64,000 bases of DNA, taken from positions 1,364,001 to 1,428,000 of the forward strand of contig NZ_CP048817.1 in the NCBI RefSeq assembly GCF_014171475.1, given 5' to 3'. The notes below the pieces were generated by a model. The model saw only the letters and a list, made by a program, of their open reading frames with translations, had not been told where the DNA came from and made no database searches. Source of the DNA: Sphingomonas sp. So64.6b. GTDB taxonomy: Bacteria > Pseudomonadota > Alphaproteobacteria > Sphingomonadales > Sphingomonadaceae. Both the position numbers and the translations under genes were made by a program. How positions within the stretch are numbered: position 1 is the first letter of the stretch; each line of letters opens with the position of its first letter. Of this stretch, positions 1 through 64,000 are shown one piece after another.

Positions 1-390
1 GGCGCAATCCTGGAATTGCCGCTGACCAGCGTGTTCACCGGCGCCGCGCGCCGCGGCGGGATGGCGCTTTATCGGGCGCTGAAACATGTTCCGAAGGGCC
101 GGGGGGTGTTCGCCCGTGCCGGGTTGTTGTCGCGGGTCGCGCTGACGCCCGAGGACATGCCGCTCGCCGATGTGCTGGAAGCGATCGCGGTTGCACTGGG
201 CGAAGGTGTGCGAGTGCTGAATTTTTCGTTCCACTCGCCCTCTCTTGCCCCCGGCCACACGCCTTATGTGCGCGACGTGGCCGATCTGGTCGCGTTCCAC
301 CGCTGGTGGGACAGCGTGCTCGCCGATCTCGACAGGCGCGGCGTCCGCCCGGCGTCGCTCGACCAACTGATCGCGGCGGGCGCAAAGTAA
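1..390 (+). CDS. Polysaccharide deacetylase-like protein, C-terminal part (5' truncated by window edge)
   Basis: The reading frame is open from base 1, so the gene starts outside the window; about 129 residues are visible. The visible part has the motif FSFHSPSLAPGHTPYVRD followed by a C-terminal helix with FHRWWDSVL, the arrangement found at the end of WalW/NodB-type polysaccharide deacetylases of sphingomonads, where the conserved His-Ser-Pro closes the metal site. The likely role is deacetylation or modification of a cell-surface polysaccharide. The N-terminal catalytic Asp and His-x3-His cannot be checked here. It ends 52 bp before a tRNA gene. The family call rests on the short motif only. 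Confidence 0.55.
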   Translation, partial: GAILELPLTSVFTGAARRGGMALYRALKHVPKGRGVFARAGLLSRVALTPEDMPLADVLEAIAVALGEGVRVLNFSFHSPSLAPGHTPYVRDVADLVAFHRWWDSVLADLDRRGVRPASLDQLIAAGAK

Positions 391-442
391 CATCGTCCGA
401 CTTGCCACCGCAGCCGCGCCTCCGCTAACGGGGCAGGCGGTG

Positions 443-519
443 GGGCCTGTAGCTCAACTGGTTAGAGCTGCCCGCTCATAACGGGTAGGTTGCGGGTTCA
501 AGTCCTGCCGGGCCCACCA
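443..519 (+). tRNA. tRNA with CAU anticodon (tRNA-Ile2 likely, tRNA-Met possible)
   Basis: A 77-nt cloverleaf with encoded CCA at 517-519. The acceptor stem GGGCCTG pairs with CGGGCCC (one G-U), the D arm is GCTC/GAGC, the anticodon loop is CTCATAA (anticodon CAT) and the T loop contains TTCAAGT. The acceptor stem GGGCCTG resembles that of alphaproteobacterial tRNA-Ile(GAU) as I recall it, which favours an Ile2 tRNA whose C34 is modified to lysidine by TilS. Elongator Met cannot be excluded by eye. Confidence 0.9.
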
Positions 520-671
520 ACCGCCCGCCGTCGTGGCGACAGCGATGCTATCGCACGTCCCAAGGCGAGCGTGGCAGACGGCGCGGCTTTGCCGCGGCGC
601 GAACTGTTTAGTCATTCATTGCCGCAAGCGCCTTGCGCCCCCGGAATTGCACGCCTAAGCGAAACCCGCGT

Positions 672-749
<78 letters not shown>

Positions 750-962
750 CACCGTTTTCCGAGGGCGTCCGAAGACCCTCCAAAACGTCCCCGAGCCTCA
801 ACGCTCACTCTTATATTTCAATCATTTAGCATACCACTGGGTCCCAGGGGCTGGCCTTGCAGCGCACCCGGATTATTGCCAGTTTGTTGGTTCAAATTCG
901 ACTGAACCAACATCCAACCAACACTGAACCAACAAATTTGGTCAGTGCGGGAGTAAGGCGAA

Positions 963-1820
963 ATGCTGACCGATATCGCACTCAAGAACCTGAAGCCCGA
1001 GTCCAAGGCGTACAAGCGTTCGGATGGCGGTGGGTTGTTCGTCACCGTCCTGCCCAATGGACGAAAATACTGGGGCATCGCCTGCCGGGTAGCCGGAAAG
1101 CAGAAATTCCTTTCTGGCGGAGCTTACCCCGAGGTCAGTCTCCGAGACGCCCGCGACTGGCGTGAGGCGATCAAAGCCCAGATTGTACTGGGTATGGAAT
1201 TGACCGCCCAGCCCAAGAGCCGTGTGAAGGTTGCTAAAACGCCGCCACCAAAGCCCGCTACGGATGCACTGGAAGGTAGCTTCAAGGCTGTAGCGCTCGA
1301 GTGGTACGAGACCAGGCTGCTGGGTTGGTCACCGCGCTATGCGGGCGTGCTGATGCGGCGGATGAAAGCCGACATTTTTCCCGTAATCGGCGACGAGCCA
1401 ATCGCCAGCATCACACCCCGGCAGATGCTGGAAGCGCTTCGGGCGATCGAGAAGCGCGGCTCGATTGAGATGGCGCATCGCGTCAAGAACCACTGCAGCG
1501 AGGTGTTTCGCTACGCCATCCCAGACGGTCGATGCGAAAGCGGTCCTTGTCGCGACCTCGCGCCAGTTCGGGTTCGAAGAGCCGTGCATCGATGCCTTCG
1601 ATCAAGGCATCGATGGCGAGACCACGGGCGTCGGCATCCTTTCCGACCAGTCCGATGCAGAGCAGGAGATGGCCGGGTTCGCGCCAAGGGCGCCCGCGCT
1701 GGAACAGCGGCTGGAAATAGCCATGGCTCGGGCTCCAGCTACTGCTATTCTCATCGGTTCGCAGCATCAACCTCGTTACGCCACGAATACACGAGGCAGC
1801 TGGGTTCTGGGGCCACATGA
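963..1820 (+). pseudogene. P4-type tyrosine integrase, truncated before the catalytic domain
   Basis: The first ~190 residues (to about base 1530) look like a tRNA-targeting phage P4/CP4-57-type integrase. There is an N-terminal DUF4102 arm-binding domain (LTDIALKNLKPESKAYKRSD, DGGGLFVTV, YPEVSLRDAR) and the start of the SAM-like core-binding domain (RRMKADIFPVIGDEPIASIT, then NHCSEVFRYAI). Intact family members have about 400 residues; the C-terminal Arg-His-x2-Arg-His-Tyr recombinase domain is absent. After RYAI the frame runs into unrelated sequence, the antisense of a DUF6493-like fragment. The location beside tRNA-Pro fits the usual integration target. It cannot be active as read. Confidence 0.8.
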
Positions 1821-2090
1821 AGGATAGCCACTGCGATACCCAAGGCGAATTCATCTCTCCAGACCAGTAGCGCTTTGTGTCCATGCGTCGGTTGAGCGCG
1901 GCTGCCGGCAAGCTGCTCCAGTCAGTCGCGGCTCGAACTCTGATCGCCGAAGTGATCCGCCCAAAAAAGCCGCTTGGCTTCTCGAAGTCCGCAGCGCCCT
2001 GGCCACCATCGCAGGTGACGGAAATCGCGAAATCTGGAAACTTCAGGCGCGTCCGGTCATACTGGTGCGGCTTGTGCGATGACCGCCAGA
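1530..2090 (-). pseudogene. DUF6493-like protein, internal/C-terminal remnant
   Basis: An uninterrupted minus-strand frame contains ENSSSWSPSHGYF, FQRGRPWREPGHLLLCIGLV and KDADARGLAIDALIEGI, a pattern I associate with the C-terminal half of DUF6493 proteins (large bacterial proteins often next to SWIM-zinc-finger and MoxR/VWA genes). Both ends are lost: the 3' side runs into the truncated integrase, and upstream of about 2090 nothing recognisable precedes it. It is probably debris from the same rearrangement that cut the integrase. The family assignment is from memory of the motif and is moderate. Confidence 0.4.
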
Positions 2091-2159
2091 CGTAGCGTGC
2101 CGGTCGAATGCCACTCCGGGAGTGCGTTACCAATAGCCGGCGATTCAGGGGAGTTAAGG

Positions 2160-2258
2160 GTGACCGAACAGACGTTAGCGCGGGTGGAGGAGCCGGACGG
2201 TACGCCGCGGTCGCTGGTCGAATGGCGGCGCCTGCCGTTCCGCAAGCGAGCCGCATGA
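2160..2258 (+). CDS. Possible 32-aa leader ORF overlapping tag
   Basis: A GTG-initiated frame of 33 codons (starts VTEQTLARVEEPDG, ends WRRLPFRKRAA) follows a purine-rich GGGGAG and its TGA overlaps the ATG of the downstream glycosylase (ATGA, 2255-2258). The overlap suggests translational coupling, but the frame is short and I recognise no family; it may instead be the tail of a decayed gene. Confidence 0.25.
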   Translation: MTEQTLARVEEPDGTPRSLVEWRRLPFRKRAA

Positions 2259-2806
2259 CTGTCCAGCGCTGCCCCTGGGCGGGAAACGACCCGATGATGC
2301 GCGACTATCACGATCGGGAATGGGGCGTTCCCGAGCACGATAGTCGCGCACTGTGGGAAAAACTGATCCTCGACGGTTTTCAGGCTGGATTGTCGTGGAG
2401 CATCATCCTGCGCAAACGCGATGCCTTTCGTGAAGTCTTCAAAGGTTTCGATCCGGAGATCGTCGCGCGTTTCGACGAAGCGGATATCGAGCGCCTGGTC
2501 ACCGATGCCCGCATCATCCGGTCGCGTGCGAAGATCGTCGCGACGATCGGCAATGCCCGCGCCTGGCTGGCGATGTGTGAGGCGGGCGAGGATTTCGCGG
2601 CCTTTATCTGGGGCATGGCGGGCGACGCGCCGATCGTTGGCGACGGCGTTCACTTGCCAACCAAAACGCCATTGTCGGAGGAAATATCCAGGGCGCTCAA
2701 GAAACGCGGTTTCAAATTCGTCGGGCCGGTGATCGTCTATGCCTGGATGGAGGCGTGCGGCATCGTCGACGATCATGTCGCGGGCTGTTTTCGCCGCAAG
2801 AATTGA
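2255..2806 (+). CDS. tag: DNA-3-methyladenine glycosylase I
   Basis: Base-excision-repair enzyme that removes 3-methyladenine from alkylated DNA. The 183-residue frame starting at ATG 2255 matches the usual family length and begins with the conserved MTVQRCPWAG, followed by YHDREWGVPEHD, the helix-hairpin-helix region (GFQAGLSWSIILRKRDAFR), and the C-terminal LKKRGFKFVGPVIVYAWMEA with GIVDDHV. Cys6 and the C-terminal His are the expected zinc ligands. The frame extends upstream to 2108, but homology begins at 2255. It appears to be an intact host gene left standing between two decayed segments. Its base composition is like that of the neighbours. Confidence 0.92.
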   Translation: MTVQRCPWAGNDPMMRDYHDREWGVPEHDSRALWEKLILDGFQAGLSWSIILRKRDAFREVFKGFDPEIVARFDEADIERLVTDARIIRSRAKIVATIGNARAWLAMCEAGEDFAAFIWGMAGDAPIVGDGVHLPTKTPLSEEISRALKKRGFKFVGPVIVYAWMEACGIVDDHVAGCFRRKN

Positions 2807-2876
2807 TCAGAGGCACGGCGGCGCGGCCGCCGCGCCTCTTGGTTTCAGAAGCTGCGGCCGCCGCGCCCTCCTGACT

Positions 2877-3956
2877 TCAGAAGCTGAAACCTACCCCGAC
2901 GCCGCCGCCGGACCCGTCGCCGCCGCTGAAGTTCGCGCTGCCCCTGATCGCGACGCGGCCGTTCGCCATCAAATGCGATGCACCGATCGCAAAGGCCTGT
3001 TCGCCGCGATAGGTGCCGCCGCCGATGCCGATCGTCGTGCGGCCAGGTTCGACCGATTGGGGGATGTTAGCGCCCGCGATCGCCGCCGCGGTCCCGGCGT
3101 CGGCATGGCGGCGCACCTCGCTCAAGTCGAACTGCAGTCCGGCGATGCGCGCATCGGTATAGGAATTGGCCGAGGCCAGCGTCTGCGCACCGACTTGATC
3201 GGCATAGGATCGCGCGCTGGTCAGCGTGGCCACATCCCCGGCCCGCGCGAAATCCTGCGCCGAAGCCAGCGTCTGAGCATTGCCGGCATCGGTATAGGCG
3301 TTGGCCGAGATCAGGGTGGCTGCGTCGCCGGCATCGGTATAGGCGTTGGCCGAGATCAAGGTGGCTGCGTCGCCGGCATCAGTATAGGCGTTGGCCGCAG
3401 TCAAAGTGACCGCATCGCCGGCATCGGAGTAGCTGTTGGCTGCGGTCAAGGTGGCCGCATTGCCGGCCGCCATCTGACCGACCGTGGCGGCATCGCTATC
3501 GGCGATGCCGTCGGCGATGTGGATCAGTCTGCGTTCAAGCGAGCCGTTGCCGAACGACACCGTGCGATCCTCGCTCGACGTCGTGGTCGAATTCCTGCCG
3601 ATCGCGACGGAATCCGTCCCCCTGGCCACCGCGTTCTCGCCGATCGCCGCGCTGCCGGCGGCGCGCGCTTCGGCATTGGCCCCGATCGCCATGCTGTCGA
3701 CCGTCGTCGCGATCGACCGGTACCCGATGGCGACCGAGGCGGTGCCGGAGGCTCGTGCGGATCGGCCGACCGCGACGGACTGGGTATCGGCCCGCGATCC
3801 CGTGCCGACCGCGGTTGCTGCGCCGCCTGTCACGTTGCCGCCAGCCACTTCCTGCGCATGCGCCACCGGCGAAGCAAGGAAGGCCATGACCGCAAGGCCC
3901 GTACCGCTGAGCAGGTGGCGATGGCCAGAGCCCCGAATCGTAAAGCTGTCGAACAT
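2877..3956 (-). CDS. YadA-like trimeric autotransporter adhesin
   Basis: A 359-aa surface protein. A signal peptide (LAVMAFLASPVAHA) is followed by YadA head repeats of the SVAIG type (QSVAVGRSARASG, SVAIGYRS, SMAIGAN, SAAIGENA, SVAIGRN), a neck-like RRLIHIADGIADSDAATVGQ, a stalk of 15-residue repeats (AGDAATLISANAYTD and variants), and a C-terminal four-strand YadA anchor ending in GVGFSF with terminal Phe. Three copies would form the outer-membrane barrel. I chose ATG 3956 because GGAG lies just upstream; the frame also extends to 4016. The short passenger suggests a small adhesin. The upstream neighbour is relaxase debris, so it may have arrived horizontally. Confidence 0.85.
   Translation of the reverse strand: MFDSFTIRGSGHRHLLSGTGLAVMAFLASPVAHAQEVAGGNVTGGAATAVGTGSRADTQSVAVGRSARASGTASVAIGYRSIATTVDSMAIGANAEARAAGSAAIGENAVARGTDSVAIGRNSTTTSSEDRTVSFGNGSLERRLIHIADGIADSDAATVGQMAAGNAATLTAANSYSDAGDAVTLTAANAYTDAGDAATLISANAYTDAGDAATLISANAYTDAGNAQTLASAQDFARAGDVATLTSARSYADQVGAQTLASANSYTDARIAGLQFDLSEVRRHADAGTAAAIAGANIPQSVEPGRTTIGIGGGTYRGEQAFAIGASHLMANGRVAIRGSANFSGGDGSGGGVGVGFSF
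3298..3474. repeat. 45-bp tandem repeats in the adhesin stalk
   Basis: Units begin at 3298, 3343, 3388 and 3433 (45 bp each, the last partial), encoding the stalk unit AGDAATLISANAYTD and variants. The units at 3298 and 3343 are nearly identical; the others diverge. Such in-frame repeats can change in number by slippage and alter stalk length. Confidence 0.9.
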
Positions 3957-4040
3957 CCCAATCTCCATGAACGTCATTGCGGAGTGGGCGATGCTATGTC
4001 CGGGATGATCGCGCATCCTACGTTCGAAGGAGAGTCGGCC

Positions 4041-4875
4041 ATATCGGTGCCGATGGCATGGCCAAGCCGCACGCGCATGTGATGCTGACGATGCGCGAGG
4101 TCGGTGAGGACGGCTTCGGCAAGAAGAACCGCGACTGGAACCGCACCGACCTGTTGGAGGAGTGGCGCGAGCGCTGGAGCGAGCACGTCAACCAGCGGCT
4201 CGCGGAACTCGATATCGATGCGCGGATCGATCACCGCTCTTTGGGAGCGCAGGGGATCGAACTGGAGCTGCAGCACAAGATCGGGCCGGCGGCGTCGCGG
4301 ATGGCGGCGCACGGGCTGGAATCCGAACGGCTCGAAGAACACCAGGTCATTGCCCGCGCGAACGGCGAGAAGTTGCTGGCGAACCAGGCGCTCGCGCTCG
4401 ACGCGATCACGCACCAGCAGGCCACGTTCACCAACCGCGACGTCGCCATGTTCGTTCACCGGCATAGCGATGGGAAGGAGCAGTTCGACCAGGTGATGGC
4501 CGCTGTACGCGCCGCGCCTGAGTTGGTTGCACTCGGCAGGGACGGGCGCGGCGAGCAGCGCTTCACCAGCCGAGCGATGGTCGAGACTGAACAGCGGCTT
4601 GAACGCGCGACTTCGGCGATGGTGAACCGCGATCGTCACGCCGTCGCCGAACGATATCGCGACACAGCGCTGGCGCGCGCTGGCGAAGCGGAAAAGCGCG
4701 GTGCGAAAGTCGTGCTGGTCGGTGACCCGGAGCAACTCCAGCGATCGAGGCGGGTGCCGCGTTCCGTGCCACCGCCGAGCGCCACGGTAGTGTCGAGATC
4801 ACTCAGATTCGCCGTCAGCGTCACGACTGGCAGCGTGACGCTACCCGGCAGCTGGCGACCGGGCGCAGGCCCATC
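4041..4875 (+). pseudogene. TraA-type conjugative relaxase/helicase remnant
   Basis: The frame matches the central part of Ti-plasmid-type TraA (MobQ relaxase plus RecD-like helicase): ADGMAKPHAHVMLTMREVGE, KNRDWNRTDLLEEWRERW, RLAELDIDARIDHRSL, HQQATFTNRDVAMFVHRH, then KVVLVGDPEQLQ. Three lesions are visible. The N-terminal relaxase residues are missing. The expected Walker A segment between RDTALARA and AGEAEKRGAKVVLVGDPEQ is deleted in frame. A one-base loss after PEQLQ (about 4740; CAGCGATC where CAGGCGATC restores AIEAGAAFRATAERHGS) shifts the frame. It stops at an IS5-type transposase fragment. This shows that a conjugative element was once here. Confidence 0.8.
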
Positions 4876-5130
4876 GCATTGATGCGGAGATGGATCTTGG
4901 TCGTAAAGCCACCTTTTGAGCGGGCAAGACCCTGACACGGAGACCCCCTTTAGCGCCGGCTGAACAATGGTGCGCCCGGATTATTGTGCTGTCGATCATC
5001 TGCAAACTGGGGTTGCCGCCGCCGCTGTCGTTGAAGCCTTCGAGCAACAACTCCCACAGGCCGGACAGCGTCCAGCGCCGGAACTGACGGTAAACCGACG
5101 ACCATTTGCCAAAATGCTCGCCCGAGCGCC
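4864..5130 (-). mobile_element. IS5-family transposase fragment
   Basis: Read on the minus strand, segments of an IS5-family (IS427-like) transposase appear: GKWSSVYRQFRRWTLSGLWE, then LEGFNDSGGG, MIDSTIIRAHHCSAGAKGG, and, after a frame change, SKGGFTTKIHLRINAMG. The DDE Asp lies in MIDST. Both ends of the element and most of the catalytic domain are missing, so it is inert. It joins the relaxase remnant on its low-coordinate side to a small membrane-protein gene on its high-coordinate side. Confidence 0.75.
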
Positions 5131-5354
5131 TGTATGATTCTGAGGACGAGGCCCGCGATGATCCCCAACGTCACCGGCGCGAACAACAACGCCACGAAAC
5201 TGAGGAAGATGCCGGCGATGACCGCGGCGATCAGGCAGATCAAAGTCGTCCGCCAGTTCCGCCGCCGCTGCCGGGCCTGCGCGGCATGGAAGGTCACCGG
5301 CATGATTCGGCGCAGTTCGGATGCCGCGATCGGAAAGGTGATATCTGATGTCAT
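4950..5354 (-). CDS. Small membrane protein with C-terminus replaced by IS sequence
   Basis: From ATG 5354 the product begins MTSDITFPIAASELRRIMPV, has a basic stretch (RQRRRNWRTT) and a long hydrophobic segment that could form two transmembrane helices (ICLIAAVIAGIFLSFVALLF, then APVTLGIIAGLVLRIIQ). After about 5130 the frame enters the IS5-like fragment in a non-coding frame for the transposase, so the last ~60 residues are foreign. The original gene is presumably truncated. I do not recognise a family for the N-terminal part. Confidence 0.5.
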   Translation of the reverse strand: MTSDITFPIAASELRRIMPVTFHAAQARQRRRNWRTTLICLIAAVIAGIFLSFVALLFAPVTLGIIAGLVLRIIQALGRAFWQMVVGLPSVPALDAVRPVGVVARRLQRQRRRQPQFADDRQHNNPGAPLFSRR

Positions 5355-5462
5355 CGCCAGTCGGTCTAGAAACGGCGGCGACACCCGGCGTCATCCGAAC
5401 GAAGGATGTGAAGTGCTGCGGCTGGCCTTAGGTCGGGGCAATATCCTCATCGGAACACAGCC

Positions 5463-5822
5463 ATGCCGGTCCTTCGCTCTATCCTCATCCTCTCCTGCCT
5501 GAGTTTGCTCGCTGCCAATCCCGGGTCCCGCACGATCACGATCGAGAACCGCACCACCGACGTGCTGCGCGGCGCGCATCTGTCTCCCACGGCCAGCGAT
5601 CACTGGGGTCCCGATCGAGCGACCGAGAACGTACCGATCGGCAAGCAGCTGGTGATCGCGCTTCCGGGCGCGGGCTGCCGCTGGGACGTTCGCATCATCC
5701 TGGGCGACCGCCGGGCCGAGCAGATTTTTCGCAACCGGGACCTCTGCATATCCCCGATGCTGATCGTCGATGGAACATCGGGGAAATTCTTGCGGGACCG
5801 CGAGCCGGCGCGCTGGAACTGA
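5463..5822 (+). CDS. Hypothetical secreted protein
   Basis: 119 residues with an N-terminal signal peptide (MPVLRSILILSCLSLLAANP). The mature part starts TITIENRTTDVLRG and contains two cysteines (GCRWDV and DLCISPM) that could form a disulfide in the periplasm. I recognise no family. The ITIENRT opening resembles small proteins with a beta-sandwich surface fold, but this is only an impression. It sits 135 bp upstream of the kinase gene on the same strand. The ribosome-binding site is weak. Confidence 0.6.
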   Translation: MPVLRSILILSCLSLLAANPGSRTITIENRTTDVLRGAHLSPTASDHWGPDRATENVPIGKQLVIALPGAGCRWDVRIILGDRRAEQIFRNRDLCISPMLIVDGTSGKFLRDREPARWN

Positions 5823-5957
5823 CGGGCGATGTCGCAGGCGTCATCGCTGCGGACACAAGTGGGACGGCGCGTCGCCGCCCTGTTCGGCGCCGGCTGGCCA
5901 CATGCCGCTTTACCGGCACGCTGGAACGCTACAGACACTGTCGGGCCAGCCGGGAGA

Positions 5958-8423
5958 ATGACCGTGACCCGTAAGCCGACCCAGTCCGAATGGGCTGAGA
6001 TCAGCCGCTATTTCGATACCCTGGTCGATCTGCCCGGGGAGACGCGGGAAGCCAAGCTCGGGCGGTTGAAGGCCGATCCTTTCGTCGTTGATCAATTGCG
6101 CTCGCTGCTACAGGCCGAAAGCGCGGTGGGCGTGCTCGATACTCGGGCGCCGGCGACCGGCGATGCGGGGCATGCCTCTGGCTATGCGTCGCTGTCGCCG
6201 GACACGATCGTCGGCGGGTTCCGCGTCGAGCGGCTGATCGGCCGGGGTGGCATGGGGGAAGTCTATCTGGCGCACCGCGACGGCGCCGGCTTCGCGCAGC
6301 GCGTCGCGCTCAAGATGCTGCGACCCGAGGCAGCCGGACGCGTGCGCATGTTCGACGCCGAGCGGCGTTTGCTCGCAAGCCTCGAGCATCCCGGCATCGC
6401 GCGATTGATCGACGGCGGCGTCGCGCCCGATGGTCGGCCCTATATGGCGCTCGAATATGTCGAGGGCCGGGAAATCGCCGGCTGGTGCGGCGAGCATCGC
6501 TGCGATCTGCCGACTCGGCTGAAGCTGTTCCTGGAGCTGTGCGACGCTGTCGAACACGCTCACGCGCATCTGGTGCTGCATCTGGACATCAAGCCGTCGA
6601 ACATCATGATCGACAGCGATGGCCGCGCGCGGCTGCTCGACTTCGGGGTCGCCAAGATCGTCGATGCGGCAGCACTCGATCGCACGATGACGCAGGCTTT
6701 GCTCACGCCCGACTATGCCGCGCCGGAGCAGTTCGGCGGTGGCAGGCCGACCGTGGCGACCGACGTCTACGCGCTGGGCGCGGTGCTGTTTGAGTTGCTG
6801 GCCGGGCGCGGGCCTTGGCAGTTCGACGACGCGCCGCTGCCGACGGTGCTGCGCCGCCTCCTCCACGACGATCCCGATTATCCCAGCCGCGCGACGACCG
6901 ATGGCGCTATACCCGCGGCACGTCTCAAGGGCGATCTCGACGCGATCGTGATGAAGGCGATGCGGCGTAACCCAGCCGATCGCTATGCCAGCGTGGCGGC
7001 GCTGGCGATCGACGTCCGGCGCTACATCGCCTTCGAACCGGTCAGCGCGCGTGGCGGCACGACCGCTTACCGCGCGCGCCGGTTCCTGCGACGCAACCGC
7101 TGGGCTGCCGCTGCGGCGACAGTCGCGCTGCTGGTGCTGGTGGGGGGTGTGGCCGGCATCGCCTGGCAGGCGCGCAAGACTGCGGTCGAGCGGGACATTG
7201 CTCGCGGCGAGGCACGCAAAGCGGAGGCGGTGAACAACGCCATGTCGCTGATGTTTCGCAACGCCAAGGATTTCGGCGCCGGCGGATCGACGACCGCACG
7301 CGACCTACTCGACGACAGCGCCAAGCGGCTCGTCGAGTCGCACGACCCCGGAGCACCTGATACTGCGGCGGTCGTGTCGGCGGTGGGCGAACTCTATACC
7401 GATATCGGCGATGTCGTCGGCGCGGAAACACTGCTCGACCGTGCGCTGGCAAAAGGCGTTGGCAAGAACGACCCTGCTGCCACCGCCAAGTTCCAGATGG
7501 ATCTCGGCACGATCAAGGCGATCACTGGCAAGCTCGACGAAGCCGAGGTGCTGCTCGATCGCTCCGACCGGGTGTGGGCAACGGATCCCGAGCGATTTCG
7601 CAGCGAGCGACTGGAGGCAACAGGCGCGCGCGCCCAAATGCTGCGGATGACCGGGTCCACCGACGCGGCGATCAAGCTGCTGACCGACAGCCTGCCCGAA
7701 GCCGAGCGGGAATATGCCGAAAACCCGCGTAAGTTACTGATCAGATACAATAATCTGGCGGTCCATCTCGTTTTGGCCAACAAGCTCGACGCGCTGAGTG
7801 CGGTGCTGAAACGCGCCGAGGCCGCCGTGGTGCGGCTGCATCAAGAGGGAAGTCCTCTCGCGATCTCGCTGCTTCAGCTGCGCGGGGGCTGGTATAGCCG
7901 CACTGGTGATCAGCGCGCGGCACTCGGTGCTTTTCGGCGATGTGCCAGACAGCGTCGCGCGCTCTACGGGCCGTCGAGCTCGCTGGCGTCGGACCTGATG
8001 CAGGTCGGCCTGGTCATGCTCAACCTCAATGAGATCGGCGAGGCCGTGCCGGTGTTGCAGGAGTCGAGCCAGATGGCGGCAACGTATAGCGGTGCGGAAT
8101 CACAGATTATGCAAAACGCGACCATGTCGCTCGGCGGCGCCTATGCCCGGCTCGGTGAGGTGGGCAAGGCCAGGGCCGCGCTGGCGGGGATTGAACCGAT
8201 CGTCGTCAAGCAGGGCCGCGAAACATTGCTGTACGGGATTTTCCTGCGCGCGCGGTTCGAACTCAACGTCGCCGAACGGCGCTTTTCCGCCGCCAAGACC
8301 GATCTCGATGCAGCGGAGCGGATTTTCAGGACGATCGGCGCTCCCGCCCAGCCGTTCGTCGACTCGATCAAGACCCTGCGTGGTCGCCTTGCCGGGCAGA
8401 TCGCGGCGCAGCGGGGCGGCTGA
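5958..8423 (+). CDS. Membrane-anchored Ser/Thr protein kinase with TPR-type sensor region
   Basis: 821 residues from ATG 5958 (GGGAGA directly upstream; an in-frame ATG at 5829 adds 43 residues without obvious homology). The kinase domain spans about residues 87-350 with glycine loop IGRGGMGEVYLA, catalytic Lys in VALKML, HLDIKPSN catalytic loop, DFGVAK and APEQF. The usual HRD is HLD, so this is a non-RD kinase that may not need loop phosphorylation. One transmembrane helix (AAAAATVALLVLVGGVAGIA) leads to a helical TPR-like C-terminal region of ~400 residues. It converges with an ECF sigma factor gene 4 bp away, a pairing common for this kinase type in sphingomonads and xanthomonads, suggesting shared signalling. 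Confidence 0.88.
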   Translation: MTVTRKPTQSEWAEISRYFDTLVDLPGETREAKLGRLKADPFVVDQLRSLLQAESAVGVLDTRAPATGDAGHASGYASLSPDTIVGGFRVERLIGRGGMGEVYLAHRDGAGFAQRVALKMLRPEAAGRVRMFDAERRLLASLEHPGIARLIDGGVAPDGRPYMALEYVEGREIAGWCGEHRCDLPTRLKLFLELCDAVEHAHAHLVLHLDIKPSNIMIDSDGRARLLDFGVAKIVDAAALDRTMTQALLTPDYAAPEQFGGGRPTVATDVYALGAVLFELLAGRGPWQFDDAPLPTVLRRLLHDDPDYPSRATTDGAIPAARLKGDLDAIVMKAMRRNPADRYASVAALAIDVRRYIAFEPVSARGGTTAYRARRFLRRNRWAAAAATVALLVLVGGVAGIAWQARKTAVERDIARGEARKAEAVNNAMSLMFRNAKDFGAGGSTTARDLLDDSAKRLVESHDPGAPDTAAVVSAVGELYTDIGDVVGAETLLDRALAKGVGKNDPAATAKFQMDLGTIKAITGKLDEAEVLLDRSDRVWATDPERFRSERLEATGARAQMLRMTGSTDAAIKLLTDSLPEAEREYAENPRKLLIRYNNLAVHLVLANKLDALSAVLKRAEAAVVRLHQEGSPLAISLLQLRGGWYSRTGDQRAALGAFRRCARQRRALYGPSSSLASDLMQVGLVMLNLNEIGEAVPVLQESSQMAATYSGAESQIMQNATMSLGGAYARLGEVGKARAALAGIEPIVVKQGRETLLYGIFLRARFELNVAERRFSAAKTDLDAAERIFRTIGAPAQPFVDSIKTLRGRLAGQIAAQRGG

Positions 8424-8427
8424 CCGG

Positions 8428-8955
8428 CTATTGCTCCAGCATCGAACGGTGGATCCAGGCTCGCGCCTGCACCCAGCGGCGGCGCACTGTGCGGTCGCTG
8501 ATGTCAAGAACCCGCGCCGTCTCCGCCTCGGTCAGCCCGGCGAAATAGCGACAATCGACCAGCCGGGCGAGGTCGGGATCGAGTTCGGCGAGTTCGCCCA
8601 ATGTTTCGCCGAGGCGGATCAGCGTATCGTCATCGAGATCGCCCGCCGCGACATCGTCCGCCGCCTCGATCGGCAGGCTGGGCACGCCGCCGCCGCGCCG
8701 CAACGCCAGTCGCGCCCGTGCCGCATCGATCATGACGTGGCGCATCGCAGTCGATGCGGTGCGGATGAAATGCTCGCGGCTCTCCCAATCGTCGCGGGTG
8801 TGGAGCTTCAGCCAGGTCTCGTTGATGATCGCGGTCGTCTGCCAGGTCTGGGGTGACCCAGCGCGGCGCAGCTCGCGGTGGGCCGCCTTGCGGAGGTCCT
8901 GGTACAGCGCCCCGACCAGGGTGTCCGACCCCTCGATCTTTAAATTAGCCGTCAT
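8428..8955 (-). CDS. ECF-type RNA polymerase sigma factor (TIGR02999-like)
   Basis: 175 residues with sigma region 2 (LVGALYQDLRKAAHRELRR, TAIINETWLKL, TASTAMRHVMIDAARARLA) and region 4 (LDPDLARLVDCRYFAGLTEA, ETARVLDISDRTVRRRWVQA). The NETWLKL and MRHVMIDAARAR motifs are those of the ECF subfamily TIGR02999, which commonly lies beside genes for Ser/Thr kinases with TPRs. It would redirect RNA polymerase core to a target promoter set; no anti-sigma gene is adjacent, so control by the convergent kinase is a reasonable inference. Stop codons of the two genes are 4 bp apart, with no terminator hairpin seen. Confidence 0.88.
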   Translation of the reverse strand: MTANLKIEGSDTLVGALYQDLRKAAHRELRRAGSPQTWQTTAIINETWLKLHTRDDWESREHFIRTASTAMRHVMIDAARARLALRRGGGVPSLPIEAADDVAAGDLDDDTLIRLGETLGELAELDPDLARLVDCRYFAGLTEAETARVLDISDRTVRRRWVQARAWIHRSMLEQ

Positions 8956-9019
8956 GCTGTCCGCTTTCGCCTCAGCCTTGCGTCATCCTTGTTGAAGGCA
9001 ATGCCGGGAGTCGCATGCT

Positions 9020-9613
9020 ATGTACAGCCAAGCTTTTGCAATTGATCCGATCGCCAGTGGTTTATCGCCGCTTTCTCGCTCATTGATGCCGCAGGACGGC
9101 GGGCCGAAAATCATTGTCCTGGATGCCGCGCGCAACCTGATCCAGATCACAGCCGGGGCGCGGGCGATGCTCGCGAAAGGAACCGTGCTGCGGCGCTGCT
9201 TCGATCAGTTGGCCACCGTGACCCGCGGTGATGCTGCGCGCCTCGATGCAGCCTTGAAACTCGCCGTCGCCGAAGGTCAGGCCCATGCTGCGTTCGAAGG
9301 CGATGGCGAACCTCTGGACGCCGACCTGGCCGCCGTCTCGACCGACGGCACGTGCGTCGGACACGTCGTGATGATCCTGAAGCCCGCGCTGGAAGAACGC
9401 CGCCAGCGGCTGTGCGATGCGCAGGCCCGATTCGGCCTGACCCGCGCCGAAAGCCGGCTGCTGGCCGCCTTGTTCGAAGGTTGTTCGGTCCCCCAGGCGG
9501 CCGATCGGCTGGGTGTCGCGCGGAGCACGGCGCGCACCCATCTGCAGCGCGTCTTCGACAAGACCGGCGCCCGTCGCCAAGGCGATCTGCTGCGGCTGGT
9601 CGCCTGCGCCTGA
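9020..9613 (+). CDS. LuxR-family transcriptional regulator
   Basis: 197 residues. The C-terminal third is a LuxR/FixJ helix-turn-helix: FGLTRAESRLLAALFEGCSV, AADRLGVARSTARTHLQRVF, DKTGARRQGDLL. The N-terminal ~130 residues have a PAS-like feel (IIVLDAARNLIQITAGARAM) but no motif I can name, and there is no phospho-acceptor receiver domain. It probably senses a ligand or acts with the divergent ECF sigma gene 65 bp upstream. Its targets are not evident. Confidence 0.75.
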   Translation: MYSQAFAIDPIASGLSPLSRSLMPQDGGPKIIVLDAARNLIQITAGARAMLAKGTVLRRCFDQLATVTRGDAARLDAALKLAVAEGQAHAAFEGDGEPLDADLAAVSTDGTCVGHVVMILKPALEERRQRLCDAQARFGLTRAESRLLAALFEGCSVPQAADRLGVARSTARTHLQRVFDKTGARRQGDLLRLVACA

Positions 9614-9654
9614 TTTGGCTGAACGGACGTACCGCGTGCTCGTTTGCTCCTCTG

Positions 9655-10182
9655 ATGAGTGACAGCACAGGCTCGATCATCATCTTCGACGCGCAGTGCG
9701 TGCTGTGTTCGGCCAACGCCCAGTTTGTCCTGCGCCATGACCGGCGGCGCGTTTTCCGCCTCGCGCCGATGCAAAGCGCGGCAGGTAGCGCGCTCTATCG
9801 TCATCACGGTATCGATCCAACCAATCCCGAAACAATGATCGTCGTCGATGGCGAACATGTGCTGAAGGACTCGGAGGCAGTGATCGCAATCTACAGCGGT
9901 TGCGGATGGCCGTGGCGACTGGCGGCAATCGCGCGCGCGGTGCCGCGACCGGCCCGCGACGCGGCCTATCGCCTGATAGCGCGCAACCGCTACCGCTTGT
10001 TCGGCAAGCGCGACACCTGCTGGCCCCCGGCGATCGCGACCGGATCTTACCATAGGATATCGCTGATGCCGTTTGTGGTTCCGGTGGCTGGCCTTCGGCA
10101 ACGGGCTCTTGTGGCGCCTCCTCCGCGACGACAGGCTCTTCTGCCGGCACTTGTGGCTGCTCTTCGGTCGGTGTCGCTGTAA
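9655..10182 (+). CDS. DCC1-like thiol-disulfide oxidoreductase (DUF393), probable C-terminal frameshift
   Basis: Starts at ATG 9655. The family signature is intact: IIFDAQCVLCSANAQFVLRH with the CxxC pair, FRLAPMQSAAG, and the C-terminal RYRLFGKRDTCW. After CW the read frame continues for ~50 residues into sequence that overlaps an antisense gene. If the C5 run at 10024-10028 had one more C, the frame would read CWPPGDRDRILP and stop at TAG 10053-10055, which is where DUF393 proteins normally end. So the true gene probably ends at 10055. Members are small thioredoxin-like proteins of uncertain function, predicted to act on disulfides. Confidence 0.75.
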   Translation: MSDSTGSIIIFDAQCVLCSANAQFVLRHDRRRVFRLAPMQSAAGSALYRHHGIDPTNPETMIVVDGEHVLKDSEAVIAIYSGCGWPWRLAAIARAVPRPARDAAYRLIARNRYRLFGKRDTCWPPAIATGSYHRISLMPFVVPVAGLRQRALVAPPPRRQALLPALVAALRSVSL

Positions 10183-10363
10183 CAGCCGGCTTCGCGTTGC
10201 CCCGCACGATCCGGTCAAACAGCGACATTAGCAATTGCCCGCCTAGCTGTTTGATCTGATCGCCCGCCGCGGGCTGGGGCGCAGGGGTCTCGCTCGGCGT
10301 GTCCTGCGCCATGACGGGCGAGACCGTGGCGAACGAGGCTATCCACAGGGCGACGGTGAGCAT
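9680..10363 (-). CDS. Proline/glutamate-rich exported protein, 3' part doubtful
   Basis: The N-terminal ~105 residues look genuine: a signal peptide (LTVALWIASFATVSPVMAQ), an amphipathic segment (DQIKQLGGQLLMSLFDRIVR) and a Pro/Glu/Ala-rich linker (EEQPQVPAEEPVVAEEAPQE). Beyond about base 10055 the frame overlaps the DUF393 coding sequence on the other strand and loses any protein-like pattern, so the real product is probably shorter or the gene is truncated or frameshifted. No family recognised. The linker suggests a periplasm-spanning or lipoprotein-like architecture. Confidence 0.4.
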   Translation of the reverse strand: MLTVALWIASFATVSPVMAQDTPSETPAPQPAAGDQIKQLGGQLLMSLFDRIVRGNAKPAVTATPTEEQPQVPAEEPVVAEEAPQEPVAEGQPPEPQTASAISYGKIRSRSPGASRCRACRTSGSGCALSGDRPRRGPVAAPRARLPPVATAIRNRCRLRSLPPSPSAHVRHRRRSLFRDWLDRYRDDDRARYLPRFASARGGKRAAGHGAGQTGRWPNTARTARRR

Positions 10364-10524
10364 CTTTGCGATTTTCTTGACTGGCTCCTCGTAAGAATCG
10401 CTCGGGCTTCAATTCCGACAGGCGGCAATGTCGCCGAACGGTGCCGGACCCGCATCCTAGGTTCGTGGGATGCGCTGGTGGATCAGCGGCGTAATCCGGA
10501 CCTGCCGACATCTGGGGAACAGCA

Positions 10525-10992
10525 ATGACCCTTCTTCATCGAATTTCCGGTTGCGGGATTACTTTGGCAGCCATCACAGTGGCCACCCTGGTCGCAGCGC
10601 CCCTCCGTGCCGCGTCCGAACGGCAAGAGCAGTTGTGCAGTCTTGGGCCGTGCCTGCCGCCGCACCCGACTCCGCCGACGGTCCATGACGGCCGTTTCTC
10701 GGTGGGCTACCAGCAGATCTATTGTAAAAGGGCGCCTTGTCCCGCGGGAGGTCTCGCCATCTTCTTTGCCGATCGCCCGCCGATCCGGGTCAAGACGATC
10801 GCCTTTGCTCCCGGCACACCCAGGAATCTCCAGCCCGCTTATCAGTGGGACGATCCGAGGCGAAGATATGTCGTGTTCGAGGGTTCGGTTACGATCGCCT
10901 TCGACAAGTCGATCGCGGTGATTCGCCCCCTCACTGCCGCTTACAGTCAATCCGCCAAGCCGCCCTCGTCCCCGTTTGGCCCGAAGCGTTGA
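10525..10992 (+). CDS. Hypothetical secreted protein with paired cysteines
   Basis: 155 residues preceded by GGGGAA at a good distance from ATG 10525. A signal peptide (ITLAAITVATLVAAPLRA) is followed by a mature part with four cysteines (EQLCSLGPCLP, YCKRAPCPAG) suggesting two periplasmic disulfides, and a regular beta-rich C-terminal half (RRRYVVFEGSVTIAFD). I do not recognise a family. No close neighbour on the same strand suggests a role. Confidence 0.6.
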   Translation: MTLLHRISGCGITLAAITVATLVAAPLRAASERQEQLCSLGPCLPPHPTPPTVHDGRFSVGYQQIYCKRAPCPAGGLAIFFADRPPIRVKTIAFAPGTPRNLQPAYQWDDPRRRYVVFEGSVTIAFDKSIAVIRPLTAAYSQSAKPPSSPFGPKR

Positions 10993-11060
10993 GCCGATGT
11001 ACCGAATCCCGCATAATTGCGCTGGACACAATCCACCCGCCGCCGCTCCGATCAGCGGCA

Positions 11061-11318
11061 ATGGTGCACGCACCCCCCATTGCAGCTGAACCGGTCCATG
11101 CCGCGGGGACGATCCTGGTGCTTGGCGCCTATGGCGGGTTCGGTGCGCGGTTGTCGCGCCGTCGTGTGGCTGCCGGCCATCATGTCCTCGTGGCTGGCCG
11201 CCATCTCGATCGTGCCTCCGCCTTTTGTGCCCGCGAAAAGGGGTTTGCACACGGTTTACAGCGAGCCTCGTTTCTCGCGCTGCGCGTCCGCGATTCTGGC
11301 ATCCGCCCAGAGGATTAA
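11061..11318 (+). pseudogene. Saccharopine-dehydrogenase-like N-terminal remnant
   Basis: From ATG 11061 the frame contains a Rossmann nucleotide-binding start (TILVLGAYGGFGARLSRR, then AAGHHVLVAGRHLDRASAFC) typical of saccharopine dehydrogenase-like NAD(P)-dependent enzymes. After about 60 residues (near base 11250) the similarity ends and the frame stops at 11318; a complete protein would have ~370 residues. The rest of the 10993-11602 interval contains no other gene I can support, only the upstream region of the TonB receptor. Confidence 0.55.
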
Positions 11319-11602
11319 AAGTCCGCTGGCTATACCAGTAAAATCAACGTCGGTTCCGGCATATGCTGCATTGCTCCCATCGCTGTCATACGAGGGCGGT
11401 TCGGGTTTTGTCGGAGTGGGCAGGGGAACGGCGGCGCGCCGTTCGATCGCTTTACGACGTGGCGACGGCCGGGCTCATGCGGCCCGATTGTCAAATTAAG
11501 TGCCCGGTTTCGTCATCATTCCGTCGTCCGATCATCGTGAAAGCGCAACGCGCCGATCCTAGCGGGGTCGCTTGATCCGTTAGAGATTAAAGGGACGCGC
11601 AA

Positions 11603-14122
11603 ATGATGATGAAAGCGAAGATGGCCGGCCTTGGGATGGCCGTTCTGTCGATGACGTACGGTACATTGGCGTTCGCCCAGACGAAAGCCGACGCGTCGCC
11701 GCCTGCAGAAACGCCGAATAGCGATGAGGACATCATCGTCACCGGCCGCGCCGGCAGCGGCGAGCGGACCAAGCTCGAAACCAGTTACGCCATCACGACC
11801 TTGTCGAACGATGCGCTTCGGTCGCGCGCGCCATCCAGCGTCACCGAGACATTGAAGTCGGTGCCCGGATTCTGGGTCGAGGCCTCGGGTGGCGAGGGCA
11901 GCGGCAATGTCCGCGCGCGCGGCATTCCAGTCGACGGGTTCGGCTCGATCAACCTGCTTGAGGACGGTCTGCCGGTGCAGCATGATCCCTCGCTTGGTTA
12001 TCTCAACGCTGATCAGGCATTCCGGATGGACGAGTCTATCGACCGAATCGAGGTCGTACGCGGCGGCCCGTCCTCGATCTTTTCGCCGAACGCGCCGGGC
12101 GGCGTGGTCAACTTCATCACCAAGCGGCCCGGCGATTCCTTCTCGGGCAATGCTCGGATACTCTACGGACCGACCGCTGACCTGTATCGCTTCGACGGCT
12201 GGGTCGGCGGACCGATCGGCGGGGGCTGGAAAGTCGATGTCGGGGGCTTCTACCGCAACGAACGGGGTGTCCGCGATCCGGGCTATACCGGAAACAAGGG
12301 CGGCCAGATACGCGCCGATCTGTCGCGCGACTTCGGCAATGGCCATGTCAGCCTGAGTTACAAGCGGCTCGCCGACAATGCGGTCTTCTATACCGGCATT
12401 CCGCTGAGCAAGGATCGCGATGGCAATATCGTCGGCATCGCCGGCTTCGACCCGCATTATGGCACCACCGCGAGCCGCGCGAGCGCGTTCCTGACGCTGC
12501 GCAACGCTAATGGCCCGGTCTCATTCGACAATACCGATGGCAGCAGCATTCGGCTCGACCAGTTTTCGGCGATGGCGGACTGGGAGTTCGGCGACGGCTG
12601 GACGCTCTCCAACAAGGCGCGCTATCGCGATTCGGCGACTGTTCGCAATGGCGTCTATCCGGCTGCGATCAATATCGGCGCGGCTTATGTCGCCTCGAAA
12701 CAGGCCGCGTTGCTCGCCGCCTATCCCAGCGCCGCGGGCCTGGTGCTTCGCTACACCGACACCGGCCAGGCATTCAATCTCACAGGCCAGAACGGCAACG
12801 GCCTGATCTTCGAGAACAGCGCGCGCCCGGTGACGGTCGACGAGAGCGAATTCCTCGACGACCTGCGCCTGACCCGCAAATTCGATCTGTTTGGTCAGAC
12901 GCACGACATCGCGTTCGGCGTTTATTTCGCGCATATCGATGAGACGTTCCGGCGCTATTCGGCGACGACATTGCAGGATGTTTCGGACAATTCGCGGCTG
13001 CTCGATCTCGTCGCGGTCAACGCTGCCGGTCAGGTCGTCGGTTCGCTGACGCAGAACGGCGTGTCACGTTATGGCTCGGAATTTGCCAATGGATCGGGTT
13101 CGTCGGATACGATCGCGCTCTATGCGTCGGACGAGTGGCAGGTGACGCCGAAGCTGCGGATCGATGGAGGTGTCCGTTATGAGCGCGTCACGACCAAGGG
13201 GGCGCAGGAGGGGACAAAGACGGTCAACCTCGGCGACGCGAGCACGCTGGCGGACAATAATGTGCTGACCGGAAACGGCTTGTTTACCCCGTTCGACCGG
13301 CGCTTCGATCATGTCGGCTTCACGATCGGCGGCAATTGGCAGTTCAGCGATTCCGCTGGCCTGTTCGGGCGCTACACCTCCACCTTCCGCCTGCCGAGCG
13401 TGGGCAGTTTCATCACCAGCGCCACAGCGGTACCAGTGATCCAGGGCATTCGCATGTGGGAAGCCGGGGTGAAGGCCTCGACCCCGTTGCTCAGTGTCTA
13501 TGCGACGGGCTTCCTGACCGATTTCGATTCCTTTTCGATCTCAAACTTTCAGTTCAACAGCAGCACCGGCGGTTACACCTCGCAGACCGTCTATACCGAT
13601 ACGCGCGCTTATGGCGTCGAGTTTGAGGGTACGATCCGCCCGGTCGAGTGGTTCGACTTCACGGTCAACGCGACGGTGCAGGAAGCCACGTTCCGTAACT
13701 TGCGTTTCAATGAAGTCACAACGAAGCAGGATGGTACCCAGCAGCTAACCGGTCGTGACTATTCGGGCAATCAGCTGCTGCGCGTTCCAAAGGTCGCGCT
13801 GCGGGCGACGCCGGGGGTCAATCTGTTCGACAAACGCTTCCGCGCCCAGATGGACGTCGAATATTATTCAGATCGTTATGCCGACGCCGCCAACATCTCG
13901 AAGCTGCCAGCCTATACCGTGATCAACGCCAGTGTCCGTTTCGGCCTGACCGACCAGATCACGCTCTGGGCTTACGGGGACAATCTGACCAATCAGCTCG
14001 GTTTGACCGAGGGCAATCCGCGCGCCGGCGAGTTGACCAGCGGTCAGGCCAATGATCAGTTGTTCATCGGTCGACCGATTCTCGGTCGCAACGTTCGGTT
14101 CGCGGTGGATTTCAAATTCTGA
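11603..14122 (+). CDS. TonB-dependent outer-membrane receptor
   Basis: 839 residues with signal peptide (LGMAVLSMTYGTLAFAQ), TonB box region (EDIIVTGRA), a plug domain (LKSVPGFWVEASGGEGSGNV, RARGIPVDGF, IDRIEVVRGGPSSIFSPNAP, GGVVNFITKRPGD) and a 22-strand barrel ending in the terminal aromatic motif RFAVDFKF. The start ATG 11603 follows AAGGGA. The plug has FecA-like features, but the ligand cannot be read from sequence. The stop overlaps by one base the start of a PHP-domain metallohydrolase (14122), so uptake and periplasmic hydrolysis of one substrate are probably coupled. Confidence 0.92.
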   Translation: MMMKAKMAGLGMAVLSMTYGTLAFAQTKADASPPAETPNSDEDIIVTGRAGSGERTKLETSYAITTLSNDALRSRAPSSVTETLKSVPGFWVEASGGEGSGNVRARGIPVDGFGSINLLEDGLPVQHDPSLGYLNADQAFRMDESIDRIEVVRGGPSSIFSPNAPGGVVNFITKRPGDSFSGNARILYGPTADLYRFDGWVGGPIGGGWKVDVGGFYRNERGVRDPGYTGNKGGQIRADLSRDFGNGHVSLSYKRLADNAVFYTGIPLSKDRDGNIVGIAGFDPHYGTTASRASAFLTLRNANGPVSFDNTDGSSIRLDQFSAMADWEFGDGWTLSNKARYRDSATVRNGVYPAAINIGAAYVASKQAALLAAYPSAAGLVLRYTDTGQAFNLTGQNGNGLIFENSARPVTVDESEFLDDLRLTRKFDLFGQTHDIAFGVYFAHIDETFRRYSATTLQDVSDNSRLLDLVAVNAAGQVVGSLTQNGVSRYGSEFANGSGSSDTIALYASDEWQVTPKLRIDGGVRYERVTTKGAQEGTKTVNLGDASTLADNNVLTGNGLFTPFDRRFDHVGFTIGGNWQFSDSAGLFGRYTSTFRLPSVGSFITSATAVPVIQGIRMWEAGVKASTPLLSVYATGFLTDFDSFSISNFQFNSSTGGYTSQTVYTDTRAYGVEFEGTIRPVEWFDFTVNATVQEATFRNLRFNEVTTKQDGTQQLTGRDYSGNQLLRVPKVALRATPGVNLFDKRFRAQMDVEYYSDRYADAANISKLPAYTVINASVRFGLTDQITLWAYGDNLTNQLGLTEGNPRAGELTSGQANDQLFIGRPILGRNVRFAVDFKF

Positions 14123-15588
14123 TGGTGCTGGCCCGGACCCTGTTTGCCTTGCTGCTCGCTCTGGCCGTCACCACTCCGGCGGCGGCCGAGCCGGCGGCGC
14201 CTGATTTTCGTGCCAGGGGTGTCGTGACCGGTGCCGACCACCAGCATTACAGGGAAGTGCCGTTTGACGTGCCGACCGGCGTCGAACGGATCACCGTGAC
14301 CCTGTCCTATGACAAGGCCAACAAGACGGTGATCGATCTGGGCATATGGGATCCCAAGACGTTCCGCGGATGGAGTGGTGGTGCGCGCGACCGTTTCACG
14401 ATCGGCCCGAGCGATGCGTCGCCCGGTTATCTTTCCGGCGCCATTCCGGCGGGCCGCTGGCGGGTCACGCTCGGCGTTCCCAATGCGCGAGCGGGAAGCT
14501 GCAGTGCTTATACCGTCAGCGTCTTTTTCGACCGCGGCACGGCGCGCAGGGCGACTGCGGCGATCGCCGATGCGCCGTTGAACGATGCGCCCGGCTGGTA
14601 CCGCGGCGATCTGCACATGCATGACGCTAATAGCGATGGAAGCTGTCTCAGCCAGTCGGGCAAACGCGTGCCGTGCCCCTTGTTCCGCACGATCGAAGCC
14701 GCAGCGCAGGCGGGGCTCGATTTCGTCGCGGTCACCGATCACAACACGGTCGCCCATTTGGGAGCCCTGCGCGAACTTCAGCCCTGGTTCGATCGGCTTT
14801 TGCTGATCCCGGGCGTCGAGGTCACCACTTTCGGCGGCCATGCCAATATCTTCGCGCCATCGCATTTCGTCGACTTCAGGATTGGCAGCAAGGGTGTGCC
14901 GAATGTCGCCGCGCTGGAACGCAAAGTTGCCGAGGCGGGCGCGATCATGTCGATCAACCATCCCGCCTTGCCCTCGGGTGAAGCGTGTATGGGATGTGGC
15001 TGGACATGGCCGGCCACCGACTATGCCGGCATCACGGCGATCGAGGCCGTCAACGGCACCATGGCGGAAGGTCCCCTGGCTGGAGTCGGCTTTTGGTACG
15101 CCCGGCTCAACGAAGGTCATCGCCTGACCGGCATCGGCGGCAGCGACAATCATGATCCCGACGCGCCCGCCGGCAAGGCGCCAATCGGCCGGCCGACCAC
15201 CGTGGTCCGTGCCGAGGCGCTGTCGACGCCGGCGATCATTGCCGGGATTCGCGCCGGCAACGTCTTCATCGATGTCGATGGCAGTCGCGACCGGCTGCTC
15301 GAATTGCAGGCGATATCGGGCGCCGCCCGCGCCGTGATGGGCGAGACCCTGCAGTTCGTCGGAACGCTCGAGCTCAAGGTGCATGTGGTCGGCATGACCG
15401 AGGGCACGATTCAGGTCATCGCCAACGGAAAACCCGACCCGTCGCATCAGGCGGTGGTGACCGGGCCAGATGAATGGCGTTCATTCTCGCTGAATCGAGC
15501 CCAGGCCTGCGGCTGGATCAGCGCGACAGTGCTGTCGGGCGGACATCCCCGGCTCATCGGAAATCCGATCTATATCCGGTGTCGCTGA
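14122..15588 (+). CDS. CehA/McbA-family PHP-domain metallohydrolase, exported
   Basis: 488 residues: signal peptide (LLALAVTTPAAAEP), an N-terminal beta-sandwich-like domain (about residues 25-150), then a PHP-type metal site with GDLHMH (~160), VTDHN (~210), IMSINHP (~275) and GIGGSDNH (~340), the order seen in CehA/McbA hydrolases, some of which cleave carbamate or phosphoester bonds. GEACMGCGWTW contributes two unusual cysteines. It overlaps the TonB receptor gene by one base, so the enzyme likely processes whatever that receptor imports. Substrate unknown. Confidence 0.85.
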   Translation: MVLARTLFALLLALAVTTPAAAEPAAPDFRARGVVTGADHQHYREVPFDVPTGVERITVTLSYDKANKTVIDLGIWDPKTFRGWSGGARDRFTIGPSDASPGYLSGAIPAGRWRVTLGVPNARAGSCSAYTVSVFFDRGTARRATAAIADAPLNDAPGWYRGDLHMHDANSDGSCLSQSGKRVPCPLFRTIEAAAQAGLDFVAVTDHNTVAHLGALRELQPWFDRLLLIPGVEVTTFGGHANIFAPSHFVDFRIGSKGVPNVAALERKVAEAGAIMSINHPALPSGEACMGCGWTWPATDYAGITAIEAVNGTMAEGPLAGVGFWYARLNEGHRLTGIGGSDNHDPDAPAGKAPIGRPTTVVRAEALSTPAIIAGIRAGNVFIDVDGSRDRLLELQAISGAARAVMGETLQFVGTLELKVHVVGMTEGTIQVIANGKPDPSHQAVVTGPDEWRSFSLNRAQACGWISATVLSGGHPRLIGNPIYIRCR

Positions 15589-15723
15589 CCAGAAGTGCTG
15601 CTGGCGCGCGCTGTCAGCGGGCGTTCATTGCGGCGTATGGGCCGAGGTTAAGCGAATGACGATTGCATAGTGGCGGGGAATATTGTCATCGCCGTCGAGC
15701 AAATTGCCGGGCGGGAAAAAGAG

Positions 15724-15918
15724 ATGCGCACCATTTCCGACGACGTTGCCGTCAGGCTCTATCACCTCGGTGATGACGGGGCTGCCGCGACGCTGGTGTA
15801 CGGGACGCTGGGCGAGGCGCTCGCATTGGCCGCGGCGCAAACCGATGATGTGCAGGACGGACTGTTTCTGCAGACCAGCAACGATGTGATCAGTTATCTC
15901 GATTATATCGAGGGGTAG
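15724..15918 (+). CDS. Small hypothetical protein
   Basis: 64 residues from ATG 15724 (an in-frame start at 15670 gives 82). The sequence is acidic and regular (ISDDVAVRLYHLGDDGAAAT, LFLQTSNDVISYLDYIEG), and codon use looks like genuine coding sequence. It resembles small acidic proteins of sphingomonads, but I cannot name a family. Confidence 0.5.
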   Translation: MRTISDDVAVRLYHLGDDGAAATLVYGTLGEALALAAAQTDDVQDGLFLQTSNDVISYLDYIEG

Positions 15919-15994
15919 GGGGCGGAGGTCGCGGCTCAGTAATGCGCCGTGGCAAAGCCACGTCGTCGGTCGGCGCTGTGGGCGCCGCCGGCCG

Positions 15995-16045
15995 GTTGCG
16001 CCTACAGGCTTGCGATAGCTTCGCTATCGCTTTGCCCGGCGCAAC
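15995..16045. repeat. Nested inverted repeat (cruciform-prone)
   Basis: An outer pair GTTGCGCC (15995-16002) / GGCGCAAC (16038-16045) encloses a perfect inner hairpin GCGATAGC-TTC-GCTATCGC (16012-16030). It lies between the small acidic ORF and the terminator of the lipoprotein gene. It may be a palindromic intergenic repeat; no second copy was seen in the window. Confidence 0.7.
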
Positions 16046-16076
16046 GAAAAAGGGCGCCCCCGAAGGGACGCCCTTT
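16046..16076 (-). terminator. Rho-independent terminator of the 16.1-kb lipoprotein gene
   Basis: Read on the minus strand: a 12-bp stem (AAAGGGCGTCCC with GGGGCGCCCTTT, one G-T pair), a TTCG tetraloop and a following T run (16046-16050). It lies 40 bp beyond the lipoprotein stop codon. Confidence 0.85.
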
Positions 16077-16115
16077 CCGCATCAAACCGATCGGGCCGAA
16101 ACCCGATCAAGCTGA

Positions 16116-16376
16116 TTACATGTTGTCGGTCTTGGCGTCCGCGGCTTCGCGAACGTTGTCAGCTGCTGCGTTCATGTTGTCAGCAACGTTGCCGGCGTTC
16201 TCAGTGATCGCGTCGGCGGTGTTCGAAGCGGCGGCTTCCAGATTGTCAGCGCCGATTTCGAGGTTGTCGGCAACCATCTCAGCGTTGTTTTCAACGGCTG
16301 CGGCTTCCGGCGACTTGGTGCAGGCAGCCACGGACATCAGGCCGGCGGCGGCGAGAACAAAGGCGATTTTCTTCAT
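16116..16376 (-). CDS. Small alanine/asparagine-rich lipoprotein
   Basis: 86 residues. The signal peptide MKKIAFVLAAAGLMSVAAC ends in a lipobox (SVAAC), so the mature protein is an N-terminally lipidated, probably outer-membrane-anchored peptide. The rest is a heptad-like helix of ADN repeats (NNAEMVADNLEIGADNLEAA, NMNAAADNVREAADAKTDNM) that could form a coiled coil, in the manner of Lpp- or entericidin-like proteins. It is followed by a strong terminator and so is probably an abundant monocistronic product. Start chosen by the signal peptide; the frame extends upstream without coding pattern. Confidence 0.8.
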   Translation of the reverse strand: MKKIAFVLAAAGLMSVAACTKSPEAAAVENNAEMVADNLEIGADNLEAAASNTADAITENAGNVADNMNAAADNVREAADAKTDNM

Positions 16377-16532
16377 GCGGTTGCTCCCAAGCATAGCAAT
16401 ATTCGCGGCCAGCCCGAATGCTGTCACGAAGCTTGAGCAAATAGCGGCGAATATCGCACCGTCAATCGCAATTTGATCATGATCCTGCCTTAATTCAGCT
16501 TGCCGCAAGGTTCTTGGCACTCGGTTCGTCGC

Positions 16533-17942
16533 TTATCTGGGTGTGACCGACCCGATTTCCTCAGGTGCATTGGCTATAATACCGAGCATCGCGGTCCATG
16601 CTGCCACATTCTGGCGCAGCTGTTCCGGATCGATACGGTCGAGCGTATCCTCGGGCGTGTGGTGGTAATCGAAATAGCGCTGGCCAGACTGATTCAGGTC
16701 GATCGCCGCCACGCCTTTCTGCATCATCGGGCCGACATCCGAGCCGTCACCGCCGAGTCCCTTGCCGCGTACGATGCCGAGCGGGGCGAGTGCGGCTGCG
16801 AGTCGATCGCCCACCGGCTTCGCGCTTTCCGGCAGATTAACTTCGAAGCGCCAGACCCGATCGGCGCCGAAGTCCGATTCTGATGCGGTCGCGTGTTTTT
16901 CCGAGCCATGCGCTTCGGCATAGGCGCGGCCGCCAAAGCCGCCGACCTCTTCGGAGCCGAACCACACGACGCGGATCGTCCGGCGCGGCCTGGGGCCATC
17001 AAGGAAGCGCTTGGCGGCGGCGGCGGTGATCGCAATCCCCGCGCCATCGTCGATCGCGCCCGTGCCCAGGTCCCAGCTGTCGAGATGTCCCCCGACCAAG
17101 ACGATGCCGGCCTTCGGATCCGACCCCGGCACTTCGGCGATGACATTGCCCGATTCGTGCGTGCCGGTCTGCTGCGGTGTCAGTACGAGCTTGAGCGTCA
17201 CCGGCTTGCCGCGTGCAATCATGCGCGAGAGGTTGTCGGCATCCGCGGTGGACAGCGCGGCGGCCGGGATCGGCGTTACCCCGGCGGCGAAGGTGGTGAG
17301 GCCGGCATGCGGCCCGCGGCCATGGTCCGATCCGATCGACCGGATGACGATCGCCGCCGCACCCTTGGTCGCGGCGACGTTCGGCCCGACGAAGCGGGCC
17401 ACACCATAGCTGCCGTAAGAAGACCCATCCTGTGTCGCGACCATCGCGTTCGAGACGAAAGCGATCTTGCCCTTCAGGCTGCCATCGGGCGCGGCCTGAA
17501 GGTCAGCGAAGCTGGGGAAATAGGCGATCTCGGCAGTCAAGCCCTCCGGCGGGGTGGCGCCCGAATTGCCCAGCGCGGTGAGGCGCATTTTCTGCGGAAA
17601 GGGCGAGACGACTTCGGCGGTTTCCTCGCCGCGAACCCAGACCGGCATCTGATAGGTTTCGATCCGGACATTCTTGAAGCCGAGCGCCTTCAGTTTGGCG
17701 AGGCTCCAGGTGCGTGCGCGTGCTTCGGCCTCGGTACCGGCAAGGCGCGGGCCGACCTCGGTCGTAATCCCTTCGATGATGTCATAGGCGACATCGTCCT
17801 TCAGTGCCGCATCGCGCATTTTTTCGATCTGGGCAGGCACGACAGGCGCCGCGGCGGTGATGCCCGGGCGCGTCTGAGCGATCAGCGGAGTGGAGAGTGC
17901 GGTGGCGGCGAGCGCCGCTATCAGGGCTGTGGTGCGCGACAT
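16533..17942 (-). CDS. M28-family zinc peptidase (carboxypeptidase Q-like), exported
   Basis: 469 residues from ATG 17942 with signal peptide (ALIAALAATALSTPLIAQ). A PA domain insert lies in the middle (SYGSYGVARFVGPNVAATKG). The co-catalytic zinc site is complete: GGHLDSWD, AIDDGAGIA, GSEEVGGFGG and YFDYHHTPEDTLDRI. Such enzymes are periplasmic aminopeptidases/carboxypeptidases for peptide scavenging. It is oriented away from ettA. A second, non-orthologous M28 peptidase lies at 20.4-22.1 kb. Confidence 0.92.
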   Translation of the reverse strand: MSRTTALIAALAATALSTPLIAQTRPGITAAAPVVPAQIEKMRDAALKDDVAYDIIEGITTEVGPRLAGTEAEARARTWSLAKLKALGFKNVRIETYQMPVWVRGEETAEVVSPFPQKMRLTALGNSGATPPEGLTAEIAYFPSFADLQAAPDGSLKGKIAFVSNAMVATQDGSSYGSYGVARFVGPNVAATKGAAAIVIRSIGSDHGRGPHAGLTTFAAGVTPIPAAALSTADADNLSRMIARGKPVTLKLVLTPQQTGTHESGNVIAEVPGSDPKAGIVLVGGHLDSWDLGTGAIDDGAGIAITAAAAKRFLDGPRPRRTIRVVWFGSEEVGGFGGRAYAEAHGSEKHATASESDFGADRVWRFEVNLPESAKPVGDRLAAALAPLGIVRGKGLGGDGSDVGPMMQKGVAAIDLNQSGQRYFDYHHTPEDTLDRIDPEQLRQNVAAWTAMLGIIANAPEEIGSVTPR

Positions 17943-18178
17943 ATATTCTCCATTCGCCTTGAGCGTGTCGCCCGCAACCGGGGTGCCGCTCAACGGTCAT
18001 TTCGTAATGGTGAGGGACTTAGAGCGAAGACCGGTACTTCGACAAGCCGCTCTTGAGTGAAGGCGAACAGGTCAGGCATAAAAGGTTTTGCGGCGGCCGG
18101 CGTTTGCCAACCGGGCCATCGGCCACTACATGGCCCACGACATTTCCAGCATTCTTTTCCCGCGGAGCACGACCCCCG

Positions 18179-19858
<1,680 letters not shown>

Positions 19859-19876
19859 TCAGTTTTGTTGCGTCCT

Positions 19877-19913
19877 CCCGACCTCACCGGCTGCAACGTC
19901 CGGTGAGGTCGGG
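19877..19913. terminator. Bidirectional hairpin between ettA and acyP
   Basis: A perfect 14-bp stem (CCCGACCTCACCGG, 19877-19890, with CCGGTGAGGTCGGG, 19900-19913) and a 9-nt loop, between the convergent ends of ettA and the acylphosphatase gene. There is no clear T run. Confidence 0.7.
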
Positions 19914-19927
19914 CGCGGGGCGCTATC

Positions 19928-20206
19928 TCAGGTGCCTAGGCGCTTGGTGAATCCTTTCAACTTGGCATCCTGAGCGGCGAGCACTTCGATGTGATCGACG
20001 CGGGCCATTTCAGGCCCTTGGCGCAGTGCTTCGACCAGTGCGCCGACGGCCTCTTCCTCGCCCGAGGCGACGAGCTCGACACCGCCGCCATGCGTATTAC
20101 GCACCCAGCCGGTCACGCCGAGCGCGCGGGCGCGATTCACCGCCCAGTTACGATATCCAACACCTTGTACGCGGCCGGTCACGATCATCCGTTGTGTTGC
20201 GGTCAT
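19928..20206 (-). CDS. acyP: Acylphosphatase (first copy)
   Basis: 92 residues from ATG 20206. Family core: VTGRVQGVGYRNWAVNRARA with the phosphate-binding loop and catalytic Arg (GYRNW), and GWVRNTHGGGVELVASG with the catalytic Asn. It hydrolyses acyl-phosphates such as acetyl phosphate or 1,3-bisphosphoglycerate in the cytoplasm. A second copy lies at 22.9 kb; the two share the same C-terminal KGFTKR ending. Confidence 0.92.
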   Translation of the reverse strand: MTATQRMIVTGRVQGVGYRNWAVNRARALGVTGWVRNTHGGGVELVASGEEEAVGALVEALRQGPEMARVDHIEVLAAQDAKLKGFTKRLGT

Positions 20207-20429
20207 TTTCGTTCGCCCATTCCGCCGTGCGACCCCCGCGCGGCTCATCTGACGCTATCGACGAGTTAAAATCGCGACAGATGGAGTTTCAGCGTTTTGC
20301 CGTGATTGCAGAAGCTTCTGGCGTGAATTGAGCTGCATATGCGATGAGCTGAGCAGGTTGTAACTGCGGCGCGGCACGATCGCCCGATAGAAGGCGGCTC
20401 CTAGCGATCCCCACCGCGCGCGCCGCAAA

Positions 20430-22097
<1,668 letters not shown>

Positions 22098-22107
22098 GGC
22101 GACCTCC

Positions 22108-22836
22108 TTATTTCTTCAATTTGACGAATGCCCCGCCGTCGCGGCGATCGACGACGAATCCGGGCACGGCCTCGAACATGTCCGATAGCCGGCCATAGCC
22201 ATAGCTGCGCACATCAAAACTCGAACGGTTGCTGGCGCGCTGGCCGACCTCGCTTAGCGACGCGAACCCTCCTGCGTCGCGTTTAGATGCGTTATAGGCA
22301 TCGATCAGCATGGTGACGACGTCGGGTTCGATCCCGTTGCGCGCCCTGCCTGGCGTCGCCGGGGCGGGGACGGCAGGGGCAGGCTCCTTGCGGGCAATCA
22401 GTTCAGCGACGTCAATGAAACGGTTGCAAGCCGCACGAAAACCCTCCGGAGTGGTGGAACGACCAAAGCCGTAAACCTTCAGCCCATCCTGGCGAATGCG
22501 CGTCACCAGCGGCATGAAATCGCTGTCCGACGACATGATGCCGAATCCCGTCACGCGACCGCTGGCGAGCAGGTCCATCGCGTCGATCGTCATCTTCATG
22601 TCGGTTGCGTTCTTGCCCTTGGTCAGGTCGAACTGCTGTTGCGGCTCGAGCGCGTAGCGCAGCGCGACCGCCTCCCAGCCTTTCAGGGCGGGCTTGTTCC
22701 AATTGCCATAGATGCGGCGAACATTGACGGTGCCGAGATCGGCAAGCGCGGTCAGCACCGGGTCGATCGCCGCGGGTGAAGCATTGTCCGCGTCGATCAG
22801 GAGCGCAACATTGCCGGTAGGAAGGGTATCGGTCAT
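22108..22836 (-). CDS. NYN-domain RNase-like protein with C-terminal OST-HTH/LOTUS domain
   Basis: 242 residues from ATG 22836. The NYN (LabA/DUF88) PIN-like nuclease fold has its acidic residues in ALLIDADNAS, GKNATDMKMTIDAMDL and MSSDSDFMPLVTRIRQ. A Pro/Ala linker is followed by a LOTUS/OST-HTH-like RNA-binding domain (residues ~165-240: DVVTMLIDAYNASKR, SYGYGRLSDMFEAVPGF). Members are predicted RNases acting on RNA; bacterial substrates are poorly known. It sits 10 bp from the M28 gene and 50 bp from the second acylphosphatase. Confidence 0.85.
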   Translation of the reverse strand: MTDTLPTGNVALLIDADNASPAAIDPVLTALADLGTVNVRRIYGNWNKPALKGWEAVALRYALEPQQQFDLTKGKNATDMKMTIDAMDLLASGRVTGFGIMSSDSDFMPLVTRIRQDGLKVYGFGRSTTPEGFRAACNRFIDVAELIARKEPAPAVPAPATPGRARNGIEPDVVTMLIDAYNASKRDAGGFASLSEVGQRASNRSSFDVRSYGYGRLSDMFEAVPGFVVDRRDGGAFVKLKK

Positions 22837-22886
22837 CACGCCATCCTGCACTGGGTAAACGGTGGCGTCACCCCGCGTTTATCGCT

Positions 22887-23165
22887 TCAGGCGGTAAAGC
22901 GCTTGGTGAAGCCTTTGGGGGCACGTTCGTCGTCGGGCCTGGCTTGCAGGCTGTCGATTCGGGCCAGGTCGGAACCCCGGCGGCAGGCATCGATGAACGC
23001 GGTCGCGGCATCGTCCTCGCCCACGACCAGTATCTCGACCCGGCCGTCGCGTAGATTGCGTACCCAGCCGGTTACGCCATTTTCCTGCGCACGCCGCACG
23101 ATCCAGTCGCGAAAACCGATATTCTGAACTTTGCCGCTGATAAAGACACGCTGCGTCGATGCCAT
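22887..23165 (-). CDS. Acylphosphatase (second copy)
   Basis: 92 residues from ATG 23165. VFISGKVQNIGFRDWIVRRA carries the catalytic Arg in GFRDW, and GWVRNLRDGRVEILVVGEDD carries the catalytic Asn. The GKVQNIG loop differs from the consensus GxVQGVG of the first copy (Gly to Asn, Val to Ile), which may change substrate affinity. The copies are similar enough to be paralogues, but each has its own neighbours. Confidence 0.88.
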   Translation of the reverse strand: MASTQRVFISGKVQNIGFRDWIVRRAQENGVTGWVRNLRDGRVEILVVGEDDAATAFIDACRRGSDLARIDSLQARPDDERAPKGFTKRFTA

Positions 23166-23254
23166 TCCCGCCCCCACTCATGCTACAAGACGACCGCCCA
23201 AGAAGGGCGCCGCCGTGACCGGCCTAGCACAGGCCGAGGGGAGTGGAGCGCGGC

Positions 23255-23290
23255 CTGCCGGGAATCCGTCGTATTCCCGGCAGCTTTTAT
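23255..23290. terminator. Hairpin between doxX and the second acylphosphatase
   Basis: An 11-bp perfect stem (CTGCCGGGAAT, 23255-23265, with ATTCCCGGCAG, 23273-23283) and a 7-nt loop followed by CTTTTAT on the plus strand. It lies downstream of the minus-strand doxX gene, so it probably ends doxX transcription; the T run favours plus-strand termination. Confidence 0.6.
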
Positions 23291-23317
23291 CGTACCGACA
23301 TGGTCAGCCTGATCGGA

Positions 23318-23698
23318 TCAGGCGCGATTGCGTGCTGCGTCGGCGCTCCAGGCGCCAGCGCCCGCGGCGGCGAGAAACAGGAAGATGAAGCAATAAAGCA
23401 TCGCCGCCTCACCGCCATTAACCGAAGGATAGAGGCTCTTCGGTGCATGGGCCATGAAATAGGCGACCGCCATCATGCCCGAAAGGACGAACGCCACAGG
23501 CCGCGTGAACAACCCGATGATGATCAGCGCGCCGCCGACCAGTTCCAGCGTACCGGCCGCGTAAAGCAAAGGATTGAGCGGCACGGGGAAGGGCGGCACG
23601 TTGAAGAATTTCGAGACGCCGTGATGCAGGAAACCCAGACCCGCAACGATCCGGAGCAGGGCGAGCAATTTGGGCGACCAGGTGGCGGGTATCGGCAT
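23318..23698 (-). CDS. DoxX-family membrane protein
   Basis: 126 residues from ATG 23698 with four predicted transmembrane helices (LLALLRIVAGLGFLHHGVSK, LYAAGTLELVGGALIIIGLF, FVLSGMMAVAYFMAHAP, MLYCFIFLFLAAAGAGAW). GFLHHGVSKF and the LELVGGALIIIGLFTR loop are DoxX/DUF417 signatures. The family is linked to redox stress and quinone-associated functions, but the biochemical role is not fixed. It is separated by 52 bp from greB on the same strand. Confidence 0.85.
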   Translation of the reverse strand: MPIPATWSPKLLALLRIVAGLGFLHHGVSKFFNVPPFPVPLNPLLYAAGTLELVGGALIIIGLFTRPVAFVLSGMMAVAYFMAHAPKSLYPSVNGGEAAMLYCFIFLFLAAAGAGAWSADAARNRA

Positions 23699-23750
23699 GG
23701 CGAATATCCTTTGTTTCGATGCCGCATCGTTCCACGCACCCGCCACCGGG

Positions 23751-24254
23751 TCAATCCGCGGCGATGAAACGCTCGGTTGCCGGATAGACGATCGCCACCA
23801 CTTCATATTCCTTTTCGCCGCCGGGCAATGTCACCCTGCGTACATCGCCGACCGCCGCACCGCGCAAGGCCCGCGCGAGTGGTGCACCCCAGCCGATCCT
23901 GCCCAAGCCCGTTTCGGTCTCGTCATCTCCGACAATGGTCAGGACCCGCTCGACATCATCCTGATCGGTGATGGTGACGGTCGCGCCGAAAAAGACCCGG
24001 CTGCGGTCGGGCTGGTCGGCGGGGTCGATCACCTTGGCCGCTTTCATGCGTTTCGCCAGCCAGCCGAGCCGGCGGTCGATCTCGCGCAATCTCTTGCGAC
24101 CATAGATATAGTCGCCATTCTCCGACCGGTCGCCATTGCCGGCAGCCCAGGAAATGACGTCGACCAGCTTGGGCCGCTCCTCGCCCAGCAAGTGACGATA
24201 TTCGGCGCTGAGCACGGCATAACCGGCCGGCGTGATATAATTGGGTTGATCCAA
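23751..24254 (-). CDS. greB: Transcription elongation factor GreB/GreA family
   Basis: 167 residues. The N-terminal coiled-coil domain carries the acidic tip region (AAGNGDRSENGDYIYGRKRL, with Asp and Glu that insert into the RNA polymerase secondary channel), and the C-terminal FKBP-like domain includes RVFFGATVTITDQDD and GWGAPLARALRGAAVGD. ENGDYIYGRKRLREIDRR is characteristic of GreB rather than GreA. The protein stimulates cleavage of backtracked transcripts. It starts 6 bp after the stop of slt on the same strand, so the two are likely one operon. Confidence 0.9.
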   Translation of the reverse strand: MDQPNYITPAGYAVLSAEYRHLLGEERPKLVDVISWAAGNGDRSENGDYIYGRKRLREIDRRLGWLAKRMKAAKVIDPADQPDRSRVFFGATVTITDQDDVERVLTIVGDDETETGLGRIGWGAPLARALRGAAVGDVRRVTLPGGEKEYEVVAIVYPATERFIAAD

Positions 24255-24260
24255 GGGGGC

Positions 24261-26252
24261 TCAGCCCGGCCGCTGCTTGCCCAGATACCAGCTGATCCGG
24301 TTCGCACCGCTCGAGCGCGAGCGTGCCGGGTTCATCAGGTCATAGACCACGGCATTTTCCAGCACGCGCTGAACATAGTTGCGCGTCTCCTGGATCGGGA
24401 TCGCCTCGATCCAGTCGACCATGTCGACCGCGCCGGTACGCGGGTCGCCATTGGCGCGGAGCCATTTGTTCACATTGCCCGGCCCGGCATTGTACGCCGC
24501 GACGGCCAGCGGATAGCTGTTATAGTTATTGTAGACGCGCTGGAAATAACTCGAACCGAGCTGGATATTATAATCGGTGTCGGTGGTCAGCGAGCCCGGT
24601 TGATAGGTCAGGCCCAGCTTGCCCGCGGTTTCCCGCGCGGTGCCGGGCATCAACTGCATCAGGCCGCGCGCGCCGGCATGGCTGATCGCGGCGCGGTCGA
24701 ACTGGCTTTCCTGACGCGCGATCGCATGGATCATCGTCCAGTTGCTTGCCTGCGTGTCCGGCACGCGGACATTGGGGAAGGCGACCGTGGTATAATCGGT
24801 GAAACCATTCTGCAGCGCACTACGCCCCACCATCACGCCGAGATCGGGCCGGCCGAGCATGCGCGACAATTCGGTCGCAAGCATGTGATCGCTGTCGCTT
24901 TTCGCGTCGATTGCGATCTGGCGCACAAATGCGGTCTGATCTTCCCAGCGGCCGACCGTGCCGAGATATTGCGCCGCACGCACCGTTTCGCGTGCGAAAT
25001 AGGCCGCGCGGACCGATTCATCGATCGGACGCGGCACCGGATTGCCTGGCGGCGTCAGCGGCAGCGCGAGCCGCTCGAGTGCAAGCTGGCCGTAAAACAG
25101 GTCGCGATAACCGGCGGCGCGCGTGAAGAAGGCATTGGCATCCGCCGAGCGCCCCGCTGCCAGCGCCGCGCGGCCCGCCCAATAATAACCCTTGGACTGC
25201 GATTGCGGCGTCTGGGAACCCCGGGCGTAACGGTCGTACATGCCGATCGCATCGGCCGGCCTGTTGAGCCTCTTGAGCGCGGTCTGTCCGGCCAGCCAGA
25301 CCAGGCTGGTATAATCGTCGCGCTCACCCAGTGGCGCCCGGCTGATATCGGTCCCTTCGGAGAACGCATCGTCAACCTTGCTCGCGATATCGAAAGCGGT
25401 CTGGGCCTGACCGTCGTTCGCCGCTTCGCGGGCATTGGCGAGCAGCACCTCGAACCATTTCTCGACATCGCCGGGGCGCCGCGCGAGCGAACGGGGACGG
25501 GCGAGCCAGGAGCGCGCGCTCGGTGCGGCGGAATTGTTGCGCAGCCAGGTCGCGCGATCGGCGATGTAACCGGGATCGTTCGCGCCGATACCCTGCGTCG
25601 CGGCCGAGCGCTCCGCAGCGTCCACCGCATTGGTGCGGAAGGCGAGCCGCGCCTCGAACAGGGCGCGCTTGCCCGGGCTGACCAGCGCGATCTGGCGTTG
25701 CGCCGATGCCGTCGAGCCCTGCCAGAGCAGTTCGTCCATCCGCGCGTCATGGTCCTCGGAACGGAGCGCGCCGGGGAAGCCGGAAATCAGCTTCGCCTCG
25801 TCGGTCACCGACAGCGGTCCCGATACCCAAGCGTTGCGCGCCGCGACCTGCGCTTCGTCACGCTGGCCGGTCAGCGACAAGGCCTCGGCATGACGGGTCT
25901 TGCCGGCCCCGGTCAGGGGAGCGTGACGCCGAAAATAACTGACCGCGGTGGAGGGCGACCAGTTGCCCGCCTCCATCGATCGCTCGGCCGTGCGGCGTAG
26001 CGCGTTCTCGCCTGGCCAGCCGGGATGGGCGATCAGGAAGCGCGCATATCGATCGAACGGATAGCTGCTCGACTGGCGCAACGCGTTCCATTCGCTGACC
26101 GCTGCGGCCATCGCCGCGCTTTGCGGCGTCTGTCCCTGAAGCAATTGCTGAGCGCGGCCCCAACCGAGCTGTTCCTGCGGGACGCCCGATGCGACGGCGA
26201 GCCCTGAGATACCGGCAAGCAATACGCCGGATTTGATGACCGATGCTATCAT
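24261..26252 (-). CDS. Soluble-lytic-transglycosylase-type murein hydrolase
   Basis: About 663 residues from ATG 26252 (another in-frame start at 26270). A signal peptide (SGVLLAGISGLAVASG) and a long helical superhelix (residues ~40-480, Slt70-like U domain) precede a C-terminal SLT domain with catalytic Glu in IARQESQFDRAAISHAGARG, LMQLMPGTARETAG and AVAAYNAGPGNVNKWL. It cleaves peptidoglycan glycan strands to anhydro-muropeptides in the periplasm. The slt-dapA-smpB order is a familiar sphingomonad block; dapA lies divergently. Confidence 0.92.
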   Translation of the reverse strand: MIASVIKSGVLLAGISGLAVASGVPQEQLGWGRAQQLLQGQTPQSAAMAAAVSEWNALRQSSSYPFDRYARFLIAHPGWPGENALRRTAERSMEAGNWSPSTAVSYFRRHAPLTGAGKTRHAEALSLTGQRDEAQVAARNAWVSGPLSVTDEAKLISGFPGALRSEDHDARMDELLWQGSTASAQRQIALVSPGKRALFEARLAFRTNAVDAAERSAATQGIGANDPGYIADRATWLRNNSAAPSARSWLARPRSLARRPGDVEKWFEVLLANAREAANDGQAQTAFDIASKVDDAFSEGTDISRAPLGERDDYTSLVWLAGQTALKRLNRPADAIGMYDRYARGSQTPQSQSKGYYWAGRAALAAGRSADANAFFTRAAGYRDLFYGQLALERLALPLTPPGNPVPRPIDESVRAAYFARETVRAAQYLGTVGRWEDQTAFVRQIAIDAKSDSDHMLATELSRMLGRPDLGVMVGRSALQNGFTDYTTVAFPNVRVPDTQASNWTMIHAIARQESQFDRAAISHAGARGLMQLMPGTARETAGKLGLTYQPGSLTTDTDYNIQLGSSYFQRVYNNYNSYPLAVAAYNAGPGNVNKWLRANGDPRTGAVDMVDWIEAIPIQETRNYVQRVLENAVVYDLMNPARSRSSGANRISWYLGKQRPG

Positions 26253-26341
26253 GTGGACAGAATAGGCCATCGCACCTTATTTGTCGCTGAACAAAATTAC
26301 AAAATACGTGGGATTCATCGCCCGCGAGGAGCATATCACCC

Positions 26342-27220
26342 ATGTTTTCCGGATCGATCCCAGCGCTCGTCACGCTGTTCGAAGACGACGGCGCGTTCGC
26401 GGAAAACGCCTATCGCGATTTCGTCGAGTGGCAGATCAGCGAAGGTTCGGCCGGACTGGTGCCGTGCGGCACAACCGGCGAGGCCGCGACATTGAGCGCG
26501 GAAGAGCATTTCCACGTGGTACGCGTTTGCGCCGAACAGGCGAAGGGCAGGGTGCCCATTCTTGCCGGGGCCGGGTCGAACGATACGCGCGTGGCGATCG
26601 CCAATGTGAAGGCGGCGAAGCAGGCTGGCGCCGATGCCGCGCTGATGGTGCCGCCCTATTATAACCGGCCCAGCCAGGAAGGCATTTTCCGCCATTTCGA
26701 AGCAGTGGCAACGGAATCGCCGCTGCCGATCGTGCTCTACAACGTCCCCGGCCGCACCGTGACCGACATCCAGCCGGCGACGATGGCGCGGATCGTCCAG
26801 GCGTTTCCGGACATATTCATCGGCGTGAAGGACGCGACCGGCTCGCTTGGCCGTGTCAGCGAACAGCGCGCCGGTTGCGGCCGGGATTTCGTGCAACTTT
26901 CGGGCAATGACGAGACGGCGCTGGCCTTCAACGCGATGGGCGGGATCGGCTGCATCTCCGTCACCGCGAACATCGCGCCGCGGCTGTGCGCCGATTTCCA
27001 GGCGGCGTGGGCGGCGGGGGACACGGCGGGCGCATTGGCGCTGCACGACCGGCTTTATCCGCTGCACATCGCGATGTTCACCGACGCATCGCCCGGGCCG
27101 GTGAAATATGCGCTGGGCAAAATCCGGCCGGAATGGCCTGTGGCTTTACGCTTGCCGATGACCTGGCCGAACGAGGCAAGCCAGCGCGCGGTGGATGCGG
27201 CGTTGGCGGTCGCTCTCTGA
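26342..27220 (+). CDS. dapA: 4-hydroxy-tetrahydrodipicolinate synthase
   Basis: 292 residues, the standard length. It condenses pyruvate with aspartate semialdehyde in lysine/diaminopimelate synthesis. Family motifs: PCGTTGEAATLSAEEH, GAGSNDTRVAIANV, PPYYNRPSQEGIFRHFEA with the proton-relay Tyr, and IGVKDATGSLGRV with the Schiff-base Lys. Supplying DAP fits its place beside a murein hydrolase. Confidence 0.96.
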   Translation: MFSGSIPALVTLFEDDGAFAENAYRDFVEWQISEGSAGLVPCGTTGEAATLSAEEHFHVVRVCAEQAKGRVPILAGAGSNDTRVAIANVKAAKQAGADAALMVPPYYNRPSQEGIFRHFEAVATESPLPIVLYNVPGRTVTDIQPATMARIVQAFPDIFIGVKDATGSLGRVSEQRAGCGRDFVQLSGNDETALAFNAMGGIGCISVTANIAPRLCADFQAAWAAGDTAGALALHDRLYPLHIAMFTDASPGPVKYALGKIRPEWPVALRLPMTWPNEASQRAVDAALAVAL

Positions 27221-27252
27221 CGTTCGTTCCAACTTCGTCACCAACACCTCAG

Positions 27253-27628
27253 TCGTCACCCCAACGAAGGCTGGGGTCTCAAGCCGCAGGGGAACGCTTG
27301 AAATGACACGCGGTGGCTGGACCTACATGATGGCCAACAAACCGCGCGGCATGATCTACATCGGCGTTACCGCCTATCTCGCCCAGCGTGTCGATCAAAA
27401 CCGTCGCGACGTTGGATCGGCATTTTGCCGGCGATATGGGATCAAGACCCTGATGCTCGTCGAATGGCACGATGAAATCGAATTCGCGATCGCTCGAGAA
27501 AAAGGCATTGAAGGCGTGGAAGCGTGATTGGAAGATCCGCTTGATTGAGGAAACCAATCCTGAGTGGAATGATTTGTTCGACCTCATCACATGATCGCTT
27601 GAGATCCCAGCCTTCGCTGGGGTGACGA
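27253..27628. mobile_element. 376-bp unit bounded by 31-bp inverted repeats around a GIY-YIG gene
   Basis: Bases 27253-27283 and the reverse complement of 27598-27628 agree at 29 of 31 positions. Each arm contains its own small hairpin (core ACGAAGGCTGGGG / CCAGCCTTCGCTGG). Only the GIY-YIG frame lies between them. The arm core is of the kind that occurs as an intergenic palindrome in many sphingomonad genomes, so the unit looks like a REP-like element paired with a nuclease gene. Flanking target duplications were not seen. Confidence 0.7.
27303..27594 (+). pseudogene. GIY-YIG nuclease superfamily protein, frameshifted
   Basis: The frame starts MTRGGWTYMMANKPRGMIYI with the GIY-YIG-like TYMMANKPRGMIYIGVT, then RRYGIKTLMLVEWHDEI. 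As read it ends at 27527 (GIEGVEA). If the A5 run at 27499-27503 is shortened by one, the frame continues with EKALKAWKRDWKIRLIEE and NPEWNDLFDL to TGA 27592-27594, giving a ~96-residue protein with the typical C-terminus. So it is a one-base frameshift, or a sequence error. These proteins are small single-domain nuclease-like proteins, often multi-copy. Confidence 0.85.
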
Positions 27629-27740
27629 GGGGGTGGGGGATGGCGATGAGGTGAGCGGCGCTGCATTGGAGGTGAGTGCGGTGCTAAGTTATCACCCCCG
27701 CTTCCAATCCGCTTCGCCCGCGCCTACATGCCCACCTCCC

Positions 27741-28223
27741 ATGGCCCGTCCCAAACCCGCCACCTTCGAAAAGACCAAGGTCGTTGCCGAGAACCGGCGC
27801 GCCAAATTCGATTATGCGATCGAGACGGTCTATGAGGCCGGCATCGCGCTGACCGGCACCGAAGTGAAGGCGTTGCGCACCGGCCAGGGATCGATCGCCG
27901 AAAGCTATGCCGAAGTCGATGACGGCCAGGTCTGGCTGATTAATTCCAACGTGCCCGAATTCAGCCATGGCAACCGCTTCAACCATGAGCCCAAGCGCCC
28001 CCGTAAATTGCTCCTTCACGAGAGGGAGATAAACAAGATGCACGGGGCGGTGGCGCGCGAGGGCATGACCCTGGTGCCGCTGTCGATCTATTTCAATTCG
28101 TCGGGCAAGGCGAAGGTGGAATTGGCGTTGGCGAAGGGCAAAAAGGCGCATGACAAGCGCGAGACGATCAAGGAGCGCGACTGGAAGCGCGAGCAGGGAA
28201 GGTTGATGCGTGATCGTGGCTGA
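27741..28223 (+). CDS. smpB: SsrA-binding protein SmpB
   Basis: 160 residues from ATG 27741. It binds tmRNA and the stalled ribosome for trans-translation. Motifs: [73 protein letters not shown] and the basic C-terminal tail [20 protein letters not shown]. Start chosen by homology; the frame extends upstream. It overlaps the DUF2062 gene by 14 bp. Confidence 0.96.
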
Positions 28224-28788
28224 GCAGGGGGTGTTCGCCAAGTTCGTCGCATGGTGCCGGCGCAACACGCCCACGCGCGAAAGCATGGAGAGCAATCGCT
28301 TTCTCAAGCCCGTCGCGCACCGTGTGTTGCGGCCGGAGCTGTGGCGCTTCACGCGTCGCTCGGTGCCGCGCGGCGTCGCGCTGGGCATGGTCACCGGCAT
28401 CCTCGCGCCGGTCGCGCAAGTGGCGCTGTCCGCCGTTCTCGCGCTGCCATTTCGCGCCAATATCCCGGCGGCGGCGCTCACCACCTTCATCACTAATCCT
28501 TTCACCACGCCGCCTTTATGGGTTGCCGCTTATTGGATCGGCCGCTCCGTGCTGCGCCTGGACGCGCACGTGCCGGGCAGTCCGATCGCCAACACCGTCG
28601 ATGCGAATGCCGGCTGGCTGAGCTGGATCGCGTCGGAAGCGGCGCCGGCCACTGCGATTGGGCTGCTGATCATCACCGTCGCCTTTGCCGTCGTCGGTTA
28701 TTTCGCCAGCGCGCTCGGCTGGCGCCTGTGGATCGCGCGTAAATGGCGCAATCGCCACCGGTCGAGGGTGGTCGATCCGGCAAATTGA
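28210..28788 (+). CDS. DUF2062 membrane protein
   Basis: 192 residues starting at GTG 28210, inside the end of smpB, in another frame. Features: R-rich N-terminus ([20 protein letters not shown]), [20 protein letters not shown], and the signature [20 protein letters not shown], then a second helical hairpin ([20 protein letters not shown]) and a basic tail. DUF2062 proteins are inner-membrane proteins of unknown function. The overlap with smpB indicates co-transcription and translational coupling. Confidence 0.85.
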
Positions 28789-28837
28789 CCCCAAATTGAC
28801 GGCCCCAAATTGACTGGGCGTATTGTTCGACTAGAAC
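28781..28837 (+). promoter_or_regulatory. Triple CAAATTGAC repeat with candidate promoter for the M13 peptidase
   Basis: CAAATTGAC occurs three times (TTGAC at 28785, 28796 and 28810). The last TTGACT is followed after 17 bp by TAGAAC (28832-28837), a reasonable sigma-70 -35/-10 pair 34 bp before ATG 28871. Promoter activity is inferred. Confidence 0.45.
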
Positions 28838-28870
28838 ACGGCATCCTTCCCTGAATTTTCGGATGCCCCA

Positions 28871-30916
28871 ATGTCCAGAACGCCGTTCGTAACGCTGCTG
28901 TTGTCCGCCACCGCCTTTATAGGCTGCGCTGCTGCCAGCTCTTCGCAAAATGCCCCGGTTATCGAGGCCGCTGCCAAGCCATCGATCGGTAGCTTCGGCT
29001 TTGACGAGACCGGCATGGACCGCAAGGTGGCGCCGGGCGACGATTTCTATGATTTCGCCAACGGTGCCTGGGTGGAAAAGACGCCGATCCCGGCGGACAA
29101 GGCCAATTTTGGCGCGTTCGACCTGCTGCAGGACCTGTCGCGCGAACGGACGCGTGGCATCCTGGAGGCAGCGAAGGCGAAGCCCGGTTCTAAGATCGGT
29201 GCGGCCTATGCCGCCTATCTCGATCAGGCGGCGATCGAGGCCAAAGGGCTGGCGCCGATCAAGCCATGGCTGAACAAGATCAAGGCGCTGAAGTCGCCGG
29301 CCGGTTATGCCGCATTGGTTGCGGAGGCCGATCGCAACGGCGTCGGCGTGCCGTTCAACACCGGCGTCTCGCAGGATCAAAAGAATCCGGACGCCTATGC
29401 CTTGCAGATGCGCCAAGGTGGCCTCGGCCTGCCCGACCGCGATTTCTATCTTGATGCGAACGATGCCAAGCTTGCCGCCGCCAAGACGGCCTATCAGGCG
29501 CATATCGCGAAAATGTTCACGTTTGCCGGCGAGCCCGATGCGGATGCGCGGGCCAGGGCAATCGTCGATTTCGAAACCGGGATCGCCCAGGTTAGCTGGA
29601 CCCGCGCCGAAAGCCGCGATGCCGACAAGACGTATAACAAGATGACGGTTGCCGACCTGGGGAAGTCCGCGCCCGGTTTCGATTTCGCGACCTATTTCAG
29701 GGGTATCGGCATTCCGGCCGATAGCGTCATCGTCGGCCAGCCGAGCGCGATCAGCGGCATCGCCAAATTGATCGGCGCGACACCGGTCGGCGTACTCCGG
29801 GATCAGTTGCTGATCCGCTCGCTCGAAGGGTTCGCGTCGGTCCTGCCAACGGCGTTCGACAAGGAGAATTTCGCGATGTTCAGCACCGTGCTGTCGGGGA
29901 CGCCCGAACAGCAGGCGCGCTGGAAACGCGGCGTCGATTATACCAGCGGTGTGCTGACCGACGATGTCAGCAAGCTTTACGTCGCGCAATATTTCCCGCC
30001 CGAAACCAAGGCGGCGGCGGATGCACTGGTCAAGAACATCATTACCGCGATGAACGCGCGGATCGACAAGCTCGACTGGATGGCGCCCGAAACCAAGGTC
30101 AAGGCGCACGCCAAGCTCGCCGCGTTCACGCCGCGGATCGGTTATCCCGATAAGTGGCGCGATTATTCGGCGCTGCGCGTCGCGCCCGGCGACGCGTTCG
30201 GCAACACGCTGCGCGCCAATCAATGGGCGCATGATTATAATGCCGGGAAGCTGGGCAAGCCGATCTACCGCTGGGAGTGGGGCCTGGCCCCGATGACGGT
30301 CAACGCACAGGCCAACCCGACCTTGGTCGCGATCACCTTCCCGGCGGCGATCCTGCAGCCGCCCTTTTTCGATCCCAATGCCGACCCCGCGATCAACTAT
30401 GGCGGCATCGGCGCAGTGATCGGCCATGAGATGAGCCATCATTTCGACGATCAGGGCGCAAAATATGATCTGAAGGGCCGGTTGACCGACTGGTGGACGC
30501 CCGCCGATGTGGCGAGCTTCAAGAAGCTGACCGGCAATCTTGTCGCGCAATATGACGCTTATGAACCGCTGCCCGGCCGCAAGGTCAACGGCACGCTGAC
30601 GCTGGGTGAGAATACCGCCGACTTGGCCGGCCTGAGCGCGTCGTTCGACGCCTATCACGCTTCGCTCGGCGGCAAGCCCGCGCCGGTGATCGACGGTTTC
30701 ACCGGCGACCAGCGTTTCTATCTCGGTTGGGCACAGGTGTGGCGGCGCAGCTATCGCGAGGCGGACATGATCCAGCGCCTCAAGACCGATCCGCACGCGC
30801 CCTCGCAGCTGCGCGCGGGAATCGTGCGCAATCTCGATCCCTGGTACGGCGCATTCGAGCCGGAAGCGGGCGAGAAACTCTATCTGGCACCGGAACAGCG
30901 CGTTCGCATCTGGTAA
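28871..30916 (+). CDS. M13-family (neprilysin-like) zinc endopeptidase
   Basis: 681 residues. N-terminus MSRTPFVTLLLSATAFIGCA has a near-lipobox (FIGC), so it may be a lipoprotein. MDRKVAPGDDFYDFANGAWV is the M13 N-terminal motif, and catalytic motifs are GHEMSHHFDDQG (HExxH), GENTADLAG (third zinc ligand Glu) and the C-terminal RAGIVRNLDPWYGAF with terminal RVRIW, matching the family's usual CxxW end without the Cys. It degrades small peptides, presumably in the periplasm or at the surface. Preceded by three TTGAC repeats. Confidence 0.93.
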   Translation: MSRTPFVTLLLSATAFIGCAAASSSQNAPVIEAAAKPSIGSFGFDETGMDRKVAPGDDFYDFANGAWVEKTPIPADKANFGAFDLLQDLSRERTRGILEAAKAKPGSKIGAAYAAYLDQAAIEAKGLAPIKPWLNKIKALKSPAGYAALVAEADRNGVGVPFNTGVSQDQKNPDAYALQMRQGGLGLPDRDFYLDANDAKLAAAKTAYQAHIAKMFTFAGEPDADARARAIVDFETGIAQVSWTRAESRDADKTYNKMTVADLGKSAPGFDFATYFRGIGIPADSVIVGQPSAISGIAKLIGATPVGVLRDQLLIRSLEGFASVLPTAFDKENFAMFSTVLSGTPEQQARWKRGVDYTSGVLTDDVSKLYVAQYFPPETKAAADALVKNIITAMNARIDKLDWMAPETKVKAHAKLAAFTPRIGYPDKWRDYSALRVAPGDAFGNTLRANQWAHDYNAGKLGKPIYRWEWGLAPMTVNAQANPTLVAITFPAAILQPPFFDPNADPAINYGGIGAVIGHEMSHHFDDQGAKYDLKGRLTDWWTPADVASFKKLTGNLVAQYDAYEPLPGRKVNGTLTLGENTADLAGLSASFDAYHASLGGKPAPVIDGFTGDQRFYLGWAQVWRRSYREADMIQRLKTDPHAPSQLRAGIVRNLDPWYGAFEPEAGEKLYLAPEQRVRIW

Positions 30917-30958
30917 CCGCTTGACGATGCACCGAGCGCGGCCAAAGAGGGGCGGGCA

Positions 30959-33373
30959 ATGGCCAGCCTTCCCGCACCTCCGACCCCGTCACTCAGTCCA
31001 GCGCGCAGCGCCGCGCTGATCGCTGGCGGTTGCGGCGTAGCCGCGGCGCTGATCATCCTTGGGCTGATCGGCAATTTACCGATCGCCGGCGCCTTCCTGG
31101 CCACTGCGCTGGTCATTGTCGGTTGTCTCGTCGCGGCACGCCGCTTGTTTCCGCAAAGCCGCACCGGCGAGGTCGAGGCCGACTGGACCGTCGCGCGCAC
31201 GCTTGCGGCAAGCAGCGCCGATGCGGTCGCGATCACTGACCGCGCCGGGCGACTGGTATGCGCCAACGACCGTTACGAGACGCTGTTTGCCGGTTTTCCG
31301 ACGCCGCCCGGCCTGCCGATCGACGATGCCGGCGTGGATCGCCTGAGCACCGCTGGCCGCGCCGCGTGGCGCGACGGCACGGCCACAGTCGATCGCCTGA
31401 TCGCGCGGGGCACGCCGCTTGCGGCGGAAGTCGAACGTGCCGGACGCGACGAAGATCTGCTCGTGTGGCGCTTCCGCGGCGCCGAGGGGCTCGACCTCGC
31501 CACCTCGGTCGAGGGAATGATCGGCGGCCCGACTGGAGACCGGCTCGCCGCTGCGGGGATCATGACCGCGCTGATCGGGCCCGACGGGCGCATCCGTTCG
31601 GCCAACCGCGTGTTCCGCGCGCGCGCGATGGGGCATGAGGAAGGGGCGATCGCCGGGCGTGATTTCGCTCGCTTCCTGATCACCGACAGCCATGGCCTGG
31701 TGCGTTTCGAACGCGAAGGCCTGACCGGCGTGCCGCTGCGTGTGCTGCAGATACCCTTTCTCGAAGGCGAAGACGCGCCGATGCTTGTCGCGCTGCTCGA
31801 TGACGAGGGCGGCGGCGACACCCCGGCGATTGGCGGTAGCGCATCGGCGCATGTGCGCAGCCTGGTCAGCCTCATGCCGTTCGGCATGGCGCTGGTCGAT
31901 CGCGATGGCCGCTTCATCCAGATGAACGACGCGTTCGCACGTGCGGCGCAGGTCGATGCCGCGGCGCCGCCGCTTTATCCCGGCGACCTGCTGGTGCGGG
32001 AGGACAAGGGTGTGGTCGCCGACGCGATCCGGCGCTTTGCCAATGGCGCGACGCATTCGACCGACCTTGCGGTACGGTTGAAAGATCATCCCGACGAACC
32101 AGTCGCTTTGTCGATCGCCGGCGCGCGCGGCCTGGGCGATGCTGCGGTGCTGCTCAGCCTCAAGGACAATGGCGAGGAAACCCGGCTCAAGCGCGAAGTT
32201 GCGCAGGCGACCAAGATGCAGGCAGTGGGCCAGCTTGCCGGCGGCGTCGCGCATGATTTCAATAATATCCTGACCGCGATCATCGGGCATTGCGACCTGA
32301 TGCTGATGCGCCATACCCCTGGCGACAGCGATTATGACGACATCCAGCAGATCAGGGCGAATTCGAATCGCGCCGCCAGCCTGACTCGCCAGTTGCTCGC
32401 CTTTTCGCGTCAGCAGACGTTACGGCCGCAGGTGCTGCAACTGCCCGATGTCATTTCCGAAGTCTCGAACCTGCTCAAGCGCCTGCTCGGCGAGACGGTC
32501 GCGCTGACCGTCAAGCATGGCCGCAATCTGGGGCCAGTGCGCGCCGATCCCGGCCAGCTCGAACAGGTCGTGGTCAACCTCGCGGTCAATGCGCGCGATG
32601 CGATGCTCGCGCGCGACCCGCGCGGCGGTGGCACATTGTCGATCCTGACCAAGTCGGTCTCCATTGCGGATGTGCGCAAGATGGGCTCCGACATCCTGCC
32701 GATCGCCGATTATATCGCGCTCGAGATCGCCGATACCGGCAGCGGTATTCCGGCCGATATCTTGCCCAAGATCTTCGAACCCTTCTTCACCACCAAGGAA
32801 GTGGGCAAGGGGACGGGACTCGGGCTCTCGACCGTCTATGGCATCGTCAAGCAATCGGGCGGCTATATCTTCGCCGACAATAACAAGGGCGGGCCTGGCG
32901 CGGTTTTCACCATCTATCTGCCGGTCCATACCGCGAGCGGTGTCGTCGAAGCGCCACCACCGGCCGCGGCGCGGGCCGTGCCGAAAGACAAGCCGGCCGA
33001 TCTATGGGGTACCGGCACGATCCTGTTGGTCGAAGACGAAGACATGGTCCGCGCGGTCGCCGAGCGCGCGCTGACTCGCCAGGGCTATACCGTGCTGACC
33101 GCGGAACATGGCGAGGCCGCGCTGGAAGTGCTGGCGCGCAGCGAGAAGCCGGACCTGCTCATTTCCGACGTGATGATGCCGTTGATGGATGGTCCGACCA
33201 TGGTCCGACATGTTCGCGAGCGTTATCCCGATCTGCCGATCCTGTTCATGTCGGGCTATGCCGAGGAGACGCTGCGCAAGTCGATCGACCTCGACAATGT
33301 CCAGTTTCTCGCCAAGCCCTTCTCGGTGCAACAGCTTGCCGAAGCCGCTCGTAGCGTTTTGACAGCGAAATAA
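30959..33373 (+). CDS. cckA: Cell-cycle hybrid histidine kinase CckA
   Basis: 804 residues: two N-terminal transmembrane helices (residues ~18-60), two PAS-like regions (around 70-180 and 290-400), HisKA with [20 protein letters not shown], an HATPase domain ([38 protein letters not shown]) and a C-terminal receiver with Asp in [20 protein letters not shown] and the long H-box are diagnostic of CckA, the kinase that phosphorylates CtrA through ChpT in alphaproteobacterial cell-cycle control. A stand-alone receiver follows. Confidence 0.9.
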
Positions 33374-33410
33374 CTTGGCGCGATGATCGGCCTGCGGCTA
33401 AAGCCGCGAC

Positions 33411-33764
33411 ATGAGCTCACCGCAGCATATCCTCATTGTCGAGGACGAGCCCCTTATCGCCATGATGCTTGAGGATTTCCTCGACGTGCTGGGCAAGCAG
33501 CTGGCCGGCAGCGTGGATAATGTCGCCGATGCGCTGGCGCTGATCGAAGCGGGTGGAATCGACGCGGCGATTCTCGATGTGAATCTGCGCGGTGGGGAAA
33601 AGAGTTTTGCGATTGCCGATGCGCTGGCGGGAATTGGTGTTCCGTTCGTTTTCGCCAGTGGCGGAAGCGGTGAAGCGATAATCGAGGAGCATCGCGAACG
33701 TCCCAGATTGGCCAAACCATTCACCATGGATGGCGTCGCCAAGGCACTGGAAGCGCTTAACTAA
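33411..33764 (+). CDS. Single-domain response regulator
   Basis: 117 residues, only a receiver domain: acidic pair in ILIVEDEPLIAMML, phospho-acceptor Asp in AILDVNLRGGEK and a C-terminal AKPFTMDGVAKALE with the conserved Lys-Pro. There is no output domain, so it probably acts as a phosphate shuttle or by protein contact. It follows cckA after 37 bp and may belong to the same pathway. No family-specific name is assignable. Confidence 0.85.
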   Translation: MSSPQHILIVEDEPLIAMMLEDFLDVLGKQLAGSVDNVADALALIEAGGIDAAILDVNLRGGEKSFAIADALAGIGVPFVFASGGSGEAIIEEHRERPRLAKPFTMDGVAKALEALN

Positions 33765-33841
33765 TTGTCCTGCCGGTCATGCGCCACAATTCGGCAACCT
33801 TGATTTCATGGGCGTTCCATAACGGCTCCAACAAATTTTAT

Positions 33842-33856
33842 GTTCCGCTCTTGTTC
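33842..33856 (+). promoter_or_regulatory. LexA (SOS) box upstream of recA
   Basis: GTTC-N7-GTTC (GTTCCGCTCTTGTTC), the alphaproteobacterial SOS operator, 77 bp before the recA start. GTTCTATGAGAAC overlapping the second half adds a palindrome. Confidence 0.85.
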
Positions 33857-33932
33857 TATGAGAACAAACGCGATACAAGGCCTTAACACGCATTGAATGC
33901 GTGGCGGTATAGGTCTAGCGGCGGAGGCTCCA

Positions 33933-35027
33933 ATGGCGGCGAACTTGAAGGTCATCGACAGCAAAATGGCAGTTTCCAACGATAAGGCGTCGACTGAGCG
34001 CCAAAAGGCGCTCGACGCAGCACTCGCGCAGATCGATCGCGCGTTCGGCAAGGGTTCGGCAATGCGGCTCGGCTCGAAAGAGACGATGCAGGTTGAGGTG
34101 ATCTCGACTGGCTCGCTCGGGCTCGACATCGCGCTCGGCGTCGGCGGTCTGCCGCGTGGCCGGGTGATCGAGATTTACGGCCCGGAAAGCTCGGGCAAGA
34201 CCACGCTCGCGTTGCATGTCATCGCCGAAGCACAAAAGGGCGGCGGCACCGCGGCGTTCGTCGATGCCGAGCATGCGCTCGATCCGGTCTATGCCAAGAA
34301 GCTCGGCGTCAATATCGACGAGTTGATCGTGTCGCAGCCCGACACTGGTGAGCAGGCGCTTGAGATTGTGGATACGCTGGTCCGCTCCAACGCGATCGAC
34401 GTGCTGGTGATCGATTCGGTCGCCGCTCTCGTGCCGCGTGCCGAAATCGAGGGCGAAATGGGCGACAGCCATGTCGGCCTTCAGGCTCGCCTGATGTCGC
34501 AGTCGCTGCGCAAGCTGACCGGATCGATCAGCCGTTCGCGCTGCATGGTGATCTTCATCAACCAGCTGCGCATGAAGATCGGCGTGATGTACGGTAACCC
34601 CGAAACGACGACCGGCGGCAATGCGCTGAAATTCTACGCCAGCGTCCGTCTCGACATCCGTCGCACCGGCCAGATCAAGGATCGCGACGAGATCATCGGC
34701 AACACCACCCGGGTGAAGGTCGTCAAGAACAAGGTCGCGCCGCCGTTCAAGCAGGTCGAATTCGACATCATGTACGGCCAGGGCGTGTCCAAGATCGGCG
34801 AAATCCTCGATCTCGGCGTCAAAGCCGGGCTGGTCGAAAAATCGGGTGCCTGGTTCTCCTATGACAGTGTCCGCATCGGTCAGGGGCGTGAGAATTCGAA
34901 GACCTTCCTCAAGGAAAATCCGGAAATGTGCGACCGCCTCGAAAAGGCAATCCGCACGCGCACCGACAAGGTCGCCGAAGAAATGATGGCCGGCCCCGAA
35001 CCAGAGGATGACGGCGAGGAGATGTAA
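33933..35027 (+). CDS. recA: Recombinase A
   Basis: 364 residues from ATG 33933, longer at the N-terminus than E. coli RecA as usual for sphingomonads. Walker [30 protein letters not shown], the L1/L2 loops ([40 protein letters not shown]) and an acidic C-terminus (EPEDDGEEM) are all present. It drives homologous recombination and LexA autocleavage. An SOS box precedes it and a terminator follows. In many alphaproteobacteria alaS is next; here four genes separate them. Confidence 0.98.
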
Positions 35028-35032
35028 GCCCT

Positions 35033-35054
35033 CCCTCTCCCGACGGGGAGAGGG
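35033..35054. repeat. Short GC-rich hairpin after recA
   Basis: CCCTCTCCC-GACG-GGGAGAGGG, a perfect 9-bp stem immediately after the recA stop, lacking a T run. It is probably a repetitive intergenic palindrome or a transcript-stabilising structure. Confidence 0.55.
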
Positions 35055-35112
35055 ACGGTATCACGATCCCGCCAGTTTCAAGTCGGCGTCCCGCGCGTCG
35101 CAAACACATGGG

Positions 35113-35139
35113 AAGGCCCGCCTGTTATGGCGGGCCTTT
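35113..35139 (+). terminator. Rho-independent terminator of recA
   Basis: AAGGCCCGCC (35113-35122), loop TGTTAT, GGCGGGCCTT (35129-35138), a perfect 10-bp stem followed by TCGCGTTTC, 86 bp after recA. Confidence 0.8.
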
Positions 35140-35244
35140 CGCGTTTCATCGGCATTTTCGGGTGGCGCTTTCGGCCGGAAAGCTGATCCGCTCGACATCG
35201 TCTCGCAAGCCGCTAGCGTGCCGGCAAAGCAGGAGAGGACTGCC

Positions 35245-35877
35245 ATGACCATCATTGTCCATCATCTCGAAAACTCGCGCTCGCAACGTGTCCTGTGGAT
35301 GCTTGAAGAACTCGGCCTGCCCTATGAGATCAAGCGTTACGAGCGGAACAAGGCGACCATGCTCGCGCCGCCCGAACTCAAACGCGTCCACCCGCTCGGC
35401 AAATCGCCGGTCATTGAGGACACAGAGGCTGGTGTGACGATCGCCGAAACCGGCGCGATCGTCGAATATCTGGTCGAAAAGGCCGATGGAAAGCTCGGCC
35501 CATTGGCGCATCGCGATTCAGTGCTGCGCTACCGTCATTTCCTGCATTATGCCGAAGGCTCGATGATGCCGCCGCTGCTGCTCAAGCTGGTGCTCGCGCG
35601 TATCCCGCTGTTCGGGAAAAAGGCGATGAAACGCATCCAGCCGATGATTGATGTCCATCTCGACTATGTCGAAGCCGAACTCGCCAACCGTCCCTGGTTT
35701 GCCGGCGACGAGATGACCGCGGCGGACATCATGATGAGCTTTCCGCTCGAAGCCGCGCGCAGCCGTGCCGGGCTCGACGCCTCACGCCCGGCGACGATCG
35801 CCTGGCTCGACAAAATCCACACCCGCCCGGCCTATCAGGTCGCGCTGGAGAAGGGCGGGCCCTATGCCTATGCCTGA
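35245..35877 (+). CDS. Glutathione S-transferase family protein
   Basis: 210 residues from ATG 35245 (good AGGAGAGG before it). The N-terminal thioredoxin fold contains ENSRSQRVLWMLEELGLPYE with the likely catalytic Ser, GKSPVIED and ETGAIVEYL; the C-terminal helical domain includes YVEAELANRPWFAGDEMTAA and DIMMSFPLEAA. It catalyses glutathione conjugation or related chemistry in the cytoplasm; substrate unknown. The gene is flanked by terminators and so is likely monocistronic. Confidence 0.9.
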   Translation: MTIIVHHLENSRSQRVLWMLEELGLPYEIKRYERNKATMLAPPELKRVHPLGKSPVIEDTEAGVTIAETGAIVEYLVEKADGKLGPLAHRDSVLRYRHFLHYAEGSMMPPLLLKLVLARIPLFGKKAMKRIQPMIDVHLDYVEAELANRPWFAGDEMTAADIMMSFPLEAARSRAGLDASRPATIAWLDKIHTRPAYQVALEKGGPYAYA

Positions 35878-35902
35878 TCGCTAATAGGATTGCGCAAACT
35901 CA

Positions 35903-35930
35903 CCCACCCGTTCTCGAAAGGACGGGTGGG
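35903..35930. terminator. Bidirectional hairpin between the GST and symporter genes
   Basis: CCCACCCGTTCT-CGAA-AGGACGGGTGGG, a 12-bp stem with one G-T pair and a CGAA tetraloop, between the convergent genes ending at 35877 and 35945. T runs are weak. Confidence 0.7.
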
Positions 35931-35944
35931 GTAGATACACTGCC

Positions 35945-37240
35945 CTAGCCCGACAGGCCCTTGGACGGCGCATGGGGTGGTTCGACCTCGGCCGGTTCGC
36001 GCGGATCGAGATCGCCTTCCCATTTCGCCACGACACTCGCCGCGACGGCATTGCCGATCACATTGGTCGCCGACCGCCCCATGTCGAGGAAGTGATCGAC
36101 CGCGAGGATCAGCAACAGGCCGGCCTCCGGAATCTTGAACATCGGCAGGGTGGCGGCGATCACCACCAGGCTGGCGCGCGGCACGCCGGCAATACCTTTC
36201 GACGTGACCATCAGCACCAGCAACATGGTGATCTGCTGTCCCAGGCTGAGGTCGATGCCATACGCCTGGGCGATGAACAGCGACGCGAAGGTCATGTAGA
36301 TCATCGAGCCGTCGAGGTTGAACGAATACCCCAGCGGCAGCACGAAACTGGCGATCTTGGGCGGGACGCCGAACCGGTCGAGTGCTTCCAGCGTGCGCGG
36401 ATAAGCCGCTTCCGACGATGCGGTCGAGAAGGCCAGCAGCAAAGGCTCGCGGATATAGCGCACCAGCAGCCCGGTACGCTTGCCGATGAACAGGAAGCCG
36501 ATGCCGATCAGCAGTGCCCACAAGGTGAAAAGACCGATGTAAAAAGTGCCCATGAAATAGGCGAGATCACCGATCACGCCCGGCCCGCGTTCCGCCAATG
36601 TGCTCGCCACCGCTGCGAAGACCGCGATCGGGGCGAAGCGCATGACGTAATTGGTCACCTGCAGCATTACCGCGGCGAGCGCCTCGACGCCCCTCACCAA
36701 CGGCGCGGCCTTTTCACCGATTGCGGTGATCGCGACACCGATGAACAGCGAGAAGATAACGATCTGCAGGATCTCGTTATCGGCCATCGCCTCGATACCG
36801 GAGGCCGGCACGACATGCGTGACGAACTTGGCGAGGTCGAACGCGCTCTGATCGATCCCGCTCGCCGCGGTCGCGGCCGGGATCGCCAGATTCAATCCGA
36901 CGCCGGGCTGGAAGATATGGACGAGGATTAGGCCGAGCGTCAGCGACAACAGGCTGGCGCAGAGAAACCAGGCGACCGATCGCAGCCCGACCCGGCCGAG
37001 CGCACCCGTGTCGCCCATATGAGCGATACCGACGACCAGCGTGGCGAAGACCAGGGGCGCGATGATCATCTTGATCAGGCGCAGGAACAGCGTGGTGACG
37101 ATCGAGAGATAATACGCGATGTTCTTGAGTTCCGCCGTTGCGGCGGGGGTGCCGTCATCGATCCAGGCGTTGAGCGCCCAGCCGACCACCAGGCCCAGCA
37201 CCAGCCCGATCAAGATATACCATGTAAGGCGCTTGGCCAT
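35945..37240 (-). CDS. Dicarboxylate/amino-acid:cation symporter (DAACS)
   Basis: 431 residues from ATG 37240. It has the DAACS fold with about eight transmembrane helices and the hairpin-loop motifs SSEAAYPRTLE and SFNLDGSMIYMTFASLFIAQ, which line the substrate and Na+/H+ site. It imports C4-dicarboxylates or glutamate/aspartate with cations. The frame extends upstream to 37330 without homology. It diverges from the M24 peptidase gene. Confidence 0.9.
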   Translation of the reverse strand: MAKRLTWYILIGLVLGLVVGWALNAWIDDGTPAATAELKNIAYYLSIVTTLFLRLIKMIIAPLVFATLVVGIAHMGDTGALGRVGLRSVAWFLCASLLSLTLGLILVHIFQPGVGLNLAIPAATAASGIDQSAFDLAKFVTHVVPASGIEAMADNEILQIVIFSLFIGVAITAIGEKAAPLVRGVEALAAVMLQVTNYVMRFAPIAVFAAVASTLAERGPGVIGDLAYFMGTFYIGLFTLWALLIGIGFLFIGKRTGLLVRYIREPLLLAFSTASSEAAYPRTLEALDRFGVPPKIASFVLPLGYSFNLDGSMIYMTFASLFIAQAYGIDLSLGQQITMLLVLMVTSKGIAGVPRASLVVIAATLPMFKIPEAGLLLILAVDHFLDMGRSATNVIGNAVAASVVAKWEGDLDPREPAEVEPPHAPSKGLSG

Positions 37241-37339
37241 GAACCTCTCCGAGAAACGATTGCCGATAGGGAAGGGTATTGCGGCCGCGCGGTCAAGGAC
37301 CGTATCGCTTGGTCGGTATCGGGTAAGCAAAGGACGATC

Positions 37340-38608
37340 ATGATTCAGCGGCCATTTTCGATCGATCGACGCGGCCTGCTGGCCGGTGCAGCAGCGCTGC
37401 CGCTGCTTGCGACACCAGCAATCCTGCGCGCGGCCGAACCTGATTTGTCGGCGCTGTCCGACATAACCGGCGCCACCCGGCCGATCGATACGGCCGAGCG
37501 CAACACGCGCATCGCCCGGGCACAGGCCTTGATGAAGGCCAATGGCATCGGCGCGATGTTGATCGAATCGGGATCGAGCCTGATCTATTTCACTGGCGTG
37601 CGCTGGGGCCGCAGCGAACGGCTGACCGCGGTGGTGATCCCGGTCGAGGGCGATCCGTGCATCGTCACGCCGTTCTTCGAGGAACCGTCGATCCGCGAAT
37701 CACTGGGCATCGCGGCCGATGTCCGGGTGTGGCAGGAGGATCAGGATCCGCTCGCGGTCGTCGCGGGTTTCCTAAAGGATCGTAAGCTGAGTGCCCGTCC
37801 GATCGGGATCGAGGAAACGACGCGTTATTTCGCGGTCGACGGGCTGGCGCGCGCGCTGCCCGGCGCGAAGATCGTGTCGGCCAATCCGGTGGTGCGCGGC
37901 TGCCGGCTGGTCAAGACACCGGCCGAGATCGCGCTGATGCAGGCCGCGACCGACGTGACGATCGCGGCCTATCGCTGGACCGGGCCGCGCATCGAAAAGG
38001 GTATGACCAATACCCAGGTCGGCGCGCTGATGAACGCGGCGACGCGCAAACTTGGCGGCAGTCCCGAATTCGCGCTGATCCTGCTCGGCGAGGCTGCCGC
38101 TTATCCGCACGGCAGCGGTAAGCCGCAGATCGTCACCGAAGGCGAAGTCGTGCTGATGGATTGCGGTTGCACCGTGCAGGGCTATCAGTCGGACGTGTCG
38201 CGCACGTTCGTGTTCGGGGGGGCGAGCGCCGAACAACGCAAGGTATGGGATCAGGTCCGCAATGGACAGGCGACCGCGTTCGCCGCGGCAAAGATCGGCG
38301 TGCCGGCAGGACAGGTCGATGACGCAGTGCGCCGCTATTATGCCGCCAATGGCTATGGCCCCGACTATCAACTTCCTGGCCTGTCGCATCGTACCGGACA
38401 CGGCATCGGCATGGACGGTCATGAACCGGTCAACCTGGTACGCGGCGAAAAGACGCCGCTGGCGGTCGGCATGTGTTTTTCCGACGAGCCGGGCCTTTAT
38501 CTGCCGGGCAAGTTCGGCGTCCGGCTGGAGGATTGCTTCCACATGACCGCGACCGGGCCGAAATGGTTTTCGGTGCCGCCGACGTCGATCGACAAGCCGT
38601 TCGGATGA
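37340..38608 (+). CDS. M24-family (Xaa-Pro) metallopeptidase, Tat-exported
   Basis: 422 residues from ATG 37340. The N-terminus (SIDRRGLLAGAAALPLLATP) is a twin-arginine signal, so the folded metalloenzyme is exported to the periplasm. The creatinase-like N-domain is followed by a pita-bread domain with the five metal ligands spread over VLMDCGCTVQGYQSDVSRTF, LSHRTGHGIGMDGHEP, CFSDEPGLYLPG and GVRLEDCF. It removes N-terminal residues before proline. Its TGA overlaps the next ATG (ATGA), so the lipid kinase is coupled. Confidence 0.92.
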   Translation: MIQRPFSIDRRGLLAGAAALPLLATPAILRAAEPDLSALSDITGATRPIDTAERNTRIARAQALMKANGIGAMLIESGSSLIYFTGVRWGRSERLTAVVIPVEGDPCIVTPFFEEPSIRESLGIAADVRVWQEDQDPLAVVAGFLKDRKLSARPIGIEETTRYFAVDGLARALPGAKIVSANPVVRGCRLVKTPAEIALMQAATDVTIAAYRWTGPRIEKGMTNTQVGALMNAATRKLGGSPEFALILLGEAAAYPHGSGKPQIVTEGEVVLMDCGCTVQGYQSDVSRTFVFGGASAEQRKVWDQVRNGQATAFAAAKIGVPAGQVDDAVRRYYAANGYGPDYQLPGLSHRTGHGIGMDGHEPVNLVRGEKTPLAVGMCFSDEPGLYLPGKFGVRLEDCFHMTATGPKWFSVPPTSIDKPFG

Positions 38609-39516
38609 CCGACGCTATACCCGTCCTGATCAACAGCGCTGGCGGCACCGCCGCGAGCAAGGGCGATGCGCTTGCCGGTGAGGTTCGTACGGCGTTCGCC
38701 ACGGCCGGCTTGCAGATCGACTTGCGCCTGCTCGATGCGGAAGGTTTGCGCGACGCGGTCAAGGAATTGAAGGGTGAGCGGCTGATCGTGGTCGGCGGTG
38801 GCGACGGCACATTGGGATGCGCAGCGCGGATCCTGGTCGAGCGCGGCGAAGGGACCGCGCTTGGCATCCTGCCGCTCGGTACGCGCAATCACCTCGCGCG
38901 CGAACTCGGCATTCCGCTCGATCTTCCCGGTGCGGCCAAGGTCATCGCCGCGCGCGACACGCGCAAGATCGATGTGGCCTGGGCAGCGGACCGGATGTTC
39001 CTGAACAACGCGTCGATCGGGCTCTACCCGCAAATGGTTGAGCTGCGCGAAGACACGCGGCGACGGCACAAGGTGACGAAATGGCTGGCGGCGATTCCCG
39101 CCAGTATCGCGACACTGAAGCGCATCCGCCACCACCGCTTGCGGCTGCGCAGCGCCGAAGGCGCGCGTCAGATCGTCACGCCGATGTTGTTCGTCGGCAA
39201 TAACCATTACGAGATCGAGCAGGGTCATCCCGGCAAGCGCAGCGCGCTCGACGACGGGCTGCTCTCCGTCTTCGCGATCGGGCCGAGCCATCGTTTCCAG
39301 CTGATCGGTTTCGCCATTCGCAGCTTGCTCGGCCGGACCCAGCGCGACCGGGATTTCGCCGCGATCGGCGATGTCGCGGAGATGGAGGTCAGTGGCCCGT
39401 CGCGCGCGGTCGACATCGCGCTCGACGGCGAAGTAACCGAATTGCAGCTGCCCTTCACCTTCCGCATCGATCCACTGGCGCTGACCGTCGTTGCGCCGCC
39501 ACCACCGGTGGCTTGA
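38605..39516 (+). CDS. Diacylglycerol/lipid kinase family protein
   Basis: 303 residues from ATG 38605. The DAGKc domain carries [20 protein letters not shown] and [20 protein letters not shown], the ATP-binding GGDGT and NxLA motifs. The C-terminal beta-sandwich domain ends with [15 protein letters not shown]. Members phosphorylate diacylglycerol, sphingosine-like or other lipids; which one is not readable. The overlap with the M24 gene suggests a two-gene operon. Confidence 0.88.
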
Positions 39517-39548
39517 GTAGGGCGCGGTCCTCGCCTAGATCGCTCGAC

Positions 39549-42209
<2,661 letters not shown>

Positions 42210-42404
42210 CTTCCTGCTCGGATCAACGCCCGATTGGTCCAGATCGCCGCTCCCAGGGGCGGCATATCTGACGAGCGGAAAAGGAGCGTTTCCGATCGGG
42301 ACAGGGTCGCAGCGATGCACTTGTCCCATGGACAGCCTATCTGAGTGTCGACGCCAGACCTGCCGATCGCGGGTACTGCCAGACTTCAGCATCAGGACCG
42401 TCAT

Positions 42405-43421
42405 ATGAAGAAGATCGGATTTCTTTCGTTCGGACATTGGTCCGCTTCGTCCCAGTCGGCGACGCGCTCCGCCTCGGACGTGTTGTTGCAGTCGATCGAC
42501 CTTGCCGTGGCGGCCGAGGAACTCGGCGCGGACGGCGCTTATTTCAGGGTCCATCATTTCGCGCAGCAGCTCGCCTCGCCATTTCCGCTGTTGGCGGCGA
42601 TCGGCGCGAAGACCAGCCGGATCGAGATCGGCACCGGCGTGATCGATATGCGGTATGAGAATCCGTTCTACATGATCGAGGATGCGAGCTCCGCCGATCT
42701 GATCAGCGGTGGCCGGCTTCAGCTCGGCATCAGTCGCGGCTCACCCGAACAGGTCATCGAAGGCTGGCGCAATTTCGGCTACGCGCCAGCCGAGGGCGAA
42801 AACGATGCCGATATGGGGCGGCGCCACGCCGAGGTGTTCCTCGACCTGTTGAAAGGTGAAGGGTTCGCTCAGCCCAATCCGCGGCCCATGTTCCCCAATC
42901 CGCCGGGCCTGCTGCGCCTGGAGCCGCATTCGGCCGGGCTGCGTCGGCGCATCTGGTGGGGGTCGGCATCGAACGCGACGGCACTATGGGCCGCCCAGCA
43001 GGGCATGAACCTGCAGAGCTCGACCCTGAAGGCCGATGAAAGCGGCGAGCCTTTCCATATCCAGCAGGCGAAGCAGATCCGCGCCTATCGTGAAGCGTGG
43101 AAGGAGGCCGGCCATGACTGGGCACCGCGCGTCTCGGTCTCGCGCTCGATCTTCGCGCTTATGAATGACCGCGACCGCGCCTATTTCGGACGCGGCGACA
43201 GCAGCGACCAGATCGGCATCATCGACGATATGCGTGCCGTGTTTGGACGTTCCTACGCAGCCGAACCGGAGCAGCTGATCGAGCAACTGCGCAGTGACGA
43301 GGCGATCGCCGAGGCTGACACGTTGCTGCTGACCGTGCCGAACCAGCTTGGCGTGGATTACAACGCCCATGTGCTCGACTCCATCCTGACGCATATAGCG
43401 CCTGCCTTGGGATGGCGTTGA
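42405..43421 (+). CDS. LLM-class flavin-dependent oxidoreductase
   Basis: 338 residues from ATG 42405. A TIM-barrel luciferase-like monooxygenase fold: MKKIGFLSFGHWSA, VAAEELGADGAYFRVHHFAQ, IEIGTGVIDMRYENPFYMIE and GGRLQLGISRGSPEQV. It probably uses reduced FMN or F420; which substrate is oxidised is unclear. It follows alaS after a 195-bp gap and is the last core-like gene before the second rearranged region. Confidence 0.88.
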   Translation: MKKIGFLSFGHWSASSQSATRSASDVLLQSIDLAVAAEELGADGAYFRVHHFAQQLASPFPLLAAIGAKTSRIEIGTGVIDMRYENPFYMIEDASSADLISGGRLQLGISRGSPEQVIEGWRNFGYAPAEGENDADMGRRHAEVFLDLLKGEGFAQPNPRPMFPNPPGLLRLEPHSAGLRRRIWWGSASNATALWAAQQGMNLQSSTLKADESGEPFHIQQAKQIRAYREAWKEAGHDWAPRVSVSRSIFALMNDRDRAYFGRGDSSDQIGIIDDMRAVFGRSYAAEPEQLIEQLRSDEAIAEADTLLLTVPNQLGVDYNAHVLDSILTHIAPALGWR

Positions 43422-44033
43422 GGAACCGCACGCTGCCGGGGCGGGGCAGCGGTAGTTTGGGTTCGTCATGTGAAAGAGCGGGACGGCGGTCTGGTACAAG
43501 TTGAGTTGATATACTGCCTGGACCGGCGGGATTGAATCGGCTCCGTTATCCTGGCCGAACGCCGATAGGCGTCTGGCTGCTAAGGCCGTTACATTCCCGC
43601 GGCGACGGGTAGCGCTGCGGGACATAGGTTTTTTCGGGCGTTCTGCGGGAAGCTGCGGGAGAAACTGCGGGAAAACCGACGCGACGTAACGGGAGTTTTC
43701 GGGTGTGCTCCTGCGCAGAGTGGCGCGGCAAGCTGCGATCGCTCGCATTCTCGACGCAGCGCTCCTCCGCCTGAAGAACATAGATGGCCTTGAAGATCGA
43801 GAGACGCGTTTCATGCTTGCCGTCCTAGCGGCGGTTAAAAGATGCTTGAATTCGTGGCGTGGCGAGAGGGAGATATGGGACACCCTATGTTGTATATCTC
43901 TAGCGCAATCCGAGTACGGGCGAAATCGCGGGATAACCAAGTTGGCAAAAAGGATGATAGCCAGATTACGGTATAGTTGAGCTGCTATCCCACATTATTG
44001 CCAATATCATAAAATGTGGGATAATCTTGCTTC
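43422..44033. other. 612-bp interval without a supported gene
   Basis: No frame here has protein-like composition or a recognised motif. The right half, from about 43860, becomes richer in A and T (for example ATCCCACATTATTGCCAATA near 43989), unlike the core to its left. It marks the edge of the second scar. Confidence 0.6.
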
Positions 44034-44162
44034 ATGGCGGTGCGGCCGCCTGGCCCCTATCTGCCGGCCAAAACTCGCTGCTTTATCGACTTCGCCGTCG
44101 AGAAGCTCTCCGCTTCGGTCGGGCTGGCCCCAGGCATCGCAGCGGCGGACGTCCGAGTGTAG
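44034..44162 (+). pseudogene. LysR-type regulator, C-terminal remnant
   Basis: From 44034 the frame reads MAVRPPGPYLPAKTRCFIDF then AVEKLSASVGLAPGI and stops at 44162. PYLPAKTRCFIDFAVEKL is the typical C-terminal strand-helix of LysR effector domains, in which the end of the protein follows within ~20 residues. The DNA-binding domain and the rest are absent. It is a tail left by deletion. Confidence 0.6.
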
Positions 44163-44340
44163 GTCTCGACCGATCGATGCGTATGGCTGATGCACCTGAT
44201 CATTTATCCGTGTTTCGCGCGGTCCCGCGATACGGGTTCTTTTCAGACCGCGCCTGTTCGATGCTCGGAAACGCCTCGTGGCTCGTACCGCGCCAGCAAT
44301 GCCTTGCGACGAAGACCATAATATCGGACGTCACAAACAG

Positions 44341-44734
44341 TTATCGTAGTTGCAGCAATGACACCGGCCAGATCCCTCGATGCTTTGCGATGAACCCGAA
44401 CTTCATGTCGAGTCCCTGGCAAAGTAGGCCGCGGCTTTTTTTAGGATGTCGCGTTCGGCCTTCATCCGGGCCAACCCGCGGCGCAGCCGCTCAATCTCCT
44501 GCTGCTCCGGCTTCATCTGGCCGTTGCCGGGAAATGCCGACTGGGGATCAGCTTCCGCTTCGCGGACTCATTTGCGCAGCACGTTCTCGTCCAGATCCAG
44601 ATCGCGTGCGGCCTGCGCCACCGCCACGCCCCGTTCGCGGACCAACTTCACCGCCTCGAGCTTAAACTCTCGGCTGAACTTTCGTCGTTGCATTGTCACC
44701 CTCCGGTTCCGAAAACACCTTATCTCGGGGTCCA
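44341..44734 (-). mobile_element. IS3-family insertion-sequence fragment
   Basis: The minus strand carries an IS3-family orfA (44403-44693) and the first ~19 codons of orfB (from ATG 44406; MKFGFIAKHRGIWPV), which then stops. orfB starts inside the orfA stop (ATGA). The right end is probably near 44734, where TGGACCCCGAGATAAGGTG starts. The catalytic DDE region is missing. Confidence 0.75.
44403..44693 (-). pseudogene. IS3-family transposase OrfA with a nonsense codon
   Basis: Starts MQRRKFSREFKLEAVKLVRE, RGVAVAQAARDLDLDENVLR (helix-turn-helix), then meets TGA at 44568-44570 where WVREAEADPQSAFPGNGQ would continue (TGG to TGA). The rest of the frame is intact to MKAERDILKKAAAYFARDST. It is inactive unless the stop is suppressed. 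Confidence 0.8.
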
Positions 44735-44776
44735 TGAAACCGGCAGCAGCTCAGCCCGTGTTAGTCATTGAAAAGA

Positions 44777-44823
44777 TGGTGGACGCACTTGGGCTCGAAC
44801 CAAGGACCCGCTGATTAAGAGAG
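44777..44823 (-). pseudogene. tRNA-Lys(CUU) 3' half, probable attachment site
   Basis: The reverse complement starts at the anticodon loop (CTCTTAA) and includes the 3' anticodon stem, a T arm (CCTTGGTTCGAGCCCAAG) and an acceptor strand ending with CCA (44777-44779). The 5' half is not present: the bases before the loop cannot pair with TCAGC. Integrases that cross over in the anticodon loop leave exactly this 3' fragment at one end of an element. Confidence 0.7.
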
Positions 44824-45125
44824 CGCAGTTCTATTAATAATATCAATCACTTAGCTGCATTCGTGTATAATTCTTTGAACACTTACTCACATTAAAAACC
44901 GTTTTTCGATTGTCGGTAACGGCACAAAATCGCTCACATGAAATCGCGGTCATGCGATCGCGGATGGACGAATAGCAAGTTCGGGACCGCAGGGCACCGT
45001 AGATCCGCCACACGTCGGAGTGAAGGAAGGCGACATGCGGGCCGTTCGAAAAATGTTGGGCTCGACCTTCCAGGTACGACGTCGCCGGTTCCCGCGCTGA
45101 AACGAATGGTTCGCCGGGCGCGAAT
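44824..45125. other. AT-rich then unassigned interval
   Basis: 44824-44935 is clearly AT-richer than anything nearby (TATTAATAATATCAATCACT-like sequence), fitting the junction of an inserted element. From 44936 to 45125 no gene can be supported; a 21-residue frame (MRAVRKMLGSTFQVRRRR...) at 45035 has GAAGGAAGG before it but no other support. Confidence 0.5.
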
Positions 45126-45139
45126 TGCGTAGTTTCCGA
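45126..45139 (+). promoter_or_regulatory. Shared 14-bp element, site 1
   Basis: TGCGTAGTTTCCGA, 146 bp before the lipoprotein-VIT operon (start 45286). It is identical to the sites at 50294, 55355 and 58423. About 20 bp downstream is TATGCT, a possible -10. Confidence 0.75.
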
Positions 45140-45285
45140 TCCTTAGATCTTATCGGGCCTATGCTAGGGTCGCTGCCACACCCAAGCGGCTTTGAGGGAG
45201 TTAGCGCAGTGAGTTCGTTCCCTAGATTATCGACGGTCCGGGAGGGCTGCGTGCTCGCGTCGGCAGCGCCGCGGCGGCGAGCTCG

Positions 45286-45408
45286 ATGATTGCAACAGCA
45301 CTTGGCATCTCGACCGTCGCGCTGGCCGCCTGTGCCAGCGCTCGCCAAGATTATCGCGAGTGCCGCAGCGTGACAAATTTCACCAGCTCCCTCCGACGTC
45401 ACCCATGA
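45286..45408 (+). CDS. 40-aa lipoprotein coupled to the VIT-family gene
   Basis: ATG 45286 opens MIATALGISTVALAACASAR, a compact signal peptide with a perfect lipobox (LAAC), followed by QDYRECRSVTNFTSSLRRHP and a TGA that overlaps the ATG of the next gene (ATGA at 45405-45408). The mature peptide would have about 25 residues with an extra Cys. The lipobox, and the stop/start overlap, argue that it is a real small gene. No family recognised. It is the first gene after shared element 1. Confidence 0.55.
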   Translation: MIATALGISTVALAACASARQDYRECRSVTNFTSSLRRHP

Positions 45409-46106
45409 GCGGCGCGTCACTGAAGGTTGAGCCGCATCGCACTGACAATATTGGCTGGCTGCGCGCTGCGGTGTTGGGGGCGAACGATGGCATCCTGTCT
45501 ACCGCAAGCCTGGTTCTGGGCGTTGCGGCGGCTCATGGCAGCCGAAACGGCGTGCTCGTTGCTGGCGTCGCCGGGCTGGTCGCCGGTGCCATGTCGATGG
45601 CTGCGGGCGAATATGTGTCGGTACATTCGCAGCAGGACACCGAAGACGCCGATATCGCACGCGAACGCGCAGAACTGAGATCTGATGACGGCGGCGAGCA
45701 TCGCGAGCTCGCGGCAATCTATGTCGGTCGAGGCCTTGAGCCGGCGCTTGCCGCCCAGGTTGCCGATCAACTTATGGCGCACGATGCGTTGGGGGCACAT
45801 GCCCGCGACGAGCTCGGCATTACCGAGGCGCTGCGAGCACGTCCCGTTCAGGCCGCTGTGGCATCGGCGATGAGTTTTGCCACTGGCGCGGCACTGCCTG
45901 TTTTGGTGACATGGATCGCACCGCAGTCGATTTTGATCGTCTCGGTTTCATCCACTTCATTGATTTTTCTAGCCGTCCTGGGTGCGCTGGCGGCGCGCGC
46001 GGGAGGGGCGCGCCTTGTTCCGGGAGCTGTCCGAGTCACGTTCTGGGGCGCGCTTGCAATGGGCGTGACGGCAGGGGTCGGCGCTTTGTTTGGCACATCA
46101 ATCTGA
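45405..46106 (+). CDS. VIT1/CCC1-family transporter
   Basis: 233 residues from ATG 45405 (chosen because of the ATGA overlap with the lipoprotein gene). Motifs DNIGWLRAAVLGANDGILST, LVAGAMSMAAGEYVSVHSQQ and AVASAMSFATGAALPVLVTW match the VIT family (DUF125), with five helices and a hydrophilic region between helices 2 and 3 (TEDADIARERAELRSD). VIT/CCC1 proteins move Fe2+ or Mn2+ out of the cytoplasm. In a stress island it may protect from free iron. Regulated probably from element 1. Confidence 0.88.
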   Translation: MSGASLKVEPHRTDNIGWLRAAVLGANDGILSTASLVLGVAAAHGSRNGVLVAGVAGLVAGAMSMAAGEYVSVHSQQDTEDADIARERAELRSDDGGEHRELAAIYVGRGLEPALAAQVADQLMAHDALGAHARDELGITEALRARPVQAAVASAMSFATGAALPVLVTWIAPQSILIVSVSSTSLIFLAVLGALAARAGGARLVPGAVRVTFWGALAMGVTAGVGALFGTSI

Positions 46107-46233
46107 TCCGGCCAGCTATCAGCATGACCCCCGGGATGGGGTCAGTCCGCCGGTGATCCGGTCCCCGATAAGTAGAACCCACAAGGCGGCGCACCGGCCA
46201 AATCTGGCTATTTGGAGGTATCGGAGAATCATC

Positions 46234-46902
46234 TTGATCGCCAATCGCGTTCCGCGCCACGTCGTCGTCCTTGGGCATCCCGCCGTCGATAGCTTCAATC
46301 ATGCGATCGCTGAGAAATACTGCGCCACGGTCCGGGCATGTGGGCAGGAGGCAGTGCTGCGTGACCTGTACGCGCTCGACTTCGATCCGTGCCTGCATGT
46401 GGAGCACCGTCCCGGGCACCAGACGCGCCCGATGTCCGGCGACGTGGCCGGTGAAATCGCTCTGTTGCGCGGTGGGGATACGATCGTGTTTGTCTATCCG
46501 ATGTGGTTCGGCATGCCGCCGGCGATCATCAAAGGGTATGTCGATCGCGTCCTTGGCGAAGCGCTCACGCCTCGCGACATTGCGCATGATGTTCCGGATG
46601 CCATCCTGCATGGGAAATTGTTCGCCACTCTTTCAACATCGGCTACGACCCGCCCCTGGCTGGACGAGCAAGGTCAGCTGGATTCGTTGCGCAATGCATT
46701 CGATCGCTACCTCCTGAAGATCTTTGGCATGCGCGACGGCGGTCACACCCATTTCGATGCCATTGTCGAGGGTCAGCAGGAAGACCATGCCCGTCGGAAT
46801 CTGTCCAACGTGGAGGAACAGGCCCGGAGGCTGTGCGCCGAATTGGCTGCCGAGCACCCCGCCGCGCCGATCGGGGCGCTGTTGGGGGCGGATGCCGAAT
46901 AG
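46234..46902 (+). CDS. NAD(P)H:quinone oxidoreductase-like flavoprotein, copy 1
   Basis: 222 residues from TTG 46234, chosen for GGAGA at 7 bp; the frame is open to 46090. The flavodoxin-2 fold shows HVVVLGHPAVDSFNHAIAEK, VLRDLYALDFDP, VFVYPMWFGMPPAIIKGYVD and a C-terminal helix. It resembles KefF/MdaB/NQO1-type NAD(P)H dehydrogenases that reduce quinones by two electrons. A second copy at 50.4 kb shares the order of motifs ([18 protein letters not shown]). In this island it could feed quinol to the alternative oxidase. Confidence 0.8.
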   Translation: MIANRVPRHVVVLGHPAVDSFNHAIAEKYCATVRACGQEAVLRDLYALDFDPCLHVEHRPGHQTRPMSGDVAGEIALLRGGDTIVFVYPMWFGMPPAIIKGYVDRVLGEALTPRDIAHDVPDAILHGKLFATLSTSATTRPWLDEQGQLDSLRNAFDRYLLKIFGMRDGGHTHFDAIVEGQQEDHARRNLSNVEEQARRLCAELAAEHPAAPIGALLGADAE

Positions 46903-46969
46903 GATCCGCAGCAGCACTCTCGGTTCATTCTCGACAGGCACGTACGTCCCACCCCAGAGTCATCGAGAA

Positions 46970-47671
46970 ATGGGCCGAACTAGGTTTCCCGATTCTCCGA
47001 CGGGGCTCGATTATCCGCTAGGCCATGAGACCGGGCACTTGATCAACGGATCAAACGCCAACTACTTTTTGCCGGAGGACGCCGCCTTGACCGATCTCGC
47101 CACACGAAACGATATCGGACGATCGTCATCAACGTCGGTCGATGTCTCAAGTGACTGGAGCGGCGACCTGACGACGCGTCGTGGATACCAGTTCCATGTC
47201 CGCCCCGCGGTCCCGGCCGACGAGACCGGGCTGGCGGAATTCTTCACGCACGTGACCGCCGACGATCTGCGATTCCGGTTCCTCACTGCGATACGCAAGG
47301 TGAGCCATGAGCAACTGGCGAATCTGGTCAATGTCGATCATCGCCGCACCGAGAATTTCCTGGCGCTCGATCCGGAGACCGGTTTCATCATCGCTACGGC
47401 GATGATGGCGGCGGACAAGGCGCTTGCGAGTGCCGAGGTGGCGATCGCCATTCGCAGTGATTTCAAGGATCGTGGAATCAGCTGGATGCTGCTCGAACAT
47501 GTGGCCAAGTTCGCCGGGGCCTCAGGGATCAAGACGCTCGAATCGATCGAAAGCCGCGACAACCACCAAGCCATCGAACTCGAGCGCGAAATGGGCTTCG
47601 CAGCCCATTCGATCCCGGGTGACCCGACGGTCGTCGTCGTTCGCGCGACGCTTTCTGCGCTGCCAGCCTGA
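46970..47671 (+). CDS. GNAT-family N-acetyltransferase
   Basis: 233 residues from ATG 46970. After a ~70-residue leader without known motif, the GNAT domain starts at YQFHVRPAVPADETGLAEFF and includes HVTADDLRFRFLTAIRKVSH, AEVAIAIRSDFKDRGISWML (the acetyl-CoA-binding strand and loop, with R/Q-x2-G replaced by KDRGIS) and SRDNHQAIELEREMGF. The domain layout resembles the GNAT part of PatZ/Pat-type protein acetyltransferases or acyltransferases in stress islands, but a substrate cannot be given. Confidence 0.8.
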   Translation: MGRTRFPDSPTGLDYPLGHETGHLINGSNANYFLPEDAALTDLATRNDIGRSSSTSVDVSSDWSGDLTTRRGYQFHVRPAVPADETGLAEFFTHVTADDLRFRFLTAIRKVSHEQLANLVNVDHRRTENFLALDPETGFIIATAMMAADKALASAEVAIAIRSDFKDRGISWMLLEHVAKFAGASGIKTLESIESRDNHQAIELEREMGFAAHSIPGDPTVVVVRATLSALPA

Positions 47672-47769
47672 GAATTTTCGACAGACCCAGCATCTGCCGC
47701 CGATAACCGAATTTGACGCAGCCATCGCTGCCGGCTTCGCCGTGCGGCGGAATTCCCAGGAACATTGTT

Positions 47770-48495
47770 ATGGTCAACACCATCCTTTCGCCCGATGCAC
47801 GTGCACTGGCTGACGAGCGTGCTGCAGAGCCCGTCATCCACCACACGCCGAATGGGTTTTCAGATCACTTCGCGCTTGGCTTTACCAAGCTGCTGCGGTT
47901 CAGCGCGGACACCTTCTTCGCCAAGCGTTATGGTCACCGCGCCATCGTCCTCGAGACGGTTGCGGCCGTGCCCGGCATGGTCGGGGCTATGTTCACTCAC
48001 CTGACTTGCCTGCGCCGCATGCGTGATGACCAAGGCTGGATCCGAACCCTGATGGAGGAAGCGGAGAACGAGCGCATGCATCTGATGACCTTTATCGAGA
48101 TCGCCAAGCCCACCCGGTTCGAGCGTATGGTCATCCTCGCCGTCCAGGGCGTGTTCCTCGTCGGCTTTTCGATTCTTTATATCACCTCGTCGCGGACTGC
48201 CCACCGCGTGGTTGGCTATTTCGAGGAAGAGGCGGTTACAAGTTACACGCTCTACCTCCAGGAAATCGACGAAGGCCGCTCGCCCAACGTCCCGGCCCCC
48301 GCAATCGCTAAGCATTATTGGAAGATGGCTGATGACGCGACGCTTCGTGACGTCGTGCTCGTCGTCCGGGATGACGAAGCCCATCATCGCGACGTCAATC
48401 ATGGCTTCGCCAGCACGCTGGGCGGGTCGCCGCGCGACCTGATGGGTATTGCGCCCTATCCGGCGCATGCCACCGACCTTGGAGCGGGTGCCTGA
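47770..48495 (+). CDS. aox: Alternative oxidase (ubiquinol oxidase, non-proton-pumping)
   Basis: 241 residues from ATG 47770. All diiron ligands of the AOX family are in place: LETVAAVPG (Glu62), AENERMHL (Glu101, His104), FEEEAVTSY (Glu152/153) and VRDDEAHHRDVNH (Glu203, His206). Two amphipathic monotopic helices flank them (LAVQGVFLVGFSILYITSSR). It oxidises ubiquinol with O2 to water without pumping protons and resists cyanide. AOX is rare in bacteria; Novosphingobium aromaticivorans is the described case. The quinone reductases nearby could supply its substrate. Confidence 0.93.
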   Translation: MVNTILSPDARALADERAAEPVIHHTPNGFSDHFALGFTKLLRFSADTFFAKRYGHRAIVLETVAAVPGMVGAMFTHLTCLRRMRDDQGWIRTLMEEAENERMHLMTFIEIAKPTRFERMVILAVQGVFLVGFSILYITSSRTAHRVVGYFEEEAVTSYTLYLQEIDEGRSPNVPAPAIAKHYWKMADDATLRDVVLVVRDDEAHHRDVNHGFASTLGGSPRDLMGIAPYPAHATDLGAGA

Positions 48496-48891
48496 GGAAA
48501 GACAGGCGACGCTCGATCAGGCCGTTCGCGCTGATGTCGGGCGGGCTGACGCCGAGACTGCGTAGTCACTGTATCTGAACGGCATGTATTGGTGCAACGC
48601 TTTGCTTGGCGTGACCTGCTCCCCGTTGCCGCTGTGTGCATGCCAAAACGCGGGTGGTTCGATAGCGATCATGGCTGAATGTTCGGGAGGGTTGGCCGGG
48701 CTGCTGCGTTTGCTAACTGGCCCGTCAACTCTAGGCTGACGACCAGGCAATTGCAGAGCGTCCCCACCAGGATCAATGTGCCGGCCGGACTGCGTTCGGG
48801 GTCGAAGACGACGAAATTATTCTTGCCGCACAATTAGGTGCCAGCCTGCAAAAAAGGTTGGCTGGAATCAGTTTGCCGCCGCCAACGATCT
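48496..48891. other. 396-bp interval without a supported gene
   Basis: No convincing frame. It includes a partial resemblance to the island motif at 48559 (TGCGTAGTCACTG) and a weak hairpin CCAGCC...GGCTGG at 48841, which may end a transcript. A minus-strand stretch (SPAGTLILVGTLCNCLVVSL) looks slightly protein-like but cannot be assigned. Confidence 0.5.
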
Positions 48892-49830
48892 CTACGGCGC
48901 GTCGGCCGCCACAACCGTGAGCGGCTGCCCGGTTCCGGCAGCCTTCAACGTATCACGGGTGACCAATATTGTCGTACCCGGTTTAAGGATAGTTGCCAGC
49001 AGCGCGCTGAATTCCACAGGAAGGTGCCCGGAGGCCTGTTCTCGCGCGGTCAGTTCTGCCCCGACTGGCGTCGGCTGACCGGGCAGGGGAAGCCGGAACC
49101 AGTGCTGCCCTGCTGCGTCGATCGACTGGAGCGTGAAGGCCGCCGTCACCGCTACCGGATCGTCAAGAACGATGGCGCTCGACCCGATCTCGACGCCGTT
49201 GCGGAGCACGACGAGGCGCCGATCGCGTCCGCTGATCACAATTGACACCGGGCCAGTCGCGGACCGTTCAGGATGCCAATCATAATCGACACTGACATCG
49301 TATTCTCCCGCCAGTACCGGGGGCACGGGCACGGCGACCGGGACCGTCGATGCCTCGGTAATCACGACGGTCATACCGAGCCTGGTCAGCCCATAAAGCA
49401 GCTTTGCGAAGGCGGGAGGCAAACGCACGCAGCCATGCGAGGCCGGATAGCCCGGGAGGTTGCCGGCATGCAGCGCGATGCCGCCCCAGGTCAGCCGCTG
49501 CATGAAGGGCATCGGCGCATCCGAATAGATGTTCGACACATGGTCGACATCCTTTTGCAGGATCGTGAAAACACCTGTCGGCGTGCGGTGGCCGGCGGCA
49601 CCCGTTGATACGGTCGACACGCCGATCGGGACGCCATTGCGGTATGCATAAGCACGCTGCGTTTTCAGGTTTACGACGATTATGACCGGACCCGCCGGTG
49701 CGATGCCGGGAGCCCAGAGATATTCGCCCGGCTTGAGTTGCTCGATCTGTCCATCGACTTCCACTGGGGAAGACTGTGAGATCGCCGCAGTTGCCGTACC
49801 GAGCGCGAGAAATGCAGCGAGCTTCCACAT
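48892..49830 (-). CDS. L,D-transpeptidase (YkuD domain)
   Basis: 312 residues from ATG 49830 (MWKLAAFLALGTATAAISQS, a signal peptide). The YkuD domain is at residues ~45-170: VNLKTQRAYAYRNGVPIGVS, GHRTPTGVFTILQKD, GIALHAGNLPGYPASHGCVR with His and catalytic Cys, LPPAFAKLLYGLTRLG. It forms 3-3 peptidoglycan cross-links or attaches lipoproteins, a pathway often used in stressed or non-growing cells. The rest (residues 180-312) is a beta-rich domain of unknown fold. The preceding 90-aa gene overlaps its start. Confidence 0.9.
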   Translation of the reverse strand: MWKLAAFLALGTATAAISQSSPVEVDGQIEQLKPGEYLWAPGIAPAGPVIIVVNLKTQRAYAYRNGVPIGVSTVSTGAAGHRTPTGVFTILQKDVDHVSNIYSDAPMPFMQRLTWGGIALHAGNLPGYPASHGCVRLPPAFAKLLYGLTRLGMTVVITEASTVPVAVPVPPVLAGEYDVSVDYDWHPERSATGPVSIVISGRDRRLVVLRNGVEIGSSAIVLDDPVAVTAAFTLQSIDAAGQHWFRLPLPGQPTPVGAELTAREQASGHLPVEFSALLATILKPGTTILVTRDTLKAAGTGQPLTVVAADAP

Positions 49831-49835
49831 GCGCG

Positions 49836-50108
49836 TCACGTGAGTTCTCCGACAGTGGAAGTGACCGTTGTACGAACCCCTCCGGCCGAACTCACACCAA
49901 CAGCAATGGCATTTGGATTTGCAGCGTTGGCTTGCCGAACGACCGGTCGCGGCGCTGGTCGGCGCAGCGCGATCAACGCTTGCTCATAATAGCTTGCAAG
50001 TGCCCGATGGGAGGCGCGAGCACAGTCGCTCGCTGCGGCTTCCGCCATGTCGAGCGATACCATCACGCGCTTCTTCAAATATGCCGCTTCTAAGTTGTCG
50101 ACGTACAC
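49836..50108 (-). CDS. Hypothetical 90-aa protein upstream of the L,D-transpeptidase
   Basis: Starts at GTG 50108 with TAGGAGA seven bases before it. The product is MYVDNLEAAYLKKRVMVSLD then MAEAAASDCARASHRALASY, a helical N-terminal half, then a low-complexity tail. Its stop overlaps the start region of the transpeptidase gene. Family unknown. The Shine-Dalgarno and overlap support it as a real gene in the transpeptidase transcription unit. Confidence 0.5.
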   Translation of the reverse strand: MYVDNLEAAYLKKRVMVSLDMAEAAASDCARASHRALASYYEQALIALRRPAPRPVVRQANAANPNAIAVGVSSAGGVRTTVTSTVGELT

Positions 50109-50293
50109 ATGATGTCTCCTAAACAACCGCCTCGGCCTCGGCCGCCGCGATCACCTTGTCTAATCCGGAGAGGCTGATTGGTCTGGCCTCGGATAACACT
50201 TACCCCAAGGAGTGCCGGTTCGGGACGTGCCGGTGTCATCTATCCCGCGTCGATTCAGGTCTCCGCAGATGGGGCCAGCGAGCATTTGAGTTC

Positions 50294-50307
50294 TGCGTAG
50301 TTTCCGA
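50294..50307 (+). promoter_or_regulatory. Shared 14-bp element, site 2
   Basis: TGCGTAGTTTCCGA, 125 bp before the flavoprotein-phosphoketolase-acetate kinase operon (start 50433). Identical in sequence and orientation to site 1. Confidence 0.75.
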
Positions 50308-50432
50308 GGCTGACCAAGATCCGGCACTGGGCGTATGTGCGACTGAGATCAGCAACAGGCCCGCTGGTCCCCATGTTCGCTTCTTTCCGGCATCGCTTCG
50401 AAAGGTCGCGATCGATCATCGGAATGCGCGTC

Positions 50433-51116
50433 ATGACATCGCCAACACCGGATCAAGCCCGCAATGGCCGGCACGTGGTCATTCTCTGCCACCCGGCTCC
50501 AGGCAGCTTCAATCACTCCATCGCTGACACCTACTGCAAAGTCGTGAGGGCGAACGGGCATCACGTGGTGTTCCGGGATCTGTACGCGATGGGCTTTGAT
50601 CCAATCCTTCAGGCCAGCGAGCGTCCGGGAGCAGGCTTTTTGCCGTCACCCGATATTGCGCGCGAGCTTGCGACGATCGCTGGCGGCGACGTTTTTGTGC
50701 TCATCTATCCGATCTGGTTTGGCACCCCGCCAGCGATGATGAAGGGCTATGTCGAGCGTGTGCTTGGCTCGGGCATTGGACCGGACGCGGTCCAACGTCG
50801 CCTGCAGACACCCTTGCTGGGCAACAAGCGCCTGCTGAGTTTCACCACCTCGGCGGCGAGCAATGGCTGGCTCAACGAACAGGGGCAGGAAAGGTCGCTT
50901 CGCGATGTATTTGACGACTATCTGGCGCACGCCTTCGGTATGCACTCGCAGTCGCATGTCCGCTTCGATCACATCACCGACGGTCTCAGCGAACGCTTCG
51001 CGCTGCAATATCTTCGTGACGTTGAGGATCGGGCGCGGCGAATGTGTGCCGAGGTCGCGTTCGGCGACGAAGCGCTACTCGCTAATGCCGGACTTGTGGG
51101 GTTGTTCGCACAATGA
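50433..51116 (+). CDS. NAD(P)H:quinone oxidoreductase-like flavoprotein, copy 2
   Basis: 227 residues from ATG 50433 (other in-frame starts at 50337 and 50424). The same fold as copy 1: [56 protein letters not shown], a loop around [16 protein letters not shown] and a C-terminal [17 protein letters not shown]. The stop TGA overlaps the phosphoketolase ATG (ATGA), so both are translated from one mRNA. It lies 125 bp after site 2. Confidence 0.82.
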
Positions 51117-53529
51117 ACCTCTTTGCCTCAACGCCTCATAGCCGTCCCGCAGCATCGACCGGAAATCAATCCAACCCGCGCCGACCCCTGGCGCCTGAGT
51201 TACTGCGCCGCATGGATGCATATTGGCGCGCGGCCAACTATCTGTCGGTCGGCCAGATCTATCTGCGCGATAATGCGCTGCTCGAGCGTCCTCTGGCGAT
51301 CGCGGACGTAAAGCCCCGGCTGCTCGGCCATTGGGGTACGACGCCAGGCCTGAATTTCCTCTATGTCCACCTCAACCGGTTGATCGTCGAGCATGACCTG
51401 AACATGATCAACGTCATCGGCCCGGGCCATGGCGGACCGGGACTGGTCGCCAACACCTATCTGGAGGGTTCCTACACCGAGCGTTATCCAGCGATCGAGC
51501 GCAGCCGGAGCGGGCTGCACCGGCTGTTCCGGCAATTCTCCTGGCCCGGCGGGATCCCGAGCCATGTCGCACCCGAGACTCCCGGGTCGATCCATGAGGG
51601 CGGCGAGCTCGGTTATTCGCTCGCTCATGCTTATGGTGCCGCGTTCGACAATCCCGATCTGATCGTCGCCTGTGTTATCGGCGACGGCGAGGCCGAGACT
51701 GGCGCGCTTGCGACCAGTTGGCATTCCAACAAATTCCTCAATCCGGCACGCGATGGCGCGGTGCTGCCGATCCTCCATCTCAACGGGTTCAAGATCGCCA
51801 ACCCGACCATCCTGGCCAGGATCGATCCGCATGAGCTGAGCGACCTGCTGCGCGGCTATGGTTACGACCCCTTTTCGTCGAGGGCGATGATCCCGCCGAA
51901 ATGCACCAGTTGCTGGCCGGTGCGCTCGACCGGGCGCTCGCCCGCATCCAGGAAATCCAGACGGCGGCACGTGCCCCTGGGGTCATTCCCGAACGACCTC
52001 GCTGGCCGATGATCGTGTTCCGGACGCCCAAGGGCTGGACCGGTCCGAAGATGGTTGACGGCAAGCCGGTCGAAGGCACCTGGCGGGCGCATCAGGTGCC
52101 GATCGCCAATTTCGATGATCCCGAACATCTATGCCAACTCGAGACATGGATGCGCAACTACCGGCCAGCGGAATTGTTCGACGAGCATGGCAAGTTCCAC
52201 GACGACTATGCGTCGCTGGCGCCGACCGGGCACAGGCGGATGGGCTCCAACCCCCATGCCAATGGCGGTGAGCTGCTCCAGTCGCTGTCGCTTCCCGATT
52301 TTCGCGACTACGCCGTGGCCGTATCAGTGCCGGGACAGGTGAGGGCAGAGGCCACCCGCGTCCTTGGCTCTTATCTGCGCGACACGATGCGGCGCAATCT
52401 GGGGTCAGTGAACTTCCGGCTGTTCGGCCCCGACGAGACCGCCTCGAACCGGCTCGACGCGGTATATGAAGTCTCCGGCAAGGCGTGGATGGCGAGGACC
52501 GAGGAGATCGATACCGATCTCAGCGCCGACGGACGCGTGATGGAGATACTGAGCGAGCATCTCTGCCAGGGTTGGCTCGAGGGCTATCTGCTGACCGGCC
52601 GCCACGGCCTGTTCTCCTGTTACGAGGCGTTCGTCCATATCGTCGATTCAATGGTCAACCAGCACGCCAAATGGCTGAAGGTTACCAAGAAGATCCCGTG
52701 GCGCGCGCCGATCGCCTCGCTCAATTACCTGCTGACCTCGCATGTCTGGCGCCAGGATCATAACGGCCTGTCGCATCAGGATCCCGGCTTCATCGACCAT
52801 GTCGCCAATAAGACCGCGGACCTCGCGCGCATCTATTTGCCGCCCGATGCGAACTGCCTGTTGTCCGTCGCCGACCATTGCCTGCGCAGCCGCGGCTATG
52901 TGAACGTGATCGTCGCGGGCAAGCAGCCGGAATGGCAATGGCTTGGGATCGACGAGGCCGTGCGGCACTGCACGACCGGCGCCGGTATCTGGCACTGGGC
53001 GAGCGATGAGGTCGAGCCCGATATCGTCATGGCGTGCGCCGGCGACGTGCCCACGCTCGAGACGATGGCTGCGGTCAGCTTGCTGCGGCAATATGTACCG
53101 GACATTCGCATCCGGGTCGTCAATGTCGTCGACCTGATGGTCCTGCAGCCGCAATCGGAACACCCACACGGGCTCGACGACCGCGCGTTCGATGCGCTCT
53201 TCACAGCCGACAAACCGGTGATCTTCGCGTTCCACGGCTATCCCGCAATGGTCCACAAGCTAACCTATCGCCGCACCAACCACGCCAACATCCATGTCCG
53301 CGGATACAAGGAAGAAGGCACCACGACGACGCCGTTCGACATGGTCGTGCTCAACGATCTCGACCGCTACCGCCTGGCGCTGGATGCGATCGAGCGGGTG
53401 CCGCGCCTGTATCATATCGTCGATCGGGAGCGTGACCGCTACTGGGCGATGATGGAGCGCCACAAGCTCCACATCGCCGAGCATGGTGATGATCTGCCCG
53501 AAGTCCGTGACTGGCAATGGCAGCGGTGA
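51113..53529 (+). pseudogene. xfp: Phosphoketolase (xylulose-5-P/fructose-6-P), frame-broken at one T
   Basis: Together the two frames encode ~805 residues of a full Xfp enzyme, which converts xylulose-5-P or fructose-6-P plus phosphate into acetyl-phosphate. The first frame (51113-52012) carries [37 protein letters not shown] and the ThDP site [16 protein letters not shown]. The second (from 51901, ending 53529) resumes at [19 protein letters not shown]. The break is at the T4 run 51872-51875: one more T gives [15 protein letters not shown] without interruption. The rest is intact. It may be a real lesion or an assembly error. The end overlaps ackA by 13 bp. Confidence 0.9.
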
Positions 53530-54566
53530 TCGCCGATCTTCGCCCCGTGGTGCTCGCGTTCAATAGCGGTTCGTCGTCGCTCAAATTCGGCCTTTTTGAA
53601 CTCGGTGGCGCGGTGCCCAGGGAACTGGTCGCCGGCAGCTTCGAGACGACCGACGACCACGGCGCCCTGTTCGATTCAGTCGACGCGGCGCTTGGTCGGA
53701 CCGATGCGCCACCGCCAATCGCGATCGGCCACCGGGTGGTTCATGACGGGGCGAAACAAAATGCCCATTGCCTCATCGACGATGCCGTCATTCGTGACCT
53801 GGTCAGCGCCTGTGTGTTCGCACCGCTCCACGGCCCTGCCGCGCTGGCGCTGATCAAGGCTGCGCGCACGCATTATCCGACACTGCCGCAGGCCGCCTGC
53901 TTCGACACGGCATTCCATGCGGACATGCCCGATGTGGCAACGACACTCCCTATTCCTGGTGCCTTTCGCGCACCCGGTGTCCGGCGCTATGGTTTTCACG
54001 GGCTGTCATGCGAATCTATCGTCCGGCAACTTGGGTCCGATCTGCCGGCACGGCTGGTCCTCGCCCATCTCGGCAATGGCGCGAGTGTCACGGCCGTGCG
54101 GGATGGCCGGTCGATCGACACCAGCATGGGGCTGACCCCCGCCGGCGGCGTGGTGATGGCGACGCGCAGCGGGGATATCGACCCCGGTGTCCTGCTCTAT
54201 CTGCTGCGCGAAAAAGGCCTGGACAATGGAGCGCTGGAACAGCTCATTGACCGTCGATCCGGCATGCTGGGCGTGTCCGGCCTGTCCGGCGATATGCGCG
54301 TCCTTCACGAGGCAGCGGCACATGATCCGGACGCGGATCTCGCGATCCGGCTATTCTGCCAGTCCGTCCGCAAGCAGATCGGCGCGATGATCGCGGTCCT
54401 CGAGGGGATCGATATGCTGGTTCTGACTGGCGGGATCGGGGAGCATGACACACTGGTTGGCGATGCGATCCGTCGGCAACTGGCGTGGAGCGGCGCGAAA
54501 ATCCGTGTCCTGCGATCGCAAGAAGACGAGCAGATCGCACTGCACACGGCCAGCCTTGCCGCCTGA
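53517..54566 (+). CDS. ackA: Acetate kinase
   Basis: 349 residues. ASKHA fold motifs: [79 protein letters not shown] and TGGIGEHD. It makes ATP from acetyl-phosphate, the product of the phosphoketolase gene it overlaps by 13 bp. It is about 50 residues shorter than the usual ~400; the deficit is in loops and the C-terminus. Co-transcription and translational coupling with xfp are strongly implied. Confidence 0.92.
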
Positions 54567-54611
54567 TCGCGGGGCAGCGATTGCACTCCCCGCGAGCCCC
54601 GCGAAGATACG

Positions 54612-55274
54612 CTAGGCGATAGTGAGCATGTTGACGACGCTGACCGCACCGGCTGCCTGCAACGCCGTCTGTTCGGCCACGTCGCGTTCGTGAATGGAGG
54701 AGACGCTGCCGGTCAGGCGAACCGTGCCGCCATCGACCGCGACCATGACGGTATCGCGATCCAGGAAGGCCGAGCGATGCAGGGCGCTGCGAATGCTCTC
54801 CCGCACGTCGAGCACATCGACGCGAGGTTTGACCGTGATCATGTTCACCACGCCGACGACACCGGCGATCGGCCGCACATTCCGTTCCGCCGCATCGCGT
54901 TCGAAATGCCAATCTACTTCGCCGAGCAGGGTGATCCACCCGTCTTCGACGCGCGGGACGATCGCGCCTTGCGGAATCGTCCCGTCGGACCCCAGTCGCA
55001 AGCTGGCAGCAGCGGCGATGTCTTCGTCGTGAAACTTGGTGCTGCCGTTCAGCACCACCTCAACATGTTCGACGATCGCCTGCACACCCTTGACCCTGCT
55101 CGCGGCGGTTTCCGCTGCATGTTTGCCGAAGAAGCTGGTCGTATGCCCGCTCAGCGTCACCACGCCGTCCTTGACAGTGACGCCGATCTGGCCGGCCGGT
55201 ACGCTCGGATCCCAACTCAATTCAGCGACTATATCGCGTTGCAGATCGGTATCGCAGCTCGTGGGGGCAGTCAT
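54612..55274 (-). CDS. Protein with three BON domains, copy 1
   Basis: 220 residues. Three consecutive BON repeats: IGVTVKDGVVTLSGHTTSFF (~25-95), DGWITLLGEVDWHFERDAAE (~105-165) and DGGTVRLTGSVSSIHERDVA (~180-220), each with the GxVxLxG beta-alpha pattern. BON domains bind membranes or phospholipids; no signal peptide is seen, so a cytoplasmic or inner-membrane-associated role is likely. It is monocistronic behind shared element 3. Very similar to copy 2 (56774-57427). Confidence 0.88.
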   Translation of the reverse strand: MTAPTSCDTDLQRDIVAELSWDPSVPAGQIGVTVKDGVVTLSGHTTSFFGKHAAETAASRVKGVQAIVEHVEVVLNGSTKFHDEDIAAAASLRLGSDGTIPQGAIVPRVEDGWITLLGEVDWHFERDAAERNVRPIAGVVGVVNMITVKPRVDVLDVRESIRSALHRSAFLDRDTVMVAVDGGTVRLTGSVSSIHERDVAEQTALQAAGAVSVVNMLTIA

Positions 55275-55354
55275 CAGCGAACACTTTCTCGAAAAAGACG
55301 ATCGATCCTATCGACGCCATGGTGATTATGCCCGATCGCTGTCGCCCGATACGC

Positions 55355-55368
55355 TCGGAAACTACGCA
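55355..55368 (-). promoter_or_regulatory. Shared 14-bp element, site 3
   Basis: The minus strand reads TGCGTAGTTTCCGA, 80 bp before the BON protein copy 1 start. A CATAAT hexamer about 25 bp downstream of the element could be the -10. Confidence 0.75.
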
Positions 55369-55400
55369 GAGTCCCGCGGCGTGATGTGGAGCCGGCCGCG

Positions 55401-56777
55401 CTATTCCATAGCAGCGAGAAGGGCATCGACCTCGATCCGCGCGAAGGTCGTGAAGCTGTCGGCAATTGCATAGGGCAGCAAGAGCGTTCGCCGGTTGAGG
55501 ATGGCGCCGCAGCTATAGATGACGTTCGGCACATAACCGTCGCGCTCTTCAGCCCTGCATCGCAGCAGCGGATGGGTCATCCGAGCCATGACCTTGGTCG
55601 GGTCAGTCTTGTCCAAGAGACAGGCGCCGATGCAATAGTTTCGCACCGCTCCGACCCCATGGGTCAGGACCAGCCAGCCTTCGTCGATCTCGATCGGAGA
55701 ACCGCAATTGCCGATCTGGATGAACTCCCAGGGCCAGCGCGGTGTGACCGTCCGGGTGCCACCTTGCCAATTATAGAGGTCGTCCGACATGAGCAGCCAG
55801 ATATTCTCATGGTCCTGACGTCCGAGCATCGCATATCGGCCGCCGATTTTGCGCGGAAACAATGCCATCCCCTTGTTGGCGGTCGCATCGCCGCGCAACG
55901 CGCTGAGTTCGAACGTTGCAAAGTCGGCGGTTCTGAGAAGCTCCTGCCGGATCGCGCGGCCGCCAAAGGCGGTATAGGTGCCGAGATAGGTCACGATCCC
56001 GTCGTCATTGGTAAAGCGCACCAGGCGCAGATCCTCGATCCCCTGTCGTTGATGGTCGGTGATCGGGTAGATCACCACTTCGGAGAGGTCGCGGCTGGCA
56101 TCGCAGAACAAGCGGACGCCGGGATCGTCCGGCGCGCCGCCCGGGATGCTCTCGACCCGTGGCGAAATCGCTTCGGCACTTGGTTCATCCAGCGTCACGG
56201 CGCCGTCTGCGGACCATAGCCCGGTGCGAAACGTGACGGATGAGATATGGCCTTCGCCGACGCCGCGCAGCGACAGTATGAACCGGATCGCGCCGGCCGG
56301 CGTCCGCGATTGGTCGGGATGAGCGACGATGCTGGGGTTGAACAACGCCGCTGCTTCGAAGGAATATTCCTCGCTGAAATATCCGCCGATGAGCAGCGCT
56401 TGAGTCGATGTGACGGACCCTGGGTCGATGACCAGCCCGTTTACTTCGTGAAACCGTCGTGAGAGGATGACCTCGATGTCACGGTGACGATTGGACAGCC
56501 CATCCGATACGCGCTCCCACTCATGCCGAAGCTGCGTTTCATCAAGGCTAAGCACCCGGTTCGCGACGCGCTGCGCGCGGGAGCAACCGGCCGATGCGAA
56601 GGCTGGCGGATCATCAGCCGGCATGAACGGCCGGATTACGACACGAGACGGATCGGCCCGAATCATGATCGGCAAATGGGTCACGATATCATGATCGATC
56701 ACCGGATGATTGTCGGGGTCGAACGAGATCGCGGGTGCGCTGGCCGACCGGCTTGTAGCAGCGGCTGGATTGATCAT
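55401..56777 (-). CDS. Glycoside hydrolase family 130 (DUF377-like) phosphorylase/hydrolase
   Basis: 458 residues. The five-bladed beta-propeller shows FNPSIVAHPDQSRTPAGAIR, LSLRGVGEGHISSVTFRTG, YLGTYTAFGGRAIRQELLRT, NKGMALFPRKIGGRYAMLGR, GNCGSPIEIDEGWLVLTHGV and SCGAILNRRTLLLPYAIADS, the motif order of GH130 mannoside phosphorylases/mannosidases. The start codon (ATG 56777) overlaps the stop of BON copy 2 (ATGA), so the two are translated together. It probably acts on a stored or recycled glycan; substrate unknown. Confidence 0.85.
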   Translation of the reverse strand: MINPAAATSRSASAPAISFDPDNHPVIDHDIVTHLPIMIRADPSRVVIRPFMPADDPPAFASAGCSRAQRVANRVLSLDETQLRHEWERVSDGLSNRHRDIEVILSRRFHEVNGLVIDPGSVTSTQALLIGGYFSEEYSFEAAALFNPSIVAHPDQSRTPAGAIRFILSLRGVGEGHISSVTFRTGLWSADGAVTLDEPSAEAISPRVESIPGGAPDDPGVRLFCDASRDLSEVVIYPITDHQRQGIEDLRLVRFTNDDGIVTYLGTYTAFGGRAIRQELLRTADFATFELSALRGDATANKGMALFPRKIGGRYAMLGRQDHENIWLLMSDDLYNWQGGTRTVTPRWPWEFIQIGNCGSPIEIDEGWLVLTHGVGAVRNYCIGACLLDKTDPTKVMARMTHPLLRCRAEERDGYVPNVIYSCGAILNRRTLLLPYAIADSFTTFARIEVDALLAAME

Positions 56778-57427
56778 TCGACTGAAAGCAGATTGATCAC
56801 CGCAGCCGCACCCGGCGAGGCCCAGGCGATCGCTTCCGCAGTCCTGCGGTCACGCGAACTCGATACCTTTCCGGCCAATCTTACCGTTCCACCTTCGGCG
56901 CTGACCGAAACATGTTCGGGAGCGACCAGCCATGACCGGTGAAGCGCGTGGCGAATCTCGTCTTCGATGATCTCGACGTCCACTCGCGGCTTGATCGCGA
57001 GGTCGTTGGATATGCCGACAACGCCGAAAAGGCGCTCGACGACCTGCTCGGCCGCATCTTTCTCGAAACGCCAATGTACTTCACCGGTCAACGTGACCCA
57101 GCCCCTTTCGACGGTTGGTTTTATCCGATCGTGGGGAATCGCGACGTCACATGACAGTCGATTGACAATGGCGGTGGCGATCTCGTCGTCGGTGCGCTTG
57201 CCGAGATGGTTCAGTCGAACCTCGATCTCTTCCGCGACCCCCCTGACGCCTTTGACCCTTCGGGCTGCAGCCTCTGCGGCGCATTTGTCCGCGTAGTTTT
57301 CAACATGGCCGGTGAGCGTTATGATGCCACTGTCAGCGACCACACCGATATGTCCAGCGGGCACCCGCGGGTCCCAATTGAGTTCGGCCAGCACGTCTTT
57401 TTGAAGTTGGGTGTCCGTTGACATCAT
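56774..57427 (-). CDS. Protein with three BON domains, copy 2
   Basis: 217 residues with the same three-BON layout as copy 1: IGVVADSGIITLTGHVENYA, ERGWVTLTGEVHWRFEKDAA and EGGTVRLAGKVSSSRDRRTA. The starts also agree (MSTDTQLQKDVLAELNWDPR vs CDTDLQRDIVAELSWDPSVP), a recent duplication. It lies between the universal stress protein gene (61 bp upstream) and GH130 (ATGA overlap), all in one minus-strand unit behind element 4. Confidence 0.88.
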   Translation of the reverse strand: MMSTDTQLQKDVLAELNWDPRVPAGHIGVVADSGIITLTGHVENYADKCAAEAAARRVKGVRGVAEEIEVRLNHLGKRTDDEIATAIVNRLSCDVAIPHDRIKPTVERGWVTLTGEVHWRFEKDAAEQVVERLFGVVGISNDLAIKPRVDVEIIEDEIRHALHRSWLVAPEHVSVSAEGGTVRLAGKVSSSRDRRTAEAIAWASPGAAAVINLLSVE

Positions 57428-57488
57428 CGTCTCCTGAATGCCGCCACCATATCAACCGACAGAAGCGGGCCGATCAGCGAGGCCGACC

Positions 57489-58310
57489 TTAATGTGAGAG
57501 TAGCGCGCAACGATTGTTGCGCAGCAACAAGTCGCGCGTGACGCCGCCAAATGCCCATTCGCGCAGGCGGTTATGGCCATAGGCCCCGGCGACGATCAGA
57601 TCCGCGCAATGGTCCTTGGCGATGAGCGCGAGAGTCCCGACAGAGTCGCCATAGGAGTCGCCAACGATCGTATCGGCGCTAACCATGTGCCGTGACAGCC
57701 AAGCCACCACGTCGTTGATCTGCGATCGTGCCTCTACCAGCTTTGGTGTCACCTCGACGATGAGCACCCGGTCGGCCTGCTCAAGTATTGGCAGGGCGTC
57801 GGTGATGGCGCGCCGGCACTCGCGCGTATTGGACCAGGCGATGATCACCGTTTCGAAGATCGCTGGCGCAGGTCCGTCCGGCACGACGAGCACGGGTCGG
57901 CCGGCGCGAATGATGAGTTCGCCGGTGTCGGCGTGCGTCAGGGGATTGCGCTGCGGGCCCGAGCCCGCGCTTGTGATGATAAGGTCCGCACACCGTGCTT
58001 CACTGGCGACAATCTCGGCAATGCACCCCATGGTCGGTATCGAGCGCCATTCCAGAATAAAGGGCTGAATTTCGGTGCAGTCGCGAAACTCGGTCTCGGC
58101 ACGCTTCAGTTCCTGATCGACAATGTCTCGTTCCAGCGTGACGAGCTCGCCGGTAAAATAGCCGTCGGAGGTTCCGATCTCCATTGGCTGACAGACGGCC
58201 ACGCCGATGACCTTTGCCCTATACCTCTCGGCCAATTTCGCCGCGAGCGACAGCGTCGCCATATTGGGGTGGCCCGCGTCGAGGTGAACCATCAAAGTTG
58301 AATACGTCAT
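57489..58310 (-). CDS. Universal stress protein with two UspA domains
   Basis: 273 residues from ATG 58310 (MTYSTLMVHLDAGHPNMATL). Each half has a UspA-type fold, the second with the ATP-binding-like GDSYGDSVGTLALIAKDHCA and LIVAGAYGHNRLREWAFGGV (G-x2-G-x9-G pattern). It is made in many bacteria under starvation, hypoxia or oxidative stress. Its promoter region has shared element 4; BON copy 2 and GH130 follow on the same mRNA by inference. Confidence 0.88.
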   Translation of the reverse strand: MTYSTLMVHLDAGHPNMATLSLAAKLAERYRAKVIGVAVCQPMEIGTSDGYFTGELVTLERDIVDQELKRAETEFRDCTEIQPFILEWRSIPTMGCIAEIVASEARCADLIITSAGSGPQRNPLTHADTGELIIRAGRPVLVVPDGPAPAIFETVIIAWSNTRECRRAITDALPILEQADRVLIVEVTPKLVEARSQINDVVAWLSRHMVSADTIVGDSYGDSVGTLALIAKDHCADLIVAGAYGHNRLREWAFGGVTRDLLLRNNRCALLSH

Positions 58311-58422
58311 GGCGTCCGTCCTCATCGGCAACATGACCTGGCATCAGGCGATGTCACATGGCGGCCTGACCAAAATCACGCCTGCACATACATTTGTCGG
58401 CAAACCTGGGGCAGTAACAGCA

Positions 58423-58436
58423 TCGGAAACTACGCA
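58423..58436 (-). promoter_or_regulatory. Shared 14-bp element, site 4
   Basis: The minus strand reads TGCGTAGTTTCCGA, 112 bp before the universal stress protein start (58310). It lies in the intergenic region following the UPF0104 gene. Confidence 0.75.
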
Positions 58437-58480
58437 TGCCGGGCGATGTGTTCGTGCTGACGACTGAGATGCGGAGGGTA

Positions 58481-59536
58481 TCAGCCGGTGCTACCGGGCT
58501 TTCGCGGTCCCGTACTGGCAGGCCTTTTCCGGATGACGACACGCATCATAAACAGGCCCGGCAGTAACGGGAGCCACAGAGTGAATCCGCGCAGCAGCAG
58601 CGTCGCCGCGAGTGCCGTCTCCATGGGGACGCCCAAAAGGCTAAGTGCCGCTGTCGATCCGGCCTCGAAGCTGCCAAGGCCGAGCGGTACGGGGCCGAGC
58701 GTGACGATCATCGATGCGGCCATCACCGCGATGAACGCGATTTCAAAGGAGACGGGCTGACCAAGCGCCCGGAAGCAGACCGTCATGGTGGCGGCATCGG
58801 CGAAGAACACCAGCCCGTTCAACAGGGCGACCCGCACGATCAGCCGGCGATCGCCGATTAACGTGATCGGCGCCTCGCCGGCGACGTGCAACAAGCTGCG
58901 GACCAGCGTGAGGCGTTCAAGGATCGGCGACAAGCGATGACTCCCGCGCCTGCCCAGCCACAGGGCCAGCGCGGGGATCGCGATCGCGACGCTCAGGAAC
59001 AGCGCCACCAAGATGGCGATCAGCGGAGTCGCTTTGCCGTTCATCCAGAGCAGCGCCAGCGTCGCGAGCGCGAGCGCCGCATAAGCGGCGTAAAAGCCGA
59101 TCAGGGACACCAGCAGTACCGCCACGGCCGCGCCGCGTGGCACGCCAAGTGCGACCAGACGATCGATCAGGAGCATGTTGCCGCCCATGCCAGCAATCGG
59201 AATCATCTGATCGGCGAACAATTTGGAGATGGCGATCGGAAGCAGGTGCCGCAGTGGTATCGGCGACCCTGCCTTGATGAGCACGGCGCTCCAGCCGCGT
59301 GCGACGCAGGCATAGGTTACCGCCTGAAGGAGAAAGGCGGCAACCAGCCATCCGGGCTGGGCCTCTTTGAGGCTTTGCCCAAAAGCCTCGAGGTCGCCGA
59401 AATGCAGGACCACGAAAACCAGCGTCCCCGCCATGGCAGCGCCGAACAGCCAGGTGGCTAGCGTGCGGATGCGGCTTGGCGGTGATGGCGGCGGTAATCG
59501 CGCTGCTGCCGAAATGCGGGACGTTTCCTTCATCAT
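58481..59536 (-). CDS. UPF0104/lysylphosphatidylglycerol-synthase-TM-like membrane protein
   Basis: About 351 residues from the paired ATGs at 59536/59533 (MMKETSRI), which overlap the Mg-ATPase stop. Eight to nine transmembrane helices; LAEAFGQSLKEAQPGWLVAA-like start, the loop DQMIPIAGMGGNMLLIDRLV and the C-terminal VTLGPVPLGLGSFEAGSTAA motif are of the TIGR00374/MprF flippase-like family. It may move a lipid or its precursor across the inner membrane. It is the last gene of the 63.8-58.5 kb minus-strand unit. Confidence 0.82.
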   Translation of the reverse strand: MMKETSRISAAARLPPPSPPSRIRTLATWLFGAAMAGTLVFVVLHFGDLEAFGQSLKEAQPGWLVAAFLLQAVTYACVARGWSAVLIKAGSPIPLRHLLPIAISKLFADQMIPIAGMGGNMLLIDRLVALGVPRGAAVAVLLVSLIGFYAAYAALALATLALLWMNGKATPLIAILVALFLSVAIAIPALALWLGRRGSHRLSPILERLTLVRSLLHVAGEAPITLIGDRRLIVRVALLNGLVFFADAATMTVCFRALGQPVSFEIAFIAVMAASMIVTLGPVPLGLGSFEAGSTAALSLLGVPMETALAATLLLRGFTLWLPLLPGLFMMRVVIRKRPASTGPRKPGSTG

Positions 59537-62100
59537 GGCCGGCGCGGCCGCGCTGTCTGGTGGCTCGATTGCGCGATGGCCGCCCGTTTCAGCGCCTCGG
59601 CACAGGCAAGATAGACGATGACGATGAGGCCGAGACAGGCGGTCGCCGCCAGTGGCGGGGCAACGAAGCCGAACCAGGCCGCCGCTGGCGTGAACGGCAG
59701 GGCCATTGCGACCAACAATGCGCCGAGCGAGGAGGCGACGAGCATCGGGCGCGGCAGGTCGCGCCACGGCCGGCCGTTGGTGCGGATGACGAAGATCACC
59801 AGGATCTGCGTCGCCATCGATTCAAGAAACCATGCGGTGCGGAATTCCGGGGGCGAGACATGGAAGAGCAAAACCAGGCCGCCAAAGGTCATGAGATCAA
59901 AGGCCGACGACAATGGCCCCATGATTGCGGCGAAGCGGATCAGCGCTCGCATGTCCCACACTTGAGGACGGGCAACCGCTTCGGGCCGTACGCCATCGAA
60001 CGGGATGCCGATCTCGGAAATATCGTACAACAGATTGTTGAGCAGAATCTGCGTCGGGAGCATGGGCAGAAACGGGAGAAACAGCGACGCGGCGGCCATC
60101 GACAGCATGTTCCCGAAGTTCGAGCTCGCGCCCATACGGATATATTTCAGGATGTTGGCGAAGGTCCGACGCCCTTCCTCGACACCGTCCGCGACCACGG
60201 CAAGGTCGCTGTCGAGCATGATCATGTCGGCCGATGCCTGCGCGACACCGGCCGCGCCATCGACAGACAGGCCGATATCGGCCGCCTTCAGGGCGGGCGC
60301 GTCGTTGATCCCGTCGCCGAGATAGCCGACGATCGCGCCGCTCGCCTGAAGCGCCCGAACCAGCCGGGCCTTCTGGTCGGGCGCGAGACGGCCATAAGCA
60401 TCAATCGATCGCACTTGTACCGCCAGCGCCGCATCGCTGAGTTTGGCGACATCCGGTCCTGACAGGACCGTGTCCGCCGCAAGTCCGACCAGTCCTGCCA
60501 GCCTTTTGACGACCACCGGATCATCCCCGGACAGGATGATCAGGCGAATGCCTGCTTTGTCCAGCCGCGCAACGGCGGCGGCAGCCGTTGCCTTGGGCGG
60601 ATCGGCAAACGCGCAAAACCCCTCGAAAACGAGCTCCGTCTCGTCATCCGCGACGAGGTCGCGCACCGCGCCGCTCCATCGCCGCGATGCGACCGCGATT
60701 GCGCGCAGGCCCTGCTCCGCGAGCTTGTGAACCTCGTGCAACGCATCCGCGCGTTCCGCCGAGCCGAATGCGATGACCTTCCCATCGGCAAGGCTTGACC
60801 GGCATGACGCGAGTACCGCTTCCGGCGCGCCTTTGGTGATCAGCAGGGGGCCTTCAGGGCCGGTGGTCAGCACTGAGCCCAGCCGACGGCTGAAATCGAA
60901 GCTGTGGCGCGCTGACAGCGTCCAGCCCGTCGCGGCGTCGGGTACCGCGTCGGACATCGCCGCATCGAGCGCGCCGCTGTCGCCACCGAGAATTGCCGCG
61001 ATTGCGCCGAGCCGGGATGGACGAGTATCGTCGGCGCCCGATGGCGTGATGCTGCGGGCCAGGCTGATCTGGGCCGAGGTGAGCGTGCCAGTCTTGTCGG
61101 TGCACAAAATTGTCATTGCCCCGAGATCGTGAATCGAAGCCAGCCGCTTCACGATCACCTTCCGCCTGGCCATCCGCATCGCTCCACGCGACAGGGTGAC
61201 GGTCGTGATCATCGGCAGCAGCTCGGGTGTCAGGCCAACCGCCAATGCCACCGCGAAAAGCAGCGACTGTAGCAGTGGTCGGCCGAAGAAGATGCTTGCT
61301 GTAAGCACCACCACAACAAGCGCGAGCGTCAACCGTGCGGTCAGCAAGCCATAGGCGCTAAGGTCGCGCTGGAATGGGGATGTTTCGCCCGCGTCCATCA
61401 GCGCCGATGCCGCGGCTCCGAACAGAGTGGCTCGTCCGGTGCCGACCACCAGCGCCAGCGCTTCGCCGGTCTGCGCAACTGCGCCCCGAAAAATCGCATT
61501 GCTGGCTTCAGCCGGGGCCGATGCCGTGACCATCCCCGGCTGCTTTTCGACGGGATAGGGTTCACCGGTCAGTGCCGCCTCGTTGGCGGTGAACGCCGTG
61601 CTTTCGAAAATCAGGGCGTCAGCGGGGATGATGTCGCCGGCTCGCACACGGACCACGTCGCCGGGCACAACTTTCTCGACATCGATTTCCGACAGGATGC
61701 CGTCGCGGCGCACCATGGCCTTGAGGGCCACGGATTGGCGCAGCACATCCGCGGCGCGGATCGCATGACCTTCCTGGACGGTATCCAGCCCGATCGACAG
61801 CACCAGGATCGCGACGATGATCGACCCTCCGATGGCATCCCCGGTCACCACCGATACGAACCCTGCGGCCAGGAGAATCAGAGACAGCGGTTCCGCCAGT
61901 CGTTTTGCGATCGCGCGGATTGGACTCCTTCGGGCGGCGGTCGCATCGGCATTGGGTCCGGCACGCTTCAAGCGTTCGATCGCGTCGGTCTGGCTCAGTC
62001 CATTGCGGTCGCAGGCGAGCGCGAGGAACGCGTCGCCCGCTGACTGCGTCCAGAATGGCTTGCGGCCGGTCTCGGCCTGGGCGGGTGCGGTCGCGATCAT
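59533..62100 (-). CDS. mgtA: Magnesium-transporting P-type ATPase (MgtA-like)
   Basis: 855 residues with the P-type motifs in order: AALTGEPYPVEK (A domain), VGLTPELLPMI in helix M4, CTDKTGTLTSAQ with phosphorylated Asp, LSGDDPVVVKRLAGLVG, GYLGDGINDAPALKAADIGL and the MgtA-type FANILKYIRMGASSNFGNML, NLLYDISEIGIPFDGVRPEA. These are P3B-type, Mg2+ importing. The gene starts 10 bp after the oleate hydratase stop and overlaps the UPF0104 start, so a three-gene unit is likely. Confidence 0.92.
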   Translation of the reverse strand: MIATAPAQAETGRKPFWTQSAGDAFLALACDRNGLSQTDAIERLKRAGPNADATAARRSPIRAIAKRLAEPLSLILLAAGFVSVVTGDAIGGSIIVAILVLSIGLDTVQEGHAIRAADVLRQSVALKAMVRRDGILSEIDVEKVVPGDVVRVRAGDIIPADALIFESTAFTANEAALTGEPYPVEKQPGMVTASAPAEASNAIFRGAVAQTGEALALVVGTGRATLFGAAASALMDAGETSPFQRDLSAYGLLTARLTLALVVVVLTASIFFGRPLLQSLLFAVALAVGLTPELLPMITTVTLSRGAMRMARRKVIVKRLASIHDLGAMTILCTDKTGTLTSAQISLARSITPSGADDTRPSRLGAIAAILGGDSGALDAAMSDAVPDAATGWTLSARHSFDFSRRLGSVLTTGPEGPLLITKGAPEAVLASCRSSLADGKVIAFGSAERADALHEVHKLAEQGLRAIAVASRRWSGAVRDLVADDETELVFEGFCAFADPPKATAAAAVARLDKAGIRLIILSGDDPVVVKRLAGLVGLAADTVLSGPDVAKLSDAALAVQVRSIDAYGRLAPDQKARLVRALQASGAIVGYLGDGINDAPALKAADIGLSVDGAAGVAQASADMIMLDSDLAVVADGVEEGRRTFANILKYIRMGASSNFGNMLSMAAASLFLPFLPMLPTQILLNNLLYDISEIGIPFDGVRPEAVARPQVWDMRALIRFAAIMGPLSSAFDLMTFGGLVLLFHVSPPEFRTAWFLESMATQILVIFVIRTNGRPWRDLPRPMLVASSLGALLVAMALPFTPAAAWFGFVAPPLAATACLGLIVIVYLACAEALKRAAIAQSSHQTARPRRP

Positions 62101-62109
62101 CGCCCTGCC

Positions 62110-63774
62110 TCAGGCGGGGTGGAGAATGGCTGCCGCCGGCCCGGCCTCGCCATCATGCAACGCGCGATATGCCTTGTAGAGAATCCGCGGATCAAACGCG
62201 CCCTTATAGACAGGCGGCGGTGTGCGATGCAGGCCGAGCAACTGGTAAACGGCAGCCTGGGCGGAGCGGACCGAATATTCGACGGTGAAGACGACGTCGT
62301 CCGGCAGCTCGCAATATTGGCCGATAAAGGCGAGGTTGGTCGAGCCTTGCGGTACAACCTGCGGGCGGTCGCCCTTGGCGCGGGGCAGGAACTGGCTGGT
62401 GATGAACGGCATCATGCACGGGATGCAGGTCGATGACCCCAAGATCTCATCAGCCTCGGCGACGATCCCGAGATGCCCGAGGATTTCGGTCATGATCTCA
62501 CGGCCGGTGCAGGCCGACATCGGTTTCCTGACGAAGTCGCCAAGGGCTTCGACTGACAGGCCATAGCCCCAGAAGACCGCGACATCGTCCGGCTGGCCGA
62601 CAAAATGCGGCTGATACGGGATGACGATGGAGGCGAGCCAGGCGGATTTCGGAAAGGTGATCAATCCACCTTCGCCGGGGACGTTGCCGGTTGCGTCGCG
62701 CACCAGCGCCAGAAAACCAGCATCATGCAGCGTGGTGGTGAACGATACCCATTTCGACTGGTCGACATGACCGTCGAACGCCGATGGGTTGCCGAAATGC
62801 GGCCGGTCAGCAGCGATCTTCTCCCACAGCGCCCAAGCGCCGCCGTCGTTCTTGCCCAGCAATCGAGGCACACTGTCCATGCTGCCGAGCTGCGAGCCCT
62901 CGGTCATTGATCCCAGCGTTACGAATATATTGTCGTGCGCGGCGACCGGGATTTCGGTCGTGGTCCCGCCTTCGACCGTTCGAATTCCCCGGACGGTCAT
63001 TTCGCCGTCGACGTCGGACATAGTGAGATCCGTGACGCGGGTATCGAGGCGAAAATGGACGTCGCGCTCCGCCAGCCATTTGTGCAGCGGACGCACCAGC
63101 GAATCATATTGATTGTACCGGGTGCGCATGATTCCGCTCAGGCGACTGAAGCCCTCGACCATATGCGAGAATCTAACCAGGTAGCGCTTGAACTCGACGG
63201 CGCTGTGCCATGGCTGGAAGGCGAAGGTCGTACACCACATCAGCCAGAAATTGGTATCGAAGAAAGCAGGGTCGAACTGATCAGCGATGCTGGTGCGACC
63301 GAGTAGCAATTCGGGCTCGATCGCGAGGCGTTCGATCGTCAGGATGTGCTGCTCGCTCAACCCGAACGCCGGGGCGACCTGGCGATGCCCATCCTCGAAC
63401 AGGCGAGACTTGGACGATGTCTTGATCGTCTCGTTCCAATCAAGAATCTCCTGAGTGACGGTTGACTGCGCATCAAGCGTGGGAATCGACGCGAACAGGT
63501 CGAACGTGCACAGATATTTGCTCTCGAGCATCCGGCCGCCGCGCAGGACATAGCCGTTTTCGGGCGATCCCGCGCCATCGAGCGCACCGCCGATAACATG
63601 GCCCTCGTCGATGATGGTAATGTCCGAACCGCGCATGTCACCGTCGCGGATCATGAACGCAGCCGCCGCGAGCGAAGCGATGCCGCCACCGACAAGGAAG
63701 GCCCGGCTTTCGCGCTTCGGCAGCGGCACACCGCCCGCTGTATCCGGATTTGCGGCGCGGTTCAGTTCGGTCAT
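62110..63774 (-). CDS. ohyA: Oleate hydratase (MCRA-type, FAD-dependent)
   Basis: 554 residues from ATG 63774 (AGGAAG seven bases upstream). FAD-binding motif FLVGGGIASLAAAAFMIRDG, followed by IDEGHVIGGALDGAGSPENG, FAFQPWHSAVEFKRYLVRFS, MRTRYNQYDSLVRPLHKWLA and GSSTCIPCMMPFITSQFLPR, all typical of myosin-cross-reactive-antigen fatty acid hydratases. It adds water to the cis-9 double bond of unsaturated fatty acids, detoxifying them. First gene of the unit with mgtA and the UPF0104 gene. Confidence 0.92.
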   Translation of the reverse strand: MTELNRAANPDTAGGVPLPKRESRAFLVGGGIASLAAAAFMIRDGDMRGSDITIIDEGHVIGGALDGAGSPENGYVLRGGRMLESKYLCTFDLFASIPTLDAQSTVTQEILDWNETIKTSSKSRLFEDGHRQVAPAFGLSEQHILTIERLAIEPELLLGRTSIADQFDPAFFDTNFWLMWCTTFAFQPWHSAVEFKRYLVRFSHMVEGFSRLSGIMRTRYNQYDSLVRPLHKWLAERDVHFRLDTRVTDLTMSDVDGEMTVRGIRTVEGGTTTEIPVAAHDNIFVTLGSMTEGSQLGSMDSVPRLLGKNDGGAWALWEKIAADRPHFGNPSAFDGHVDQSKWVSFTTTLHDAGFLALVRDATGNVPGEGGLITFPKSAWLASIVIPYQPHFVGQPDDVAVFWGYGLSVEALGDFVRKPMSACTGREIMTEILGHLGIVAEADEILGSSTCIPCMMPFITSQFLPRAKGDRPQVVPQGSTNLAFIGQYCELPDDVVFTVEYSVRSAQAAVYQLLGLHRTPPPVYKGAFDPRILYKAYRALHDGEAGPAAAILHPA

Positions 63775-63874
63775 GAGCACTTCCTTGGCGGCTTGGCGGC
63801 TTGGCGATCGGATCGAGGTCGATCCGACGCGAACAGGTTTCCGCAGTGCAGACTCTGACCGTCCGGCGACAGGA

Positions 63875-63888
63875 TCGGAATCTACCTA
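63875..63888 (-). promoter_or_regulatory. Degenerate copy of the shared element, site 5
   Basis: The minus strand reads TAGGTAGATTCCGA, 11 of 14 positions like TGCGTAGTTTCCGA, 100 bp before the oleate hydratase start and in the expected orientation. Confidence 0.5.
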
Positions 63889-64000
63889 TTGGCGTCGGAT
63901 CGCCCGGCGCGAAGCAGCTCGGCCACCCTGTCGAACCTTGCGGACGCTCTGCGGCGATCACCGCGGAGCGCCACGGTTTCACAGTTTGACGGTGTTTAGC

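What the first reader, a model, noticed from the sequence alone, without database searches (positions are those of the whole stretch)
45126..58436. Identical 14-bp element before four separate units of the stress/energy island
TGCGTAGTTTCCGA occurs at 45126 (+), 50294 (+), 55355 (-) and 58423 (-). Every copy is intergenic, points toward the gene it precedes and lies 80-146 bp before the first start codon. Four exact 14-mers by chance in 13 kb are not credible. The genes controlled would be lipoprotein-VIT-(quinone reductase-GNAT-AOX), quinone reductase-phosphoketolase-acetate kinase, BON1, and Usp-BON2-GH130. I infer an activator box. The core GTA-x-TTTCC resembles rhizobial FixJ sites as I remember them, pointing to a FixJ/NarL-type regulator; that link is a hypothesis.
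Basis: partly seen in the sequence, partly recalled or inferred. Interest (0 to 1): 0.87.

Follow-up and report, generated by a model that had tools for sequence, protein, structure and literature searches.

The report
FixJ-type switch before stress genes
A short DNA signal repeated in front of stress and energy genes of a Sphingomonas-type bacterium is probably the landing site of an oxygen-sensing two-part switch encoded close by, and similar signals recur in distant relatives beside a giant all-in-one version of that switch.

Summary
In detail: TGCGTAGTTTCCGA occurs four times at the stated places. The genome has eight exact copies, seven within 23 kb and one 227 kb away; a degenerate form finds nine sites in 5.06 Mb, reversed control none. 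The box is part of a promoter: over 55 distinct exact sites it is followed by T at +4 (51 of 55) and a -10-like T at +27 (31) and A at +28 (42). A FixL/FixJ gene pair lies in or near each of the two clusters, the nearer one 12 kb past the window's end; both FixL copies keep the haem histidine and arginine. In 201 genus genomes a degenerate box occurs in 31 of 33 with this FixL type or a ~1,500-residue CheB-CheR-kinase-FixJ protein, and in 5 of 168 others. The core equals nine of ten bases of the in-vitro FixJ consensus quoted in PMC4999443. Most likely: an O2-sensing FixLJ system directly activating a low-oxygen/stress regulon. Looser boxes also flank the fused regulator elsewhere in the class. 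Binding, activation and signal were not tested.

The parts
45126..45139 (+). box 1 (exact), before small ORF - VIT - quinone reductase - GNAT - AOX unit
45142..45147 (+). putative -35 of box 1 (CTTAGA)
   Evidence: position from the 55-site alignment; sequence
45165..45170 (+). putative -10 of box 1 (TAGGGT, +26 to +31)
45360..46106 (+). VIT family gene
   Evidence: Pfam VIT1
46090..46902 (+). flavodoxin-fold quinone reductase-like gene (true start probably further in)
   Evidence: Pfam Flavodoxin_2
46724..47671 (+). GNAT acetyltransferase-like gene (longest ORF; true start probably further in)
   Evidence: Pfam Acetyltransf_1
47713..48495 (+). alternative oxidase gene
   Evidence: Pfam AOX
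50294..50307 (+). box 2 (exact), before quinone reductase - phosphoketolase - acetate kinase
50310..50315 (+). putative -35 of box 2 (CTGACC)
50334..50339 (+). putative -10 of box 2 (TATGTG)
50433..51116 (+). flavodoxin-fold quinone reductase-like gene (my choice of start)
51113..53529 (+). phosphoketolase gene, split over two overlapping frames
53517..54566 (+). acetate kinase gene
   Evidence: Pfam Acetate_kinase
55355..55368 (-). box 3 (exact), before BON gene 1
55347..55352 (-). putative -35 of box 3 (GTATCG, weak)
55323..55328 (-). putative -10 of box 3 (TAATCA)
54612..55274 (-). BON-domain gene 1
   Evidence: Pfam BON
58423..58436 (-). box 4 (exact), before Usp - BON2 - GH130
58415..58420 (-). 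putative -35 of box 4 (CTGTTA)
58391..58396 (-). putative -10 of box 4 (CAAATG, weak)
57489..58334 (-). universal stress protein gene
   Evidence: Pfam Usp
56774..57427 (-). BON-domain gene 2
   Evidence: Pfam BON
55401..56777 (-). GH130-family gene
   Evidence: Pfam Glyco_hydro_130
63875..63888 (-). diverged candidate box 5 (TAGGTAGATTCCGA)
   Evidence: 1.15 such matches expected per shuffle when one mismatch is allowed; this one has none
62110..63780 (-). MCRA-family (oleate-hydratase-like) gene behind box 5
   Evidence: Pfam MCRA

Best explanation
The 14-mer is the binding site of a FixJ-subfamily response regulator at class II-type activator promoters. When oxygen falls, the haem-PAS kinase FixL phosphorylates FixJ; FixJ~P binds TGCGTAGTTTCCGA two bases upstream of a weak -35 ([CG]TGA[CT]-like) and helps sigma-70 polymerase use a TANNNT -10 that begins about 27 bases after the box (box centre near -45, inferred). 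The targets are direct effectors: quinone reductases, alternative oxidase, phosphoketolase-acetate kinase, Usp, BON and VIT proteins, a zinc alcohol dehydrogenase. Shown here: the box, its fixed spacing to promoter-like elements, its confinement to two clusters that hold or adjoin fixLJ, its co-occurrence with this FixL clade, and conserved haem residues. Inferred: binding, activation, oxygen as the signal, transcript starts.
For: Nine of nine degenerate hits genome-wide lie in the two clusters, control none; fixLJ beside or in both. FixJ and FixL by Pfam and PDB sequence matches; haem-aligned His in 30 of 31 and Arg in 31 of 31 FixL loci. Promoter positions over 55 exact sites; TA at +26 to +29 in 55 of 82 sites of a named scan against 189 of 3,280 control windows. 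Degenerate box in 31 of 33 genomes with the regulator and 5 of 168 without, reversed control 8 hits in 201 genomes. All 28 box-linked FixL rows fall in one clade of 32. Core equals nine of ten bases of GTAGTTTCCC, as quoted in PMC4999443 (passages). First genes behind boxes fall in the same families in several genomes.
Against: No binding or expression data. FixLJ of the other clade keep the haem residues but have no box in 20 of 20 loci, so FixLJ in general does not predict it. G021 and G192 have the FixL type but not the degenerate box (G021 has near forms; G192 none with two mismatches or fewer in 19 kb); G006 and G207 have an exact box without either regulator. The helix motif does not cleanly part the clades. 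No box precedes fixL in this genome. The FixL cut of 64% was chosen afterwards, and Fisher's test ignores relatedness. A third FixJ-like protein is encoded at C1:3354198.
Confidence: 0.85

Rival explanations
1. The box is read by another LuxR/FixJ-type regulator of the genome (for example the FixJ-like protein at C1:3354198-3354797), and linkage to fixLJ is incidental.
For: That protein is 43% identical to FixJ; many LuxR-type regulators exist; distant box genomes often lack this FixL (10 of 16).
Against: Clustering of all nine sites at the fixLJ loci; co-occurrence with this FixL clade or the fused regulator. I did not test whether the third protein also tracks the box.
Confidence: 0.1
2. The box is the -35 element of an alternative (ECF-type) sigma factor.
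For: A gene that looks like an ECF sigma factor lies close by at L021:15021-15611 (family recalled from sequence, not scanned).
Against: The first conserved downstream element, T at +4, and the TA at +27/+28 fit an extra -35 between box and -10; 26 bases from box end to -10 is too long for a -35/-10 spacer (spacer rule recalled). Tracking of FixJ-type regulators.
Confidence: 0.03
3. The copies are remnants of a mobile or duplicated DNA piece, without regulatory function.
For: Identical copies crowded in one island; the second cluster carries paralogous genes.
Against: Flanks share only the promoter positions; the four window copies all point at a gene; the box precedes BON, phosphoketolase and alcohol dehydrogenase genes in other alphaproteobacterial records too.
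Confidence: 0.02

Closest known systems
FixLJ two-component system of rhizobia and Caulobacter
   Same: Haem-PAS kinase plus REC-LuxR regulator, overlapping genes, GTAGTTTCC core
   Different: None of the nine boxes of this genome precedes a fixK or nifA gene as far as annotated here; targets are stress and energy effectors. PMC4999443 gives fixK, nifA, fixX and SMc03253 in Rhizobiales and fixK alone in Caulobacterales (passages)
CheB-CheR-PAS-kinase-REC-REC-LuxR hybrid proteins of about 1,450-1,500 residues
   Same: C-terminal FixJ-like REC+HTH; looser boxes with the same promoter spacing in their flanks
   Different: One polypeptide; boxes mostly of TGAGTA or TAGGTA type; no match in this genome at E<=1e-200
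DosR/DevR hypoxia regulon of mycobacteria (recalled, not compared)
   Same: NarL/FixJ-family regulator controlling Usp-type and energy genes in low oxygen
   Different: Different organisms, sensor kinases and binding motif; analogy only

Membership tests
FixLJ two-component system | FixL: PAS domain with haem-ligating His and distal Arg (BjFixL H200, R220; numbering recalled) | tested here: met
   His and Arg present in both own copies; 30 of 31 and 31 of 31 loci; alignment to PDB FixL chains
FixLJ two-component system | FixL: HisKA + HATPase kinase | tested here: met
   Pfam; phospho-acceptor His in 31 of 31 loci
FixLJ two-component system | FixJ: receiver + LuxR-type HTH | tested here: met
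   Pfam Response_reg and GerE; best PDB match FixJ 5xso
FixLJ two-component system | Binding site with GTAGTTTCC-type core | tested here: met
   Sequence match to the quoted consensus, nine of ten bases; binding itself not tested
FixLJ two-component system | Acts through fixK (and nifA) | tested here: not met
   First genes behind the nine boxes are VIT unit, quinone reductase, three BON/Usp units, a 201-aa protein without Pfam match, zinc ADH, phosphoketolase, GNAT; indirect control of fixK not excluded
FixLJ two-component system | Oxygen-controlled phosphorylation | not testable with these tools
   needs biochemistry
Crp/FNR (FixK, FnrN) box | Palindrome TTGAT-N4-ATCAA (recalled) | tested here: not met
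   by reading the box and the aligned flanks

The most novel reading that the evidence does not exclude
A class-wide alphaproteobacterial low-oxygen/stress regulon is defined by a FixJ-type promoter (roughly T[GA]nGTAn[TA]TyCCGA-n2-[CG]Tg-n~20-TA) that can be driven by two interchangeable regulators: one clade of haem FixLJ, or a ~1,500-residue CheB-CheR-PAS-kinase-REC-REC-LuxR protein that puts chemotaxis-type methylesterase and methyltransferase domains, a kinase and the DNA-binding output on one chain. Target families (BON, phosphoketolase, alcohol dehydrogenase, Usp, GrpE/DnaK, P-type ATPase, cytochrome bd) stay alike when the regulator changes.
Probability: 0.6. Interest if true: 0.75.

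Novelty: new variant of a known kind. Interest (0 to 1): 0.62.

Why it matters
FixLJ is a textbook bacterial oxygen sensor, described mainly as the top of a nitrogen-fixation cascade acting through fixK and nifA (PMC4999443, passages). A FixLJ branch that directly runs stress and fermentative-energy genes would be a rewired version with an easily recognised operator. The same operator gives a concrete way to assign targets to a giant fused kinase found in several alphaproteobacterial families. The paper searches made here (open-licence papers only, several lists capped) showed no description of such a regulon; subscription literature was not searched.

Tried and rejected
Chance: excluded by shuffles and reversed controls. 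RNA element or tRNA at the sites: no Rfam match at gathering score in 43000-64000 and no tRNA in 40000-64000. A consensus sigma-70 scan of 45000-58700 found three sites (shuffles 3.6), none at the boxes; that fits activator-dependent promoters but proves nothing. A text search for the motif letters held 262 papers; the 20 listed looked unrelated by title. FixLJ in general as predictor: rejected, since 116 of 201 genomes have a FixL-like match at E<=1e-60 and 20 of 20 sampled other-clade loci have no box. The exact 14-mer as family-wide form: rejected; with T at +4 it is in 5 of 296 order-level genomes including this one and in 0 of 17 class-level stretches around the fused regulator, where looser forms occur.

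Limits. The 64% FixL cut was set after looking; the next best was 59% in G002. In the tree clade stretches were 16-20 kb and other-clade stretches 7.5-7.9 kb, and the box label refers to the same stretch only (G022's boxes lie on another contig); the genome-wide counts do not have this bias. The looser pattern was drawn from sites seen before it was applied to the class sample. The G186 match to the fused regulator covers residues 40-1009 only. First genes are called automatically: of 54 distinct exact sites, three were dropped (L107, L123:5075, L125) and six frames re-chosen by hand, giving 51 proteins for Pfam. In the named scan 80 of 107 stretches were listed; I set 23 as Sphingomonas or near apart, and of the other 57 sites 48 had a gene called. 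Some of those 57 are from clearly unrelated phyla and are probably chance.
Full report
What was checked. The exact 14-mer is at all four stated places and in none of 100 shuffles. The window is part of a one-contig genome of 5,057,175 bp, which has eight exact copies, no one-mismatch copy and twelve two-mismatch copies. Seven exact copies fall between C1:1409126 and 1432193: the four of the window and three just beyond its right end. The eighth is at 1659276. A degenerate form, TNNGTRNTTYCCGANNNT, gives nine hits genome-wide: the eight and TACGTGGTTTCCGA at 1665326; the reversed control gives none. A diverged window candidate, TAGGTAGATTCCGA at 63875-63888(-), lies 94-100 bp before an MCRA-family gene; its -10 is weak.

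The box is part of a promoter. Among 55 distinct exact sites from this and related genomes no base reaches half of any of the 16 columns before the box. After it, +3 is C or G in 53 of 55, +4 is T in 51, +27 is T in 31 and +28 is A in 42. That reads as box, two bases, a [CG]TGA[CT]-like -35, about 18 bases, and a TANNNT -10. If the -10 starts at -12, the box spans about -52 to -39 (inferred). In a scan of named species genomes for TGCGTAGTTTCCGANNCTG, 55 of the 82 sites read have TA within +26 to +29, against 189 of 3,280 four-base windows at other offsets.

The regulator. Outside the window lie fixL (C1:1440637-1442337, -) and fixJ (1440021-1440641, -), overlapping by a few bases and followed by a single-domain receiver gene. 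They are 8 kb from the nearest box and 12 kb past the window's end. The second cluster runs phosphoketolase, acetate kinase, fixL, fixJ, then GNAT and an L,D-transpeptidase-like gene (names by sequence), with one exact and one diverged box. Pfam gives PAS-PAS-HisKA-HATPase and REC-GerE for the island pair; best PDB sequence matches are FixL and FixJ entries. The residues aligned to haem His and distal Arg are present in both own copies, in 30 of 31 and 31 of 31 loci checked.

Co-occurrence. In 201 genomes the exact box is in 23, with 2 reversed-control hits. FixL at 64% identity or more is in 32. The fused regulator is in 4: G019, G022, G031 and, over residues 40-1009, G186. G019, the FixL-negative genome with seven hits, is one of the four with the fused regulator. 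Contrary cases: G021 and G192 have the FixL type but not this form; G006 and G207 have an exact box and neither regulator, G006 before an alcohol dehydrogenase like the one in this genome.

Which FixLJ. In a tree of 52 FixL rows all 28 rows with a box in their stretch lie in one clade of 32 (support 100/99); the 20 rows outside have none (stretch sizes differ, see limits). The other clade keeps the haem His in 20 of 20 and the Arg in 19 of 20. Its FixJ helix reads IS[PAST]RTVE in the 19 that could be read; the island clade reads IATRTVE in 24 of 32, IS[TS]RTVE in 6, with two not usable. So the helix does not part the clades cleanly. Two clade members, L104 and L105, have lost the haem His and show no box in their stretch.

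Targets. Of 51 first genes behind exact sites Pfam finds Flavodoxin_2 in 9, YkuD in 7, ADH_N in 5, phosphoketolase in 4, VIT1, BON and Usp in 3 each, MCRA, acetate kinase, GrpE and Alginate_exp in 2 each. Of 48 first genes outside the set-aside Sphingomonas loci, BON and REC are in 4 each, ADH_N and PRC-barrel in 3 each, phosphoketolase, cytochrome bd subunit I, P-type ATPase, LpxR and Crp-type HTH in 2 each, Hsp70 and GrpE in 1 each. In L127 the box is followed by Usp, fixL, fixJ and the receiver gene, which suggests self-activation there.

A second kind of regulator. Of 16 hand-picked box genomes outside Sphingomonas, 10 have no match to this FixL at E<=1e-50, but all 16 have FixJ relatives, in 12 of them inside open frames of 1,424-1,612 residues. 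Four of these proteins read as CheB, CheR, PAS, HisKA, HATPase, two receivers and LuxR HTH. In a class sample drawn without regard to boxes 15 of 385 genomes have it, and 13 of 17 stretches around it hold the looser box: 25 sites, reversed control none, 22 of 25 with TA at +26 to +29. The stricter pattern finds 11 sites in 10 of the 17, the exact 14-mer none. That the fused protein reads these boxes is inferred from linkage.

Literature. I saw passages of PMC4999443, PMC13327599 and PMC7713065; everything else was search listings. PMC4999443 quotes the in-vitro FixJ consensus GTAGTTTCCC and GTAMGTAG and the S. meliloti fixK site TAAGTAATTTCCCTTA; the original papers were not seen. PMC13327599 reports GTACGTAG in the R. 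palustris fixK promoter. PMC7713065, on a sphingomonad, mentions FixLJ once, in general terms.

Verdict. The element is best read as the operator of a FixJ-subfamily activator, probably under oxygen control through FixL. The part of widest interest lies outside the given coordinates: one promoter architecture with two kinds of FixJ-type regulator across the class.

Noticed in passing
window 51113-53529 (+): The phosphoketolase gene is split over two overlapping frames (ORFs 51113-52012 and 51901-53529); a pseudogene or a sequencing error. A second, full-length copy (799 aa) is at L024:9362-11761.
   Followed up: partly
L303, L304, L307, L308 and L353-L369: A ~1,450-1,500-residue CheB-CheR-PAS-kinase-REC-REC-LuxR protein with FixJ-like output and FixJ-type boxes in its flanks; 15 of 385 class genomes.
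   Followed up: partly
L021:11521-11943 (-), also L127:11457-11873 and L121:8068-8502: A single-domain receiver gene sits just downstream of fixJ in all three stretches read; a candidate feedback partner of FixL, in the manner of FixT (recalled).
   Followed up: no
L104 (G186) and L105 (G162): Two FixL proteins of the island clade have Asp or Ala in place of the haem His, and no box in their 19-kb stretch.
   Followed up: no
L024:9277-16924: A second cluster partly duplicates the island: phosphoketolase, acetate kinase, FixL, FixJ, GNAT and L,D-transpeptidase-like genes, 227 kb away.
   Followed up: partly
L021:15021-17537 (+): Genes that look like an ECF sigma factor, a FecR-type regulator and an IS5-type transposase lie right of fixLJ (by sequence, not scanned).
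   Followed up: no
L021:3370-3972 (-): A 201-aa protein behind an exact box has no Pfam match.
   Followed up: no
G031 (genus genome): 24 degenerate boxes in one genome, two fused regulators and a FixL of the island clade: the largest regulon in the set of 201.
   Followed up: no
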